Source of the DNA: Trichocoleus sp. FACHB-46 | GTDB taxonomy: Bacteria; Cyanobacteriota; Cyanobacteriia; FACHB-46 | Direction: 5' to 3' | DNA length: 46,516 nt | Assembly: GCF_014695385.1 (NCBI RefSeq) | Contig: NZ_JACJOD010000021.1 | Coordinates: 1-46,516 of the forward strand | Translations under genes and position numbers: made by a program | Shown here: piece after piece, positions 1 through 46,516 of the stretch | Position numbering within the stretch: position 1 is the first letter of the stretch | Layout: the number at the start of each line of letters is the position of its first letter | Notes under the pieces: generated by a model | Told to the model about the DNA's origin: nothing | The model's input: only the letters and a program-made list of their open reading frames with translations | The model's database searches: none

Positions 1-400
1 GCTTCTTGCTGTTGGCTTTGCTCAGTGGTGGATAAGAGGCTGCTTGGGGCTAGTTCCCCCTTTTTGCTCCTGCTGCATGTTGATGCGCACGGACAACACT
101 CCCATCGACAAAGTGGATGTCCCAGTTAATTTTGCCCTCGGCATCGGCCTCGATCTGCAGGGCTTCGAGCAGTTGCTGCCACAAGCCGATGTGACGCCAG
201 TGGTAGAATCGACCTGAAACTGTTGACCAGTGGCCATAGCGACTGGGTAAGTCTCACCAAGGAGCACCAGTTCTGAGAATCCACAAGATGCCGTTGATGA
301 CGGTTCGATGGTCTTTAGCGGGGCAACCTGTATGAGGCTTTTGTGGTGGAAGCAGGGGCCAAATGCGCTTCCACTGCCGATCGTTTAATTCACCCCGTCG
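1..400 (-). pseudogene. IS5-family transposase remnant
   Basis: On the minus strand one frame reads like the N-terminal half of an IS5-type DDE transposase: a WPLLPPQKP segment, then NGILWILRTGAPW, DLPSRYGHW, and WDIHFVDGSVVRAHQHAAGAK with the first catalytic Asp. Two in-frame stops break it: TGA where the family has Arg after GAPW, and TAG after AAGAKRGN. Both can arise by a C-to-T change (CGA to TGA, CAG to TAG). The 3' part lies beyond the window. A 15-bp direct repeat, CTTTTGTGGTGGAAG, occurs at 338-352 and 407-421 around the N-terminal end and may reflect a rearrangement. It cannot make an intact transposase. Confidence 0.7.
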
Positions 401-425
401 GTTCTTCTTTTGTGGTGGAAGAATC

Positions 426-875
426 ATGGAGGCTAATCAGTATTCCTGCACTATTTCTATTCTGCCAAAGGGTTTTAAAACACGCCCTAGGATATTCGAC
501 AGTTCTCAATTTCTTCAGCCAACCGAAGGGGAGCCTATTCGCTCGGTTGTTACGGAATCTAAAGATGCTGTCGTCGTTGCCTGGTACGTCAAGCCAGGAC
601 AAACGATTCTCCCTCACGTCCATTCCTATGGCCAAGATACCTGGACAATTTTATCTGGGAAGGGAGAATATTATCTAGATCAAGTAGGCACAACACAACC
701 CATCATTGCAGGGGATATAGTCGTTGCTTTTATGGGGTGTTTGCATGGAGTCATTAATAATGGTGAGGAGCCATTAGTTTTTATTTCAGTTGTGTCCCCA
801 AGCGACGCCGGATATCATCTGGTCTCATTAAGTGAAAAGCCTGATCAAAATACTGCAATCGCTTGGGACTGTTGA
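426..875 (+). CDS. Small cupin-domain protein
   Basis: A 149-residue protein with one cupin beta-barrel. Motif 1 is seen as PGQTILPHVHSYGQDTW with the HxH metal pair, although the usual Glu is not in its normal place. Motif 2 is GDIVVAFMGCLHGVINN with the third His. A metal-binding sugar, hormone or small-acid binding or modifying role is typical of the family, but no substrate can be named. I chose the ATG at 426 because a GGTGGAAG stretch lies just upstream and the cupin fold starts soon after; an upstream in-frame ATG at 363 would run into the IS remnant. No operon partner is visible. Confidence 0.8.
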   Translation: MEANQYSCTISILPKGFKTRPRIFDSSQFLQPTEGEPIRSVVTESKDAVVVAWYVKPGQTILPHVHSYGQDTWTILSGKGEYYLDQVGTTQPIIAGDIVVAFMGCLHGVINNGEEPLVFISVVSPSDAGYHLVSLSEKPDQNTAIAWDC

Positions 876-1058
876 GAGTTAGCGCTCACAGTTTCAGACG
901 CACGGCTTTAACTCAGATGAGTAACGCGGTATCCCGCTGCGGGTGATTAAGAGATATCCCGGCATCGAAGCTTGCAGGCAGTTCAACGTTATCTAGAGGT
1001 GTCAGAGCTGCAATTCGAGGGGGCGATCGCTAGTGGCTCAGTTCTGACTCGCTGACCG

Positions 1059-1229
1059 CTACTTGCCTTGTTGCTCGTTGCAACAACCACAAAAGGGGTG
1101 ATGTAACTCATTTTCTTGCTTAAGGGCTTGAAATCGGCTCACAAGACCGCGAATTTGACCTAGCAAGTCCTTGAGTCTTGCGATTGTTTCAGCTTGTTGC
1201 GCTAATAGCTTCTCTATTTCATCTTCCAC
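1059..1229 (-). CDS. 56-aa coiled-coil protein with CGCC tail
   Basis: A GTG-started 56-residue frame. The first 40 residues form a heptad-like amphipathic helix (EIEKLLAQQAETIARLKDLL, then QIRGLVSRFQALKQENE), followed by HHPFCGCCNEQQGK with three closely spaced Cys and two His. GGACGG lies 5 bases before the GTG. The composition is clearly protein-like and the frame is closed at both ends. It sits downstream of the broken response regulator on the same strand. The fold suggests a dimerising helix with a small metal or redox tip, but I recognise no family. No ATG start exists, so this is a moderate call. Confidence 0.45.
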   Translation of the reverse strand: MEDEIEKLLAQQAETIARLKDLLGQIRGLVSRFQALKQENELHHPFCGCCNEQQGK

Positions 1230-1371
1230 TTTTACCGTCCAACGAGTTTAGTTGTTAGCAAGCTTAAAGATGTTCGGTTGGTCTATTCTCTGTCTAAATA
1301 AAGAGAATATGGTAAGTTTATTCGTTTTCGATGCCTGTTCGGTGTTGGGGCTGACATCGCGACTTCAACAA

Positions 1372-2160
1372 TTAACCAAGTCGATAGCCAAACCCTCGGA
1401 CTGTGAGGATGTATTGAGGGCTGCTAGGGTCAGCCTCTATTTTTTCTCTCAACCAACGAATATGGACATCCACGGTTTTGGAATCTCCCATGAAGTCCAA
1501 CCCCCAAACCTGCTCCAGTAAATCCTCGCGCGATCGGACTCGACCTGGATGCTTCATGAATATCTCCAAAAGCCCAAACTCTTTCGGGGAGAGTGGGACT
1601 TCTTTCCCTCGTAGCGTGACCCGACACTGCTGACGGTCTAGAGCTAGGTCTTGAAATCTTAGGACTTGTTCTTTGGGTTTAACGACAAAATCCTGATAAT
1701 TACGCAGCAAAACTCGACACCGGGCAATGAGTTCCCTGAGACTAAAGGGCTTGGTCAAATAATCGTCAGCCCCCACTTCTAATCCCACGACAATATCAGC
1801 TTCTGCCGTTCTCGCACTGAGGATGAGAATTGGCGTCGAATGGCTCTGCTGGCGAATGAAACGACACACATCCAATCCACTAATGAACGGTAGCATGAGG
1901 TCCAGAATAATAAGATCGAATGGTTCGTCTCCTTCCCGTCGTTTAGGTGTAGCGTACTGAAGCTATTCGAGAGCTTCCCGACCATCTTCTACTGCTACGA
2001 CTTGAAATCCTTCTGCTTCCAAGGCCAGAGCGACTGTGTCCCGAATGGCTCCTTCATCTTCAACCAACAGAATCCTAGAGTGCTGAGGGAGCTGTGAAAG
2101 GACAAGAGCTTCGGGTGAATGCATAAAAGCGGTGGAGTTGAAATGAAGTCGTTGGCTCAA
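1372..2160 (-). pseudogene. sphR: SphR/PhoB-type response regulator with in-frame TAG
   Basis: An OmpR/PhoB-family regulator of about 262 codons. The receiver domain starts RILLVEDEGAIRDTV and has the phospho-acceptor Asp in LIILDLMLP and Lys in DDYLTKPFS. The C-terminal winged helix includes LSPKEFGLLEIF, RSREDLLEQVWG, SKTVDVHIRWLREK and TVRGFGYRLG. A single TAG at 1963-1965 splits the receiver; the frame is identical on both sides and all downstream motifs remain. CAG-to-TAG (Gln) is the simplest cause. Neighbouring PHO boxes, phosphatases and pst genes argue for SphR, the phosphate-starvation activator. No sensor kinase is in the window. Without suppression only a short receiver fragment would be made. 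The start could also be the ATG at 2124. Confidence 0.75.
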
Positions 2161-2711
2161 GCCAGGTAGTGAGAGAGCAGAAACCTAGGATGAGTCGTCA
2201 GCCTAGCTAAGTGAGTGAAAGAGTGAAATCCTTCTTCAGTTGCTTTTGGAGCCAGAGGGCTAACCATACAATAGTGGCAATGAGCAGTAACTAGGAGGGC
2301 AGAGTCAGTTAAATCGTTTGTTTTTTCATCGTGCAACCATCTATTGGTGGTTGGTTCTGCAAGCTGGGAAGCTGTTAGGTGTCGTGTGACAACCAAGTTC
2401 TGGAAGGTAAGCGATCGCCCTACTAGTAGTTTTACTTCCTTTGAGTTAAAGAGCTGTTCCAGTATCTTCCCAAATCCGCAAGCAATGGTTTACCTGGAAG
2501 GCAACAGCTGTTTAACTCAGCGTCACAGAAGGTGAAAACCACGCTCCGTGGAAGCAAGCCTAGTAGCAGCGAATGACAATAAACTGACATCATCAATCGC
2601 GTAAACAGTGATCTAAGAGCGATCGCGCTAACCGAGAAACGGGATGCACTACAAGTTTGATGCAGAATTACAAACGCAGCTAATCTAAAGCGATTTCAAG
2701 AATTGCGTTGT
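2161..2711. other. Gap without recognised gene
   Basis: About 550 bases with scattered short frames in every phase, none resembling a protein. Two HIP1-like GCGATCGC octamers are present (near 2410 and 2620). It may hold the promoter of the broken sphR gene, but I see no clear motif. Confidence 0.4.
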
Positions 2712-2951
2712 TTAGAGTGACAGAGTTGTGCTTGAAAGAGAATCGCCGCTCTGAACTGACTCCCCTCCTTCTACAATGGCCAGTAACTCCAGTGCCCTCT
2801 TAACCTCAGCTTTCTTGGATTTCTCAGAAGTGTCAGTCTCGCTAGAAGACAAAGATTCTTCAACTATCCTGGCTGCTTTTTCGGCGGCCTGAAACAAAGC
2901 TAGTTTATAAGCTTCTTTTGCTTTGCCGCTTGTGGGTCCTTGAGCTGACAT
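2712..2951 (-). CDS. Small Ala/Lys/Ser-rich hypothetical protein
   Basis: A 79-residue frame starting MSAQGPTSGKAKEAYKLALFQ. It has two predicted helices (KAKEAYKLALFQAAEKAARI and KAEVKRALELLAIVEGG) around a Ser/Thr/Glu-rich linker, and a polar Ser-rich tail. The amphipathic helical pattern suggests a real small protein, yet I recognise no family and see no strong ribosome binding site. It is transcribed away from the phosphatase gene across a long AT-rich spacer. Confidence 0.45.
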   Translation of the reverse strand: MSAQGPTSGKAKEAYKLALFQAAEKAARIVEESLSSSETDTSEKSKKAEVKRALELLAIVEGGESVQSGDSLSSTTLSL

Positions 2952-3589
2952 ATCGTGACCTAACGTAAGTAAGTTGAGCCTGCTCTACCATCGTAAGTCT
3001 AAGCGCTCGTTTTGAGGGAGGCACAGCATTAAAGCTGACCTTCATCCCTTTTTAAGGGGCTTCTAATTTTTGTTAATTATAAGAAAATTTTTTAGTAAAA
3101 CAATAGCATATTGATCTATTTCTGGGTATATAAATTTACTTATTTTTGAGCAATACACTTAGTATTTATCTGCTCAAATCATATGTTTTTATAGAATAAT
3201 AATGACAAATCTTTTAACGTATTTGAAAGGCTCAGTGCATTACTTATTTCTAGCTAAGAAATAGTCTTGAAGATATTTGTATAAAAATCAATACGTCTAC
3301 ATTTTGATGGATTTCAGCTCGTCATTGCAGATTCGAACTGATTGTTCCTCCATTGATATAGATTTAGAAACATTGCGCTAGTCCTAGCCTTAATTCATCA
3401 CTACTTAAATCGCGCTTAAAAGCTTCTTAATTTCTGAGTGTCAATTTTTGCATGGGGCTTATTTCTCAGGGTAGGCACCTATCAAATCAAAGTTGCGATT
3501 GGAATTCCTCTAACTCTAAGTAAAAAATCATTTTTATTTTTTAGAGGCACTCTCGTTTTTTACTCTAATCACGGATCACGGAAATTTGT
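2952..3589. other. AT-rich 638-bp upstream region of the phosphatase gene
   Basis: The region separates the minus-strand small ORF from the plus-strand phosphatase gene. It is much more AT-rich than its flanks. The only recognised element is the PHO box listed separately. I see no RNA gene or further ORF. Confidence 0.5.
3404..3433 (+). promoter_or_regulatory. PHO box (three 8-bp repeats, 11-bp period)
   Basis: Three direct repeats CTTAAATC, CTTAAAAG and CTTAATTT are separated by exactly 3 bases (gcg, ctt). Cyanobacterial SphR-bound PHO boxes are described as 8-bp CTTAACCT-like repeats with 3-bp spacers, which this fits. It lies about 157 bp before the alkaline phosphatase start, so SphR-activated expression under phosphate limitation is the likely reading. 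Confidence 0.65.
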
Positions 3590-5869
3590 ATGGCTAAGAA
3601 CGTCATTATCATGATTGGTGATGGGATGGGTTGGGAACCTGCTCGCGCTGCGGCGATCGCGAAGCAAATTCAACAAGGACAAATTGGCACTAAGCTAAGT
3701 GATTTTTATACAGAAGGTAAGGGTGAGGGGCTCAGCTTTCAAGGGCTGAAGAATTATGCCATTGCGACAACTTACGGCACGACTATTTCCAACCAGGAAG
3801 GCGTTTACAGTACCGGAAATTCTGCCCGGCTGAACAGTGAAGAGCTTTTAAGAGATCCGATTCCACCAGCTTCTGACAGTCCACTAACCGGTTCTACCCC
3901 GATTCGCCCTGGATTCGAATTCAAGCCAGCCTTCAATCCAGGCACTCGCTCTTCGGGTGGGGCAACAGTAGAGGCAGGAGTCGTGGGTAACTTAGTGGGC
4001 TATGACCCAGAACGGGGTGGTGAGCTTCCCTGGACGCCAGGGAGCGATCCAGAGTACATCAAGTACAGCTATCCCGATTCTGCTAATACAGCTACAACTC
4101 TTTACACGGGGGTTAAGAGCTACAACAACGCGGTGGGCGTTGATATTTTCGAACAACCTCTAGAAACAATTCTGGCAACGGCCAACACACTCGGTAAGTC
4201 TACCGGTCTCGTCTCTTCTGTACCCATTGATCATGCTACGCCTGGGGCTGCTGCTGCTAATGTCAACCGTCGTAGTAAGTACGACGATGAGTTCCCAGGG
4301 CTAGATAACATCTTGCAGCAAGAACTGCGGGTGTACCAACCCACCGTTCTGCTCGGAGGAGGACATCCCCTATCTAGCGTAGACAAAGCTGCTCTGCCGG
4401 AGGGGGTTGAGCCTGATTTTACGTTCATTACTGAGTCAACTTATCAAGAGCTGAGCAACAATCCTAACAGCAACCTTTATGGCTATAACTTCTTAGAACG
4501 AGGAACGAATGCTGCCCAAACGTTGCTAGAAACTGCCGCAGAAATTGATCCCGACGCTGGAGAGCGGCTTTTGGGTTTATATGGAGCCCGAGGACAAAAT
4601 GGGAACTTACCTGTTCCCAGTGCCAATGGGGATTATGGTTTCACAGGTTTAGACCAATTCTCGCTGTTTGCTTCGACCTCTGGAGATGAGAAGGATCAAA
4701 TTCCAGAACCCGATATTGAGCGTCCGCTTGCGCCCGGTGAAACAGAGGAACAATTCATTGCAACTGAGCGCAATGAGAACCCAACGCTGAGCGATCTCAG
4801 CACTGCGGCTCTGGAAGTTTTAGAAGAGGATCAAGATGGGTTCTGGTTGATGGTCGAAGGAGGCGACATCGACTGGAGCTTACACGATGACAACTTGGAC
4901 AATCTCATTGGCACAACCCTGGAGTTTGACCGAGCTGTTAGTAATGTAGTTGACTGGATCGGAGACAACGGCGGCTTCGAAGAAAACCTTTTGATTGTCA
5001 CCGCTGACCACGACCATTACCTGACCCTGAATGAAAACTTTCCTGAACTCTTGCAAGCAAAGGGTGCAGAAGCCTTAACGTATGAGGAGCATACGCCTGA
5101 ATCAGCCGGGCATTATTTCGGCTCTGACCCTAACATTAAATATGGTTGGGGATCCCACACGAACCGTCCCGTCCCGGTCTACTACCAAGGTGATGGCTCT
5201 GAAGTCCTTGATAGTCTAGTGAGGCAGGGTTATCAAGCTTATGGAGAACAGGTTCCAGGAATTGAAGGGCTTGTTGATCAAGTTCACATCTATCAAACCA
5301 TGTATGCGGCGATTACTGAAGGAGCGGCCCCACTTCCTGCCCCTCCCATTCCCCAAGAGCAAGCCGAAGCTCTGCCAGCGCGTACCCCCCGATTTGCCAG
5401 AGCGGGTGGGGATGTCCTCGATATTGCCACTGATGAAATTGTGTTTGGTGGCAATGGCGCTGACTTGCTCGATGCGTCCGCAGGACAAGGAAGCAATCGA
5501 GTTTATGGCCGCAATGGTAATGACATCCTGATTGGCGGCTTTAACGATCGCCTCGCTGGAGACAACGGAGACGATATTTTGTTTGCTGGAACAGGCGGCA
5601 ATACCTTGATTGGCGGTGAGGGTAGAGATCAGTTCTGGATCGCTTTTGGTAGCCTACCTAATTCTGGCAATCTGATTCGCGACTTTAGAGCAGGAACCGA
5701 TGTCATTGGCATCTCTGGTCTATCTGGCGTGTCTGAGTTTGAAGACTTATCTCTCATCCAAACTGGTGCTGATACCCGGATTGTGGTCAGCGATTTCCCC
5801 TTGGCTGTTGCAGTTCTCACAGGAGTTCAAGCTAATACTCTGGCAAGTGAGAGTTTTGTCTTTGCCTAG
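3590..5869 (+). CDS. RTX-tailed alkaline phosphatase (PhoA family)
   Basis: A 759-residue phosphomonoesterase of the PhoA superfamily. The metal-binding IGDGMG is at residues 10-14, and the catalytic Ser164 lies in YPDSANTATTLYTGVK. Further metal ligands occur in VEGGDIDWSLHDDN, VTADHDHYL and WGSHTNRPVPVYY. Residues about 615-700 carry hemolysin-type calcium-binding repeats (GGNGADLLDA, GRNGNDILIGG, GDNGDDILFAG, GGEGRDQFW). There is no N-terminal signal peptide: the fold begins at residue 3. RTX repeats without a signal peptide indicate type I secretion. It would release phosphate from organic esters outside the cell. It is preceded by a PHO box, followed by a strong hairpin, and ends in TAG. 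Confidence 0.9.
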   Translation: MAKNVIIMIGDGMGWEPARAAAIAKQIQQGQIGTKLSDFYTEGKGEGLSFQGLKNYAIATTYGTTISNQEGVYSTGNSARLNSEELLRDPIPPASDSPLTGSTPIRPGFEFKPAFNPGTRSSGGATVEAGVVGNLVGYDPERGGELPWTPGSDPEYIKYSYPDSANTATTLYTGVKSYNNAVGVDIFEQPLETILATANTLGKSTGLVSSVPIDHATPGAAAANVNRRSKYDDEFPGLDNILQQELRVYQPTVLLGGGHPLSSVDKAALPEGVEPDFTFITESTYQELSNNPNSNLYGYNFLERGTNAAQTLLETAAEIDPDAGERLLGLYGARGQNGNLPVPSANGDYGFTGLDQFSLFASTSGDEKDQIPEPDIERPLAPGETEEQFIATERNENPTLSDLSTAALEVLEEDQDGFWLMVEGGDIDWSLHDDNLDNLIGTTLEFDRAVSNVVDWIGDNGGFEENLLIVTADHDHYLTLNENFPELLQAKGAEALTYEEHTPESAGHYFGSDPNIKYGWGSHTNRPVPVYYQGDGSEVLDSLVRQGYQAYGEQVPGIEGLVDQVHIYQTMYAAITEGAAPLPAPPIPQEQAEALPARTPRFARAGGDVLDIATDEIVFGGNGADLLDASAGQGSNRVYGRNGNDILIGGFNDRLAGDNGDDILFAGTGGNTLIGGEGRDQFWIAFGSLPNSGNLIRDFRAGTDVIGISGLSGVSEFEDLSLIQTGADTRIVVSDFPLAVAVLTGVQANTLASESFVFA

Positions 5870-5893
5870 TTCGCCATTGCGAAGATGAATGAG

Positions 5894-5932
5894 TTCAATC
5901 ACCTCATCAGTAATGCTGATGAGGTGATTGAA
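5894..5932 (+). terminator. 17-bp perfect hairpin after the phosphatase gene
   Basis: The arms TTCAATCACCTCATCAG (5894-5910) and its exact complement (5916-5932) enclose the loop TAATG. It lies 25 bases after the phosphatase stop. No long T-run follows, so it could be a terminator or an mRNA-stabilising 3' structure. Confidence 0.55.
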
Positions 5933-6058
5933 CCGTGAATTGCGGTTGGCTCAGCCTCAAAAGCCATCAATATTTGAATCGACGAGAGCGGTGAATTAAT
6001 GCTCTAATTTCGTTTCTAACACCTCAGGATAAGGCAGTCCGCGTTAATTAGGATAACT

Positions 6059-8524
6059 ATGGCTCCTCAAAATATTGTCATTTCACTAGATGGCGCAACG
6101 TTCTCCATTCTTAAGAACTATGTGGAGACAGAACAACTCAATCCCAATACAGGGCTTGGTCTGATTGCTAGAGAAGGTGTATTTGTTCCTAGCACTGTCG
6201 TGACACCTTCCTTGACAGCACCGAGTCATATTGCGATCGCAACGGGCTCAAGTGCTGCTCGAAATGATATTAATGCCAACTCCTTCCATCTTATTAAAAG
6301 CCCCTTCAACACCAATATCAGCGGCTTCGGTGCTCCTATCGGTGGCTATGATGGGTTGCACCCAGATGGAGCACACGAGGATGAAACTTTGACTGCTGAG
6401 CCCTTGTGGGTAAAGCTACGAGAAGCGGGTAAGAAAGTAGTTGCAGCGACATTCCCTGGTGCCGATGGAGCCACTATCCGCTTACCAGGAGTTGATCCTG
6501 CCCCTATCATCCAGTCCAGCGATATCCGAACGGTGGATTACACGGTCCCATTTGGTGCTTTTGGCGGCCTTGGTGCCAAAGGATTTAGCTTGGATGCAGC
6601 AGACTTCACGGTTGCTCCAGAAGCAGCTGCACAAGAGCTGGCACGGCTAGGGATGGCCTCATTCAGCGATGTCAAAGTTGCTGAGTTAGAAGACATTCCT
6701 GCTCAGGGACGAGGAAGCCTTACTGGAGGTAGCAGCAATGCCTATGACTTGCAAATTGCAGCGATTGATACCACAGACGACCGAGTGGTGAATTACAACC
6801 AAGCAGTTGTCTTCGATGCCAATCGTGGTATTGAACCAATGTCTAACGCCCCCTCAACCGGATCGGCCTTTCTCAATCCCTACAACCAAACGATTCGCCC
6901 ATTCTTCTTTGAGGGCAGTAATAACGTGGTCGGTACCTCCTTTATTCTCACAAATCTGGCTACTGATCTCTCTACAGTTCGCCTCATCCGGACCTCTGCG
7001 AATTACATTCCCCGCCCCGCTGATAATCCAGCAGTGATTGCCGATGTGAACGACATCAATAACACAATTGGATTTTGGCGACCCCAGCCCGACTTCCGCA
7101 TTGCTCAGCGTATCTCACCAGGGCTTGAAACCTTCCCGGATCTCGAATTAGAAGGTGCAGATGAAGCTTTAATTGACACCTTTGTGGAGTACCAGACAGA
7201 TGTCTTGTTGCGAGGCATCCAGCAAAATCCTGATGCCGATTTGGTGTTGGGCTATCTAGAGCAACCCGACGGGGCTCAGCACCAATTCTTGTTGACGGAC
7301 CCCCGCCAAGCCACAGACCCCAGTAACCCTAACTCTATTGGTGGGGGGCAAGATCCGGCTCAGGTTGATCGCTTCCAAGACTATGTTTTGCATGCTTATC
7401 AAGTTGCCAGTGATGCTGTACAGCGTGTGATTGACGCCGTGGGAGTCGATGAAGCTGGGGTGCCAAACAGCAACATCGTGATCACTTCTGACCACGGATT
7501 TGCGCCGTTCTATACTGCCGTCCATATGAATAACATTCTGGCCAACGCTGGGTTTGACTTGAATCAGGTCCGAGCAGTGACCAGTGGACCAGCGGTGAAC
7601 ATTTACATTAACCTGAAAGGGCGCGAACCAAACGGTACTGTTGAACCCAGCGAATACCAGGCACTGCAACAACAAGTTGTAAGCACGCTGACAGGCTTGC
7701 AGGATGAAAACTTCATCTATGCCTCAGAGGAAGACTTTGCTCTGTTCGACAAGATCTACCAACGCCCCATCCCTAGTAACCCCACGGCTCAGGATATTAT
7801 CAACGCTACCAGCCAATTCATCGGCCAAGACACGGGCGATGGGTTTGCCCTTCTAAGCTTGGGCTACAACTTCGACGGGTTTCAGCCATCAGTCCAGCGC
7901 AAAGGCGATGAGGTGCCTCCAGGAGAGCAACAACCCATCTTCTCCGTACCCAGCTTTTATGGTGCACATGGGTATGACCCGAATCTTCCAGAGATGCAAG
8001 CCAGCTTTCTGGCAATTGGACCTGATTTTAATGCAAACGCGCTCTCTGACCTTGAAAGAGTTCGCAGCATTGATATTGCGCCCACAATTCTTGATTTGCT
8101 GGATGTAGAACCAGCGCCGACGGTAGAAGGGACATCAATCTTTAAACAAACAGGCTCGAATGATTTTGAAACAGCCCTTGAACGACTGGAAGATTATGTT
8201 CTGGGCATCGTCGATGATAATCCGCTGCTATTATCAGGCGTGAGAGATGAGATTATTGATACCTTTAATTTCCTAGGAGAGATTGATCCGACTGCCATAG
8301 AAAATATTCTCAACTTGGATGGCGATCGCCTCCTCAATGTTGTTGATGATTGGATCACTCTTGATCAAGTCATCAATGTTGCTAATCTCGCCACTTCCTT
8401 AGGACAAGGCAGCCTCCTCTTGGGTGAAGAGGCTATCAATGCAATCTCTGGCATCAGTGACCTGGAAGCCTCCACTGCGATTGAAGGGATGAATGCAAGA
8501 ACCTCAAACTTTACCTTGGCTTAA
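6059..8524 (+). CDS. Alkaline-phosphatase-superfamily hydrolase (NPP/phosphodiesterase-like)
   Basis: An 821-residue member of the type I phosphodiesterase/nucleotide pyrophosphatase branch. Visible metal sites are D11 in VISLDGATF, the presumed nucleophile T53 in TPSLTAPSHIAIATG, LEQPDGAQHQF (Asp and His), ITSDHGFAPF and YGAHGYDP. This is the full two-metal set expected for the superfamily. There is no N-terminal signal peptide and no clear RTX repeat; the last 130 residues are an Asp/Leu-rich tail that may serve for export. It follows the RTX phosphatase on the same strand after a hairpin, so the pair probably releases phosphate from mono- and diesters. No convincing PHO box of its own was found. 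The exact substrate is unknown. Confidence 0.85.
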   Translation: MAPQNIVISLDGATFSILKNYVETEQLNPNTGLGLIAREGVFVPSTVVTPSLTAPSHIAIATGSSAARNDINANSFHLIKSPFNTNISGFGAPIGGYDGLHPDGAHEDETLTAEPLWVKLREAGKKVVAATFPGADGATIRLPGVDPAPIIQSSDIRTVDYTVPFGAFGGLGAKGFSLDAADFTVAPEAAAQELARLGMASFSDVKVAELEDIPAQGRGSLTGGSSNAYDLQIAAIDTTDDRVVNYNQAVVFDANRGIEPMSNAPSTGSAFLNPYNQTIRPFFFEGSNNVVGTSFILTNLATDLSTVRLIRTSANYIPRPADNPAVIADVNDINNTIGFWRPQPDFRIAQRISPGLETFPDLELEGADEALIDTFVEYQTDVLLRGIQQNPDADLVLGYLEQPDGAQHQFLLTDPRQATDPSNPNSIGGGQDPAQVDRFQDYVLHAYQVASDAVQRVIDAVGVDEAGVPNSNIVITSDHGFAPFYTAVHMNNILANAGFDLNQVRAVTSGPAVNIYINLKGREPNGTVEPSEYQALQQQVVSTLTGLQDENFIYASEEDFALFDKIYQRPIPSNPTAQDIINATSQFIGQDTGDGFALLSLGYNFDGFQPSVQRKGDEVPPGEQQPIFSVPSFYGAHGYDPNLPEMQASFLAIGPDFNANALSDLERVRSIDIAPTILDLLDVEPAPTVEGTSIFKQTGSNDFETALERLEDYVLGIVDDNPLLLSGVRDEIIDTFNFLGEIDPTAIENILNLDGDRLLNVVDDWITLDQVINVANLATSLGQGSLLLGEEAINAISGISDLEASTAIEGMNARTSNFTLA

Positions 8525-8541
8525 TTAGATTTTGGGTGGTG

Positions 8542-8617
8542 TTCTAGATCTGTTGGTAACTTTTCAGAAGCCAATACCCTAGATTAGTTTCGAGCATGGT
8601 GAGCCACAGGTCTAGAA
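8542..8617. terminator. Possible long-loop hairpin between convergent genes
   Basis: TTCTAGATCTG at 8542-8552 can pair with CAGGTCTAGAA at 8607-8617 (11 bp with one G-T wobble) across a 54-base loop. It lies exactly between the convergent phosphodiesterase and pstB genes, where a bidirectional terminator would be expected. The long loop makes this weak. Confidence 0.3.
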
Positions 8618-8631
8618 TACTAACAACTTGT

Positions 8632-9483
8632 TTAGCCAAATCGTCCTTCAATATAGTCACGGGTGCTAGGATGGCTGGCCTCCATGAAGATCCTTGCAGT
8701 AGGACCAAACTCTACTAGACGACCGATACGTGTTTCATCTGTCGTAAAGAATGCAGTGGAGTTGGAAATACGTGAGGCTTGCTGCATATTGTGAGTGACA
8801 ATCACAATCGTTAAGTGCTGGCGCAAACTGCTGATCAATTCCTCGATCTTCATTGTGGCGATCGGATCGAGGGCGGAGCAAGGTTCATCCATCAGCAAAA
8901 TTTTTGGCTGTACTGCTAAGGCTCTAGCAATACAAAGCCGCTGTTGCTGACCACCAGATAATCCTAAAGCGGATTTGTTGAGATTATCTTTGACCTCATC
9001 CCAGAGAGCCGCCCCTCGTAAAGCACCTTCAACAATTTCATCTAGCTTATCTCTGGAGGGTCGTCCCAGCAATTTCACGCCATAAGCTACATTTTCACAG
9101 ATGCTCATGGTGAAAGGGTTGGGTTTTTGAAAGACCATGCCAATTTGCCGTCGTAGCTGGTTCAAATTGACACGAGAATGATAGATGTTTTGGCCAAAAA
9201 ATTCGACACGACCTTTGACCTGAACTTTTCCTTCCAACTCAGCAATGCGATTCAACGCCTTAATAAAGGTTGATTTGCCACATCCGGAAGGGCCAATGAT
9301 TGCTGTCACCTGTCTTGGAGGAATTGCGATCGTCACATCCTCCAAAACTTTATGATTGCCGTAAGCGAAGGTGAGACCAACCACATCAAAAGCAGGAATC
9401 AAAGGTTGTAGAACATTTTGAGAGGTAGGAAGGGTTTGGTGAGTGCTAGCATCTAGTGCAGGTTCAGGGAGATCAAACGACAT
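8632..9483 (-). CDS. pstB: Phosphate ABC transporter ATPase PstB
   Basis: A 283-residue ABC ATPase. Walker A is GPSGCGKST, the Q-loop region VFQKPNPF, the signature LSGGQQQR, Walker B ILLMDEPCSALDP and the switch His is in IVTHNMQQASR. VFQKPNPFTMSI and the DEPCSALDP/THNMQQA block are typical of PstB. An N-terminal extension of about 30 residues precedes the domain. It drives phosphate import through PstC/PstA at the inner membrane. It is the last gene of the operon, 3 bases after pstA. Confidence 0.96.
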   Translation of the reverse strand: MSFDLPEPALDASTHQTLPTSQNVLQPLIPAFDVVGLTFAYGNHKVLEDVTIAIPPRQVTAIIGPSGCGKSTFIKALNRIAELEGKVQVKGRVEFFGQNIYHSRVNLNQLRRQIGMVFQKPNPFTMSICENVAYGVKLLGRPSRDKLDEIVEGALRGAALWDEVKDNLNKSALGLSGGQQQRLCIARALAVQPKILLMDEPCSALDPIATMKIEELISSLRQHLTIVIVTHNMQQASRISNSTAFFTTDETRIGRLVEFGPTARIFMEASHPSTRDYIEGRFG

Positions 9484-9486
9484 AAT

Positions 9487-10404
9487 TTAGCCAAGCTTCA
9501 GGCGACTACGGGTGAGAAAACGTGAGATTAGACTGGTAACTACCACAAGTAACAGCAACACCAACGAAGCTGTCCAAGCTAATTGGCTCCGTTCGGGGTA
9601 AGGCTCGTTGTAATAGTTGAAAATGAGTACTGATAGGGAGGGGGTAGGGCTTGTCAAACCTTCCAGCCAGTTTTGGCTGAACAAGGCTGTAAACAGAAGA
9701 GGAGCTGTTTCTCCTGCTGCACGAGCGATCGCAAGCAGAATACCCGTAGTAATGCCTGGCAAAGCTGAGGTGATAACAACGCGCCAGGTGGTTTGCAGTT
9801 GGCTACCTCCCAAAGCAGCAGAAGCTAAACGCTGAGACACAGGCACCAGCTTCAAAGCCTCTTCCGTGGTAAGCACCACAATGGGTAACATAATCACAGC
9901 TAGCGCAAATGCCCCCGCGATCGCAGAAAAGCTACGAGTGGTTAGGACAATAACCCCATACGCAAACACGCCCACGACAATGGAAGGCACACCGCTCAAA
10001 ACTATCGTCATAAAGCGCACGATCTTGGCCCAAGCCACATCCGCCTTAAACTCTACTAAAAAGATTGCGGTCAAGATGCCAACTGGGATACTGAGCAAGG
10101 AAGCCAAGCCTACCATTGTCAAGGTGCCTAGAATGGCATGGGCAAATCCATTGGGCACATCTACAACTCCAGCAGGAGCGGGCAGCGATACTAGCATTTC
10201 CCACTTAAATGCAGGGACTCCTGCGGCCAGGATCTTGCCCAAAATTGCGAGTAGTGGCAGGAGCGCTAGTCCCGCTAAACTGAAGGCGATCGCACTCATC
10301 CCATAGCTAAAGAACACTCGACGCAGCGAGAGGGGGCAACTGAGTGTGTCTACAAAATCGGCTTCTGTAGAGGGTATAGGAGTGGGGACTGAATCCGTTG
10401 ACAT
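9487..10404 (-). CDS. pstA: Phosphate ABC transporter permease PstA
   Basis: A 305-residue inner-membrane permease with about six hydrophobic segments. The coupling loop shows EEALKLVPVSQRLASAALGGSQLQTTWRVV followed by AIARAAGETAPLLFTALF, both characteristic of PstA. The N-terminal 30 residues are polar and cytosolic. It starts 6 bases after the pstC stop and ends 3 bases before pstB, so translation is probably coupled. Confidence 0.95.
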   Translation of the reverse strand: MSTDSVPTPIPSTEADFVDTLSCPLSLRRVFFSYGMSAIAFSLAGLALLPLLAILGKILAAGVPAFKWEMLVSLPAPAGVVDVPNGFAHAILGTLTMVGLASLLSIPVGILTAIFLVEFKADVAWAKIVRFMTIVLSGVPSIVVGVFAYGVIVLTTRSFSAIAGAFALAVIMLPIVVLTTEEALKLVPVSQRLASAALGGSQLQTTWRVVITSALPGITTGILLAIARAAGETAPLLFTALFSQNWLEGLTSPTPSLSVLIFNYYNEPYPERSQLAWTASLVLLLLVVVTSLISRFLTRSRLKLG

Positions 10405-10410
10405 AAGAAT

Positions 10411-11433
10411 TTATCGACGAGACTGACTGACTACTTGAATCATCAGCACCGCTGCAACATTGACGAGCAGCGTTAGCACAAACAGGATCAAGGCCAAGTA
10501 CATCAAGGCTCCAACATGCAGTGCATCTAAGGCTTCAGCAAATTCATTGGCTAGAACCGCTGGAATGGTATAACCCAAATCTAGAAGAGAGAGGCTAATT
10601 TGAGGAGAATTACCAATTACCATCGTCACTGCCATCGTTTCGCCTAAAGCGCGTCCCAAAGCCAATGTAGCTGCACCTAAAATTCCAGACCCACTTGTAG
10701 GTAGCAGCGCACCCACAATCGTTTCCCACCGAGTTGCCCCTAAGGCCATTGAAGCACTGCGAAGCTCATCAGGAAGAGCTAGCAGCGCCTCTCGACTAAT
10801 CGCTGCAATCGTGGGCAAGATCATGATGGCTAGGATGATCCCTGCCACCAATAAGCTGGGTCCAAAGGGTTCTGTGCTGAATAAGGGCAGCCACTTTAAT
10901 AGTTGATAGAGCCACTGCTGAATAGGTTGGAGGAAGGGGATCAATACAAAGATTCCCCATAAACCCACAATGACGCTGGGAATAGCAGCTAACAACTCCA
11001 AAATAAAAGCAAAGGGCAATCGCACCCAAAGAGGCAAAAAATCTTCGCTCGTGACTAGAGCAACCGCAACGCCAATCGGTACTGCTAGCAAGAGGGCGAT
11101 CGCAGAGCTGACCAGGGTGCCATAGATGTAGGGCAATGCTCCAAACACCAACTCACCCACATCCCAATCTTGACTCCACAGAAATCCAACGCCAAATCGC
11201 TGTATAGCGGGTTGTGCTTGCTGAAAGATAACCCAACCTATCCACAGTAAAGTAGAGACTGTTCCTAGGGCCAAAGCTCTGACTAACCAAGTGAAGCTTT
11301 GGTCGAGCCAAAAGTTTTGTCCCCGAGCAAGTTTGAGATCAGGAACAGTAGCTTCTGGATCTAGTAGCAGCGCTAAGGAAGGATTCGTAGCGGCCTTGAG
11401 GAACTTATCAACCGATTCAGCTGAGTCAGACAT
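10411..11433 (-). CDS. pstC: Phosphate ABC transporter permease PstC
   Basis: A 340-residue permease with about six membrane helices. The family signature is present: EALLALPDELRSASMALGATRWETI and ALGRALGETMAVTMVIGN. The first 45 residues form a polar cytoplasmic tail, longer than in many PstC proteins. With PstA it forms the phosphate channel. It is 122 bases downstream of pstS, and a hairpin in that gap may reduce read-through into the permease genes. Confidence 0.95.
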   Translation of the reverse strand: MSDSAESVDKFLKAATNPSLALLLDPEATVPDLKLARGQNFWLDQSFTWLVRALALGTVSTLLWIGWVIFQQAQPAIQRFGVGFLWSQDWDVGELVFGALPYIYGTLVSSAIALLLAVPIGVAVALVTSEDFLPLWVRLPFAFILELLAAIPSVIVGLWGIFVLIPFLQPIQQWLYQLLKWLPLFSTEPFGPSLLVAGIILAIMILPTIAAISREALLALPDELRSASMALGATRWETIVGALLPTSGSGILGAATLALGRALGETMAVTMVIGNSPQISLSLLDLGYTIPAVLANEFAEALDALHVGALMYLALILFVLTLLVNVAAVLMIQVVSQSRR

Positions 11434-11486
11434 AGATGAAGAGATTGAGTCAAGCTAAGCCAAGAGAGGTTTATAGAAGAGATAGA

Positions 11487-11509
11487 GGACATCTCTCTTG
11501 AAGATGCCC
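11487..11509 (-). promoter_or_regulatory. Hairpin in the pstS-pstC gap
   Basis: On the minus strand GGGCATCT and AGATGTCC (8 bp with one G-U wobble) flank a 7-base loop. Hairpins after a binding-protein gene commonly raise its level relative to the membrane genes by stabilising the upstream message or causing partial termination. No T-run follows, so stabilisation is more likely. Confidence 0.4.
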
Positions 11510-11555
11510 TCACAGTAGTTGTAGTTGATGACAACTTGATTGCTTGAAGCGCAGT

Positions 11556-12593
11556 CTACTTCACATTGCTTTTAACTACAGCTCTAGCTCGATCAGCCAC
11601 AGACTTAGGAATTCGGGTGTAGTCTAGATCATCATTGAGATCTTGGCCTTCTGTTAGAACCCACTCCACCATCTTTTTGACGGCCTCAGCTTTAGCAGGA
11701 TCTGAATACTGCTTGTACACCATTAGCCAAGTAAGACCTGCGATCGGATAGCCATCCGCAGGGTCTCCTTCAAAGACGCGGAAGTTGTCGGGATACTTAA
11801 CTGCCGCTAGCGCTTTGTTGGCTGTTTCTAACGAGGGAGAAACAAACGCTCCCTGCTTATTCTGCACTTGGGCCGTTTGCAGCTTGTTTTGCTTGGCGTA
11901 AGCGTACTCAACATAGCCAATGCCACCAGTGGTCCGAGCGACTTGAGCGGCAACTCCAGGATTGCCCTTACCTTTGATGGGATTGGTGGTCCACTTTGGA
12001 GCTGTGCCGACCCCCACCCGACCTTTGAAATAAGGATCGATCGCACTCAAGTGATTGGTGAAGATAAAAGTTGTACCACTACCATCTGCCCGCACAACAC
12101 TTTTAATTGGCTGATCAGGTAGCTTGGCACCGGGGTTGTCAGCAGCAATTTTAGGGTCATTCCAACGAGTAATTTGGCCTGAAAAAATTGCTGGTAGAAC
12201 CTTACGAGAAAGCTTCAGGTTATTAACACCAGGGAGGTTATAAACAACTGCAACTGCACCGCCTGCTGTAGGAACCAACAGCACACCATTTTTTACCTCT
12301 GCCATTTGGGCATCGGTCATGGCTGCATCGCTACCACCAAAGTCAACCGTGCCAGCAATGACTTGGCGAACACCGCCACCACTACCAATGGCTTGGTAGT
12401 TAATTTGCATGTCAGGATACTTCTTTTTGATTTCGGCAGCGTACCGCTCGTAAAGCGGGGCGGGAAAAGTAGCACCTGCGCCGTTTAAGGTTAATGCTTG
12501 GGCGATCGCAGTCGAAAGCGGGCCAAATGTAAGAGAAACCGTTGCAACTGAGGCAACAACTGTACGACGAAAAGCGGTCGTAAAAACAACCAT
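11556..12593 (-). CDS. pstS: Phosphate-binding protein PstS
   Basis: A 345-residue periplasmic binding protein. The signal peptide is about residues 1-31 (RRTVVASVATVSLTFGPLSTAIA). Phosphate-contact motifs are visible: LNGAGATFPAPLYERY, IGSGGGVRQVIAGTVDFGGSD and VRADGSGTTFIFTNHLS. There is no lipobox Cys, so the protein should be soluble in the periplasm. It delivers phosphate to PstCA. It heads the operon and lies behind a four-repeat PHO box. Confidence 0.96.
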   Translation of the reverse strand: MVVFTTAFRRTVVASVATVSLTFGPLSTAIAQALTLNGAGATFPAPLYERYAAEIKKKYPDMQINYQAIGSGGGVRQVIAGTVDFGGSDAAMTDAQMAEVKNGVLLVPTAGGAVAVVYNLPGVNNLKLSRKVLPAIFSGQITRWNDPKIAADNPGAKLPDQPIKSVVRADGSGTTFIFTNHLSAIDPYFKGRVGVGTAPKWTTNPIKGKGNPGVAAQVARTTGGIGYVEYAYAKQNKLQTAQVQNKQGAFVSPSLETANKALAAVKYPDNFRVFEGDPADGYPIAGLTWLMVYKQYSDPAKAEAVKKMVEWVLTEGQDLNDDLDYTRIPKSVADRARAVVKSNVK

Positions 12594-12669
12594 ATTTGCC
12601 TTGTCCTCAATCAGGAAATATCAGCAGCGATCGGTGCTTGGTCAACCACTGATAACCGTACAATTTGAC

Positions 12670-12710
12670 CAGTTAAGTTTAAGTAAATGGATAGATAAGA
12701 GTAAGTTAAA
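12670..12710 (-). promoter_or_regulatory. PHO box upstream of pstS (four repeats)
   Basis: On the minus strand four 8-bp units, TTTAACTT, CTTATCTA, ATTTACTT and CTTAACTG, follow each other with 3-base spacers (act, tcc, aaa), an exact 11-bp period. It ends about 77 bp before the pstS start. The last unit matches the CTTAAC core best. A weaker set on the plus strand at 12753-12782 (TTCAACTC, TCTTAACC, TTAATTAA) could serve the divergent TonB-like gene. Confidence 0.65.
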
Positions 12711-13087
12711 TTTGGTTGAAAAACTGTTTAATCTTCAGATTTTTGGCTATTTTTCAACTCAATTCTTAACCTTCTTAATTAAATTCATTGATATACTTTT
12801 CGATAAGATTTTCTGAGCTATCAAATAAACCTCAACTTCTGCAAGCACCAGAGGAGGGGAGCTACCGCACCGAATAGTTACTTTAATTTCTTAGACTTTG
12901 AACAAATAACTACATACTTTGCACAATCAAGTGAGTGAAGCACAACTCTTAAAAGCACTTCAGAAAATCCTAATTTAATTCCTAGCTAAGCTTGCTTTAA
13001 CCAAAGATAGAATTTTGAGTTAGTTTTGAATTTATTTAGCTCAAAAATTCTCTGGTCTCTTCAGTAATTAGTAGTTACCCTAAGTCC

Positions 13088-14251
13088 ATGATCCAAGCTT
13101 ATACCAACAAAAACCTCTCTGATTCTTTGCGAGTTTTGGTTCGACCAATGTTGTTGATCTCTCTTGGTCTACATGGGCTACTTTTGTTAATCCCTACAGC
13201 TGCCAACCATAAGGCTACCGCTCCAAAATCTGAAAAAACTGTCAAAATTACTCAGCTGTCCCCTACAACGAAACCTTCGAGTATCAAGCCAACCGCTAAA
13301 AAACCTGTACCGCAAACTCTGGCAACTATGCCAAAAGCAGTGCGTCTACCGATCGCTCGCACAGCCCAATCCCAACCGATCATTCCAGCTATTGCTAAAC
13401 CACTACCGCTTGAACGGGTTCAAGCGGTAGTGGCTGACCCCACGCCTATTACTTCTAGCCCTACGCCTGCACCTACGGAGACAACCGCACCCACAGATAC
13501 AGAGGCACTCGCACCCACCGCTACCAACCCGTTAGAGGATTTTCCACACTTTCCAGGCGCTAAGGCTGGCTGTCTCGATATTCCTTCTTGCTTTCAGACA
13601 GGTAATCCTCTCGCTAAAGTAGCGGCTTATTTTGAAAAAGAGCTGCCAGCCAAACAGTATGAGCAGCGCTTAGAAATAGACGAAACAGATCGAAAAGTTT
13701 ATCAATTCTCGCGAGCAGGTTTGACCCAGTATCTCAGCTTGATTGAGATTGAGGGAACTGGAACTGTCTATGTTCTCGCCGATGCGCCCCGCACTTTAGA
13801 CGAGCTGAAAAAAGCTGTAGAAGTTCCGGTTGAGTTGGGCAATGTTTTAGCACAACTAGTTCCCGAAACTGGAGCGGCAGGCATTAATGGTGAGGACTTT
13901 GCTGACAGTATCAACGCCACTCCTAAGGATTTCACAGAGCCTGAAAGGTTTTATGAGAGTTTAGGTGGTGTTGATGCAGAAGGCTTTGAGATTACCCCAA
14001 CTCCCAACTCAGAGATCTACGGCGATCTAAAGGTCGTCCGAGGGCAAACGCCTGAGCAAATTCTCGTCAGCACCATAACGCCTACTCTCCAAGGTAACGG
14101 TTTTACGGTTTCAGCCAATTCTTCAGGTGAGTATGGGGGAGGATTGCTTTATCAAATTCAGAAGGGTAAGTTCACGGGCTACCTGAATCTAGTACCAACC
14201 AAAGATGGCACTGGAACTATTGTCACCGTTTGGACTAGTTCTCCGATGTAA
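13088..14251 (+). CDS. TonB-like protein with one TM and Pro-rich linker
   Basis: A 387-residue protein. Residues about 18-37 form one membrane helix (RPMLLISLGLHGLLLLIPTA), followed by a long Lys/Pro/Thr-rich linker to about residue 150, as in TonB. The C-terminal part is not the canonical TonB domain: it shows two related modules of about 90 residues, each ending in a YL-[SN]-L then GTGT-[VI]-V pattern. exbB and exbD lie convergently just downstream, which supports a role as the energy-transducing partner that spans the periplasm. It is divergent from pstS. No phosphate-specific feature is seen in the protein itself. Confidence 0.6.
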   Translation: MIQAYTNKNLSDSLRVLVRPMLLISLGLHGLLLLIPTAANHKATAPKSEKTVKITQLSPTTKPSSIKPTAKKPVPQTLATMPKAVRLPIARTAQSQPIIPAIAKPLPLERVQAVVADPTPITSSPTPAPTETTAPTDTEALAPTATNPLEDFPHFPGAKAGCLDIPSCFQTGNPLAKVAAYFEKELPAKQYEQRLEIDETDRKVYQFSRAGLTQYLSLIEIEGTGTVYVLADAPRTLDELKKAVEVPVELGNVLAQLVPETGAAGINGEDFADSINATPKDFTEPERFYESLGGVDAEGFEITPTPNSEIYGDLKVVRGQTPEQILVSTITPTLQGNGFTVSANSSGEYGGGLLYQIQKGKFTGYLNLVPTKDGTGTIVTVWTSSPM

Positions 14252-14327
14252 CTAAGTTCTGAGTGACTCTGCTCAATGCTCCTAAACAATTTCTGAAACG
14301 ATTTCTGGGAAGTTCTCAGGCGATCGC

Positions 14328-14741
14328 TTAACTCTCATCCACAGCTAGGGAAACGCGATCGCCTCCCACATCTCGCATGGTTGCTAGCAACTTTACTACC
14401 TGTTCGTAGGGTAACTTGCTATCTGCTTTCAGAATCACTGCTCCCTTAGGATTTTGCACCAAGTAGGCTTGCATCTGTTGCGCTAGTGCTGCTTCATTGG
14501 TTGGCTGGTCAGCGAGTAAGACTTGTCCTTGCCGATTCAAGCCCACTACCAGGGGATCAGGAGTATTTTGCAGTTCTGTACTGGTATTAGCACTGGGTAG
14601 AGTAATATTGACTGTTTTTTGATTGGTCAGCGTCATGGAGACAATAATAAAGAATGTCAGAACAGTCATGATCACATCCATCATGGGAAGCAGATTTAAC
14701 TCTGGCATCTCAGCTCTGTTCTGACGAGACTTAAATCGCAT
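14328..14741 (-). CDS. exbD: Biopolymer transport protein ExbD/TolR
   Basis: A 137-residue protein. One N-terminal membrane helix contains the essential Asp (LNLLPMMDVIMTVLTFFIIVSMTL). A periplasmic domain follows with LPSANTS, VGLNRQGQVLLADQ and the typical VILKADSKLPYEQVVKLLATMRDVG. With ExbB it forms the proton channel that energises a TonB protein. It starts 38 bases after exbB and is convergent with the TonB-like gene. Confidence 0.93.
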   Translation of the reverse strand: MRFKSRQNRAEMPELNLLPMMDVIMTVLTFFIIVSMTLTNQKTVNITLPSANTSTELQNTPDPLVVGLNRQGQVLLADQPTNEAALAQQMQAYLVQNPKGAVILKADSKLPYEQVVKLLATMRDVGGDRVSLAVDES

Positions 14742-14779
14742 CTTTTTCTGTGCCTAACTTGGTGTTTAACTTAGCTGAG

Positions 14780-15496
14780 TTAGTGTCCTTCAACTGAAAC
14801 GACCGCATCGTTAGCGGTGGGGCGGGAGGCGATCGCATATTTTGGTGAAGTTTGGCTAGGTTGGTGCGGTTCATACCAAAACTGCCGATAAATCAGCTCT
14901 AGCCCACTGCCTGCTTCTGAGAAATAGTCCATCTGTTGAGCTTGTAAGGTCACAAATACCCGAAAGCAAGCCAGAGCCATGATCGCCACAATCATTCCAG
15001 TTGCTGTCGAAATTAACGCCTCGCCAATCCCCGCAGCGGCTTTTGTTGTATCTGCTGCGGTACCGCCAGTCCCAATGTTGAGGTTGGCAAAAGTTGTGAT
15101 CAATCCTGTAACAGTTCCCAACAGACCCAGCAGCGGTGCTATGCCCACAACAGTCTCTAGGAGTTTGTCGCCCTTACGCATTTTGACAAACTCTTTGTCT
15201 CCAGCCGCTTCCATGGCTAAGTGAAATGTTTCAGGAGTGGGCTGGTTTAGTTTCAAGGGTGCTAGTAAGAAGCGACCAATCGATAGATCTTGAGCTTGGT
15301 GAGCGATCGTCATCGCCTTCTCTAGGTCGTAGCGAGCAGCTTCTAAAACATCATGGACAATGCGATCTTCTTGCCGCAGTAGTTTGAACCAAAACCAAGC
15401 TCGTTCTAGGGCACAGGCAACAGAGGCAACAGACAAACCTAAAAGGGGCCACATAACAGGACCTCCCACTAAGAATAAATCAAATACTTTAGCCAT
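14780..15496 (-). CDS. exbB: MotA/TolQ/ExbB proton channel protein
   Basis: A 238-residue protein from the ATG at 15496 (MAKVFDLFLVGGPVMWPLLGLSVASV). Three membrane helices are visible: the N-terminal one, ETVVGIAPLLGLLGTVTGLITTF, and GEALISTATGMIVAIMALACF. These are the conserved ExbB/TolQ helices with the GLLGTVTG motif. I prefer the ATG over a TTG 42 bases upstream because the family starts just before the first helix and AAAGAAA lies before it. It is the first gene of the exbB-exbD pair. Confidence 0.93.
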   Translation of the reverse strand: MAKVFDLFLVGGPVMWPLLGLSVASVACALERAWFWFKLLRQEDRIVHDVLEAARYDLEKAMTIAHQAQDLSIGRFLLAPLKLNQPTPETFHLAMEAAGDKEFVKMRKGDKLLETVVGIAPLLGLLGTVTGLITTFANLNIGTGGTAADTTKAAAGIGEALISTATGMIVAIMALACFRVFVTLQAQQMDYFSEAGSGLELIYRQFWYEPHQPSQTSPKYAIASRPTANDAVVSVEGH

Positions 15497-15686
15497 GATT
15501 TCTTTAGAAACAGCCAGCTTTTCAGTTCTTGACTGCAATCAATTCACCGTCTACAGAATACCTGAGCTATGTTCCCTACATAGTTAAGGCAGCGTAAGCA
15601 AAAAGATAACTTGCGGTTAAGTTCTATTCCTATAAACTTCTTCAGCAGTTATTAGATTACTTTTGGCAAACTTTATGATGGCAATT

Positions 15687-15989
15687 TCAAGTGTCAAATA
15701 GCTTAAAACCTTTAGTGAAGTTATGCACCTCCCAGGTGCGATCGTCCAGTTGACCCATTGCTTGAATACAAGTTGAAAATTGCTGCCACTTCTCCTGGGC
15801 ATGTTGAAACTGTGGATCAAATCCGGTTACCTGACAGAAAGTTTCAAATCCGTTATCCCAGTAGAAGGTGCCAAGTGCTTTTCTAAGTTGATGAAATTGA
15901 GCAGGTTCCATAAGTGTCGCTGAAAAGGAATCAGAACTGCCCGCTTTACCTCGGTAGGGGAGAAAAAAGTACTGCCTGAATTCAGGCAA
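15687..15989 (-). pseudogene. N-terminally incomplete hypothetical gene
   Basis: A frame of about 100 residues, rich in Phe, Gln and Trp (LPYRGKAGSSDSF, KALGTFYWDNGFETFCQVTGF, EKWQQFSTCIQAMGQLDDRTWEVHNF). The same frame stays open upstream to about 16124 (CIRYPKRRDQPVKNVWKDW, then LSESWGLLKLIKLPEF) but has no ATG before a TGA. It is probably the 3' part of a larger, decayed gene. I do not recognise the family; only a TTG start at 15989 is possible for a short form. Confidence 0.4.
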
Positions 15990-16492
15990 TTTGATCAGCT
16001 TCAGTAAGCCCCAGCTTTCAGACAGAGTTAGCCAATCCTTCCATACATTTTTAACGGGTTGATCCCTTCGCTTGGGATAACGGATGCAGCGAGCAGTTCT
16101 ACTTGTTCCACTATCTCAGAGAGCTAGAAGCAAAGTGCTGTGATCCACCATCCAGTGATCGCATCTTAGCAATCTTTTCCTTGAAGTAACCACCAGAACT
16201 AATGATCATCACTGCTTAGGGCGATCGCAAATCCTGTGATAACGCTCCTGTGCCTTTAGCGTCCAGCGCTGTTCTTGCCCTTGGAAGAGAATCGCGCAAA
16301 TGAGAAGAATGTGGGGTTTAAGGACAACAAGGGCGATCGCAATATCCCACCCCTACGCATACCGGTAATCACCTGATCTAGCTCGAGATGTTGTAGATGG
16401 GTTGAAGCCAAGTATAGCAGTCGTTGTAGCGCTTGGTTCGACCGCGATTGTCGGTAGGAGCATGACGATGCGATCGCTTCAGTCTTTTCTTG
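15990..16492. other. Gap without intact gene
   Basis: The left part holds the start-less extension of the preceding minus-strand frame. The rest contains several GCGATCGC octamers (near 16220, 16330 and 16470) and short minus-strand open stretches without a recognisable product. It looks like decayed sequence. Confidence 0.4.
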
Positions 16493-17101
16493 CTAGCCCA
16501 GATTGCTCAAATGCTGAGTCAAAAAATCAATAAAGATCTGAACTCGAAGCGAATATCGGCGGTTGGGCAGGTAAAGGGCATAGATGTCTGTATCAAGATT
16601 GGCTTGAGGATGAAACTGAAAATCGGTTAACACAGCTTGCAATTTGCCAGCTTGAATATCTTCATTAATTAACCAGGTCGGCATCAAAATTAGACCCACA
16701 CCATCCAGGCAAACTTGACGCAGCACTTCAGAGTTATTCACATTCAGGGAACCATTAACCTTGATGTCACAGACTTCCTCGTAACGCTTGAACCGCCAAA
16801 TTTCGTCCCCTGTGGCGTAGGTAAAGCACAAACAATTGTGGTGGATTAAATCATCGGGATGAGTTGGAATGCCGTAACGCTCGAAATAAGCTGGACTTCC
16901 GCATACCAAACGGGTATGAGATGCTAGTTTGCGGAGAATCAGGCGATCGCTAGAGCGCTCAAGATTGCCAATGCGAATCACCAGATCAAGATCTTCTTCA
17001 ACCAGGTTTGCTAACCCATCGCTCAAGCGCAGATCTAGCTTGACTTGGGGATACTGAGCCAGAAATTTACTCAAGAGTGGTGCAATTAGAGTAGAACGGT
17101 G
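16493..17101 (-). pseudogene. LysR-type regulator lacking its DNA-binding domain
   Basis: About 200 residues match the effector-binding half of LysR regulators: LIAPLLSKFLAQYPQVKLDL, LVEEDLDLVIRIGNL, LVCGSPAYFERYGIPTHPDDL, NNSEVLRQVCLDGVGLILMPTWL and RYSLRVQIFIDFL. The N-terminal winged helix-turn-helix (about 90 residues) is missing: the frame meets a TGA just upstream of THRSTLIAPLL, exactly where the frnE ribosome site begins. Only a TTG at 17074 could start it. It was probably the divergent regulator of the redox operon and cannot now bind DNA. Confidence 0.75.
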
Positions 17102-17134
17102 AGTTACTCAAGCACTGCTTGCCAGGAGGCAACC

Positions 17135-17765
17135 ATGACATTGACGATACTTCAGATTTCATTTGTCCCTGGTGTTTAGTAGCAGAAACGCGATTGAATC
17201 GGGCAATTGAGCAGTTAAATTCACCGGTTGAAATTCAGAAAATCTGGTCTCCATTCGAGCTAAACCCAGATATGCCTGAAGCTGGAATGGATCGCATCGC
17301 AGCCAGAAGTTTGGCAGTTGGGAATATTCGCGGCAATTGGATGCGAACACACTTCAAGCCACTCAAAACGATGGCATCGGATTTCGCTACGACTTAATGA
17401 CCGTTACCCCAAACACGCTGAAAGCCCACCGATTGACGTGGTTTGCGGGACAACAAGGCAAAGCAACAGCAATGGCAGAACGGATTCTAAACGCTTATTT
17501 CACAGAAGGACAGAACATTGTCGAAGTTCAAGTCTTAACGGATCTAGCGACTGAAGTGGGTCTAGATGCAGAAGCAGCGAAAACTTTTCTGTTGTCGGAT
17601 ATAGGAATTCAAGAGATCCGAAACTTGGAACAACAAGCAATCGCTCAAGGAATTCATGGTGTTCCTCATATCCGCATTGGTCAAACCGTAGTATCGGGCG
17701 CTCAATCAATTGAGGTTTTTCTGAATACTTTGCAAAATGCGATGGCTGAATTGTCACCTGCCTAA
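17135..17765 (+). pseudogene. FrnE/DsbA-family thiol oxidoreductase, frameshifted
   Basis: The sequence codes in pieces for a DsbA-like FrnE protein: SDFICPWCLVAETRL with the CPWC active site, WSPFELNPDMPEAGMDRIA, then in another frame FGSWEYSRQLDANTLQATQN, TVTPNTLKAHRLTWFAGQQG and GVPHIRIGQTVVSGAQSIEVF. The natural start is the ATG at 17135 behind a perfect AGGAGG (17124-17129), but that frame is lost near 17150, consistent with loss of one copy of a 7-bp TTCAGAT repeat. A second shift lies near 17305. It begins the redox operon, 54 bases before the TrxR-like gene. The 3' part alone (17337-17765) lacks the active site. Confidence 0.75.
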
Positions 17766-17819
17766 AGCAAAAGTCAATCAGATCGGTTGAATGACTAGAA
17801 CAACAACGGAAATACTACT

Positions 17820-19097
17820 ATGACCAATGATTTAGACTCATCGTCTAATCCTCATAGAGTCAAACTCTATGGACAATCGGATTCAGCTTCTGCTTACGAA
17901 ATTCGAGATTTTCTCAACCGCAGTGTGGTTGAATTTGACTGGATTGAATTAACGAGCGATCAAGATTGCAACCGCGAACTTCGTCTTTCAACACTAAGTG
18001 ATATCCGCTTGCCTGTGGTTGAGTTTCCAGATGGCACTCAACTCTTTGGCCCGACCATTCGAGAGATTGCTCAACGGCTTGGTTGGGTGACGCAACCCAA
18101 ATTCAAAGAATATGATCTATCGATTTATGGTGCGGGTCCTGCCGGATTGAGTGCAGCCGTATATGCCGCATCTGAAGGGCTACGCACCGTTCTGATTGAA
18201 CGCCACGCTGTCGGTGGGCAAGCAGGCACCAGTTCCTTGATCGAGAATTACATGGGATTTCCTGAAGGCATTAGCGGCGCTGACCTAGCGGAACGCGCCC
18301 GTCAGCAGGCAGTCAAATTTGGGATTGAACTGCTGCTTCTGCGCGAGGGCATAAAATCAGAATTTCGGGACAATCGCATCTACACGGATCTGGCAGATGG
18401 CAGCAAAATGATTGCACGAGCCAATATCTGTGCTACGGGGATTGAGTACCGACGGCTCAATCTTCCCAATGAAGACCAGTTTCTCAAAGTCGGATTGTTT
18501 TACGGTGCGGGTGCAAGTGAAGCCCCACTGTGTGGTGGTGAACATGTCTTTATCGTGGGTGGGGGTAACTCGGCAGGCCAGGCGGCTATGTACCTGTCAC
18601 GCTATGCCGAAAAAGTCACCATGCTGATTCGTGGCAATACGCTAGCGGCGACCTTATCGCAGTACCTTGTTGAGCGCATTACTCAGAAAAGCAACATTGA
18701 AGTTCTCTTTCAGACTCAGGTGACTGGGCTAGCAGGAGATACCTCGTTACAGCAAATAGAAGTAACCAATCATCGCGATCGAGTGGTACAGAAAATCGAT
18801 ACTCGACGGCTTTTTGTTTGTATTGGCGGTGTACCAAACACTGAATGGGCAAAGGATACTGCCATCATTCAGGATCAGGCAGGCTACCTGGTGACTGGCT
18901 CAGATTTGCTGAAACAGAGTCGCCTACCGGAATGCTGGACGCTCGATCGCGATCCATTTTTTCTAGAGACCAGTGTTCCTGGTTCCTTTGCAGCGGGAGA
19001 TGTGAGGCATGGTTCTGTGAAGCGAGTGGCTTTATCCGTAGGTGAAGGCGCAATGGCGGTCACGTTTGTTCATAAGTATTTAGAGGAAATCGGATGA
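17820..19097 (+). CDS. TrxR-like flavoprotein with glutaredoxin-like N-domain, both lacking Cys
   Basis: A 425-residue two-domain protein. Residues about 12-90 resemble a glutaredoxin fold (VKLYGQSDSASAYEIRDFL, RLPVVEFPDGTQLFGPTIREIAQRLGW), but the Cys positions are Ser/Ala. From residue 98 on it is a thioredoxin-reductase fold: FAD motif IYGAGPAGLSAA, ERHAVGGQAGTSSLIENYMGF, NADPH motif VGGGNSAGQAAM and the C-terminal AAGDVR. The redox CxxC of TrxB is replaced by YGAGASEAPLCGG, so classical thioredoxin reduction is impossible. A small-molecule or quinone-like NAD(P)H oxidoreductase role is more likely. Its stop overlaps the next gene by 4 bases. Confidence 0.85.
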   Translation: MTNDLDSSSNPHRVKLYGQSDSASAYEIRDFLNRSVVEFDWIELTSDQDCNRELRLSTLSDIRLPVVEFPDGTQLFGPTIREIAQRLGWVTQPKFKEYDLSIYGAGPAGLSAAVYAASEGLRTVLIERHAVGGQAGTSSLIENYMGFPEGISGADLAERARQQAVKFGIELLLLREGIKSEFRDNRIYTDLADGSKMIARANICATGIEYRRLNLPNEDQFLKVGLFYGAGASEAPLCGGEHVFIVGGGNSAGQAAMYLSRYAEKVTMLIRGNTLAATLSQYLVERITQKSNIEVLFQTQVTGLAGDTSLQQIEVTNHRDRVVQKIDTRRLFVCIGGVPNTEWAKDTAIIQDQAGYLVTGSDLLKQSRLPECWTLDRDPFFLETSVPGSFAAGDVRHGSVKRVALSVGEGAMAVTFVHKYLEEIG

Positions 19098-20251
19098 ACG
19101 CTATCGATAAACGTGCCCTTGTAATCGGTGGGTCATTGGCTGGGTTGTTCGCCGGAACTCTGTTGCGCTCGATTGGTTGGCAGGTAGATATTTACGAGCG
19201 ATCACCGCACAACCTTGACAGTCGCGGCGGCGGCATTGTGCTGCAACCGGATGTCGTCGAAGCGTTTCAACGAGCAGGAATAATCTACGAAGCCCCTTTA
19301 GGTGTGGTCGCGCACGAACGATATTACTTAAACCGAGACGGCAGCATTGCTCAACCCATGCCAATGCGTCAAACTTTAACTTCCTGGAACTTACTGTATG
19401 GTTCGATGCGGCGGCATTTTCCGGTTGAGCACTACCATCAAGGCAAGCACCTAACCGAGATTCAGCAAGATGGGCTAGCGGTGGCTGCGATGTTTGCCGA
19501 TGGCACTCACGAGACAGGCGATCTACTCGTAGGTGCAGATGGACCGACTTCCATCATTCGCCATTTGCTCTTGCCTGACTACACGACCCAATATGCTGGG
19601 TATGTTGCCTATCGCGGCTTAGTAGATGAATCAGAACTCGATCCTGCAACGGCAAAATTGTTGACCGAACGGTTTGTATTTTATCAATTTTCAAATTCTC
19701 ACATTCTGCAATATGTGATTCCAGGAGAGAATGATTCGTTGATTCCGGGGGAACGTCGCTTCAACTGGGTTTGGTATGTCAATTACAACCAAACAAGCGA
19801 ATTGCCGGACATCCTGACCGTTTTTATCGGTCAGCGTCGGGAGTATTCGATCGCCCCTGGAATGATCCATCCGACTGTGGAGCAAGCGATGAGATCGTAC
19901 GCCGATCGCGTCTTAGCGCCTCCATTTCAAAAATTAGTGGCAGCCACCCGAGAACCCTTTGTCCAAGCCATTTTAGATCTTGGCGTACCGCAAATGGCAT
20001 TCGATCGCATTGCCCTGATTGGCGACGCGGCTTTTATTCCCCGTCCCCATACGGCTGCTAGTACCGCTAAGGCTGCTGCTAACGCGATCGCTTTAGTTGA
20101 TGCTTTGGTTGACTCCAATCATGATGTACCGAAGGCACTAGAGGCATGGGAAGGCAATCAGCTTGCGCTAGGAATGCGCCTCTGGGAATCGGGAGAGGCT
20201 TTGGGAGAGCGATCGCAATTTATGTACGGTGAGGGACGAACGGAGGGATAA
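19094..20251 (+). CDS. FAD-dependent aromatic-type monooxygenase
   Basis: A 385-residue flavoprotein hydroxylase of the PHBH/DHPH type. The FAD motif is VIGGSLAGLFAGTLLRSIGWQVDIYERS, the middle motif LLVGADGPTSIIRHLLL, and the C-terminal FAD-ribityl motif IALIGDAAFIPRPHTAASTAKAAANAI. The RGGGIVLQPDV stretch matches 2,6-dihydroxypyridine 3-monooxygenase-like members. It uses NAD(P)H and oxygen; the substrate cannot be read from the sequence. Start and upstream stop overlap as ATGA, and GAGGAA precedes it, so it is coupled to the flavoprotein. CGGAGGG for the next gene lies inside its end. Confidence 0.85.
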   Translation: MNAIDKRALVIGGSLAGLFAGTLLRSIGWQVDIYERSPHNLDSRGGGIVLQPDVVEAFQRAGIIYEAPLGVVAHERYYLNRDGSIAQPMPMRQTLTSWNLLYGSMRRHFPVEHYHQGKHLTEIQQDGLAVAAMFADGTHETGDLLVGADGPTSIIRHLLLPDYTTQYAGYVAYRGLVDESELDPATAKLLTERFVFYQFSNSHILQYVIPGENDSLIPGERRFNWVWYVNYNQTSELPDILTVFIGQRREYSIAPGMIHPTVEQAMRSYADRVLAPPFQKLVAATREPFVQAILDLGVPQMAFDRIALIGDAAFIPRPHTAASTAKAAANAIALVDALVDSNHDVPKALEAWEGNQLALGMRLWESGEALGERSQFMYGEGRTEG

Positions 20252-20254
20252 CCG

Positions 20255-20884
20255 ATGAAATCATTCATGAACCTGAATCGATTTGAAGCATTCAGTGATG
20301 GGATATTCGCAATCGCCATGACCCTACTGGTGATTGAAATTAAAGTGCCAGATTTGTCTCAGGCAACGGCATCGACTGCAATTGATGCACTAATTCATGC
20401 TGGACCGCATATTCTTAGCTACATCACGAGCTTTTTGGTCATTGGTGTTTTGTGGCTCAATCATCATGCTTTATTTCATTTGCTAAAGCGGGTCGATCGG
20501 ATTGTCTTGACAATCAACTTAATATTGCTCATGTGCATTGCTTTTATCCCTTTCCCAACAGCACTGATCGGTGAATACGGCAAGCTCCAACCCATTGTGA
20601 TGTCTTATGGTTTAACGCTGTCGTTCACTGGAATTGTCTACAATGCCCTTTGGTTTTATGTCGTTCGGCAGTATCTCTGGGATCATCCTCAAGCCAATCG
20701 CCGTTTCATCTGTCAAGCTTCTCTTTGGAGTATTGGTTATCCGATTTTTTACTTGATTGCTTCGCTGTTGTCATTAAGCAATACAACCTTAAGCACAGTT
20801 CTTTACATCCTCACTCCATTGTTCTATCTATTTCCCAGCGTCATCGATCGGCAATTGGGTAACCTACCCGATGGAGTCTCCTAA
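20255..20884 (+). CDS. TMEM175/DUF1211-family membrane channel
   Basis: A 209-residue membrane protein with about six helices. The signature RFEAFSDGIFAIAMTLLVIEIKVP and the second motif FLVIGVLWLNHHALFHLL are diagnostic of bacterial TMEM175-like proteins, which conduct potassium. The length fits a single-repeat bacterial member. It has a good ribosome site (CGGAGGG, spacing 7) and follows the monooxygenase by 3 bases, ending the operon. Why a K+ channel travels with redox enzymes is unclear. Confidence 0.88.
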   Translation: MKSFMNLNRFEAFSDGIFAIAMTLLVIEIKVPDLSQATASTAIDALIHAGPHILSYITSFLVIGVLWLNHHALFHLLKRVDRIVLTINLILLMCIAFIPFPTALIGEYGKLQPIVMSYGLTLSFTGIVYNALWFYVVRQYLWDHPQANRRFICQASLWSIGYPIFYLIASLLSLSNTTLSTVLYILTPLFYLFPSVIDRQLGNLPDGVS

Positions 20885-21349
20885 AACAATCTGCGTTTCT
20901 ATCAGTAAATTGAAATACAGTCTTGAATCGCCTCTATGTAGGTTTAGCGGTAGCGATCGCTGTCGAATCAGGTAGCAAGGGGATTTTCTCCCCTGCTCCC
21001 ACAGAACCCCGCTTGTGGCTTCGCACAGAGCGCTTTTTTAGAAAGGATTAAACAGTTCAACTCTGAGGAATTGATGTCCAAGACTGGTTACACAATTAAG
21101 CGCTGACCAGTTAGCTCCACTATTCGGGTTCATCGCTAGATCGAACTTCGTGGCTCCTCCCTGCTCTCTGGAGTTCAGCCCTTCATCCTCTTTCATTCAT
21201 TATGAAGTTAACCTGCCAAGTCGATGCCTCATACCAGCCATAATTACCAGGATCTTATGGACAAGCTGACGTGTTTTAGGTAGTCGTTGTAATTCAGTTT
21301 CAGTTTGCGGTTCCAGAGTTAGCTCTGCTATTGCCTTTGATTGAAATCA
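20885..21349. other. Spacer with possible decayed group II intron 3' end
   Basis: Read on the minus strand, about 20975-21045 resembles the domain V/VI end of bacterial group II introns: an AGC-starting stem, GGGTTCTGTGGGAG, a hairpin AGGGGA/TCCCCT and a CTACCTGATTCGAC-like 3' end. The domain V pairing has mismatches, so it would be degenerate. The rest of the spacer shows only broken minus-strand frames. No intron-encoded reverse transcriptase is present. Confidence 0.3.
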
Positions 21350-22228
21350 TCACCGACAAAGCAGAAAATCGTTACTCACTTGTCCATTTGTTGCAGCAAA
21401 CCCGTTGAGAATATTGCCATTGAAGATGCCTTTGCCAAAGATCATGTCAACTTCTGCAACTCGAAATGGCGGTACAATTTTGTTCTTTACCACCTTAACT
21501 TTGACTCGAATGCCGTATTCCTCCATCCCTCTCTTTAATGTTTGAATCCGGCGAGTATCTAGTCGCATTGAGGCATAATATTTGAGAGCATGACCGCCTG
21601 TGGTTGTTTCCGGACTGCCATAAACGACACCGATCTTCAAACGCAATTGATTCAGGAAAATTAACGTACACTGACTATGCAGACAGTTCATCAAGCGTCG
21701 AAGCGCTTTGCTCATCAACCATGCAATGGAAGTCGTGGGAAAATCGCCCATATCCGCTCGAATCTCTGACTCTGTCACCAGTGCAGCGACAGAATCCACC
21801 ACAACTAGATCAACACTCTTGGAACGCACCAGTTGTTCCACTAGTTCCATTGCCGTTTCACCACTATCAGGCTGGCTGACCAACACCTGATCAATATCCG
21901 CTCCGAGCGCAGATGCGTAGTGTGGATCAAGGGCATGTTCCATATCAATAAAAGCAGTAGTGCCTCCTAGCTTCTGCATTTGGGCGATCGCTTGCAATGC
22001 TAACGTAGTTTTACCACTACTTTCTGGACCATAAATTTCGACAATGCGTCCTCTGGGATAACCTCCTCCTAATGCTAGCTCCAACTCAGTTGAGCCGCTG
22101 GAGAAGGTTTTTACATTCATGTGCCTGGCATCTCCCAGACGCATGATAGAACCATTCCCGAATTCCCGATTAATCTTTGCCAGTGTTCGTTCCAGGTCTG
22201 ATTTCTTAGTCGCCAATTTGTTAGCCAT
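21350..22228 (-). CDS. recA: Short RecA paralog
   Basis: A 292-residue RecA-family recombinase. Walker A is GPESSGKTT (residues 67-75); other motifs are [32 protein letters not shown], the L2-side [28 protein letters not shown] and VDMIFGKGI. Bacterial RecA is about 350 residues; here the protein leaves the family pattern after FGKGI and stops, losing most of the C-terminal domain that restrains DNA binding. The L1 region ([19 protein letters not shown]) also differs from the usual GDxHxGLQARLMSQALR. It is probably a plasmid-borne second RecA. No LexA-like box was seen. A hairpin terminator lies just upstream. Confidence 0.85.
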
Positions 22229-22247
22229 CGCTTTTGAAAAATAAACA

Positions 22248-22273
22248 ACCGATCTCCATTACTGAAGATCGGT
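22248..22273 (-). terminator. Terminator upstream of recA
   Basis: On the minus strand ACCGATCT and AGATCGGT (8 bp, perfect) flank a 10-base loop and are followed by TTGTTTATTTTTC. This is a good intrinsic terminator for the decayed gene upstream, 20 bases before the recA start. Confidence 0.6.
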
Positions 22274-22517
22274 GAGTGTGCAGCGATAGCTGAGTATCAT
22301 TCAGCAGTTGTTTCTAATTCAGTCTTTACACCGGGTGGAGCAATGGCATCCAACAACACCAATCCCATTTGTTTCAATAAAGCAGTGTTGCCATCGGGAC
22401 AACCATGTTGAATCAAGCATTTAGCACAACCCGCATCACAATCGCAGCTACGAGCGATCGCAGGATCTGATGCCCAAAGCTATGGATTGCGATCAGGATA
22501 CTGGGATGCTCCCGTGA

Positions 22518-23938
22518 TACTCCCCGCCATCGAACGGCAAGGCTTTCTTAGGTTAGGCTAGAAATTGACCGTTTCTAAACTTGACCCTAAAAGGCATACT
22601 CACTTTGCCTCTACACACTCCACTGAAGTCAATCCCCAGCATTGTGCTTACCTTTCGCATGATGTTACAACTCCCGTGGCAATCGGAATTAAGGAGCCAC
22701 CCTTTCCCGGTTTGATACAACCCGCGCACCATCCGTTTTCCTGATGCCACCCACCCTTCAGGTTTCGCGCCGAAAACAGGTAAGGGGTCATTGTCGAAAA
22801 ACGAACTTTGAGACGTATAGGATTCTTCCGTCTCCACAACCCGAATTCCGAACATGAGAGCGAGTTGCTGGATGCGACTGAATAGCTTGTAGTGGGGAAT
22901 CTGAACAAATTCCTGATTGGTCTTACTCCCCAAATTCACACCATCTTTTTGGCGTTTATTGCGGCCATAGACGATGGTATCAATCCTGTTTTCCAGGCAG
23001 AAGTTAATGATCCATCGCGCGGCCTGGTTGATGTAGTTGCGAACATAGCAATTACGTTTGTGGGTTTCTAGCTGGATGCGCTTAGAGGTTACACCTTTCA
23101 GGTTTTTTTTGCCATGAGTCAAGATAGATTTGAGTTCAGCGACTCGCTTGTTGTACTACTGATTTTTTGATTTCAACTCCCTGCCATCTAGAAGAAAAGC
23201 TAATCCGGTATTCGTTATGCCAGCCAATAAATTGTCTAAGCCAGGATCAAGCGCTAGAACATTTTCAGGGTGGAGTTTGCAGGAAGTAGCCGCCTTCTCC
23301 ATCGACGGGTAGACATATTCAACAATCCATTGCCCATTGGCAGGAATGAACCGCAATTCGCGAATCTGCACATCCTTCAACCGTTCTGGCAGTGGGATGT
23401 AGAAACAATCCTGAGCGAATGCAGCGGCTCCACCTTTACCTAGTGGCACCCGAATCAACCCATTCTCAACCTTGAGGGATTGCCCTGTGAAAACCACCTG
23501 AGACAACCCGCCCTTAGTGCGGTATCTCGGCAATTTGGGTGCATACTCCAACTCACCCAGCTTCAACAATTTTGATAATGCCTTGAAACTCTTGAACGCT
23601 TCATTAACCGATTTCAAAACCTGTTGTGCAGCTTGGGAGTGCAACAATTTGCCATTCTCGCTTTCCTTCAGTGCAGCGTAGAGACTGGTGTACTTCAACA
23701 TCTTGAAAGGCTGACAACCATTCGCAAAGAAGTATTGACGGGATTCGTAGACTCCCTGGTTATAAATATTGTTGGCTAACCGCGCCAACTCAGCAAGCAA
23801 CCGGGCAAGTTGCTTGTCTGGCGAAAACACATCTTTTTGAACGGCCAGAAACATGGTAATCTGCGAACATTTGCACTATTTTACACTCTGCCTGCAATAG
23901 CAGGCGCGGAACCCGTTCTGCATCCCCGTCCCGAACGA
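22518..23938 (-). mobile_element. IS200/IS605-type element with tnpB only
   Basis: The predicted element carries tnpB and no tnpA (IS1341-like layout). The right end, read on the minus strand, has a hairpin (GCCGTTCGATGGC) followed by GGGGAGTA. The left end has a GCCTGC/GCAGGC hairpin at 23890-23905. No target duplication is expected; the tetranucleotide GTGA (TCAC on the element strand) borders both ends. The second element in this window shares the GGGGAGTAT right tip. The exact ends are inferred. Confidence 0.6.
22553..23854 (-). pseudogene. tnpB: TnpB (IS1341-type) with in-frame TAG
   Basis: Read through, 433 codons form a TnpB-like RNA-guided nuclease. The RuvC-I Asp is in VLALDPGLDNLLAGI, the NKRQKDGVNLGSKTNQEFVQIPH block is typical of cyanobacterial members, the Glu is in TEESYTSQSSFFD and the late Asp in LNSDCHGSCNIMRK. 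A single TAG at 23156-23158 follows RELKSKNQ; the frame is the same on both sides (YNKRVAELKSILTHG continues). The TAG replaces a Tyr/Trp/Gln codon. No CxxC zinc ribbon is seen. It is inactive unless the stop is suppressed. Confidence 0.75.
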
Positions 23939-24209
23939 GTGAGGTTTGATCCGGTTTCCAAATCTTCCAGTGATTGATAGATTCCTTGAGAATGAAGGGC
24001 TTCAATCCACTTAGAGAGTAGATCACTCTTGAATCTGGCTCTTTGGCAGGAATGGTTTGCTGCCAAAGCAAGTCTTCTCCAAGAAATTTAATGATGTTGG
24101 TTGGTTCAGAAGGATTATTGCCAGCGGAATCTGGATGTTCCTCAATAGAGATTGTCGGGAGTGCCCAAAAGCTTTGAAGCAGAGCACCGTAGTTCGGTGT
24201 CGTGGTCAT

Positions 24210-24760
24210 GGTCGTTGTCTCCGCTCACTGCCAAAAAACATCCGACGTAGGAGAAAGGCAGAAACCTGCATAATTGCAGGTATTAAGGTTTCAATTCCCT
24301 GAGCTATCCAACTGAGCGATCGCAGTCGAGGTCGAATTCGCTAAAGCAGCGTTGCAAGCGTTTGTAGTGAGGTTGATTTAGGCATTGCCACAAAATGCCG
24401 TTGCCAGTTCCGCCAAATTGACGGTCTTGCCCGAAATAAGGCAACGAGAACCAGAGCGACAAAGGTCAGTCGTGCGCCATGCCAAGCCAAATGGGGCTGC
24501 AAAACCTGCCGTAATTGAGTAATCTGATCATAGGGGTTTCATTGATAAAGAATGTGGTAATTCTCATGAAACTGTCGTGTCGATTTCTAGCTAGCTGAAC
24601 CTTCAACTCTCCTAGAAGGATCTCAGTGTCTCTGACGATCGCACTTCTGCAGGGTGCGGCAGCAGTCCTCATATAAAAATGTGACTTTAACGATAAAGGT
24701 AGGGCAGCGATCAGTTATACATTTCTCAAATCAAAGCACCTTTCCCAGTTAGTTTGTTAA
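24210..24760. other. Spacer with alternative hairpins
   Basis: No gene is recognised. At 24261-24292 the motifs GAAACCT, ACCTGCA, TGCAGGT and AGGTTTC overlap so that two hairpins exclude each other: ACCTGCA with TGCAGGT (loop TAAT), or GAAACCT with AGGTTTC. It lies in the leader of the split DUF1998-like gene and may be an attenuator or an old transposon end. The rest is unremarkable. Confidence 0.35.
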
Positions 24761-26803
24761 TCATTGACAGCGATCGCCTTGTGAATCTTCAGAATTAAAT
24801 TGGCTGAATGTATAGCGTACTGTTTTCGCTGCATTGAGTGAACATTTAACTATAACAAACTGACTAGTCTCTTCTTTGCGATTTCCAGTGTTTGGATCAA
24901 AGCTGACCTTACCTGTGGCACCCTCCGTTAGCTGCTGCTTAACCAATTCTTTTCGAACCGCATCACGAGCTCCTTGAAACCCGCCCTTGGTTCGATTTTG
25001 AGTTGGCATCTTTTCAAAAGCAGAAGCCAGTATACGAGTGGCATCATAGCTGGTTGCTGTAACCCAGCTAACCTCAAAAGTTTGCCATAAGGTCTTAGCT
25101 GATTGAAGAAACGCTGAATTATTTGGAGAACTTGGACGAACCCAAGGAGAAACAAATAAAAATGGATGAGGAGAGCCAACTAAATATTCACCTGTTTCTT
25201 TTCCCAAAAGTTCTGGGCTGTAAAGACTGTCGCTACCAATTAAAATAGCTCTTTTCTGGTTTGCCGTGATAATTTCTTTGATATGATTAATATTATCATC
25301 ACCCGGAAATAGAATGAGGGTTTTAGCTCCAGATGCTATTGCTTCGTTAACAGCTTCTCCTGCATCGAAGTTACTTGCGCGTAGATTAAAATCTTTGACG
25401 ACTAATTTAAGGTTTCCTTTGTCCTTATTTGATAAGTCATCGCAGAAGTTTTTTCTTAAAGAATAAGGATAGGGATCATCAGATTTTCTCGGAGGTTCGC
25501 TGCAAGGAGGAAAGTTTTCAAGCTCTCCCTCAGAACTCCCTGAATAGAAAATGGCTACTGGCTGTAATGAATCATGAAACGAACGGTACGCAGGAGATGA
25601 TTCAAATAGAAAATTAGTGATTTTTCTCGTAGTAACACTGTCGCTTGGTACAGTGCGAAAACAAAATCCATCGCCTAACTCATTGGCAGCTTTGCAATCC
25701 CTTGAGAACTCTTCTGATGTAGATGTTGGGCTCACAAACACGAGCCCTCTACGGTTGTACTCACCAAGTGCCTTAACTGTTGAAGCACTGAAAAACGGAC
25801 CTACAACAGCAATTATATCGGTATTATCAGCTATTTTCTGGGCGGTGCTATTAGCAACTTCAGGTTGATCTTTATAATCAATTATGACTTTTAAGCCCTT
25901 CTTTTTGATTAGTTCTGGTGAAGCGTTAATCTCGTTCTGAGCTTGAGCCACCCCTCGTAAAACTTCTGCTGCCAAAACTTCTTGGGAAGGTGTGAGAGTA
26001 GCAATTGTGTAGCTTTCGATTTTGCGAGAAATAAGATAAGAGTTGTTTAAATGAATAACTGCTTCTGGATTATTCCTATTGAACTTTAACGCTTCACAAA
26101 AGGAATCAATTGCTGAGTCGTACTCTCGTTTATCGTAGTAAGCTTTACCTTCTTTTGTTTTCTTCTTTGATGATTTATCTCTTGTTTCTAGTGACTGATT
26201 AGATGCGTTAGATCGGAGGATCCTTTGCCCACATTCTTCATCAACAGTAGAACCAGCTAATTCTCGCGATTCTAAAAATGACACAAGTATTTTGCTAAGT
26301 CCTGCTAAAACTCCAATTCCTATTGCAGAGACGAGTGCTGCTAATAAAAAAATTATTAGTAGCCGGCGGATTTTCAATCTTGCAGGAATGAGGTCTAACT
26401 CACGTGCTAGTTCACTGGGTAGTAAAACTCTTACTCTATGACTAGGAACATGACTAGAAATTCTACTCAACTCATTTCTATAAAGATTATCGTTAGCAGT
26501 AACAATTACATCATATTGTTGTTGAGCTGCACAGAAACAAGCAACTCCTACCTCTTCTAGAAAACGAGAAGCCTCTCCTGTCTCAGGAGCTATATGAGGT
26601 ATTTTATTTCTAATGTTTTGAATAAATATTTCTTTTTCTGCTTCTGTTCCTCCTCTTCTCTCTCTTATTACCGTTAGAGTCTTTTCAGTTATATACCCTT
26701 CAACTCGTCCTCCTCTGCTCCAATCAATCACTTTTTGACAATCTTCAAAATCTTCTGCTAAAAATGCGTTGATAATTATGTCGCTAACTACCAAGACTTT
26801 CAT
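24761..26803 (-). CDS. PIN-like domain / TM / TPR / periplasmic-binding fusion
   Basis: A 680-residue multidomain protein. Residues 1-135 look like a PIN nuclease fold: MKVLVVSDIIINAFLAEDF with D8, TEKTLTVIRE with E40, and YDVIVTANDNLYRNEL with D105. The usual fourth acidic residue before CAAQQQ seems replaced (GVACFCAA). Residues about 147-176 form a membrane helix (LLIIFLLAALVSAIGIGVLAGL). Residues 218-260 resemble one TPR (GKAYYDKREYDSAIDSFCEALKFN). From 263 on it is a branched-chain-type periplasmic binding protein: TIATLTPSQEVLAAEVLRGVAQAQNEIN, IAVVGPFFSASTVKALGEYNRRGLVFVSPTSTS and SYDATRILASAF. No secretion signal is present; topology would put PIN inside and the sensor outside. An XRE regulator lies upstream. 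Confidence 0.75.
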   Translation of the reverse strand: MKVLVVSDIIINAFLAEDFEDCQKVIDWSRGGRVEGYITEKTLTVIRERRGGTEAEKEIFIQNIRNKIPHIAPETGEASRFLEEVGVACFCAAQQQYDVIVTANDNLYRNELSRISSHVPSHRVRVLLPSELARELDLIPARLKIRRLLIIFLLAALVSAIGIGVLAGLSKILVSFLESRELAGSTVDEECGQRILRSNASNQSLETRDKSSKKKTKEGKAYYDKREYDSAIDSFCEALKFNRNNPEAVIHLNNSYLISRKIESYTIATLTPSQEVLAAEVLRGVAQAQNEINASPELIKKKGLKVIIDYKDQPEVANSTAQKIADNTDIIAVVGPFFSASTVKALGEYNRRGLVFVSPTSTSEEFSRDCKAANELGDGFCFRTVPSDSVTTRKITNFLFESSPAYRSFHDSLQPVAIFYSGSSEGELENFPPCSEPPRKSDDPYPYSLRKNFCDDLSNKDKGNLKLVVKDFNLRASNFDAGEAVNEAIASGAKTLILFPGDDNINHIKEIITANQKRAILIGSDSLYSPELLGKETGEYLVGSPHPFLFVSPWVRPSSPNNSAFLQSAKTLWQTFEVSWVTATSYDATRILASAFEKMPTQNRTKGGFQGARDAVRKELVKQQLTEGATGKVSFDPNTGNRKEETSQFVIVKCSLNAAKTVRYTFSQFNSEDSQGDRCQ

Positions 26804-27009
26804 AGAGGTACTTCCTCTCTATGAAAAATGACTAGAAACGGTAACTGAGTAAGTATTCTCAAAGCGTTACTGGTGGGGGACAAAGATTATCAGAATTAGA
26901 AAGTCGAAAAGATAGGAACTTAAACATAATCTCACATAAGACTTGCATCTTCATGAAATCTATAGAGCTAAGTTCATTTTCTACTGTCGGATTGGTTCTT
27001 ATCGATTGA

Positions 27010-27318
27010 TTACGAGTTCTCTGATTGCGAATCCTCGAATAAATCCTCAAAGCTACAACTAAGGACTTCGCAAAGCTTGCGAATTCGGAAAAACACATCG
27101 CTTCCATCGCGTCCCCGCTCCCAGTTTGCAAAAGTAGATTCTCTGACCCCTAATTCAAGTGCCACATCTAATTGGGTGAGTCCCCTTGCTCTACGAAGTT
27201 CGCCAAGCATCAGTTTTGTCCTAGCTTCACTGGTTGGTGTCTTCTTCCTGGAGCTTCCACCAACCTTCTCTGCTTCGTGGGACTCAGTTGCTTTCTGGAA
27301 TTTTTTCTCAGTTGACAT
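27010..27318 (-). CDS. XRE-family transcriptional regulator
   Basis: A 102-residue protein with a basic, low-complexity N-terminus (about 30 residues) and one Cro/C1-type HTH: LGELRRARGLTQLDVALELGVRESTFANWERGRDGSDVFFRIRKLCEVLSCSFEDLF. The ATG at 27318 is clear. It is 207 bases upstream of the PIN-sensor fusion on the same strand and divergent from the peptidoglycan hydrolase. It could control either gene; the shared orientation favours the fusion gene. The 207-base gap shows no further gene. Confidence 0.85.
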   Translation of the reverse strand: MSTEKKFQKATESHEAEKVGGSSRKKTPTSEARTKLMLGELRRARGLTQLDVALELGVRESTFANWERGRDGSDVFFRIRKLCEVLSCSFEDLFEDSQSENS

Positions 27319-27682
27319 ATTTTTTGACCGCTAATTGGATAGTGATGCGGGTGAACTTTTGAGCTAACACAAAGCATTTCAGTGAAAGCTCATGACTACT
27401 TTTTCTACAGCTGCATCGGGGTCGACAGTGCTCCCAAGTCACGTATCCAGACTAACAAATTTCTGGGTTAACAAAACTAACAGCAGAACAATTCACAAAG
27501 AAATGTTACAAGAAGTTCCTTCTAGTAATTATCTGCTATGTTCAAAAGTAGGTGATAAATCTTAGATTAAATTTCATCTACGAAATCTTGAGGGTTCTAG
27601 GAACAGCTACTCGAGTATCGCCACAACACATGGTTAATCGAGCTGAACTAAAAAAGTCACACTACTCTTGGAGAAACAAATC
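27319..27682. promoter_or_regulatory. Divergent promoter region between XRE and hydrolase genes
   Basis: The 364-base spacer separates two divergent genes and should hold both promoters. An AGAAG-TTC-CTTCT inverted repeat is visible near 27508-27525, a possible small operator. I cannot assign -10/-35 boxes with confidence. Confidence 0.35.
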
Positions 27683-29314
27683 ATGGCATTAGTTAAAGAG
27701 ATTACGGGTTGCGAGACCAGCCCAGTCCGCAGTCTAGACCAGCAACTGATCGATGAAGTAAATGTCATCATCCCCAATGTTCTGGTTAGCATAGAGGATT
27801 TGAATGTGGAATTGACGGGTTCCTCCGTCTGGACCCTATTGCAACTACCAGCAAAAGAGGCTCTTGGACGGGCCATTGCGGAACGAGGGGAAATACTGCA
27901 AATTAACTCGGGTTACCGCCCTCTTGCTGGACAGTTGGTGTTGTTCCAAAACGCTAGTGAATGCGGTTATGAGGTAGCGCCTGTAGGTAGTAGTGATCAT
28001 CAGAGTGGCTTAGCTCTGGACATCGAAGACAACGAAGGCTGGCGGCCTTACCTAGAGCGGCACGGTTGGAAATGGTTTGGTCCTGCAGATGACGTGCATT
28101 TTGACTTTGAAGGACAGGATATTGGCAACACGGCTATCCTAGCTTTCCAGCAGCTTTGGAATCGCAACAATCCTAACGACCCTATTCCAGAGGACGGCAT
28201 TTATGGAGATCAAACCGAGATCCGGTTAGGCAACTCGCCTGCCGAAGGGTTTCCACCACCAGTAAATGGAGGACTACCGTTAGAACCAGGAACTTATTTT
28301 CTCAAGTGTTTAGGTGACGTCGAAGGACCCCGCTGGCTCGATGGGCGGACAGGCGACGGCACCGTTGGCTTAGCCCCGAACACCGACCCTCCCTATACGG
28401 GCATCAAATGGGAGGTAACTTTTGACGAGGCTGCCTCCGCCTACAGATTTAAATGTCTAGGTGACGTCGAAGGACCCCGCTGGCTCGATGGGCGGACAGG
28501 CGACGGCACCGTTGGCTTGGCTCCGAACACTGACCCTCCCTATACGGGCATCAAATGGGAGGTAACTTTTGACGAGGCTGCCTCTGCCTACAGATTTAAA
28601 TGTCTAGGTGACGTCGAAGGACCCCGCTGGCTCGATGGGCGGACAGGTGATGGTACCGTTGGCTTGGCTCCGAACACTGACCCTCCCTATACGGGCACCA
28701 AATGGCAAGTTGAACCGGCTGTTATCCCAGAAAATCCCAACGCCATTCTCTATGAGCTCACTCCTACGGGTGCCAGTGCCGAGACGGCGGAATCCGACGG
28801 GTTGCCAGGTGGCGGTGAATCATCACGCAAGATGGCCGAGACGGACGCGCCGAAAGTGCTGCGTTTCGTCGAGCGCTTTCAGGTAGCGGGGAGGGAGTAT
28901 AACCTGCCGCCTGCCCTGCTCGCGGCGATTGCCAGCCGTGAAAGTCGCGGCGGTTCTGCGCTCAACGATTGCCTAGGTGACGGCGGTGCCGGTGTCGGCA
29001 TCATGCAAGTCGATCAAACTGTACGTCCCCCTGCTGAGGTGACAGATCCGGGGCCTGACTGTGCTAGCCAGGAGCATATCAACCAGGCGGCATCAATCCT
29101 GCGCGGGTTCGTTGACCAGGCAGCCGCCGCCCATCCTGAATGGAGCGCGGCAATCCAGCTTCAGGCTGGCACCGCGTCGTACAACGCTGGCCCAGACCAG
29201 ATAGAGGTACCCGACTTCGATGAGGGCACAACGGGCGGCGATTACTCGAATGATGTGATTGCCCGAGCGCAATACTACGCCGACAATTGGCGGTCCCCAG
29301 CAGCAGTCGTCTGA
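27683..29314 (+). CDS. VanY / PG-binding / three-repeat / goose-lysozyme hydrolase
   Basis: A 543-residue protein from the ATG at 27683 (GGAG 9 bases before). Residues about 70-142 are a VanY-type D,D-carboxypeptidase: SGYRPLAGQ, SDHQSGLALDIED (H106, D113) and DDVHFDF (H139). Residues about 150-182 resemble a peptidoglycan-binding domain (AFQQLWNRNNPNDPIPEDGIYGDQT). Three 49-residue repeats follow (core KCLGDVEGPRWLDGRTGDGT). The last about 155 residues are a goose-type lysozyme/SLT domain: IASRESRGG with the catalytic Glu, GAGVGIMQVD and ASYNAGP. It should cut both peptide and glycan. No signal peptide is visible, so export would need lysis, a holin-like pore or a contractile injection system. 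Confidence 0.85.
   Translation: MALVKEITGCETSPVRSLDQQLIDEVNVIIPNVLVSIEDLNVELTGSSVWTLLQLPAKEALGRAIAERGEILQINSGYRPLAGQLVLFQNASECGYEVAPVGSSDHQSGLALDIEDNEGWRPYLERHGWKWFGPADDVHFDFEGQDIGNTAILAFQQLWNRNNPNDPIPEDGIYGDQTEIRLGNSPAEGFPPPVNGGLPLEPGTYFLKCLGDVEGPRWLDGRTGDGTVGLAPNTDPPYTGIKWEVTFDEAASAYRFKCLGDVEGPRWLDGRTGDGTVGLAPNTDPPYTGIKWEVTFDEAASAYRFKCLGDVEGPRWLDGRTGDGTVGLAPNTDPPYTGTKWQVEPAVIPENPNAILYELTPTGASAETAESDGLPGGGESSRKMAETDAPKVLRFVERFQVAGREYNLPPALLAAIASRESRGGSALNDCLGDGGAGVGIMQVDQTVRPPAEVTDPGPDCASQEHINQAASILRGFVDQAAAAHPEWSAAIQLQAGTASYNAGPDQIEVPDFDEGTTGGDYSNDVIARAQYYADNWRSPAAVV
28305..28716 (+). repeat. Three tandem 147-bp coding repeats
   Basis: The unit starting TAGGTGACGTCGAAGGACC occurs at 28311, 28458 and 28605, an exact 147-bp period (49 codons). 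The copies differ at only a few silent or near-silent sites (for example ggcgac/ggtgat and aacacc/aacact), so amplification is recent or maintained by gene conversion. The third copy degenerates after TGTKWQVE. The protein unit may be a beta-rich carbohydrate- or wall-binding module. Confidence 0.9.
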
Positions 29315-29445
29315 CTTCCCAACCGACTGAGTGAGGTGAAGTGGCAAGTCATGAGGTTTACCCGTGAGATTGCCATTGTTGCCGAAAGGTTTTTAGCAAT
29401 CTTGATGTAGATACAGCTAGCTAGTCGCTCGTTTCTGCAACGACT

Positions 29446-29473
29446 CAGTGTTCACCCGTAGGGGTGAACACTG
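29446..29473 (+). terminator. 12-bp perfect hairpin after the hydrolase gene
   Basis: CAGTGTTCACCC (29446-29457) pairs perfectly with GGGTGAACACTG (29462-29473) around the loop GTAG. It lies 132 bases after the stop. No T-run follows, so a protein-binding palindrome is an alternative. Confidence 0.5.
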
Positions 29474-29605
29474 GGGCTAACCTAACTTCGAGAGTGTAGT
29501 TTTCTAGTCAAAATCATTCGCTCCAACCCAAGTGTGAGTGAGGGCTAGATGCTGAATTTAGGGTCGAGTCGCCGTTCATTTTATTCAAAGAAGTAGGAGA
29601 CAATT

Positions 29606-30064
29606 ATGTCACTGTGGTTAATTCCCAAAATTCTTTTGGTGACTGGGTCAGTAGGTGTTGCTGGGGCAATAGGTGGAGTTGTTAATGCACTTCTCACCGA
29701 CAATGGGTTTATTTGGCCTTATGTAGAGCAAGTCAATGGCATCCGCATTACGCGCCCAGGATTCATCGGTAATATTTTTATTAGTGCTGTTGCAGCTGTT
29801 ATCTCTTGGGGATTGTATGGCCCGTTCGCCCAAGCGAATCTCCTTGAAGGACAAGCGTTGAGCTTAACGCCTTCTACATTTGCTGGCGCAATTCTTGTGG
29901 GTATAGCTGGAGCTAAGTGGCTAACTAATGAGGTAGATAAGCGCCTTTTGAAAGTAGCTGCAATAAAGGCTGCTAAGGCGCACTCCTCTCCTGAAGTAGC
30001 TGAACTAATGCTCTGGGCATCACCATCTGAAACTTTAAACATTACAAAGAAGCTTCAGCTATGA
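29606..30064 (+). CDS. Small multi-TM membrane protein
   Basis: A 152-residue protein with a clear ribosome site (AGTAGGAGACAATT before the ATG). Hydrophobic segments lie at about 4-26 (IPKILLVTGSVGVAGAIGGV), 53-70 (IGNIFISAVAAVISWGLYG) and 88-105 (TFAGAILVGIAGAKWL), with a Lys-rich helical tail. No family is recognised. Its place 290 bases after a signal-less peptidoglycan hydrolase makes a holin-like or membrane-anchor role possible, but this is inference only. Confidence 0.65.
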   Translation: MSLWLIPKILLVTGSVGVAGAIGGVVNALLTDNGFIWPYVEQVNGIRITRPGFIGNIFISAVAAVISWGLYGPFAQANLLEGQALSLTPSTFAGAILVGIAGAKWLTNEVDKRLLKVAAIKAAKAHSSPEVAELMLWASPSETLNITKKLQL

Positions 30065-30147
30065 CCGACGTGGTTAGTGTTGTAGACCTGTGGAAGTATT
30101 CAAATGACTCGACCAACTGGAGTTTAGTCTAAATTCCAGTATCCAAA

Positions 30148-31137
30148 TTACTTTGATTGAACAGGCTGAAACAACCGCACGATCGCCAGCAAGAACGGTA
30201 GGATAGAGTTTGCATTGACATAACCTTGCTTAATCGCCATTTCTAGGTCCACTAGCTTTGTGACTGCTTGGATCAATGATTTGATAGGCATGGTTGCGAC
30301 CTCTTGCCGCAGGTAGTAAAGCCGGTTTGGATTACCCACATTACAGATTTGAGCAATCTCCGTGTTGTTCTTAATTCCACTTAAAATTGCACTCTTAACC
30401 CATAACCAGGTTCTAAATTGGGTTAGTAGCGTCGCAACCATAACCATCACTGGCTCAGAACGGGCAAGCAATTCATCGATTAGACGCACCACTGCTTCAC
30501 GTTCCCCATGACGAACTGCTTCTGCTAACTGTAGATTGCTCTGAGTCTGGCAAGGAATCAAGCTTTGTACCTCTACCAGGCGGATCGGTTGACCATTCAC
30601 GTAAGTTTCCAGCTTACGGAGTTCTGACGCAACACGGATCATGTCATTGCCAATCGCTTCTGCCAAATATTCAATGACATCTTTGGGCAGTCGCAGTTTC
30701 ATGCGCTTTGCTTGAGTGGCGTTCAGCTTTGCTGTAGCTTCGCTAATCGCTTCTTCAATTAAATCTGTACGCCAAGGTGGAATCAACGACAGCTCAAAAC
30801 ACTGACCGTACTTGATCAAATGCTTGTAAATTTTCAGGCGCTTATCCACATTCGTTGCCAAAAATACAAGCATTGTAGAATCTGGCACCTGAGCAAGTTG
30901 CTGCAAACTTTCTAACTGGGCATCACCCCATTGCTTAAGATTGCAATCCTCCACGACAACAAGCCGTTTGCCGCCACTCACTGAAGGGGTTCGTGCCGCA
31001 CTTATTGCTTGTTCTAAAGCACTAGCGGGAAAACGGTGATAGCAAAACTCCAACCACTGCGGATCAAGTTCTGCTTTGTATTGCTCTAGTTTTTGTCGAA
31101 TAGCAAACTGATCATCTCCAGTTAACAGAGCAATCAT
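30148..31137 (-). CDS. holA: DNA polymerase III delta subunit HolA
   Basis: A 329-residue clamp-loader subunit. The start MIALLTGDDQFAIRQKLEQYK is typical, as are SVSGGKRLVVVEDCNLKQWG, MLVFLATNVDKRLKIYKHL, LAEAIGNDMIRVASELRKLETYV, the LAEAVRHGEREAVVRLIDELL linker and the FLLAIVRLFQ end. Length matches bacterial HolA. Its ATG overlaps the dnaX stop as ATGA, so the two were translationally coupled. HolA on a plasmid is unusual. Confidence 0.9.
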   Translation of the reverse strand: MIALLTGDDQFAIRQKLEQYKAELDPQWLEFCYHRFPASALEQAISAARTPSVSGGKRLVVVEDCNLKQWGDAQLESLQQLAQVPDSTMLVFLATNVDKRLKIYKHLIKYGQCFELSLIPPWRTDLIEEAISEATAKLNATQAKRMKLRLPKDVIEYLAEAIGNDMIRVASELRKLETYVNGQPIRLVEVQSLIPCQTQSNLQLAEAVRHGEREAVVRLIDELLARSEPVMVMVATLLTQFRTWLWVKSAILSGIKNNTEIAQICNVGNPNRLYYLRQEVATMPIKSLIQAVTKLVDLEMAIKQGYVNANSILPFLLAIVRLFQPVQSK

Positions 31138-32579
31138 CCGGATCTCCCATTTCTGCTAGCTGTGAGCGTTCTGATCAATACAGTCATCGGCTTCGGACAC
31201 TGAGTAGCTCGCTGGAGCATACAGGCGATCGCCTGCTGATTTGCCTCAAACTTTGCAAAAGAAGCAGGAGCAACTTCCAAGATCGCCTTCGCCCCTTGCA
31301 AATTGGTCAGTTGCGCCTGACTCAGCAACTTTTGAGTTCCCGGCTTAGCAGAAGCGATGACTTTTTGCCAGAGAGCTGATAAATCGGGGGAATTTTAATC
31401 TGTGGCGATTGAAGATCGCTCTGCGACTGCTTTATGGTGGTGTCCGTTCTCGTCTGCTGACTGCTTTTCACTCGCATCGTTGGAAGCATCTGATCGGAGC
31501 AGTAGCATCAAGTTTAACAGACACGTTTCCAGACAGACAGCCGCATTGGTGGTGCGAAGATAATCTTCTGCCTTTTGCAATTGGGTCAAGGATTGATTAA
31601 GAGCATCAAAATCCTAGTGAGAGGTGATTGCCTTCAATGGGTTGTAATTGACAGGGCTGGTGAGCAAGTCCGATGCTTTAGGAGCCGATTTGAGAATGAG
31701 TAGATCGCGATAGGTTTGGAGCAAGCTGCTGAGGATTAGTTTGGGTGTTTTGCCAGAATCCACCAGTGTTCGTGACAATTTAAGGAGTTGAAAGGTATCG
31801 TTGGTGGCGATCGCATTGAGTACTGCCATCAAGTCTGTTTCCGTCACTCCCCCAGTCATTTCAACGACATGGTTCGCAATCACTGCTTCACCGAGCAAGG
31901 TAACCTGACCCAAAAGCTGAAGGGCATCTCGCAAGCCTCCCTCGGCAAACCGGGCGATCGCCATTAAAGCCTCATCCTCGACAGCGATCGTTTCAGCATC
32001 AGCAACCTCTTGCAAGTGCTGTGCAATTGTCTGAATTGAAAGCGCCCGAAAATGAAATACTTGACAACGGCTTACAATGGTCGGCAATACCTTATGCACT
32101 TCCGTCGTACAAAGGATAAAGACTACATGGGGTGGTGGCTCCTCAATGCACTTCAGCAGAGCGTTTTGAGACTGCTGAGTTAGCATATGGCTCTCATCGA
32201 TTAGAAAAATTCGGTAGCGTCCCTGCACAGGTGCAAGGCTACTGCGTTCCACTAAGGCGCGGGCGTCATCCACCCCGTTGTTGGAAGCGGCATCAATCTC
32301 ACTGACATCCAGACTGTTGCTAGTTTCGATCGAGCGACAAGACTGGCAGGTACCACAGGGTTCATCAGTGGGTCCATTGAAGCTCAGACAGTTGAGAGAC
32401 TTGGCAAAGATACGTGCAGTAGAGGTTTTACCCGTTCCCCACGAACCTGTGAAGAGGTATGCCGGGGCAATGTGCATTCGGGCAATGGCACTGGTTAGAG
32501 CAGTTTGGACGTAGGGTTGTCCAACCAATTTTGCCAGAGTTTTAGGACGATATTTTTGATGGAGGGCGACAGTCGGCAT
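31134..32579 (-). pseudogene. dnaX: dnaX (clamp-loader tau/gamma) with two in-frame stops
   Basis: The first 321 codons (32579 to 31614) encode the AAA+ part of DnaX: YRPKTLAKLVGQ, Walker A GSWGTGKTS, the four-Cys zinc module CLSFN then CGTCQSC, LIDESHMLTQQSQNALLKCIEEPP, SRCQVFHF and EGGLRDALQLL. TAG at 31614-31616 stops it. The same frame continues as DFDALNQSLTQLQKAEDYLR, meets TAA at 31395-31397, and continues again as PDLSALWQKVIASAKP and QLTNLQGAKAILEVAPASFAKFEANQQ, a tau-type C-terminal domain. Both stops could be CAG/CAA changed by C-to-T. Without read-through a gamma-like short protein results. GTG 32603 or ATG 32600 are other starts. Confidence 0.8.
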
Positions 32580-33237
32580 GGTGATATTGAGTTTAATCAT
32601 CACGGCGATCGCCCCTAGTCAGGGGCAGTTTGCTCCAGCAGAGATAGTTTAAATGGTTGGCACCCTAAAGCCCTATGATGAGAACCGTTATTAAACTCCT
32701 CTTGCTCCGTTGAATCGCACCATTCAGCTTCTTCAAGTTCACGATCAAAAGATCGTTGATGCCATCCTGACGGAGGTGACTGACAAGCACCTTGAGGATG
32801 CCAAGACATTTTGGGAGCCGATCTTGGAAGGAAGCGGTCAAGACGATGAGTATTGGAACTGGGTGGGCAAGAGCCGTCGATCGAAGTTGCTTCCAGGGGA
32901 TGAGTTATACGCGATCGAGTGCGAGGGTATCACTCAAGGACTGATGATGCTCGATGTTTTGAAAAAACGCTGTCAGATTGAATCTCAGTTGCGACGACGG
33001 TTAGTGTACATCAGTGCTTTAACAACCGCCCCTTGGAATCGCCCCCTCATCATTAACCCTCCAACTTATAAGGGCATTGGGGGCAATCTGGTAGAGTTTG
33101 CGAATGTGCTTCGCACACACTTCGTGAACGCCCGCAGCCACGAACTGGGTTATCAAGGCAGAATCGGGTTACATGCCCTGCCAGGTGCGCTAGGATTCTA
33201 TAGAAAGCTGAGAGTTGGACTGCTCAACTGTGGTCCT

Positions 33238-33330
33238 GATCCTGAAGAACCCGTTGACATACTCCCCGTCCTAAAGGACGTGGGATTCTAAAGGCTCAAA
33301 CAGCAGTTGCAGGCAAAGCCTGTCTGACAC
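33238..33330 (-). ncRNA. Predicted omega-RNA 3' part and guide
   Basis: In IS200/IS605 elements the omega-RNA spans the end of tnpB and the right end, with the guide read from flanking DNA. Here the hairpin CGTCCTAAAGGACG (33269-33282) and the tip GGGGAGTATG precede the flank, so the guide would be the complement of about 33238-33257. Extent upstream into tnpB is not determinable from sequence alone. Confidence 0.45.
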
Positions 33331-34492
33331 TGCCTAACCCAACCATTGATGCCCCAACGGTTTGAATATTTTTTGAGGCGTTGTCATCTCTGCCGTTGAT
33401 TGATTGGCATGAGGGGCAACGCCATTGTCTGACCGATAGATCCAGTGACTCTAAAACATGACCGCACTGGTGACACGTTTTTGAACTGGGATACCACTGG
33501 TCAATGAAGACAACTAACTTGTGCTTTTTCTTGGCTACCCATTCGAGAATTTGCAAGAACTCTCCCAGTGCCAAATCTTGAATCTTGCGACCCCAAAGCC
33601 GTTGCATTCCTTTGAGATTTAATGTCTCAAAGCACAGCACATCAAAACGGTTGGTGAGTTCATGAGCTAACTTCCAGAACCAATCACGCCTCTGGTTAGC
33701 AATCTTTTCATGCTGCCTGCATAAGTGCTTTCTGGCTTGCTCACGGCTCTTAGAACCCTTTTGCTTGCGAGAGAGCTGCTTATTGGCTCTGCGAATGGCA
33801 TTCAGCCCTTGTTTGAAGAATTGGGGTGATTCAATTTTGGTGCCATCGGAGCAAGTTAAAAATACATGCAAGCCGAAATCGAACCCCGCTAATTTATCAG
33901 TCGCGAATTCAACTTCTGGCTCCATTGCATCATCCACCACAACCATCATGAATAGCTCACCTAATGGTGTTCGCTTGATGGTCAGGGTTTTAACTGTGCC
34001 CTCAATTGCTCTGGAGTTCCAATATTGAAACACTCGATTGCCAATCTTCACTCGATTGCCGCTCAAGAATTTGTAGCCAGCTTGTTTGAGCGTGAAGGAT
34101 TTGTATTTCTTGACCTTCTTAAATCCTGGTGGTTTAACCCCCTTTTTGTGATGTTTGAAAAACAGTTGATAGGCTTTCTCAATGCGCTCACAAATGTCTT
34201 GCACTGCTTGAGAGCCAACCAATTGCCAGAATGGGTTACGCTTTCGTAATTTAGCAATATGAGCTTTGAGTTTATTACAATTCAGATGTTTGCCCCACAT
34301 CCGGTAATACCGCTTGTGGAGGGCAATACATTTGTTGTAAACGACTCCAGCCGCATTAATGCACCGCTTCAAATAGCAGTTGCGTTTGTGCTGATAGAGC
34401 TTAAACTTCAAAGTCCTCATGACAAAATATTAGTACAAAAGAACCATTAAAAGTTCCCCTAAAGGGCAAGGTTTTAGACCCATTTTTTTTGA
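33258..34492 (-). mobile_element. IS200/IS605-type element with intact tnpB
   Basis: Ends were set by rebuilding the GNAT gene: left flank ends CCGTTGA (33257), right flank resumes TAACCTC (34493). The two bases GA are shared, so 33256-34490 is equally possible; the length is 1235 bp. The right end has the hairpin CGTCCTAAAGGACG and the tip GGGGAGTATG; the left end has TTCCCCTAAAGGGCA and a run of A on the element strand. There is no target duplication and no tnpA. The element-strand base stretch before the left end is GGTTATC, so TTAT or TTATC is the likely target/TAM. Confidence 0.8.
33296..34420 (-). CDS. tnpB: TnpB RNA-guided nuclease
   Basis: A 374-residue intact TnpB. The N-terminal wedge region starts MRTLKFKLYQHKRNCYLKRC. 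RuvC residues are D in LAGFDFGLHVFLT, E in VLCFETLNLKGMQ and D in SINGRDDNASKNI. A zinc ribbon CHQCGH then CPSC lies between the last two. All catalytic residues of a functional TnpB are present. It would cut DNA next to a TAM using an omega-RNA made from the tnpB 3' end and the right end. It belongs to the element interrupting the GNAT gene. Confidence 0.93.
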   Translation of the reverse strand: MRTLKFKLYQHKRNCYLKRCINAAGVVYNKCIALHKRYYRMWGKHLNCNKLKAHIAKLRKRNPFWQLVGSQAVQDICERIEKAYQLFFKHHKKGVKPPGFKKVKKYKSFTLKQAGYKFLSGNRVKIGNRVFQYWNSRAIEGTVKTLTIKRTPLGELFMMVVVDDAMEPEVEFATDKLAGFDFGLHVFLTCSDGTKIESPQFFKQGLNAIRRANKQLSRKQKGSKSREQARKHLCRQHEKIANQRRDWFWKLAHELTNRFDVLCFETLNLKGMQRLWGRKIQDLALGEFLQILEWVAKKKHKLVVFIDQWYPSSKTCHQCGHVLESLDLSVRQWRCPSCQSINGRDDNASKNIQTVGASMVGLGSVRQALPATAV

Positions 34493-34531
34493 TAACCTCG
34501 TTTATTTCGAGACGATGAGGATAGACGACCC

Positions 34532-35200
34532 ATGACTCAATCAATTCCTGCCCAGCCAAAAGCTACATCTGACAAAGCGGCTCGTCATCAGCGCCTGATG
34601 GAATTGATTGAAGCAGAGGACGCTGCCAATGGCGAAGTGGGTTGCGGACGAGATTTGGGAAAAGGGCTTTCAGGTTATCTCAGTACTCGCGGGGTTGCTC
34701 TTGACGATGAGCCATTGAAGAGCCTGTTGCAAGAGCACTTAGGGCACATTCTGATGGAACCAGACTTTGATTCCATTACAACCCAGATTCAACGTCGGCT
34801 TGAATCCCTGGTTTTGCAATCCCTGGATAGTTCTTCGAGTTCTGCATCTTTATTAGGTTCAACAAATGTCACAGAGCATATTCCAACAGAGGAACTCAGA
34901 GAACTATTTGCATCACAGATTGCTGATTTTTGTTCTGAAGATGCCTTAGAACAACTGATTCAGTTGAGCCATCAAATTATTCATAAAGCAGTACTTCAAC
35001 CCCGACATACATGGTCTAAGCCGATATGGGTGCTGCAAGGTGAAACACAGATTTACATCGTTCAGGAAGCCGGAATTGAAGAAGCGATCGCCAAAGTCAA
35101 GACTCAGCATCCTCAAGAAACGAGAAAATTGGAAATCATTACAGTCGGAGGCATTTTGGCACTTGATCAGGTGATATGTCTGGATATAAGTTTTTTATAA
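34532..35200 (+). CDS. Hypothetical acidic helical protein
   Basis: A 222-residue protein I do not recognise. It starts MTQSIPAQPKATSDKAARHQ, contains GCGRDLGKGLSGYLSTRG, a Ser-rich linker (SLDSSSSSASLLGSTN), and a C-terminal module with IWVLQGETQIYIVQEAGIEEAIAKVKTQ that looks like a small alpha/beta domain. The ATG overlaps the GNAT stop as ATGA; the IS insertion now separates it from its original promoter, leaving only 40 bases of old flank. Confidence 0.65.
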   Translation: MTQSIPAQPKATSDKAARHQRLMELIEAEDAANGEVGCGRDLGKGLSGYLSTRGVALDDEPLKSLLQEHLGHILMEPDFDSITTQIQRRLESLVLQSLDSSSSSASLLGSTNVTEHIPTEELRELFASQIADFCSEDALEQLIQLSHQIIHKAVLQPRHTWSKPIWVLQGETQIYIVQEAGIEEAIAKVKTQHPQETRKLEIITVGGILALDQVICLDISFL

Positions 35201-35363
35201 CGTTCTCATCTTAGAGAAGTTCACAGGGTAAGCATAACAATTGAATTTAATCGAAGTATATGTAGCTTCATAAATATTTCAGCTTATTTAACGCAATTTA
35301 GCACCTATCCTTTCAGAAAGGCACGAGTCTTAAAAGGCTTTACATTCTTTTAGAGGGTTGTCA

Positions 35364-36398
35364 TCATTCGTCATTCATTTGTGCAAGTTTATACTTAGCT
35401 ATTGCTGCTGAATCAATTTGATGAGCAATTTCAGCCAAGTAGCACAGCTTGTCACAAATCTCATCTATAGACATTTGATGCTCCAAATTCAGGGCAAATT
35501 CTCCAGTAAAGTACTGAAGAAATTTCTCATCTACAATGCCATTTCTATGTGAGTATAGATGTCTTATTTGCAAAATTTTTTCTATTTCATTTTGCTTAAG
35601 ATTATCAATAACATTCAAATTATTGATTTGTGCGTTATCTGAAATAAAGCCTTTTACACTGCCCTTTTGCAATTTTCCAATTTTTTGTTTCGCCAAGTAG
35701 TTCACAAACTCTTGCAAATCTGAACAGTCTAAAACCTCTTTAATGGTAACAGTACTACTAAATTTTAATGTTACTGGCTTTGCAAGAAATATTTCATATA
35801 ACAAATCAGATAGATATGTTTCAAAATTATCAACAAAAGGGGAAAATAATATTCTTGCAAGAGTTTTTCCCTCCTGGTTAACTGTTGGTGCGCTTGTATC
35901 TATCGGATAAAGTATATGACCAAGATCATCTATTATTTTCAAGATACTTTGATAGTGTTCAATTAGTTTGGTTTTAGCATTTGTCGATTCCTTTTTATAT
36001 GCTTCAATCTGCTGGTTTATGATTTTTATTCTTAAATACCCACCTGGCTTGAACTGGATTTCAGTAGGGTTTAGAAGTTTGACATTAGCACCGGTTCTTT
36101 CATAAATTTTCCCCTCGACAGCAATCAACGAATTCGATTTGTCAACCTTGATTGCATAAAGTTTTTTACCTTTATAAGCAACATATTGATAAGATACCTG
36201 CGGCTGAGGCGAAAGAAGATCCAATGCTTTATGAGTAATAGCGTTAGCATGAAAATCTTCACTCAAGCCATTTATCTCAAGATTATCCGAAGCACCTAAA
36301 ACTATATAGCCACCATCAGCATTAGCGAATGAACTGATTAGTTGCGCAATATTTCTAGAGGGTGGCAAAACAGATTTATATTCAAGACTTGAGCTTTT
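35364..36398 (-). CDS. AlbA_2/Schlafen-type protein, 5' end lost
   Basis: About 340 codons. The N-terminal part matches the AlbA_2 (Schlafen) domain: LEYKSVLPPSRNIAQLISSFANADGGYIVLGASDN, then AYKGKKLYAIKVDKSNSLIAVEGKIYERTGANV. The LEYKS motif lies before the only available start (TTG 36368), so the true 5' end is missing: the frame opens after a TAG at 36399. The C-terminal half is AT-rich, helical and unlike known families (HLYSHRNGIVDEKFLQYF recalls RiboL-PSP-HEPN-like helices, weakly). Base composition is clearly more AT-rich than neighbours, suggesting transfer. The function may be RNA/DNA binding or defence. Confidence 0.6.
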   Translation of the reverse strand, partial: KSSSLEYKSVLPPSRNIAQLISSFANADGGYIVLGASDNLEINGLSEDFHANAITHKALDLLSPQPQVSYQYVAYKGKKLYAIKVDKSNSLIAVEGKIYERTGANVKLLNPTEIQFKPGGYLRIKIINQQIEAYKKESTNAKTKLIEHYQSILKIIDDLGHILYPIDTSAPTVNQEGKTLARILFSPFVDNFETYLSDLLYEIFLAKPVTLKFSSTVTIKEVLDCSDLQEFVNYLAKQKIGKLQKGSVKGFISDNAQINNLNVIDNLKQNEIEKILQIRHLYSHRNGIVDEKFLQYFTGEFALNLEHQMSIDEICDKLCYLAEIAHQIDSAAIAKYKLAQMNDE

Positions 36399-36663
36399 CT
36401 AATGCCAGGCGTTGCAACACACCCACAGCCTTATTGGTGGGTGCGCTCAGAACGACTCGTTTCCCTTGGCTGACTAGCACTTTAACTAATTGAAAAACGA
36501 TAGACAATTTTCCTGTCCCCGCAAAGCCAACTAAGAGAAACAGAGCCGCCGTGACAGCTGGTTGCAGGAACATCCACATTGCATCCAAAGCTTTATGCTG
36601 TTGCTCAGTCAGTTGAAAGGGGAAAGAGACAGCCGGGGAGGAAACAGGAAGGGTTTGTATCAT
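36382..36663 (-). pseudogene. Fragment of a Dda/RecD-like helicase
   Basis: About 93 residues from the ATG at 36663: FQLTEQQHKALDAMWMFLQ, then LFLLVGFAGTGKLSIVFQLVKVL and GKRVVLSAPTNKAVGVLQRLA. This is the N-terminal helicase motif I and Ia block of UvrD/Dda/RecD-like enzymes. The Walker A Thr is changed (GTGKLS instead of GTGKTT) and the rest of the helicase is missing: the frame ends where the AlbA_2 gene fragment begins, overlapping it by 17 bases. A recombination junction is likely here. Confidence 0.65.
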
Positions 36664-36963
36664 TACGACTCCGCTAATTTCAGCCACAAATCGGCTTGGT
36701 GCAGCGGTAGCTGGCTGTTTGGGTTGCCTCAAAATCAACGACGGAAACTGCTTCCCCTCCCACTTACTCCTGTTTGAGCACCCCGAGCAAGTTAGCGTTG
36801 CGCAAATGATGGCAAGCTAACACCCGACCTGGTTTACGGTTTGGCAACTGCACTAGCGACTCAATGACAAACTCAAACCGCAATTCTATCCATCTGGACA
36901 GTTCTGGACTATTATTCTTGGCAACCCGTGGTAACTTCTTATATAAGATTACTAGCCACACCG
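36664..36963. other. Spacer between helicase fragment and RHH gene
   Basis: A minus-strand frame (36961-36764, IELRFEFVIESLVQLPNRK then VLACHHLRNANLLGVLKQE) has protein-like composition but no family, and may be another gene fragment. The region should hold the promoter of the RHH gene. No clear motif was found. Confidence 0.35.
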
Positions 36964-37155
36964 ATGGAAATTCAAAAACAGAAACGCAAAGGGCGCGATC
37001 AGCTCTATGGGGAACTCAAGAAGCCAACCATGATTGCACTCACTCCCACCGGAGTTGAAAAGCTAGATGCGTTAGCTGCTGAATTCTCTCTATCTCGTTC
37101 TGAATTTATTGAGCGGATTGCTCGCAAAGTCCTTACAGTCAAAGTCCACGAGTAG
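36964..37155 (+). CDS. Ribbon-helix-helix (CopG-like) regulator
   Basis: A 63-residue protein from ATG 36964. A basic N-terminal arm (MEIQKQKRKGRDQLYGELKK) is followed by an RHH domain: PTMIALTPTGVEKLDALAAEFSLSRSEFIERIARKVL. Such small proteins on plasmids often repress the rep gene or control copy number. It lies about 370 bases before rep on the same strand and is followed by a strong hairpin terminator. A direct role in copy control is inferred from position only. Confidence 0.75.
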   Translation: MEIQKQKRKGRDQLYGELKKPTMIALTPTGVEKLDALAAEFSLSRSEFIERIARKVLTVKVHE

Positions 37156-37283
37156 CTAGCCCGGCGCTCCTGGCTTTTAAAGGCTGCATTCTATCTCGCT
37201 TACCACCTTTAGAACCGCTTGGAGTTCTTATGTTTCAACCCTTGAGGTCCAGACCTCGCGATCCCACGCCTCCTCAAATCAAA

Positions 37284-37325
37284 GAACACCAAGGTAGCGT
37301 CTTGGCGGGTGAAACCTTGGTGTTC
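37284..37325 (+). terminator. Terminator between RHH and rep genes
   Basis: GAACACCAAGGT (37284-37295) pairs perfectly with ACCTTGGTGTTC (37314-37325) across an 18-base loop, followed by a T-rich tail (TCGATGTTTTGTTGTTTT). It would end the RHH transcript and separate it from rep. Confidence 0.65.
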
Positions 37326-37525
37326 TCGATGTTTTGTTGTTTTAGCCAGAACAACCCTATAGCAGGATATACCTTCTGAGCTGGATAGGTTGCTGCCTCT
37401 CCACGCATTTGCATCATAGCAAATCGCTACGGTGCTGAAAAGGCATATCGGTTCTGATCGTGAATAGAACCCCTAGAGTGGTATTTCTGGCTCCGAGTTG
37501 ATCTCCTTAATCTCCGTGAGCCATC

Positions 37526-39187
37526 ATGAAACATATTGGAACAAATGGCATCAATCCACCGCCCGTAACTGCCATGATTGCAGCAGATGGATTAGAGTCA
37601 ACCCCCCAAAAATCTTCAGTTAAGAAAACAACTCGCAAGGGGCGTTATCCTACCTTTGAACGCCCCCCCACCCATGCCGATCTTTTCCCAGACGGCAAAA
37701 CCGATCGCATGGCCTCCAACAAAGTGATCTGGGAAGGCTGTAACATCCTCTCGCAAGGGCGAGATGTCGGTTGGGTCGAAGAAGGCTCTGGGTCTCCTTA
37801 CTACGAAAGCAGTGTTGCCAAGGGAAAGGGCTATCTCTCCTTCTGGATTACGAATGAACTGCATGTCAAACACCCCACTGTCCTGGAAGAGGAAGCCGCC
37901 CTCGCCTTGATCGATCAGTTCGACATTCGCGCGGCCTGTCTTCATCTGATCTACGCTGCCTATGCCACGCAACTAGAGCGTCCCTGGGAGCAACAGTTCG
38001 TCCTCAACGATCGCCAATTAGAGCGCTATCTCGGTCTCGATAAAAATAAGAAGCTCAATAAACAGCAGAAGCTAGAACTCTTGCTGGAGCTGGCGAAACA
38101 ACCTTGTCATCTATTGGTCTACGTTTCTTGGCCCGAGAAGGGCAAGGTCAAGTCCTTTAGTGTCAGTCGCACCTGGCTCTGGGAAATCTCTGAACCCATT
38201 CTGCACTTTCAAGAAGACTTGCTAGGCAACTCGGAGATGGTGGGGTTCACTTTACGAGTCAAAGCGGGGAACTGGGCGCAGTACTTCTTGAACCCCAGTC
38301 GTTGTAAGGATGGCAATGGCTACTATGAGTACGGGATTCTCTCTCAGTCCATCCTGCAAGACTTAATGAAAATCTGGTACAACCATGAAGCTGCTGCCCG
38401 ACTGATTCTCTGGCTATTGTTCAAAACTAAAGTCGGCAATGGACCCGTGAGAGTAGGCACGCTCTTTAAAGTGGCCTTTGGGATGGAAAAGGTAGAGCAA
38501 GCCCGACAAGCAGCTGCAGTGCGCAAGCGCTTGGTCGCCCAATGGAAAACGACCTTGAAAGTGTTGGATGAACAAGGTTGGCACCTGACCTTCGACTCCG
38601 CCACCTATCCACCACAATATTTGCCTGACTTGCCGGACTTGATGCCCCTAACGGACATTCCCAATGATCCAGATCAGGCTGCCGAGTTTTGGCTCGAAGA
38701 TGGTGCGAAGGAAGAAGGCGATCGCCTGACAGATTTAGTCAAACGTCCCTACGGCGGCTTTGAGCAGCTCCTAACCGCACGCATACTCGTCCAACCTCCC
38801 GAAGAGATCTCTCAGAAACTGGCAGAACTCAAGGCAATGCGTCCACCTAGTCTCTCGGCTGCCGAACCACTTCCCAAACCCATAGCAATACCATCTGAAA
38901 CGCAGCTTGAACCTGTTCCAAGCAAATCTCGCAAATCTGAACGCCGACCGTTGTCTTCTGAGACCTCTCAGATGTCGTTGGACGGCTCCAAAGCGGCAGA
39001 GCAGATCGACTCTGGAGAAAAGCTGAAAGCCCTGCGGCTAACTCGGGGAATGACTCAAAAAAACCTAGCAGCCAAAATTGGTAAAAGTACCAGCTGGGTC
39101 AAGCTTGTAGAAACGGGCAGACGCAATATCACTCTCGACGATCAAGCGCTTTTACAGAGCATTCTCAAAACCCCAAAGTCACCTTGA
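37526..39187 (+). CDS. Plasmid replication initiator with C-terminal HTH
   Basis: A 553-residue protein. The central part (VIWEGCNILSQGRDVGWVEE, YLSFWITNELHVKHPTVLEEEAALALIDQFDIRAACLHLIYAAYA, EQQFVLNDRQLERYLGL, VSRTWLWEISEPILHFQEDL, AARLILWLLFKTK) looks like the winged-helix region of cyanobacterial plasmid Rep-type proteins. Residues about 500-550 are an XRE HTH: GEKLKALRLTRGMTQKNLAAKIGKSTSWVKLVETGRRNITL. A Pro/Ser-rich linker separates them. The iteron field starts about 180 bases downstream, which supports initiator function. No nickase or rolling-circle motif is seen. The exact Rep family cannot be named. Confidence 0.7.
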   Translation: MKHIGTNGINPPPVTAMIAADGLESTPQKSSVKKTTRKGRYPTFERPPTHADLFPDGKTDRMASNKVIWEGCNILSQGRDVGWVEEGSGSPYYESSVAKGKGYLSFWITNELHVKHPTVLEEEAALALIDQFDIRAACLHLIYAAYATQLERPWEQQFVLNDRQLERYLGLDKNKKLNKQQKLELLLELAKQPCHLLVYVSWPEKGKVKSFSVSRTWLWEISEPILHFQEDLLGNSEMVGFTLRVKAGNWAQYFLNPSRCKDGNGYYEYGILSQSILQDLMKIWYNHEAAARLILWLLFKTKVGNGPVRVGTLFKVAFGMEKVEQARQAAAVRKRLVAQWKTTLKVLDEQGWHLTFDSATYPPQYLPDLPDLMPLTDIPNDPDQAAEFWLEDGAKEEGDRLTDLVKRPYGGFEQLLTARILVQPPEEISQKLAELKAMRPPSLSAAEPLPKPIAIPSETQLEPVPSKSRKSERRPLSSETSQMSLDGSKAAEQIDSGEKLKALRLTRGMTQKNLAAKIGKSTSWVKLVETGRRNITLDDQALLQSILKTPKSP

Positions 39188-39207
39188 AAGCCGCTCTGTA
39201 ACCTTTG

Positions 39208-39238
39208 AAATCAGACCGGATAGCTTCCTGTCTGATTT
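39208..39238 (+). terminator. Terminator after rep
   Basis: AAATCAGAC (39208-39216) pairs with GTCTGATTT (39230-39238) around a 13-base loop, 21 bases after the rep stop. The moderately T-rich 3' arm fits an intrinsic terminator that also insulates the origin from rep transcription. Confidence 0.5.
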
Positions 39239-39339
39239 GTCATGACTTCACACTCCATATTTAGCGGCTAGCTTCGCAAAATACTCAACTGCTTGAGTGA
39301 GTTTTGGAATGGGTTGCCGATCCCCCTGGCACAGACCAA

Positions 39340-39885
39340 AAGTTACAACCTATAACTGATTAAAAATACCCTAGGTTCTATCTAAAAGTTACAGTTGCGG
39401 CAAAACTCAGAAATACCCAGTGGCAACCTCATAGTTACGCTGCGAACGCTACTACCTGATAGTCTGAAGCGCTCAGAAATACCCTTAGTCCAGCCCAATA
39501 GTTACAGAGTCCTGAGTGAAGCAGCAAAATACCCCAAGTTGTGCCTGAAGGTTACATCCGCTCAGATTGAAAATGCCTGCGAGTCAACCTCAAAGCTAAA
39601 GTAGCAAGGTTACAAAAATACCCTAGGTTACAACCAAAGGTTACAAAGGGATAGGTTTTGTGGGGAATGCCTCCCCTGAGAGCCAAGTGTTACAAATAGC
39701 CAGTTGGAGATCGTTTTGTAACCATCCAGCTAATCCCTCAAACTCCCAGCTTTCAAGGATGTAGCTATTGACTAACCAGTTCTGAAGCGCTCTTTTGTGA
39801 AGGTTACAAAGAAATACCTTAGGTGCGTCCCAAAAATACCCCAGGTGCGTCCCAAAAATACCCCAGGTTGAGCTCGAAAGTTACA
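39340..39885 (+). repeat. Replication origin with bipartite iterons
   Basis: AAATACCC-type boxes start at 39364, 39411, 39477, 39527, 39571 (degenerate), 39616, 39812, 39834 and 39856. GTTACA-type boxes follow at 39388, 39434, 39501, 39551, 39595 (degenerate), 39640 and 39880. In six of the seven pairs the gap between the two boxes is exactly 16 bases; in one it is 15. Extra GTTACA copies lie near 39340, 39609, 39686 and 39803. Most full boxes read AAATACCCYAGGT. The region follows rep and has no ORF. It is the likely iteron-type origin, with Rep and its HTH as the expected binder. Confidence 0.8.
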
Positions 39886-39963
39886 AAAAAATCTTTGAAT
39901 TCCCCTCGCAGTAAGAGTTTCAGATTTTGGTTACATGTCTAATAATTCTAATGATCTTGATCC

Positions 39964-39998
39964 AGCAAGGGCTCCGGCTACGTTCCGGAGCCCTTGCT
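39964..39998 (+). terminator. 14-bp GC-rich hairpin before the primase gene
   Basis: AGCAAGGGCTCCGG (39964-39977) pairs perfectly with CCGGAGCCCTTGCT (39985-39998) around CTACGTT, followed by ATTCTTT. It could end transcription coming from the origin, or form a single-strand signal for replication. It overlaps the TTG that could extend the primase frame, arguing for the later ATG. Confidence 0.55.
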
Positions 39999-40086
39999 AT
40001 TCTTTAAGGCAATAAAAACGCCGCGCCATCGAGGTGCTTTTCCAGTGCAGGGTCTTTCCCCTGAGGCGCGACTAAGGTTAAAACTC

Positions 40087-42771
40087 ATGCTGCCCGATTC
40101 CGCAACTGCGCTGATCCAACAGCTTTATCGTCTGATTCTCCATGAGCACCAACAACTTTACGCGGTGTGGCAAGCCGCTGATGTGTTGCAATCGCAGTAC
40201 GAGCGATCGCTGACTCCCGAGACTGTGTTTGCCCATTGTCAAGGCAGACAAACCATCTCAATCCGGTTACTGCAACCTGGCACGAATGTCGCCAAAGCGG
40301 GTTGTATTGACTTTGATGCCCCTAAAGATGGCTCCGATGCTCAGGCGCTTCAGGCAGTTTTGCATCTGGCTCAACGGGTGCAGCAGGCGGCTCATGAGCG
40401 CAATTTATCGACCTACTTAGAATTTAGTGGTCGCCGAGGTTTTCATCTCTGGCTCTTCGCCCAAGCGCCTCTACCTGGGGCCACTTGGATGCGATCGCTG
40501 CAAAATCTCTGTTACCTGGCAGGTTACAAGCCCAAGGAAATCTACCCAGCCACCGCCACGATTGCCCCAGATGGCAAAGCCTCTGGCCGACCCATTCGCC
40601 TACCCTGTGGCGTTCATCAAATCAGTGGCAAGCGCAACGGATTTCTACCCCTCCAAGCCGAGTGGGACGCAGGCTTTCCGGTGGTCCCTGAAGACCAATC
40701 TTCTTTGATGGCACAATTTGAGCCGATGAGTCCGGCTGCGATCGCACGAATAGCAGAAGCGAAGTTGCCAGAAATTCAGACTTCTACAGACGTTGCAGAT
40801 TTTCAAACCACTCCAAAAACTCAACCGCCCAACGCTGCTAACTTTTCAATGCTTGAATCAGACGATCATCCCGCCTGCATTCAGTACCTCCTCCATCAAG
40901 GGGCACCAACAGACCAGGATTACAACGCTGTCAACCTCACTTTGTCTCGTTACGCCATCACCCGAGGGTTGGAGCGCGCTCAAGTGGTTTCCCTCGCCAA
41001 GCGGTTGGCCGAAGCGTCTCCGCATCACCCTACCAGTAAGCTCACCCTCGAAGCGAAGCTACGCAACTTTCATGGCACTTATGCCTCTGCGAGCCGCAAT
41101 CCCCAGGAGTACCAGTGGAGTTGTAGCTACATTCGAGCCAGTCAAGAATTGGTGCGCGGAGGTGGCTGTACGGGCTATGCTTGCCCCTTCTGGCCCTGGG
41201 AGCGGCCCGATGGCAATAATGAGGCCGCTAGACGCGCCGAGCAAGAATTGTTGGGGTACATTCTGTATCATCCAGAAGCGGGGATGCAGGAAGCGCTCGG
41301 AACTGACCTGCCCGCTGAAGGGTTTATTGCCACTGAATCCTCGTTAGACCCAAAAAAACCTCCACTTTACTTGCATCGCTTCCTTTGGGAAGCCCTGGTA
41401 GCGCTCGAAACTGGGGGGAAAGAACTGGTTCCGAGCCTAATTTTGGCTCAGTTGGAGCGAGTTGGGGGTCAAACCTCGGCGTTGTCTACCGAGGCGATCA
41501 ATCAAGCCGCTGCTTATCTCGATGCCTTGCAGGCGCAACCCCCCTGTAGTTGGGAAACGTTTGTCGAGCATTTAAGCAATGTGCGCGAGACAGGGCTGCG
41601 GTTACTGGCCCAGGAACAGGCGGCGACAGCGACGGAGTGGTTGAGCGATCGCGGCCAACCTGTGATGGAAACCTTAGAAACCTTGATCCAGGGATCGCAA
41701 AATCTCCAGCGTCGCAGTGCCGCTCAAACGCTGCCTATGGTCGCCTACAGCCAGGATTTGATTCGCGATCTCTTTGGCAAACCACAGACAGCGATTCCTA
41801 CGCCCGCTCACTGGCTCAATCATGCCCTCAATGGTGGATTGCATCCGGGGCGCTTGTATGTGATTGGAGCTCCTCCAGGGTCGGGTAAAACAACTTGGTG
41901 TGCTTGGTGTGCGGATGAAGCCGCCAAAGCGCGCACCCCGGTCCTGTACGTTTCCTTTGAAATGGGGAGGCAGCAACTTTGGGTCAGTGCTTTAGCCAGA
42001 ATTGCTGGGCTCAATTCCGGATTGATTGAGTCGAAGCACTGGGATGAGCCAGATTACCCCCATGCCTCCTGGTTAAAACAGCAAGTCGCTCACGCCATTC
42101 GCACCTATGATCAGCAGATTGCCGAGCACCTCACCCTGCTGGAGGCGGGTCCAGAAGTCACGGTGGCGCATCTACGAGGCGTGATTGCCCAGGTCAGACG
42201 CAGCGCCAATTTAGACAAACAAGCTCCCGTGCTGGTGGTCGTGGATTACCTGCAACTGATGTGCTGTGGCGATGAAAGTCTTGATTCTGGGGCTAATGAA
42301 GTCCTGCGGGTGTCCAGAGTCGCCACAGGACTGAAGCAATTAGCACGGGACACCCACACCGCTGTGATTGCCATTAGTGACATTAACAAAGCGGCTTATC
42401 AGGAGGCGCTACGCACTGGGACATTAGATATGGGAGCGCTCAGGGACTCATTCAAGATTGCTCATGCGGCAGACTGCATTATGTTGTTACAGACCGGGAA
42501 AGCCCAGCGCGGCAACGACCAACCCAGAGATCAAGTGGACTTGCTCGAAGAACGCTACGCCGGAAACTACGCCAAACTGCGACAACTTCAAGAGGTGCGA
42601 GATCGCTTTCCCCTGAATGAAAAAGCGAAAGCCACCTATGCCCGCCTCAGTTTGCTCAAGAACCGAGGGGGGATGACGGCAGAGCCGTTATTCGTTTACG
42701 AGCGAGCTTATCACCGCTTTATTTCTGTAGATCTTGACTTGGGAGGTGACAATGAATTCGAAGATCTCTAG
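40087..42771 (+). CDS. AEP primase-DnaB helicase fusion
   Basis: An 894-residue protein from ATG 40087 (AAGG 9 bases before). The N-terminal half resembles archaeo-eukaryotic primases of the TOTE type: GCIDFDAPKDG with catalytic acidic residues, LEFSGRRGFHLWLFAQAPL, and RPIRLPCGVHQISGKRNGFLPL. A Cys-containing linker follows (WSCSYIRASQELVRGGGCTGYACPFWP), then a DnaB-like N-domain (AEQELLGYILYHPE) and the RecA-like helicase: GAPPGSGKTTWCAW, YVSFEMGRQQLW, VLVVVDYLQLM and VIAISDINKAA. It should prime and unwind plasmid DNA in one chain. It is followed by the polymerase with a 20-base overlap. Confidence 0.85.
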   Translation: MLPDSATALIQQLYRLILHEHQQLYAVWQAADVLQSQYERSLTPETVFAHCQGRQTISIRLLQPGTNVAKAGCIDFDAPKDGSDAQALQAVLHLAQRVQQAAHERNLSTYLEFSGRRGFHLWLFAQAPLPGATWMRSLQNLCYLAGYKPKEIYPATATIAPDGKASGRPIRLPCGVHQISGKRNGFLPLQAEWDAGFPVVPEDQSSLMAQFEPMSPAAIARIAEAKLPEIQTSTDVADFQTTPKTQPPNAANFSMLESDDHPACIQYLLHQGAPTDQDYNAVNLTLSRYAITRGLERAQVVSLAKRLAEASPHHPTSKLTLEAKLRNFHGTYASASRNPQEYQWSCSYIRASQELVRGGGCTGYACPFWPWERPDGNNEAARRAEQELLGYILYHPEAGMQEALGTDLPAEGFIATESSLDPKKPPLYLHRFLWEALVALETGGKELVPSLILAQLERVGGQTSALSTEAINQAAAYLDALQAQPPCSWETFVEHLSNVRETGLRLLAQEQAATATEWLSDRGQPVMETLETLIQGSQNLQRRSAAQTLPMVAYSQDLIRDLFGKPQTAIPTPAHWLNHALNGGLHPGRLYVIGAPPGSGKTTWCAWCADEAAKARTPVLYVSFEMGRQQLWVSALARIAGLNSGLIESKHWDEPDYPHASWLKQQVAHAIRTYDQQIAEHLTLLEAGPEVTVAHLRGVIAQVRRSANLDKQAPVLVVVDYLQLMCCGDESLDSGANEVLRVSRVATGLKQLARDTHTAVIAISDINKAAYQEALRTGTLDMGALRDSFKIAHAADCIMLLQTGKAQRGNDQPRDQVDLLEERYAGNYAKLRQLQEVRDRFPLNEKAKATYARLSLLKNRGGMTAEPLFVYERAYHRFISVDLDLGGDNEFEDL

Positions 42772-45235
42772 TCCAACCACGGCTGCACCTGAGGCGGAAT
42801 CCAACACTGCCACTGATCCGTTCTATGCGGAGCTGATGGATTGGGCCAAGGCCCGCAAGCAGCAGTTTTTGAGGAATCGGGTCAAGGCCAAGGTGCCGGC
42901 TCCCAGCCCAGCCCCTGTGCCTGCCAAGAGCGAGATGGAAGCCTGGATTGAGAGTTGGTATACCCCACCGTCGCTGTCACCCCAAATGGCTCGACGGCTG
43001 GCCGCAGCGTCTCGGTCTACCCGTAGCAATTCAGAAGAGTTACCCAGCGAGGATCACGTCACCCTGCCGCAAGTTCTAGAAAGCAAACCGACTGCGCTCC
43101 CCCTTCCTCCCCAGTCTGCTCCTCAGCCTAAGCCAAAGCTGGTCCGTTCAGCCGAGGTTGGAGACCTCAACACCTCCTGCCCTCGACATCCTTCTGGGTT
43201 TGTCGTAGGGCAACGATTGCAGTTACGACCTGAGGCTCAGCGCATCCCCGAAGGAGTGCCCCTCGACGCCGTGCTGGTGATTGAAGAGATGTATCTCAAT
43301 CCTTACCGTCAAGCGCAGGGGATCTGGTGTATTTGGTGTCGTAGTGATTCCTTTTCCGGGTTGAAATCGATTGATTCCGATTGTCTGCTCCCGTGCTCAG
43401 AACCAGCGGAGGTCTCGCACCCTGAAATTGCAGGAGATCTCGCAATCGGAAGCGATCGCGCGGATGCGGTAGTTCTGCGACCAGACGGAGTGGCTTACCG
43501 ACTGGTGGAAGAGACTCAGGCCCTGGCCGAAGCTCTCCAGCCCTTGCAGGCTTGTGAGGCCTTGGCGATCGATACGGAGACGACGGGGCTTGATCCGCTC
43601 AAAGATCGCATTCGTTTAGTCCAAATTGCTGGGGCAGATCAACCCGTGGTGATCGTGGACCTCTTCAAAGTACCTCCCGAGGCTCTAGCTCCCTTGCGAT
43701 CGCTGCTCCAAGGCAAATCCATCAAAGTGTTGCAGAATGCCAAGTTTGATCTGAAATTTCTGCAACAGGCAGGACTACCCCTGGGTGGCAAGTTGTTTGA
43801 CACGATGGTGGCTGCCCAGTTGCTAGAGGCAGGTGTGCGATCTCATGGGTATAACTTAGCGGAATTGGTCAAGGTTTATTTGGGAGAGGACCTGTCTAAA
43901 GAACAACAGCGAAGTGATTGGAGTCATCCCAGCCTCTCTTCAGAACAATTGGAGTATGCGGCGCGTGATGCCGCAATCCTGCTTCGGTTGCGTGAGGTAA
44001 TGAAACCTAAGCTGAAAAATGCCCGCTTGGTCGAGACTGCCAAGCTGGAATTTGAGTGCCTGGAGGCGATCGTCCACATGGAACTCAACGGGATGCTGCT
44101 CGATCTCTCACGGTGGGATTCCCTACGACAAAAACTGGAGCAGCGAAGAGACCAAGTGGCGGATGAATTGCGACAACAGTTTCAACCGGTTCTGCTAAGT
44201 GCCCAACTCGATCTCTTGGGAAATGAAGTTTCTCTCAATTTGGACAGTCAGCAGCAGGTATTAGAGGCACTCCAGCAGATGGGTGTGCCAGTGCAGAACA
44301 CTAGTAAGCTTTCTCTGATTCCCCTAGCAGAACAGTATCCACCCGTCAGAGCCTTGCTGGACTACCGTAAAGCCGCCAAAGCCGTTCAAGCGTTTGGTAG
44401 TAGTTTGCCTAAGCACGTGCACCCTATTACGGGTCGGATTCATCCCGACTATCAGCAGATGGGCGCAGCCACTGGGCGTATGTCTTGTCGTAACCCCAAC
44501 CTGCAACAGATTCCAAGAGATAAAGTCTTTCGCAGTTGCTTTATTGCGGCTCCCGGCTATCGCTTAGTGGTGGCAGATTACTCTCAGATTGAACTGCGAG
44601 TTGCGGCTGAGCTGAGTGGCGATCGCCGCATGATTGAGGCTTACCAGAACGATGAAGATCTGCATCGGCTGACGGCAGCGTTGATTGCGGGTAAATCCCT
44701 CGATCAAGTGGAGAAATCGGAGCGGCAGGCCGCCAAAGCCGTCAACTTCGGGCTGATTTATGCAATGGGATCAAAGGGTCTGGCAGAGTACGCCTACAAC
44801 AACTATGGAGTACAGATGAGCCTGAAGCAGGCAGAGACGTTTCGGAGGCGATATTTTGAAGCGTACCAAGGAATTGCTCGCTGGCATGGTGCCATTAAGC
44901 GTCGGTTGCCCAGGGAGATGCGAACCATTGGCGATCGCCTCCGGCGCTGGCAAGATGAACCAAAGCTGACGGAGTTATTGAATACTCCAGTTCAGGGCAC
45001 TGCCGCAGATATTACCAAAGCCGCATTGTCAAAACTCCCTACAGCCTTGAAGGAAACGGGAGCCAGATTAATTGGTACGGTGCATGATGAAATTTTGCTG
45101 GAAGCCCCAGAAAATATGGCAAACCAGGCTGCACAGATTCTCCAGCAGGTAATGGAACAGGCTGGACAGCAGTACTTGAGGAGGGTGCCGGTAAAGGCAG
45201 AAGTCGCGATCACTCTTAATTGGGCGGAGAAATAA
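42752..45235 (+). CDS. polA: Family A DNA polymerase with 3'-5' exonuclease
   Basis: An 827-residue Pol I-like enzyme; ATG 42752 is preceded by GGAGGTGA inside the end of the primase gene. Residues 1-230 are a Pro-rich linker plus a small domain of unknown role; no 5'-nuclease domain is present. The 3'-5' exonuclease has AIDTETTGLDPL, LQNAKFDLKFL and YAARDAAILLRL. Polymerase motifs are A: VADYSQIELRVAAE, B: RQAAKAVNFGLIYAMG, and C: TVHDEILLEAP. Motif B has YAMG where YG is common. All catalytic Asp residues are kept, so it should be an active proofreading polymerase devoted to this replicon. Confidence 0.93.
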   Translation: MNSKISSPTTAAPEAESNTATDPFYAELMDWAKARKQQFLRNRVKAKVPAPSPAPVPAKSEMEAWIESWYTPPSLSPQMARRLAAASRSTRSNSEELPSEDHVTLPQVLESKPTALPLPPQSAPQPKPKLVRSAEVGDLNTSCPRHPSGFVVGQRLQLRPEAQRIPEGVPLDAVLVIEEMYLNPYRQAQGIWCIWCRSDSFSGLKSIDSDCLLPCSEPAEVSHPEIAGDLAIGSDRADAVVLRPDGVAYRLVEETQALAEALQPLQACEALAIDTETTGLDPLKDRIRLVQIAGADQPVVIVDLFKVPPEALAPLRSLLQGKSIKVLQNAKFDLKFLQQAGLPLGGKLFDTMVAAQLLEAGVRSHGYNLAELVKVYLGEDLSKEQQRSDWSHPSLSSEQLEYAARDAAILLRLREVMKPKLKNARLVETAKLEFECLEAIVHMELNGMLLDLSRWDSLRQKLEQRRDQVADELRQQFQPVLLSAQLDLLGNEVSLNLDSQQQVLEALQQMGVPVQNTSKLSLIPLAEQYPPVRALLDYRKAAKAVQAFGSSLPKHVHPITGRIHPDYQQMGAATGRMSCRNPNLQQIPRDKVFRSCFIAAPGYRLVVADYSQIELRVAAELSGDRRMIEAYQNDEDLHRLTAALIAGKSLDQVEKSERQAAKAVNFGLIYAMGSKGLAEYAYNNYGVQMSLKQAETFRRRYFEAYQGIARWHGAIKRRLPREMRTIGDRLRRWQDEPKLTELLNTPVQGTAADITKAALSKLPTALKETGARLIGTVHDEILLEAPENMANQAAQILQQVMEQAGQQYLRRVPVKAEVAITLNWAEK

Positions 45236-45252
45236 TATTTTGGGAGTAGTTG

Positions 45253-45579
45253 CTACAAAGATTCGTCGGGTTCATAAGAGCGCCAGTCAAAGCGACGAGA
45301 CTGACTGCTGCTGTCTAACTTATCGATCGCCCCTGGATCACTGTTCAAAAACTCGTCCAAATCTTCGTACTGACTAGGATACCGGGAAGCAGAAGTAGTG
45401 GTTTTGGATTCATCTGGTAGCACCAGGCTTTCCCCAGGCTTCAGGTGAACAAAGCGAGGGTAGCATTCATCTTGCGTCTTGTCGTCCGGTGTCAGGAGTT
45501 CTTCGCTTTCATCATCGGGTTCCCGATCGTATGCCTGAACCAGCAAACCGTTTTCTAGACGCTTAATGTGCCTCGGCAT
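45253..45579 (-). CDS. Small acidic hypothetical protein
   Basis: A 108-residue, strongly acidic protein (MPRHIKRLENGLLVQAYDRE, EESEELL-like stretches, EDLDEFLNSDPGAIDKLD). A strong AAGGAGG lies 7 bases before the ATG, which makes the gene credible. No family is recognised. It is convergent with the polymerase gene (17 bases apart) and divergent from the RdRP-like gene. Acidic DNA mimic or antitoxin roles are conceivable but unsupported. Confidence 0.65.
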   Translation of the reverse strand: MPRHIKRLENGLLVQAYDREPDDESEELLTPDDKTQDECYPRFVHLKPGESLVLPDESKTTTSASRYPSQYEDLDEFLNSDPGAIDKLDSSSQSRRFDWRSYEPDESL

Positions 45580-45714
45580 AATTAGCCTCCTTGCCTACTC
45601 AATCAAAAATAGCCATATGGCTGATTTTGTCAATTTTGTTGTGCGTGAAAGTTAGAAAACAGTCTAACGCTTTTAGGTAAGAGAACAGTACGTATACACC
45701 ACATACTGTAGGTA
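45580..45714. promoter_or_regulatory. Divergent promoter spacer with ACAGTA/TACTGT repeat
   Basis: The 135-base spacer separates the small acidic gene from the RdRP-like gene. An inverted repeat ACAGTA and TACTGT lies at about 45687-45711, directly before the ATG at 45715, and could be an operator for the polymerase-like gene. No LexA consensus fits. Confidence 0.35.
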
Positions 45715-46516
45715 ATGGATCTGACCACACGGGTCATTGCAGGTTCCGGTCTCAGCATTCCGATCTTTGATGGGGCGCACAATAACGGAAAAGGACGGTA
45801 TTTGTCAGAACCGGAGATTATTAAAAACTCCTCGCTGGAGCAGATGTTTGAACCAGAGGAGTTGCAATCTTTGCTGCTGGTGAAAATTGATCATCGCAAT
45901 CCATCTGCAAATCATCTGCAAGAGAGACGATTTGCAGATGGTATTCAGCGGCGGTTGGCGTTTAGTTCTGGCAACAGTTACTACTTTGCAGATGACGACT
46001 TGCGTAAGAAGATCCGGCGATTGTTCGCAACAGAGCCGGATGCCGCTTGTCGGTATGGTTCTTTGCTGGTGAGTAACTGCTACAAGGGGTCTGATACATT
46101 AGAGAACCTGCGGGTCAAAATAGTGGATTTCAATGACCCAGAGTATGCTCGCTATAAAACTGGAGATTGCCACGGTAAGATTTCGTCCCAGCTTGCTCGT
46201 CACTTAGGGGGTGAACAGAACTGCCCGTTTCAGTTCCGGTTTGCCTGGAGGAGGCAATGGGCAGAAGGAAGTGAAGAAATCGGTTCCCGTGCTAGCTTCT
46301 TATCTTATCCAAGGGAACACTGCTGCCCGATGCTCAACTCACTGATGCAGAGGGTTATGACATCATCATGGATTGCTCATCAATTAAGGGCATTAAAAAG
46401 GCACGATTGGATGAGTTGATTCCTTGTGGGGATTATCAGTTTCCACAAGCAGCGATGGGCAATCGAGGAAATGCCAAAGCCACCAATTACGACAATAGCT
46501 GGCAGTTTACCATCTG
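45715..46516 (+). pseudogene. RdRP/YonO-like two-barrel polymerase, N-part, frameshifted and cut by window end
   Basis: The reading frame starts MDLTTRVIAGSGLSIPIFDG. From about residue 143 it shows KTGDCHGKISSQLARHLGG, NCPFQFRFAWRRQW and, after a frame change, FLSKGTLLPDAQLTDAEGYD and IIMDCSSIKGIKKARLDEL. Eukaryotic RNA-dependent RNA polymerases carry the series DGxGKIS, xxARxx, PSAxQxRxxGxKGVV and then LRxSMxKF at the first double-psi barrel; order and spacing agree. The catalytic DxDGD would lie beyond the window. A tandem TTATC at 46300-46309 shifts the frame; removing one copy joins the parts. Assignment is by eye, so moderate confidence. Confidence 0.45.

Follow-up and report, generated by a model that had tools for sequence, protein, structure and literature searches.

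What does a cyanobacterial receptor do with a nuclease fold at its N-terminus? The question is raised by one gene in a 46,516-nucleotide stretch of Trichocoleus sp. FACHB-46 DNA (the window). A sequence-only reading had described a single 680-codon frame holding a PIN-like domain, a membrane helix, one TPR-like unit and a LivK-type binding domain, next to the gene of an XRE regulator, and had proposed that an outside ligand switches an RNase at the inner face of the membrane. The layout is confirmed by the open reading frame, Pfam searches and structural models, and the neighbour is indeed an XRE/Cro-type gene on the same strand (Table 1). The ribosome-binding-like sequence GAGAGGAAG lies seven bases 5' of the receptor ATG on the coding strand. 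A terminator scan across 24200-27900 found none, and promoter-like matches on the minus strand of this interval are not above chance level.

Table 1. Features of the receptor locus (positions in the window)
Feature	Position	Strand	Basis or details
Receptor ORF	24761-26803	minus	680 codons, single uninterrupted frame, ATG start
LivK-type ligand-binding domain, residues 264-680	24764-26014	minus	Peripla_BP_6 1.9e-15; 4mlc profile 2.6e-39; Foldseek ~1e-15
Single TPR-like unit, residues 219-248	26060-26149	minus	TPR_11 2.2e-4, below cut-off
Membrane helix, residues 143-177	26273-26377	minus	Full-length model and flanking charge count
PIN-fold domain, residues 1-142, predicted catalytically dead (V6, V85, N104)	26378-26803	minus	Profile, AlphaFold, Foldseek, VIA-align, alignment
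Spacer of 206 bp, XRE stop to receptor start	26804-27009	minus	Read from sequence
XRE/Cro-type DNA-binding protein gene (102 aa), upstream of receptor	27010-27318	minus	HTH_31 5.9e-8; HTH_3 3.4e-7

The N-terminal domain matches PIN_3 in Pfam with an E value of 0.14 and 13.4 bits, below the curated cut-off of 27, so that sequence families alone are insufficient for a PIN call and other evidence is needed. A profile built from 20 PIN_3 proteins of cyanobacteria gives residues 1-142 a score of 28.6 bits, and none of 2000 shuffles exceeds 10.7. An AlphaFold model of this segment has a pLDDT of 87.2 and a pTM of 0.83, computed from an alignment that contained nine real PIN proteins and may favour a PIN fold. 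VapC and further PIN domains make up most of the top Foldseek rows for the model (E 1.5e-3 at best, with a probability of 1.00 and no match under 1e-3), and VIA-align superposes it on VapC15 (Z 13.8, 2.5 Å over 117 residues) and on VapC4 (Z 13.3). The PIN part of a separate full-length model is of low confidence, all six PIN rows of its alignment having landed on the core rather than on the N-terminus, and we left it out of the evidence. These model-based comparisons support the assignment of residues 1-142 to the PIN fold superfamily, as the letters had first suggested.

The active site looks different from what had been read in it. Asp-8, Glu-40 and Asp-105 had been named as its acids and a single acidic position as lost; in our alignment with PIN_3 proteins, Asp-8 pairs with the third residue of the canonical D-T-N, Glu-40 falls in a column without a conserved acid and Asp-105 lies one residue beyond T-R-D/N, so that none of them occupies a canonical position. 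Those positions are held by Val-6 (motif-1 Asp), Val-85 (FED Asp) and Asn-104 (T-R-D/N), the placements of Val-85 and Asn-104 being gap-dependent. In a second alignment a 6-residue gap near the T-R-D motif moves that column to Asn-110, again not an Asp. Canonical PIN proteins have D, D and D/N here in 31 of 31 cases, with Asn at the third position in six of them; the clear losses are therefore the first two, and more than one acid is gone. Asp-8, Glu-84, Asp-98 and Asp-105 remain near the site. Measured against a VapC-type toxin, the receptor lacks the conserved acidic active site, Asn-104 alone fitting the pattern, and it is a 680-residue fusion rather than a small stand-alone protein beside an antitoxin gene, although an XRE neighbour is present. 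From the aligned positions, the receptor PIN domain is probably not an RNase: the ligand-switched RNase is left without support, and the reservation voiced with it, that the domain could bind rather than cut, was well placed. The RNase switch had served us as leading idea until the catalytic positions were aligned, when it was dropped.

The remainder of the protein behaves as a membrane receptor. The full-length model contains a helix at residues 141-179 and is mostly confident over the TPR-LivK region. Residues 143-177 form one hydrophobic helix, with five Lys/Arg and three Asp/Glu in the 17 residues before it and two Lys/Arg and five Asp/Glu around its C-terminal end. The basic flank of a membrane helix faces the cytoplasm (positive-inside rule), which would place the PIN domain inside and the rest outside, the topology originally envisaged. 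The TPR_11 match scores 21.3 bits (cut-off 26.8). Peripla_BP_6 and ANF_receptor (4e-9) both match within residues 285-641, a profile comparison of the receptor half finds 4mlc, and its Foldseek matches are LivK/LivJ-type proteins. Helix, TPR-like unit and LivK-type domain are thus all borne out. In a 20-row alignment of the receptor family, Ser-339 and Tyr-586 are invariant, position 362 is Thr in 14 rows and position 539 is Glu in five; Ser-339, Thr-362 and Glu-539 probably occupy the places at which the Leu/Ile/Val-binding protein contacts its ligand.

Helix, TPR unit and LivK domain together make up a widespread cyanobacterial receptor core with a variable N-terminal partner (none, kinase, CHAT or ATPase). 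The core has matches at 1e-12 in at least 218 of 388 cyanobacterial genomes, a lower bound because three candidates were scored per genome, and the best 80 of 530 confirmed core loci come from Planktothrix, Nostoc, Microcoleus, Leptolyngbya, Moorena and others; in viral contigs, none of 23 pattern matches was confirmed. The receptor studied here shares the order of the three elements and the conserved residues of the family, and the 20 aligned members are 27-35 percent identical to it, with 30 invariant columns. We assembled 161 family ORFs (71 + 90; 149 distinct C-termini); the N-terminal classes of the first 71 were read by eye, nine examples then being tested with Pfam. These comprise a kinase in the same genome, CHAT in the same genome and in one other locus, AAA_35, nSTAND1 with WD40, AAA_22/nSTAND2-like matches just below cut-offs together with TPRs, one core of the same genome without an N-terminal partner, and two N-terminal parts to which Pfam assigned no family. 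The PIN profile matches one of the 161 ORFs, the receptor itself (E 4.5e-7; next best 0.18). A search for the same domain order had been suggested, and neither the 388 class genomes nor the 161 family ORFs yielded a second PIN-LivK fusion.

Related architectures are in print. Cyanobacterial proteins that combine a kinase with an ANF receptor, including alr0344 of Nostoc PCC 7120 (PMC1262709, PMC2176072), resemble our receptor in joining a cytoplasmic N-terminal module to an ANF-receptor-type binding domain, and the kinase-helix-TPR-LivK paralogue of the same genome has the receptor's core with a kinase in place of PIN. The alr0344-type proteins differ in carrying a kinase, not an acid-less PIN domain, and no XRE partner is reported in the accessible text of these papers. 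The metacaspase-ANF_receptor protein of Cyanothece sp. PCC 7424 (PMC3501461) and the TM-PBP fusions described, along with PIN effectors, in conflict systems (PMC7159879, section 33) likewise join an effector-type domain to an outside ligand-binding domain; their effector is of protease type, and the system of PMC7159879 is reported from actinobacteria and proteobacteria and has an EACC1 partner gene. The statement that no system of this order has been described holds for PIN-TM-TPR-LivK in full-text searches of an open library, none of the cited passages showing this arrangement, and does not extend to kinases or metacaspases on ANF receptors.

If the core is common and its PIN partner is not, the neighbouring gene offers a second line of comparison. 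Cyanobacteria repeatedly pair an XRE gene with a PIN-like protein that carries additional C-terminal domains. Nine of the 29 best non-self XRE loci have a PIN-like ORF beside the XRE gene (E below 1e-3 on a canonical PIN profile built without any sequence from these loci) versus none of 120 background loci (one at 0.0016). Cassette-derived profiles raise the count to 14 of 29, one of them weak, a figure that is partly circular because the cassettes behind the profiles (xpA, xpB) come from the loci being counted. When eight cassette PIN domains were used as queries in the reverse search, 128 of 376 genomes contained a match. Among the matches listed, frames are mostly ~130-200 residues long, resembling ordinary stand-alone PINs, and 22 exceed 230 residues, six of them seeds. 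The 16 non-seed long frames among the matches listed have an XRE-type neighbour in seven cases and an RHH-like neighbour in five, all weak calls (three of the five, when tested, gave 15.9-18.5 bits, under cut-offs). Two others have an apparent fused DNA-binding part, again weak (Sigma70_r4_2 at 17.2 bits, with a divergent XRE gene within 1 kb, and DUF6364 at 14.6 bits, both under cut-off), and two have neither neighbouring regulator nor fused part. Around 41 canonical PIN loci, a few of which are one gene fetched twice, there is one weak XRE match. An RHH gene is the usual neighbour of an ordinary PIN toxin, which leaves the difference in XRE neighbours as the only informative one.

The extra C-terminal parts fall into several Pfam families: DUF1822 (above cut-off in four loci, below in a fifth), pentapeptide repeats (L234, L286 and L291), LeuA_dimer (L285, L286, L287 and L290) and Npun_R1517 (one locus); four further cassettes have a moderately hydrophobic segment followed by a long tail without a Pfam match. 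A comparison of acidic positions in relatives, which had also been recommended, separates the groups: in one alignment all 31 canonical PINs keep the FED (third catalytic) Asp and none of the 28 PIN-like domains that are regulator-linked or fused does, the 28 including two near-copies (L291 and L292) and four domains (L258-L261) whose FED region is missing or poorly aligned. The motif-1 Asp is kept in 18 of the 28 versus 31 of 31. This set comprises 20 domains with an XRE-type neighbour, five with an RHH-like one, two apparent fusions and one without a partner in reach. Two long proteins without a regulator neighbour (L283 and L284) have also lost the FED Asp. On a plasmid of Tolypothrix sp. 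PCC 7601, an annotated helix-turn-helix gene (WP_045874895.1) lies upstream of a PIN protein (WP_045874894.1) that has lost the Asp, and the same arrangement occurs in Nostoc sp. N6 and in Nostoc sp. UHCC 0870, whose plasmid is that of L293, with gaps of 11-43 bp in the three records. In Synechocystis pSYSG and Gloeocapsopsis dulcis the neighbour is a DUF2281 gene and the PIN domain keeps the Asp. Full-text searches of an open library found no description of XRE and acid-less PIN cassettes. PMC2701414 lists Xre-PIN pairs and states that it omits three conserved pairings of Xre with a membrane protein; the Xre-PIN pairs and VapBC resemble the receptor locus in combining a PIN fold with a small neighbouring DNA-binding gene, and the receptor differs from them in that its PIN domain lacks the catalytic acids and forms one protein with a membrane helix and a receptor.

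How well does our locus fit this group? Like the Tolypothrix sp. PCC 7601-type cassettes, it has an XRE gene directly upstream on the same strand, an N-terminal PIN-like domain without the FED Asp and an extra C-terminal part; it differs in that the cassettes end in DUF1822, pentapeptide, LeuA_dimer (with an RHH-like neighbour), Npun_R1517 or a hydrophobic segment with a long tail, and its intergenic gap exceeds that of the three named cassettes. The receptor PIN scores 34.9 bits on the profile of the 28 linked sequences versus 28.9 on the canonical profile, and with these profiles all 28 linked controls and all 8 canonical ones tested (of 31) were sorted rightly. On the first, eight-sequence linked profile it had scored 11.5 bits versus 24.8 on the canonical one. 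In a tree a 95/93 branch places it on the side of the 28 linked rows, its own end branch being very long (2.6). We regard it as a likely, though divergent, relative of the linked PIN group and not as a proven member. The XRE protein came out against the reading that we prefer below: it is not of the PIN-linked subtype, as the profile of PIN-linked XREs gives it 77.7 bits and that of unlinked ones 85.2 (controls sorted rightly in 19 of 20 linked and 12 of 15 unlinked cases; one linked cassette, L281, also fails). That it represses the receptor gene, as had been surmised, is plausible because XRE genes beside PIN-like fusions recur.

In VapBC, the PIN toxin is normally held by an antitoxin that doubles as a DNA-binding repressor. 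For a PIN domain without acids, with a DNA-binding neighbour and added domains, a docking role is the best explanation. We favour, tentatively, the view that an XRE-PIN pair of toxin-antitoxin type was converted into a ligand-controlled transmembrane sensor in which the dead PIN domain docks XRE; this is a quite possible reading rather than a probable one. The receptor would sit in the inner membrane with its non-cutting PIN domain inside and its LivK-type domain outside, the PIN domain retaining the old toxin's hold on a DNA-binding partner, presumably the XRE protein. The ligand of the LivK domain would most likely be an amino acid or a similar small molecule; the change that follows its binding would travel through the TPR unit and the helix to the PIN domain, which would grip or free the regulator. 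Transcription of the receptor operon, and perhaps of others, would change as a result. Several results count against this view: the XRE subtype, the wide 206-bp gap, the very long PIN branch, the low score on the first linked profile, the failure to find a second PIN-LivK fusion in the genomes searched and, among the other long frames, the weak RHH calls and the two without a regulator. Somewhat less likely is the general version: that cyanobacteria turned XRE-PIN (perhaps also RHH-PIN) toxin-antitoxin pairs into ligand-sensing gene regulators that lost the cutting acids, kept the antitoxin grip and gained sensors (the LeuA allosteric domain, DUF1822, pentapeptides or an outside LivK domain), our receptor being the transmembrane case. 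If true, a toxin-antitoxin module with many relatives would have become a sensory regulator, its toxin fold acting as ligand-controlled holder of its own antitoxin; an output other than phosphorylation would be added to the receptor family, and one receptor and one regulator would form a signalling pair independent of histidine kinases. Proteins annotated as PIN domain-containing beside XRE genes in cyanobacteria may, by the same token, not be nucleases.

The nearest competitor, which we regard as unlikely, is a membrane-tethered adaptor whose acid-less PIN domain, on the inner side, binds RNA or another protein under ligand control, while the XRE protein only autoregulates the operon or is unrelated. 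The PIN fold without canonical acids, the XRE subtype result and the varied cytoplasmic partners of the receptor core agree with it; the recurrence of XRE genes beside PIN-like fusions, well above background, speaks for the docking reading instead.

We consider it still less likely that a mobile, A+T-rich gene joins a degenerate PIN gene to the receptor core, as a decaying or chance fusion without settled function. In favour of this is the distribution of the N-terminal part: among 59 relatives residues 1-179 occur in the own genome only, both congeners lack them, and a plasmid collection gave no match. Exact peptide patterns in species genomes hit 52 stretches, none of them a relative, and in the 388 class genomes the five other, weak N-terminal matches are three stand-alone PINs of 136-142 residues and two unrelated ORFs. 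The PIN part has a G+C content of 0.364 and the receptor core one of 0.402, compared with 0.475 in the whole window, and the long PIN branch points the same way. Against a chance fusion stand 680 stop-free codons, a confident fold and the conserved residues of the receptor core. A 3.5-kb flank had no match in the two congeners, an empty answer that is uninformative by itself. Transposase-like pieces, read by eye, adjoin the locus; together with the RecA, DnaX-like, primase-DnaB and DNA polymerase A genes of the 46.5-kb contig, in which no terminal overlap was found, they fit a plasmid or mobile replicon.

Very improbable, in our judgement, is a conflict or cell-death system like those of multicellular prokaryotes, with the PIN domain as non-enzymatic effector or adaptor. 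Relatives of the core do carry CHAT, nSTAND1 and AAA_35, and the CHAT version in the same genome adjoins a gene of the DUF1822 family, which is reported beside ECF sigma and caspase genes (PMC8195603); the receptor locus itself has none of those partners, and no PADLOC model of a known defence system matched the receptor at 1e-3. Least credible is the original proposal of a stress or defence device in which a ligand outside the membrane switches an RNase on its inner side. Although the fold is close to VapC toxins and four acids remain nearby, all three canonical positions are changed, the regulator-linked relatives lack the third Asp as well, and PADLOC is again silent on the receptor. The matches that PADLOC returned for the XRE protein are to generic HTH domains.

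An allosteric LeuA domain is joined to an acid-less PIN-like protein, in which the third catalytic aspartate is missing, at six cyanobacterial loci. The domain was called by Pfam in L285, L286, L287 and L290 and by eye in L288 and L289. An RHH-like gene lies immediately upstream of the PIN-like/LeuA gene in five of the six (L285 and L287–L290), and the pair may possibly represent a leucine-type sensor partnered with a DNA-binding protein. At L294 and at L300 (plasmid pn2 of Nostoc sp. UHCC 0926), an Npun_R1517 domain and the PIN-like domain share one open frame, which sits downstream of an HTH gene. The plasmid record annotates the Npun part alone, as a heterocyst differentiation regulator.

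The helix-TPR-LivK receptor core is also found with other partners. At L011 in the window's own genome (positions 7134–11509), genes for a sigma-70-like protein (identified by eye), a DUF1822 protein (304 bits) and a CHAT-helix-TPR-LivK receptor stand in a row, an arrangement similar to the ECF sigma/DUF1822/caspase neighborhoods noted in PMC8195603. In Cylindrospermum sp. NIES-4074 plasmid2 (L199), a 1731-aa frame combines nSTAND1, WD40 repeats and a C-terminal TPR-LivK core.

Further genes of the window are listed in the table. The primase-helicase and polymerase genes form a replication module. The wall-enzyme-like protein contains three near-identical internal repeats of ∼50 aa each, as judged by eye.

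Further features of the window
Feature	Position	Basis
RecA gene	21350–22228	
TnpB-like transposase pieces, divided among frames, adjoining the receptor gene	22553–24209	by eye
VanY/SLT wall-enzyme-like protein	27668–29314	
DnaX-like gene	31614–32603	
Second TnpB-like gene, apparently intact	33296–34420	by eye
TOTE-type primase/DnaB-type helicase fusion, then family A DNA polymerase	39994–45235
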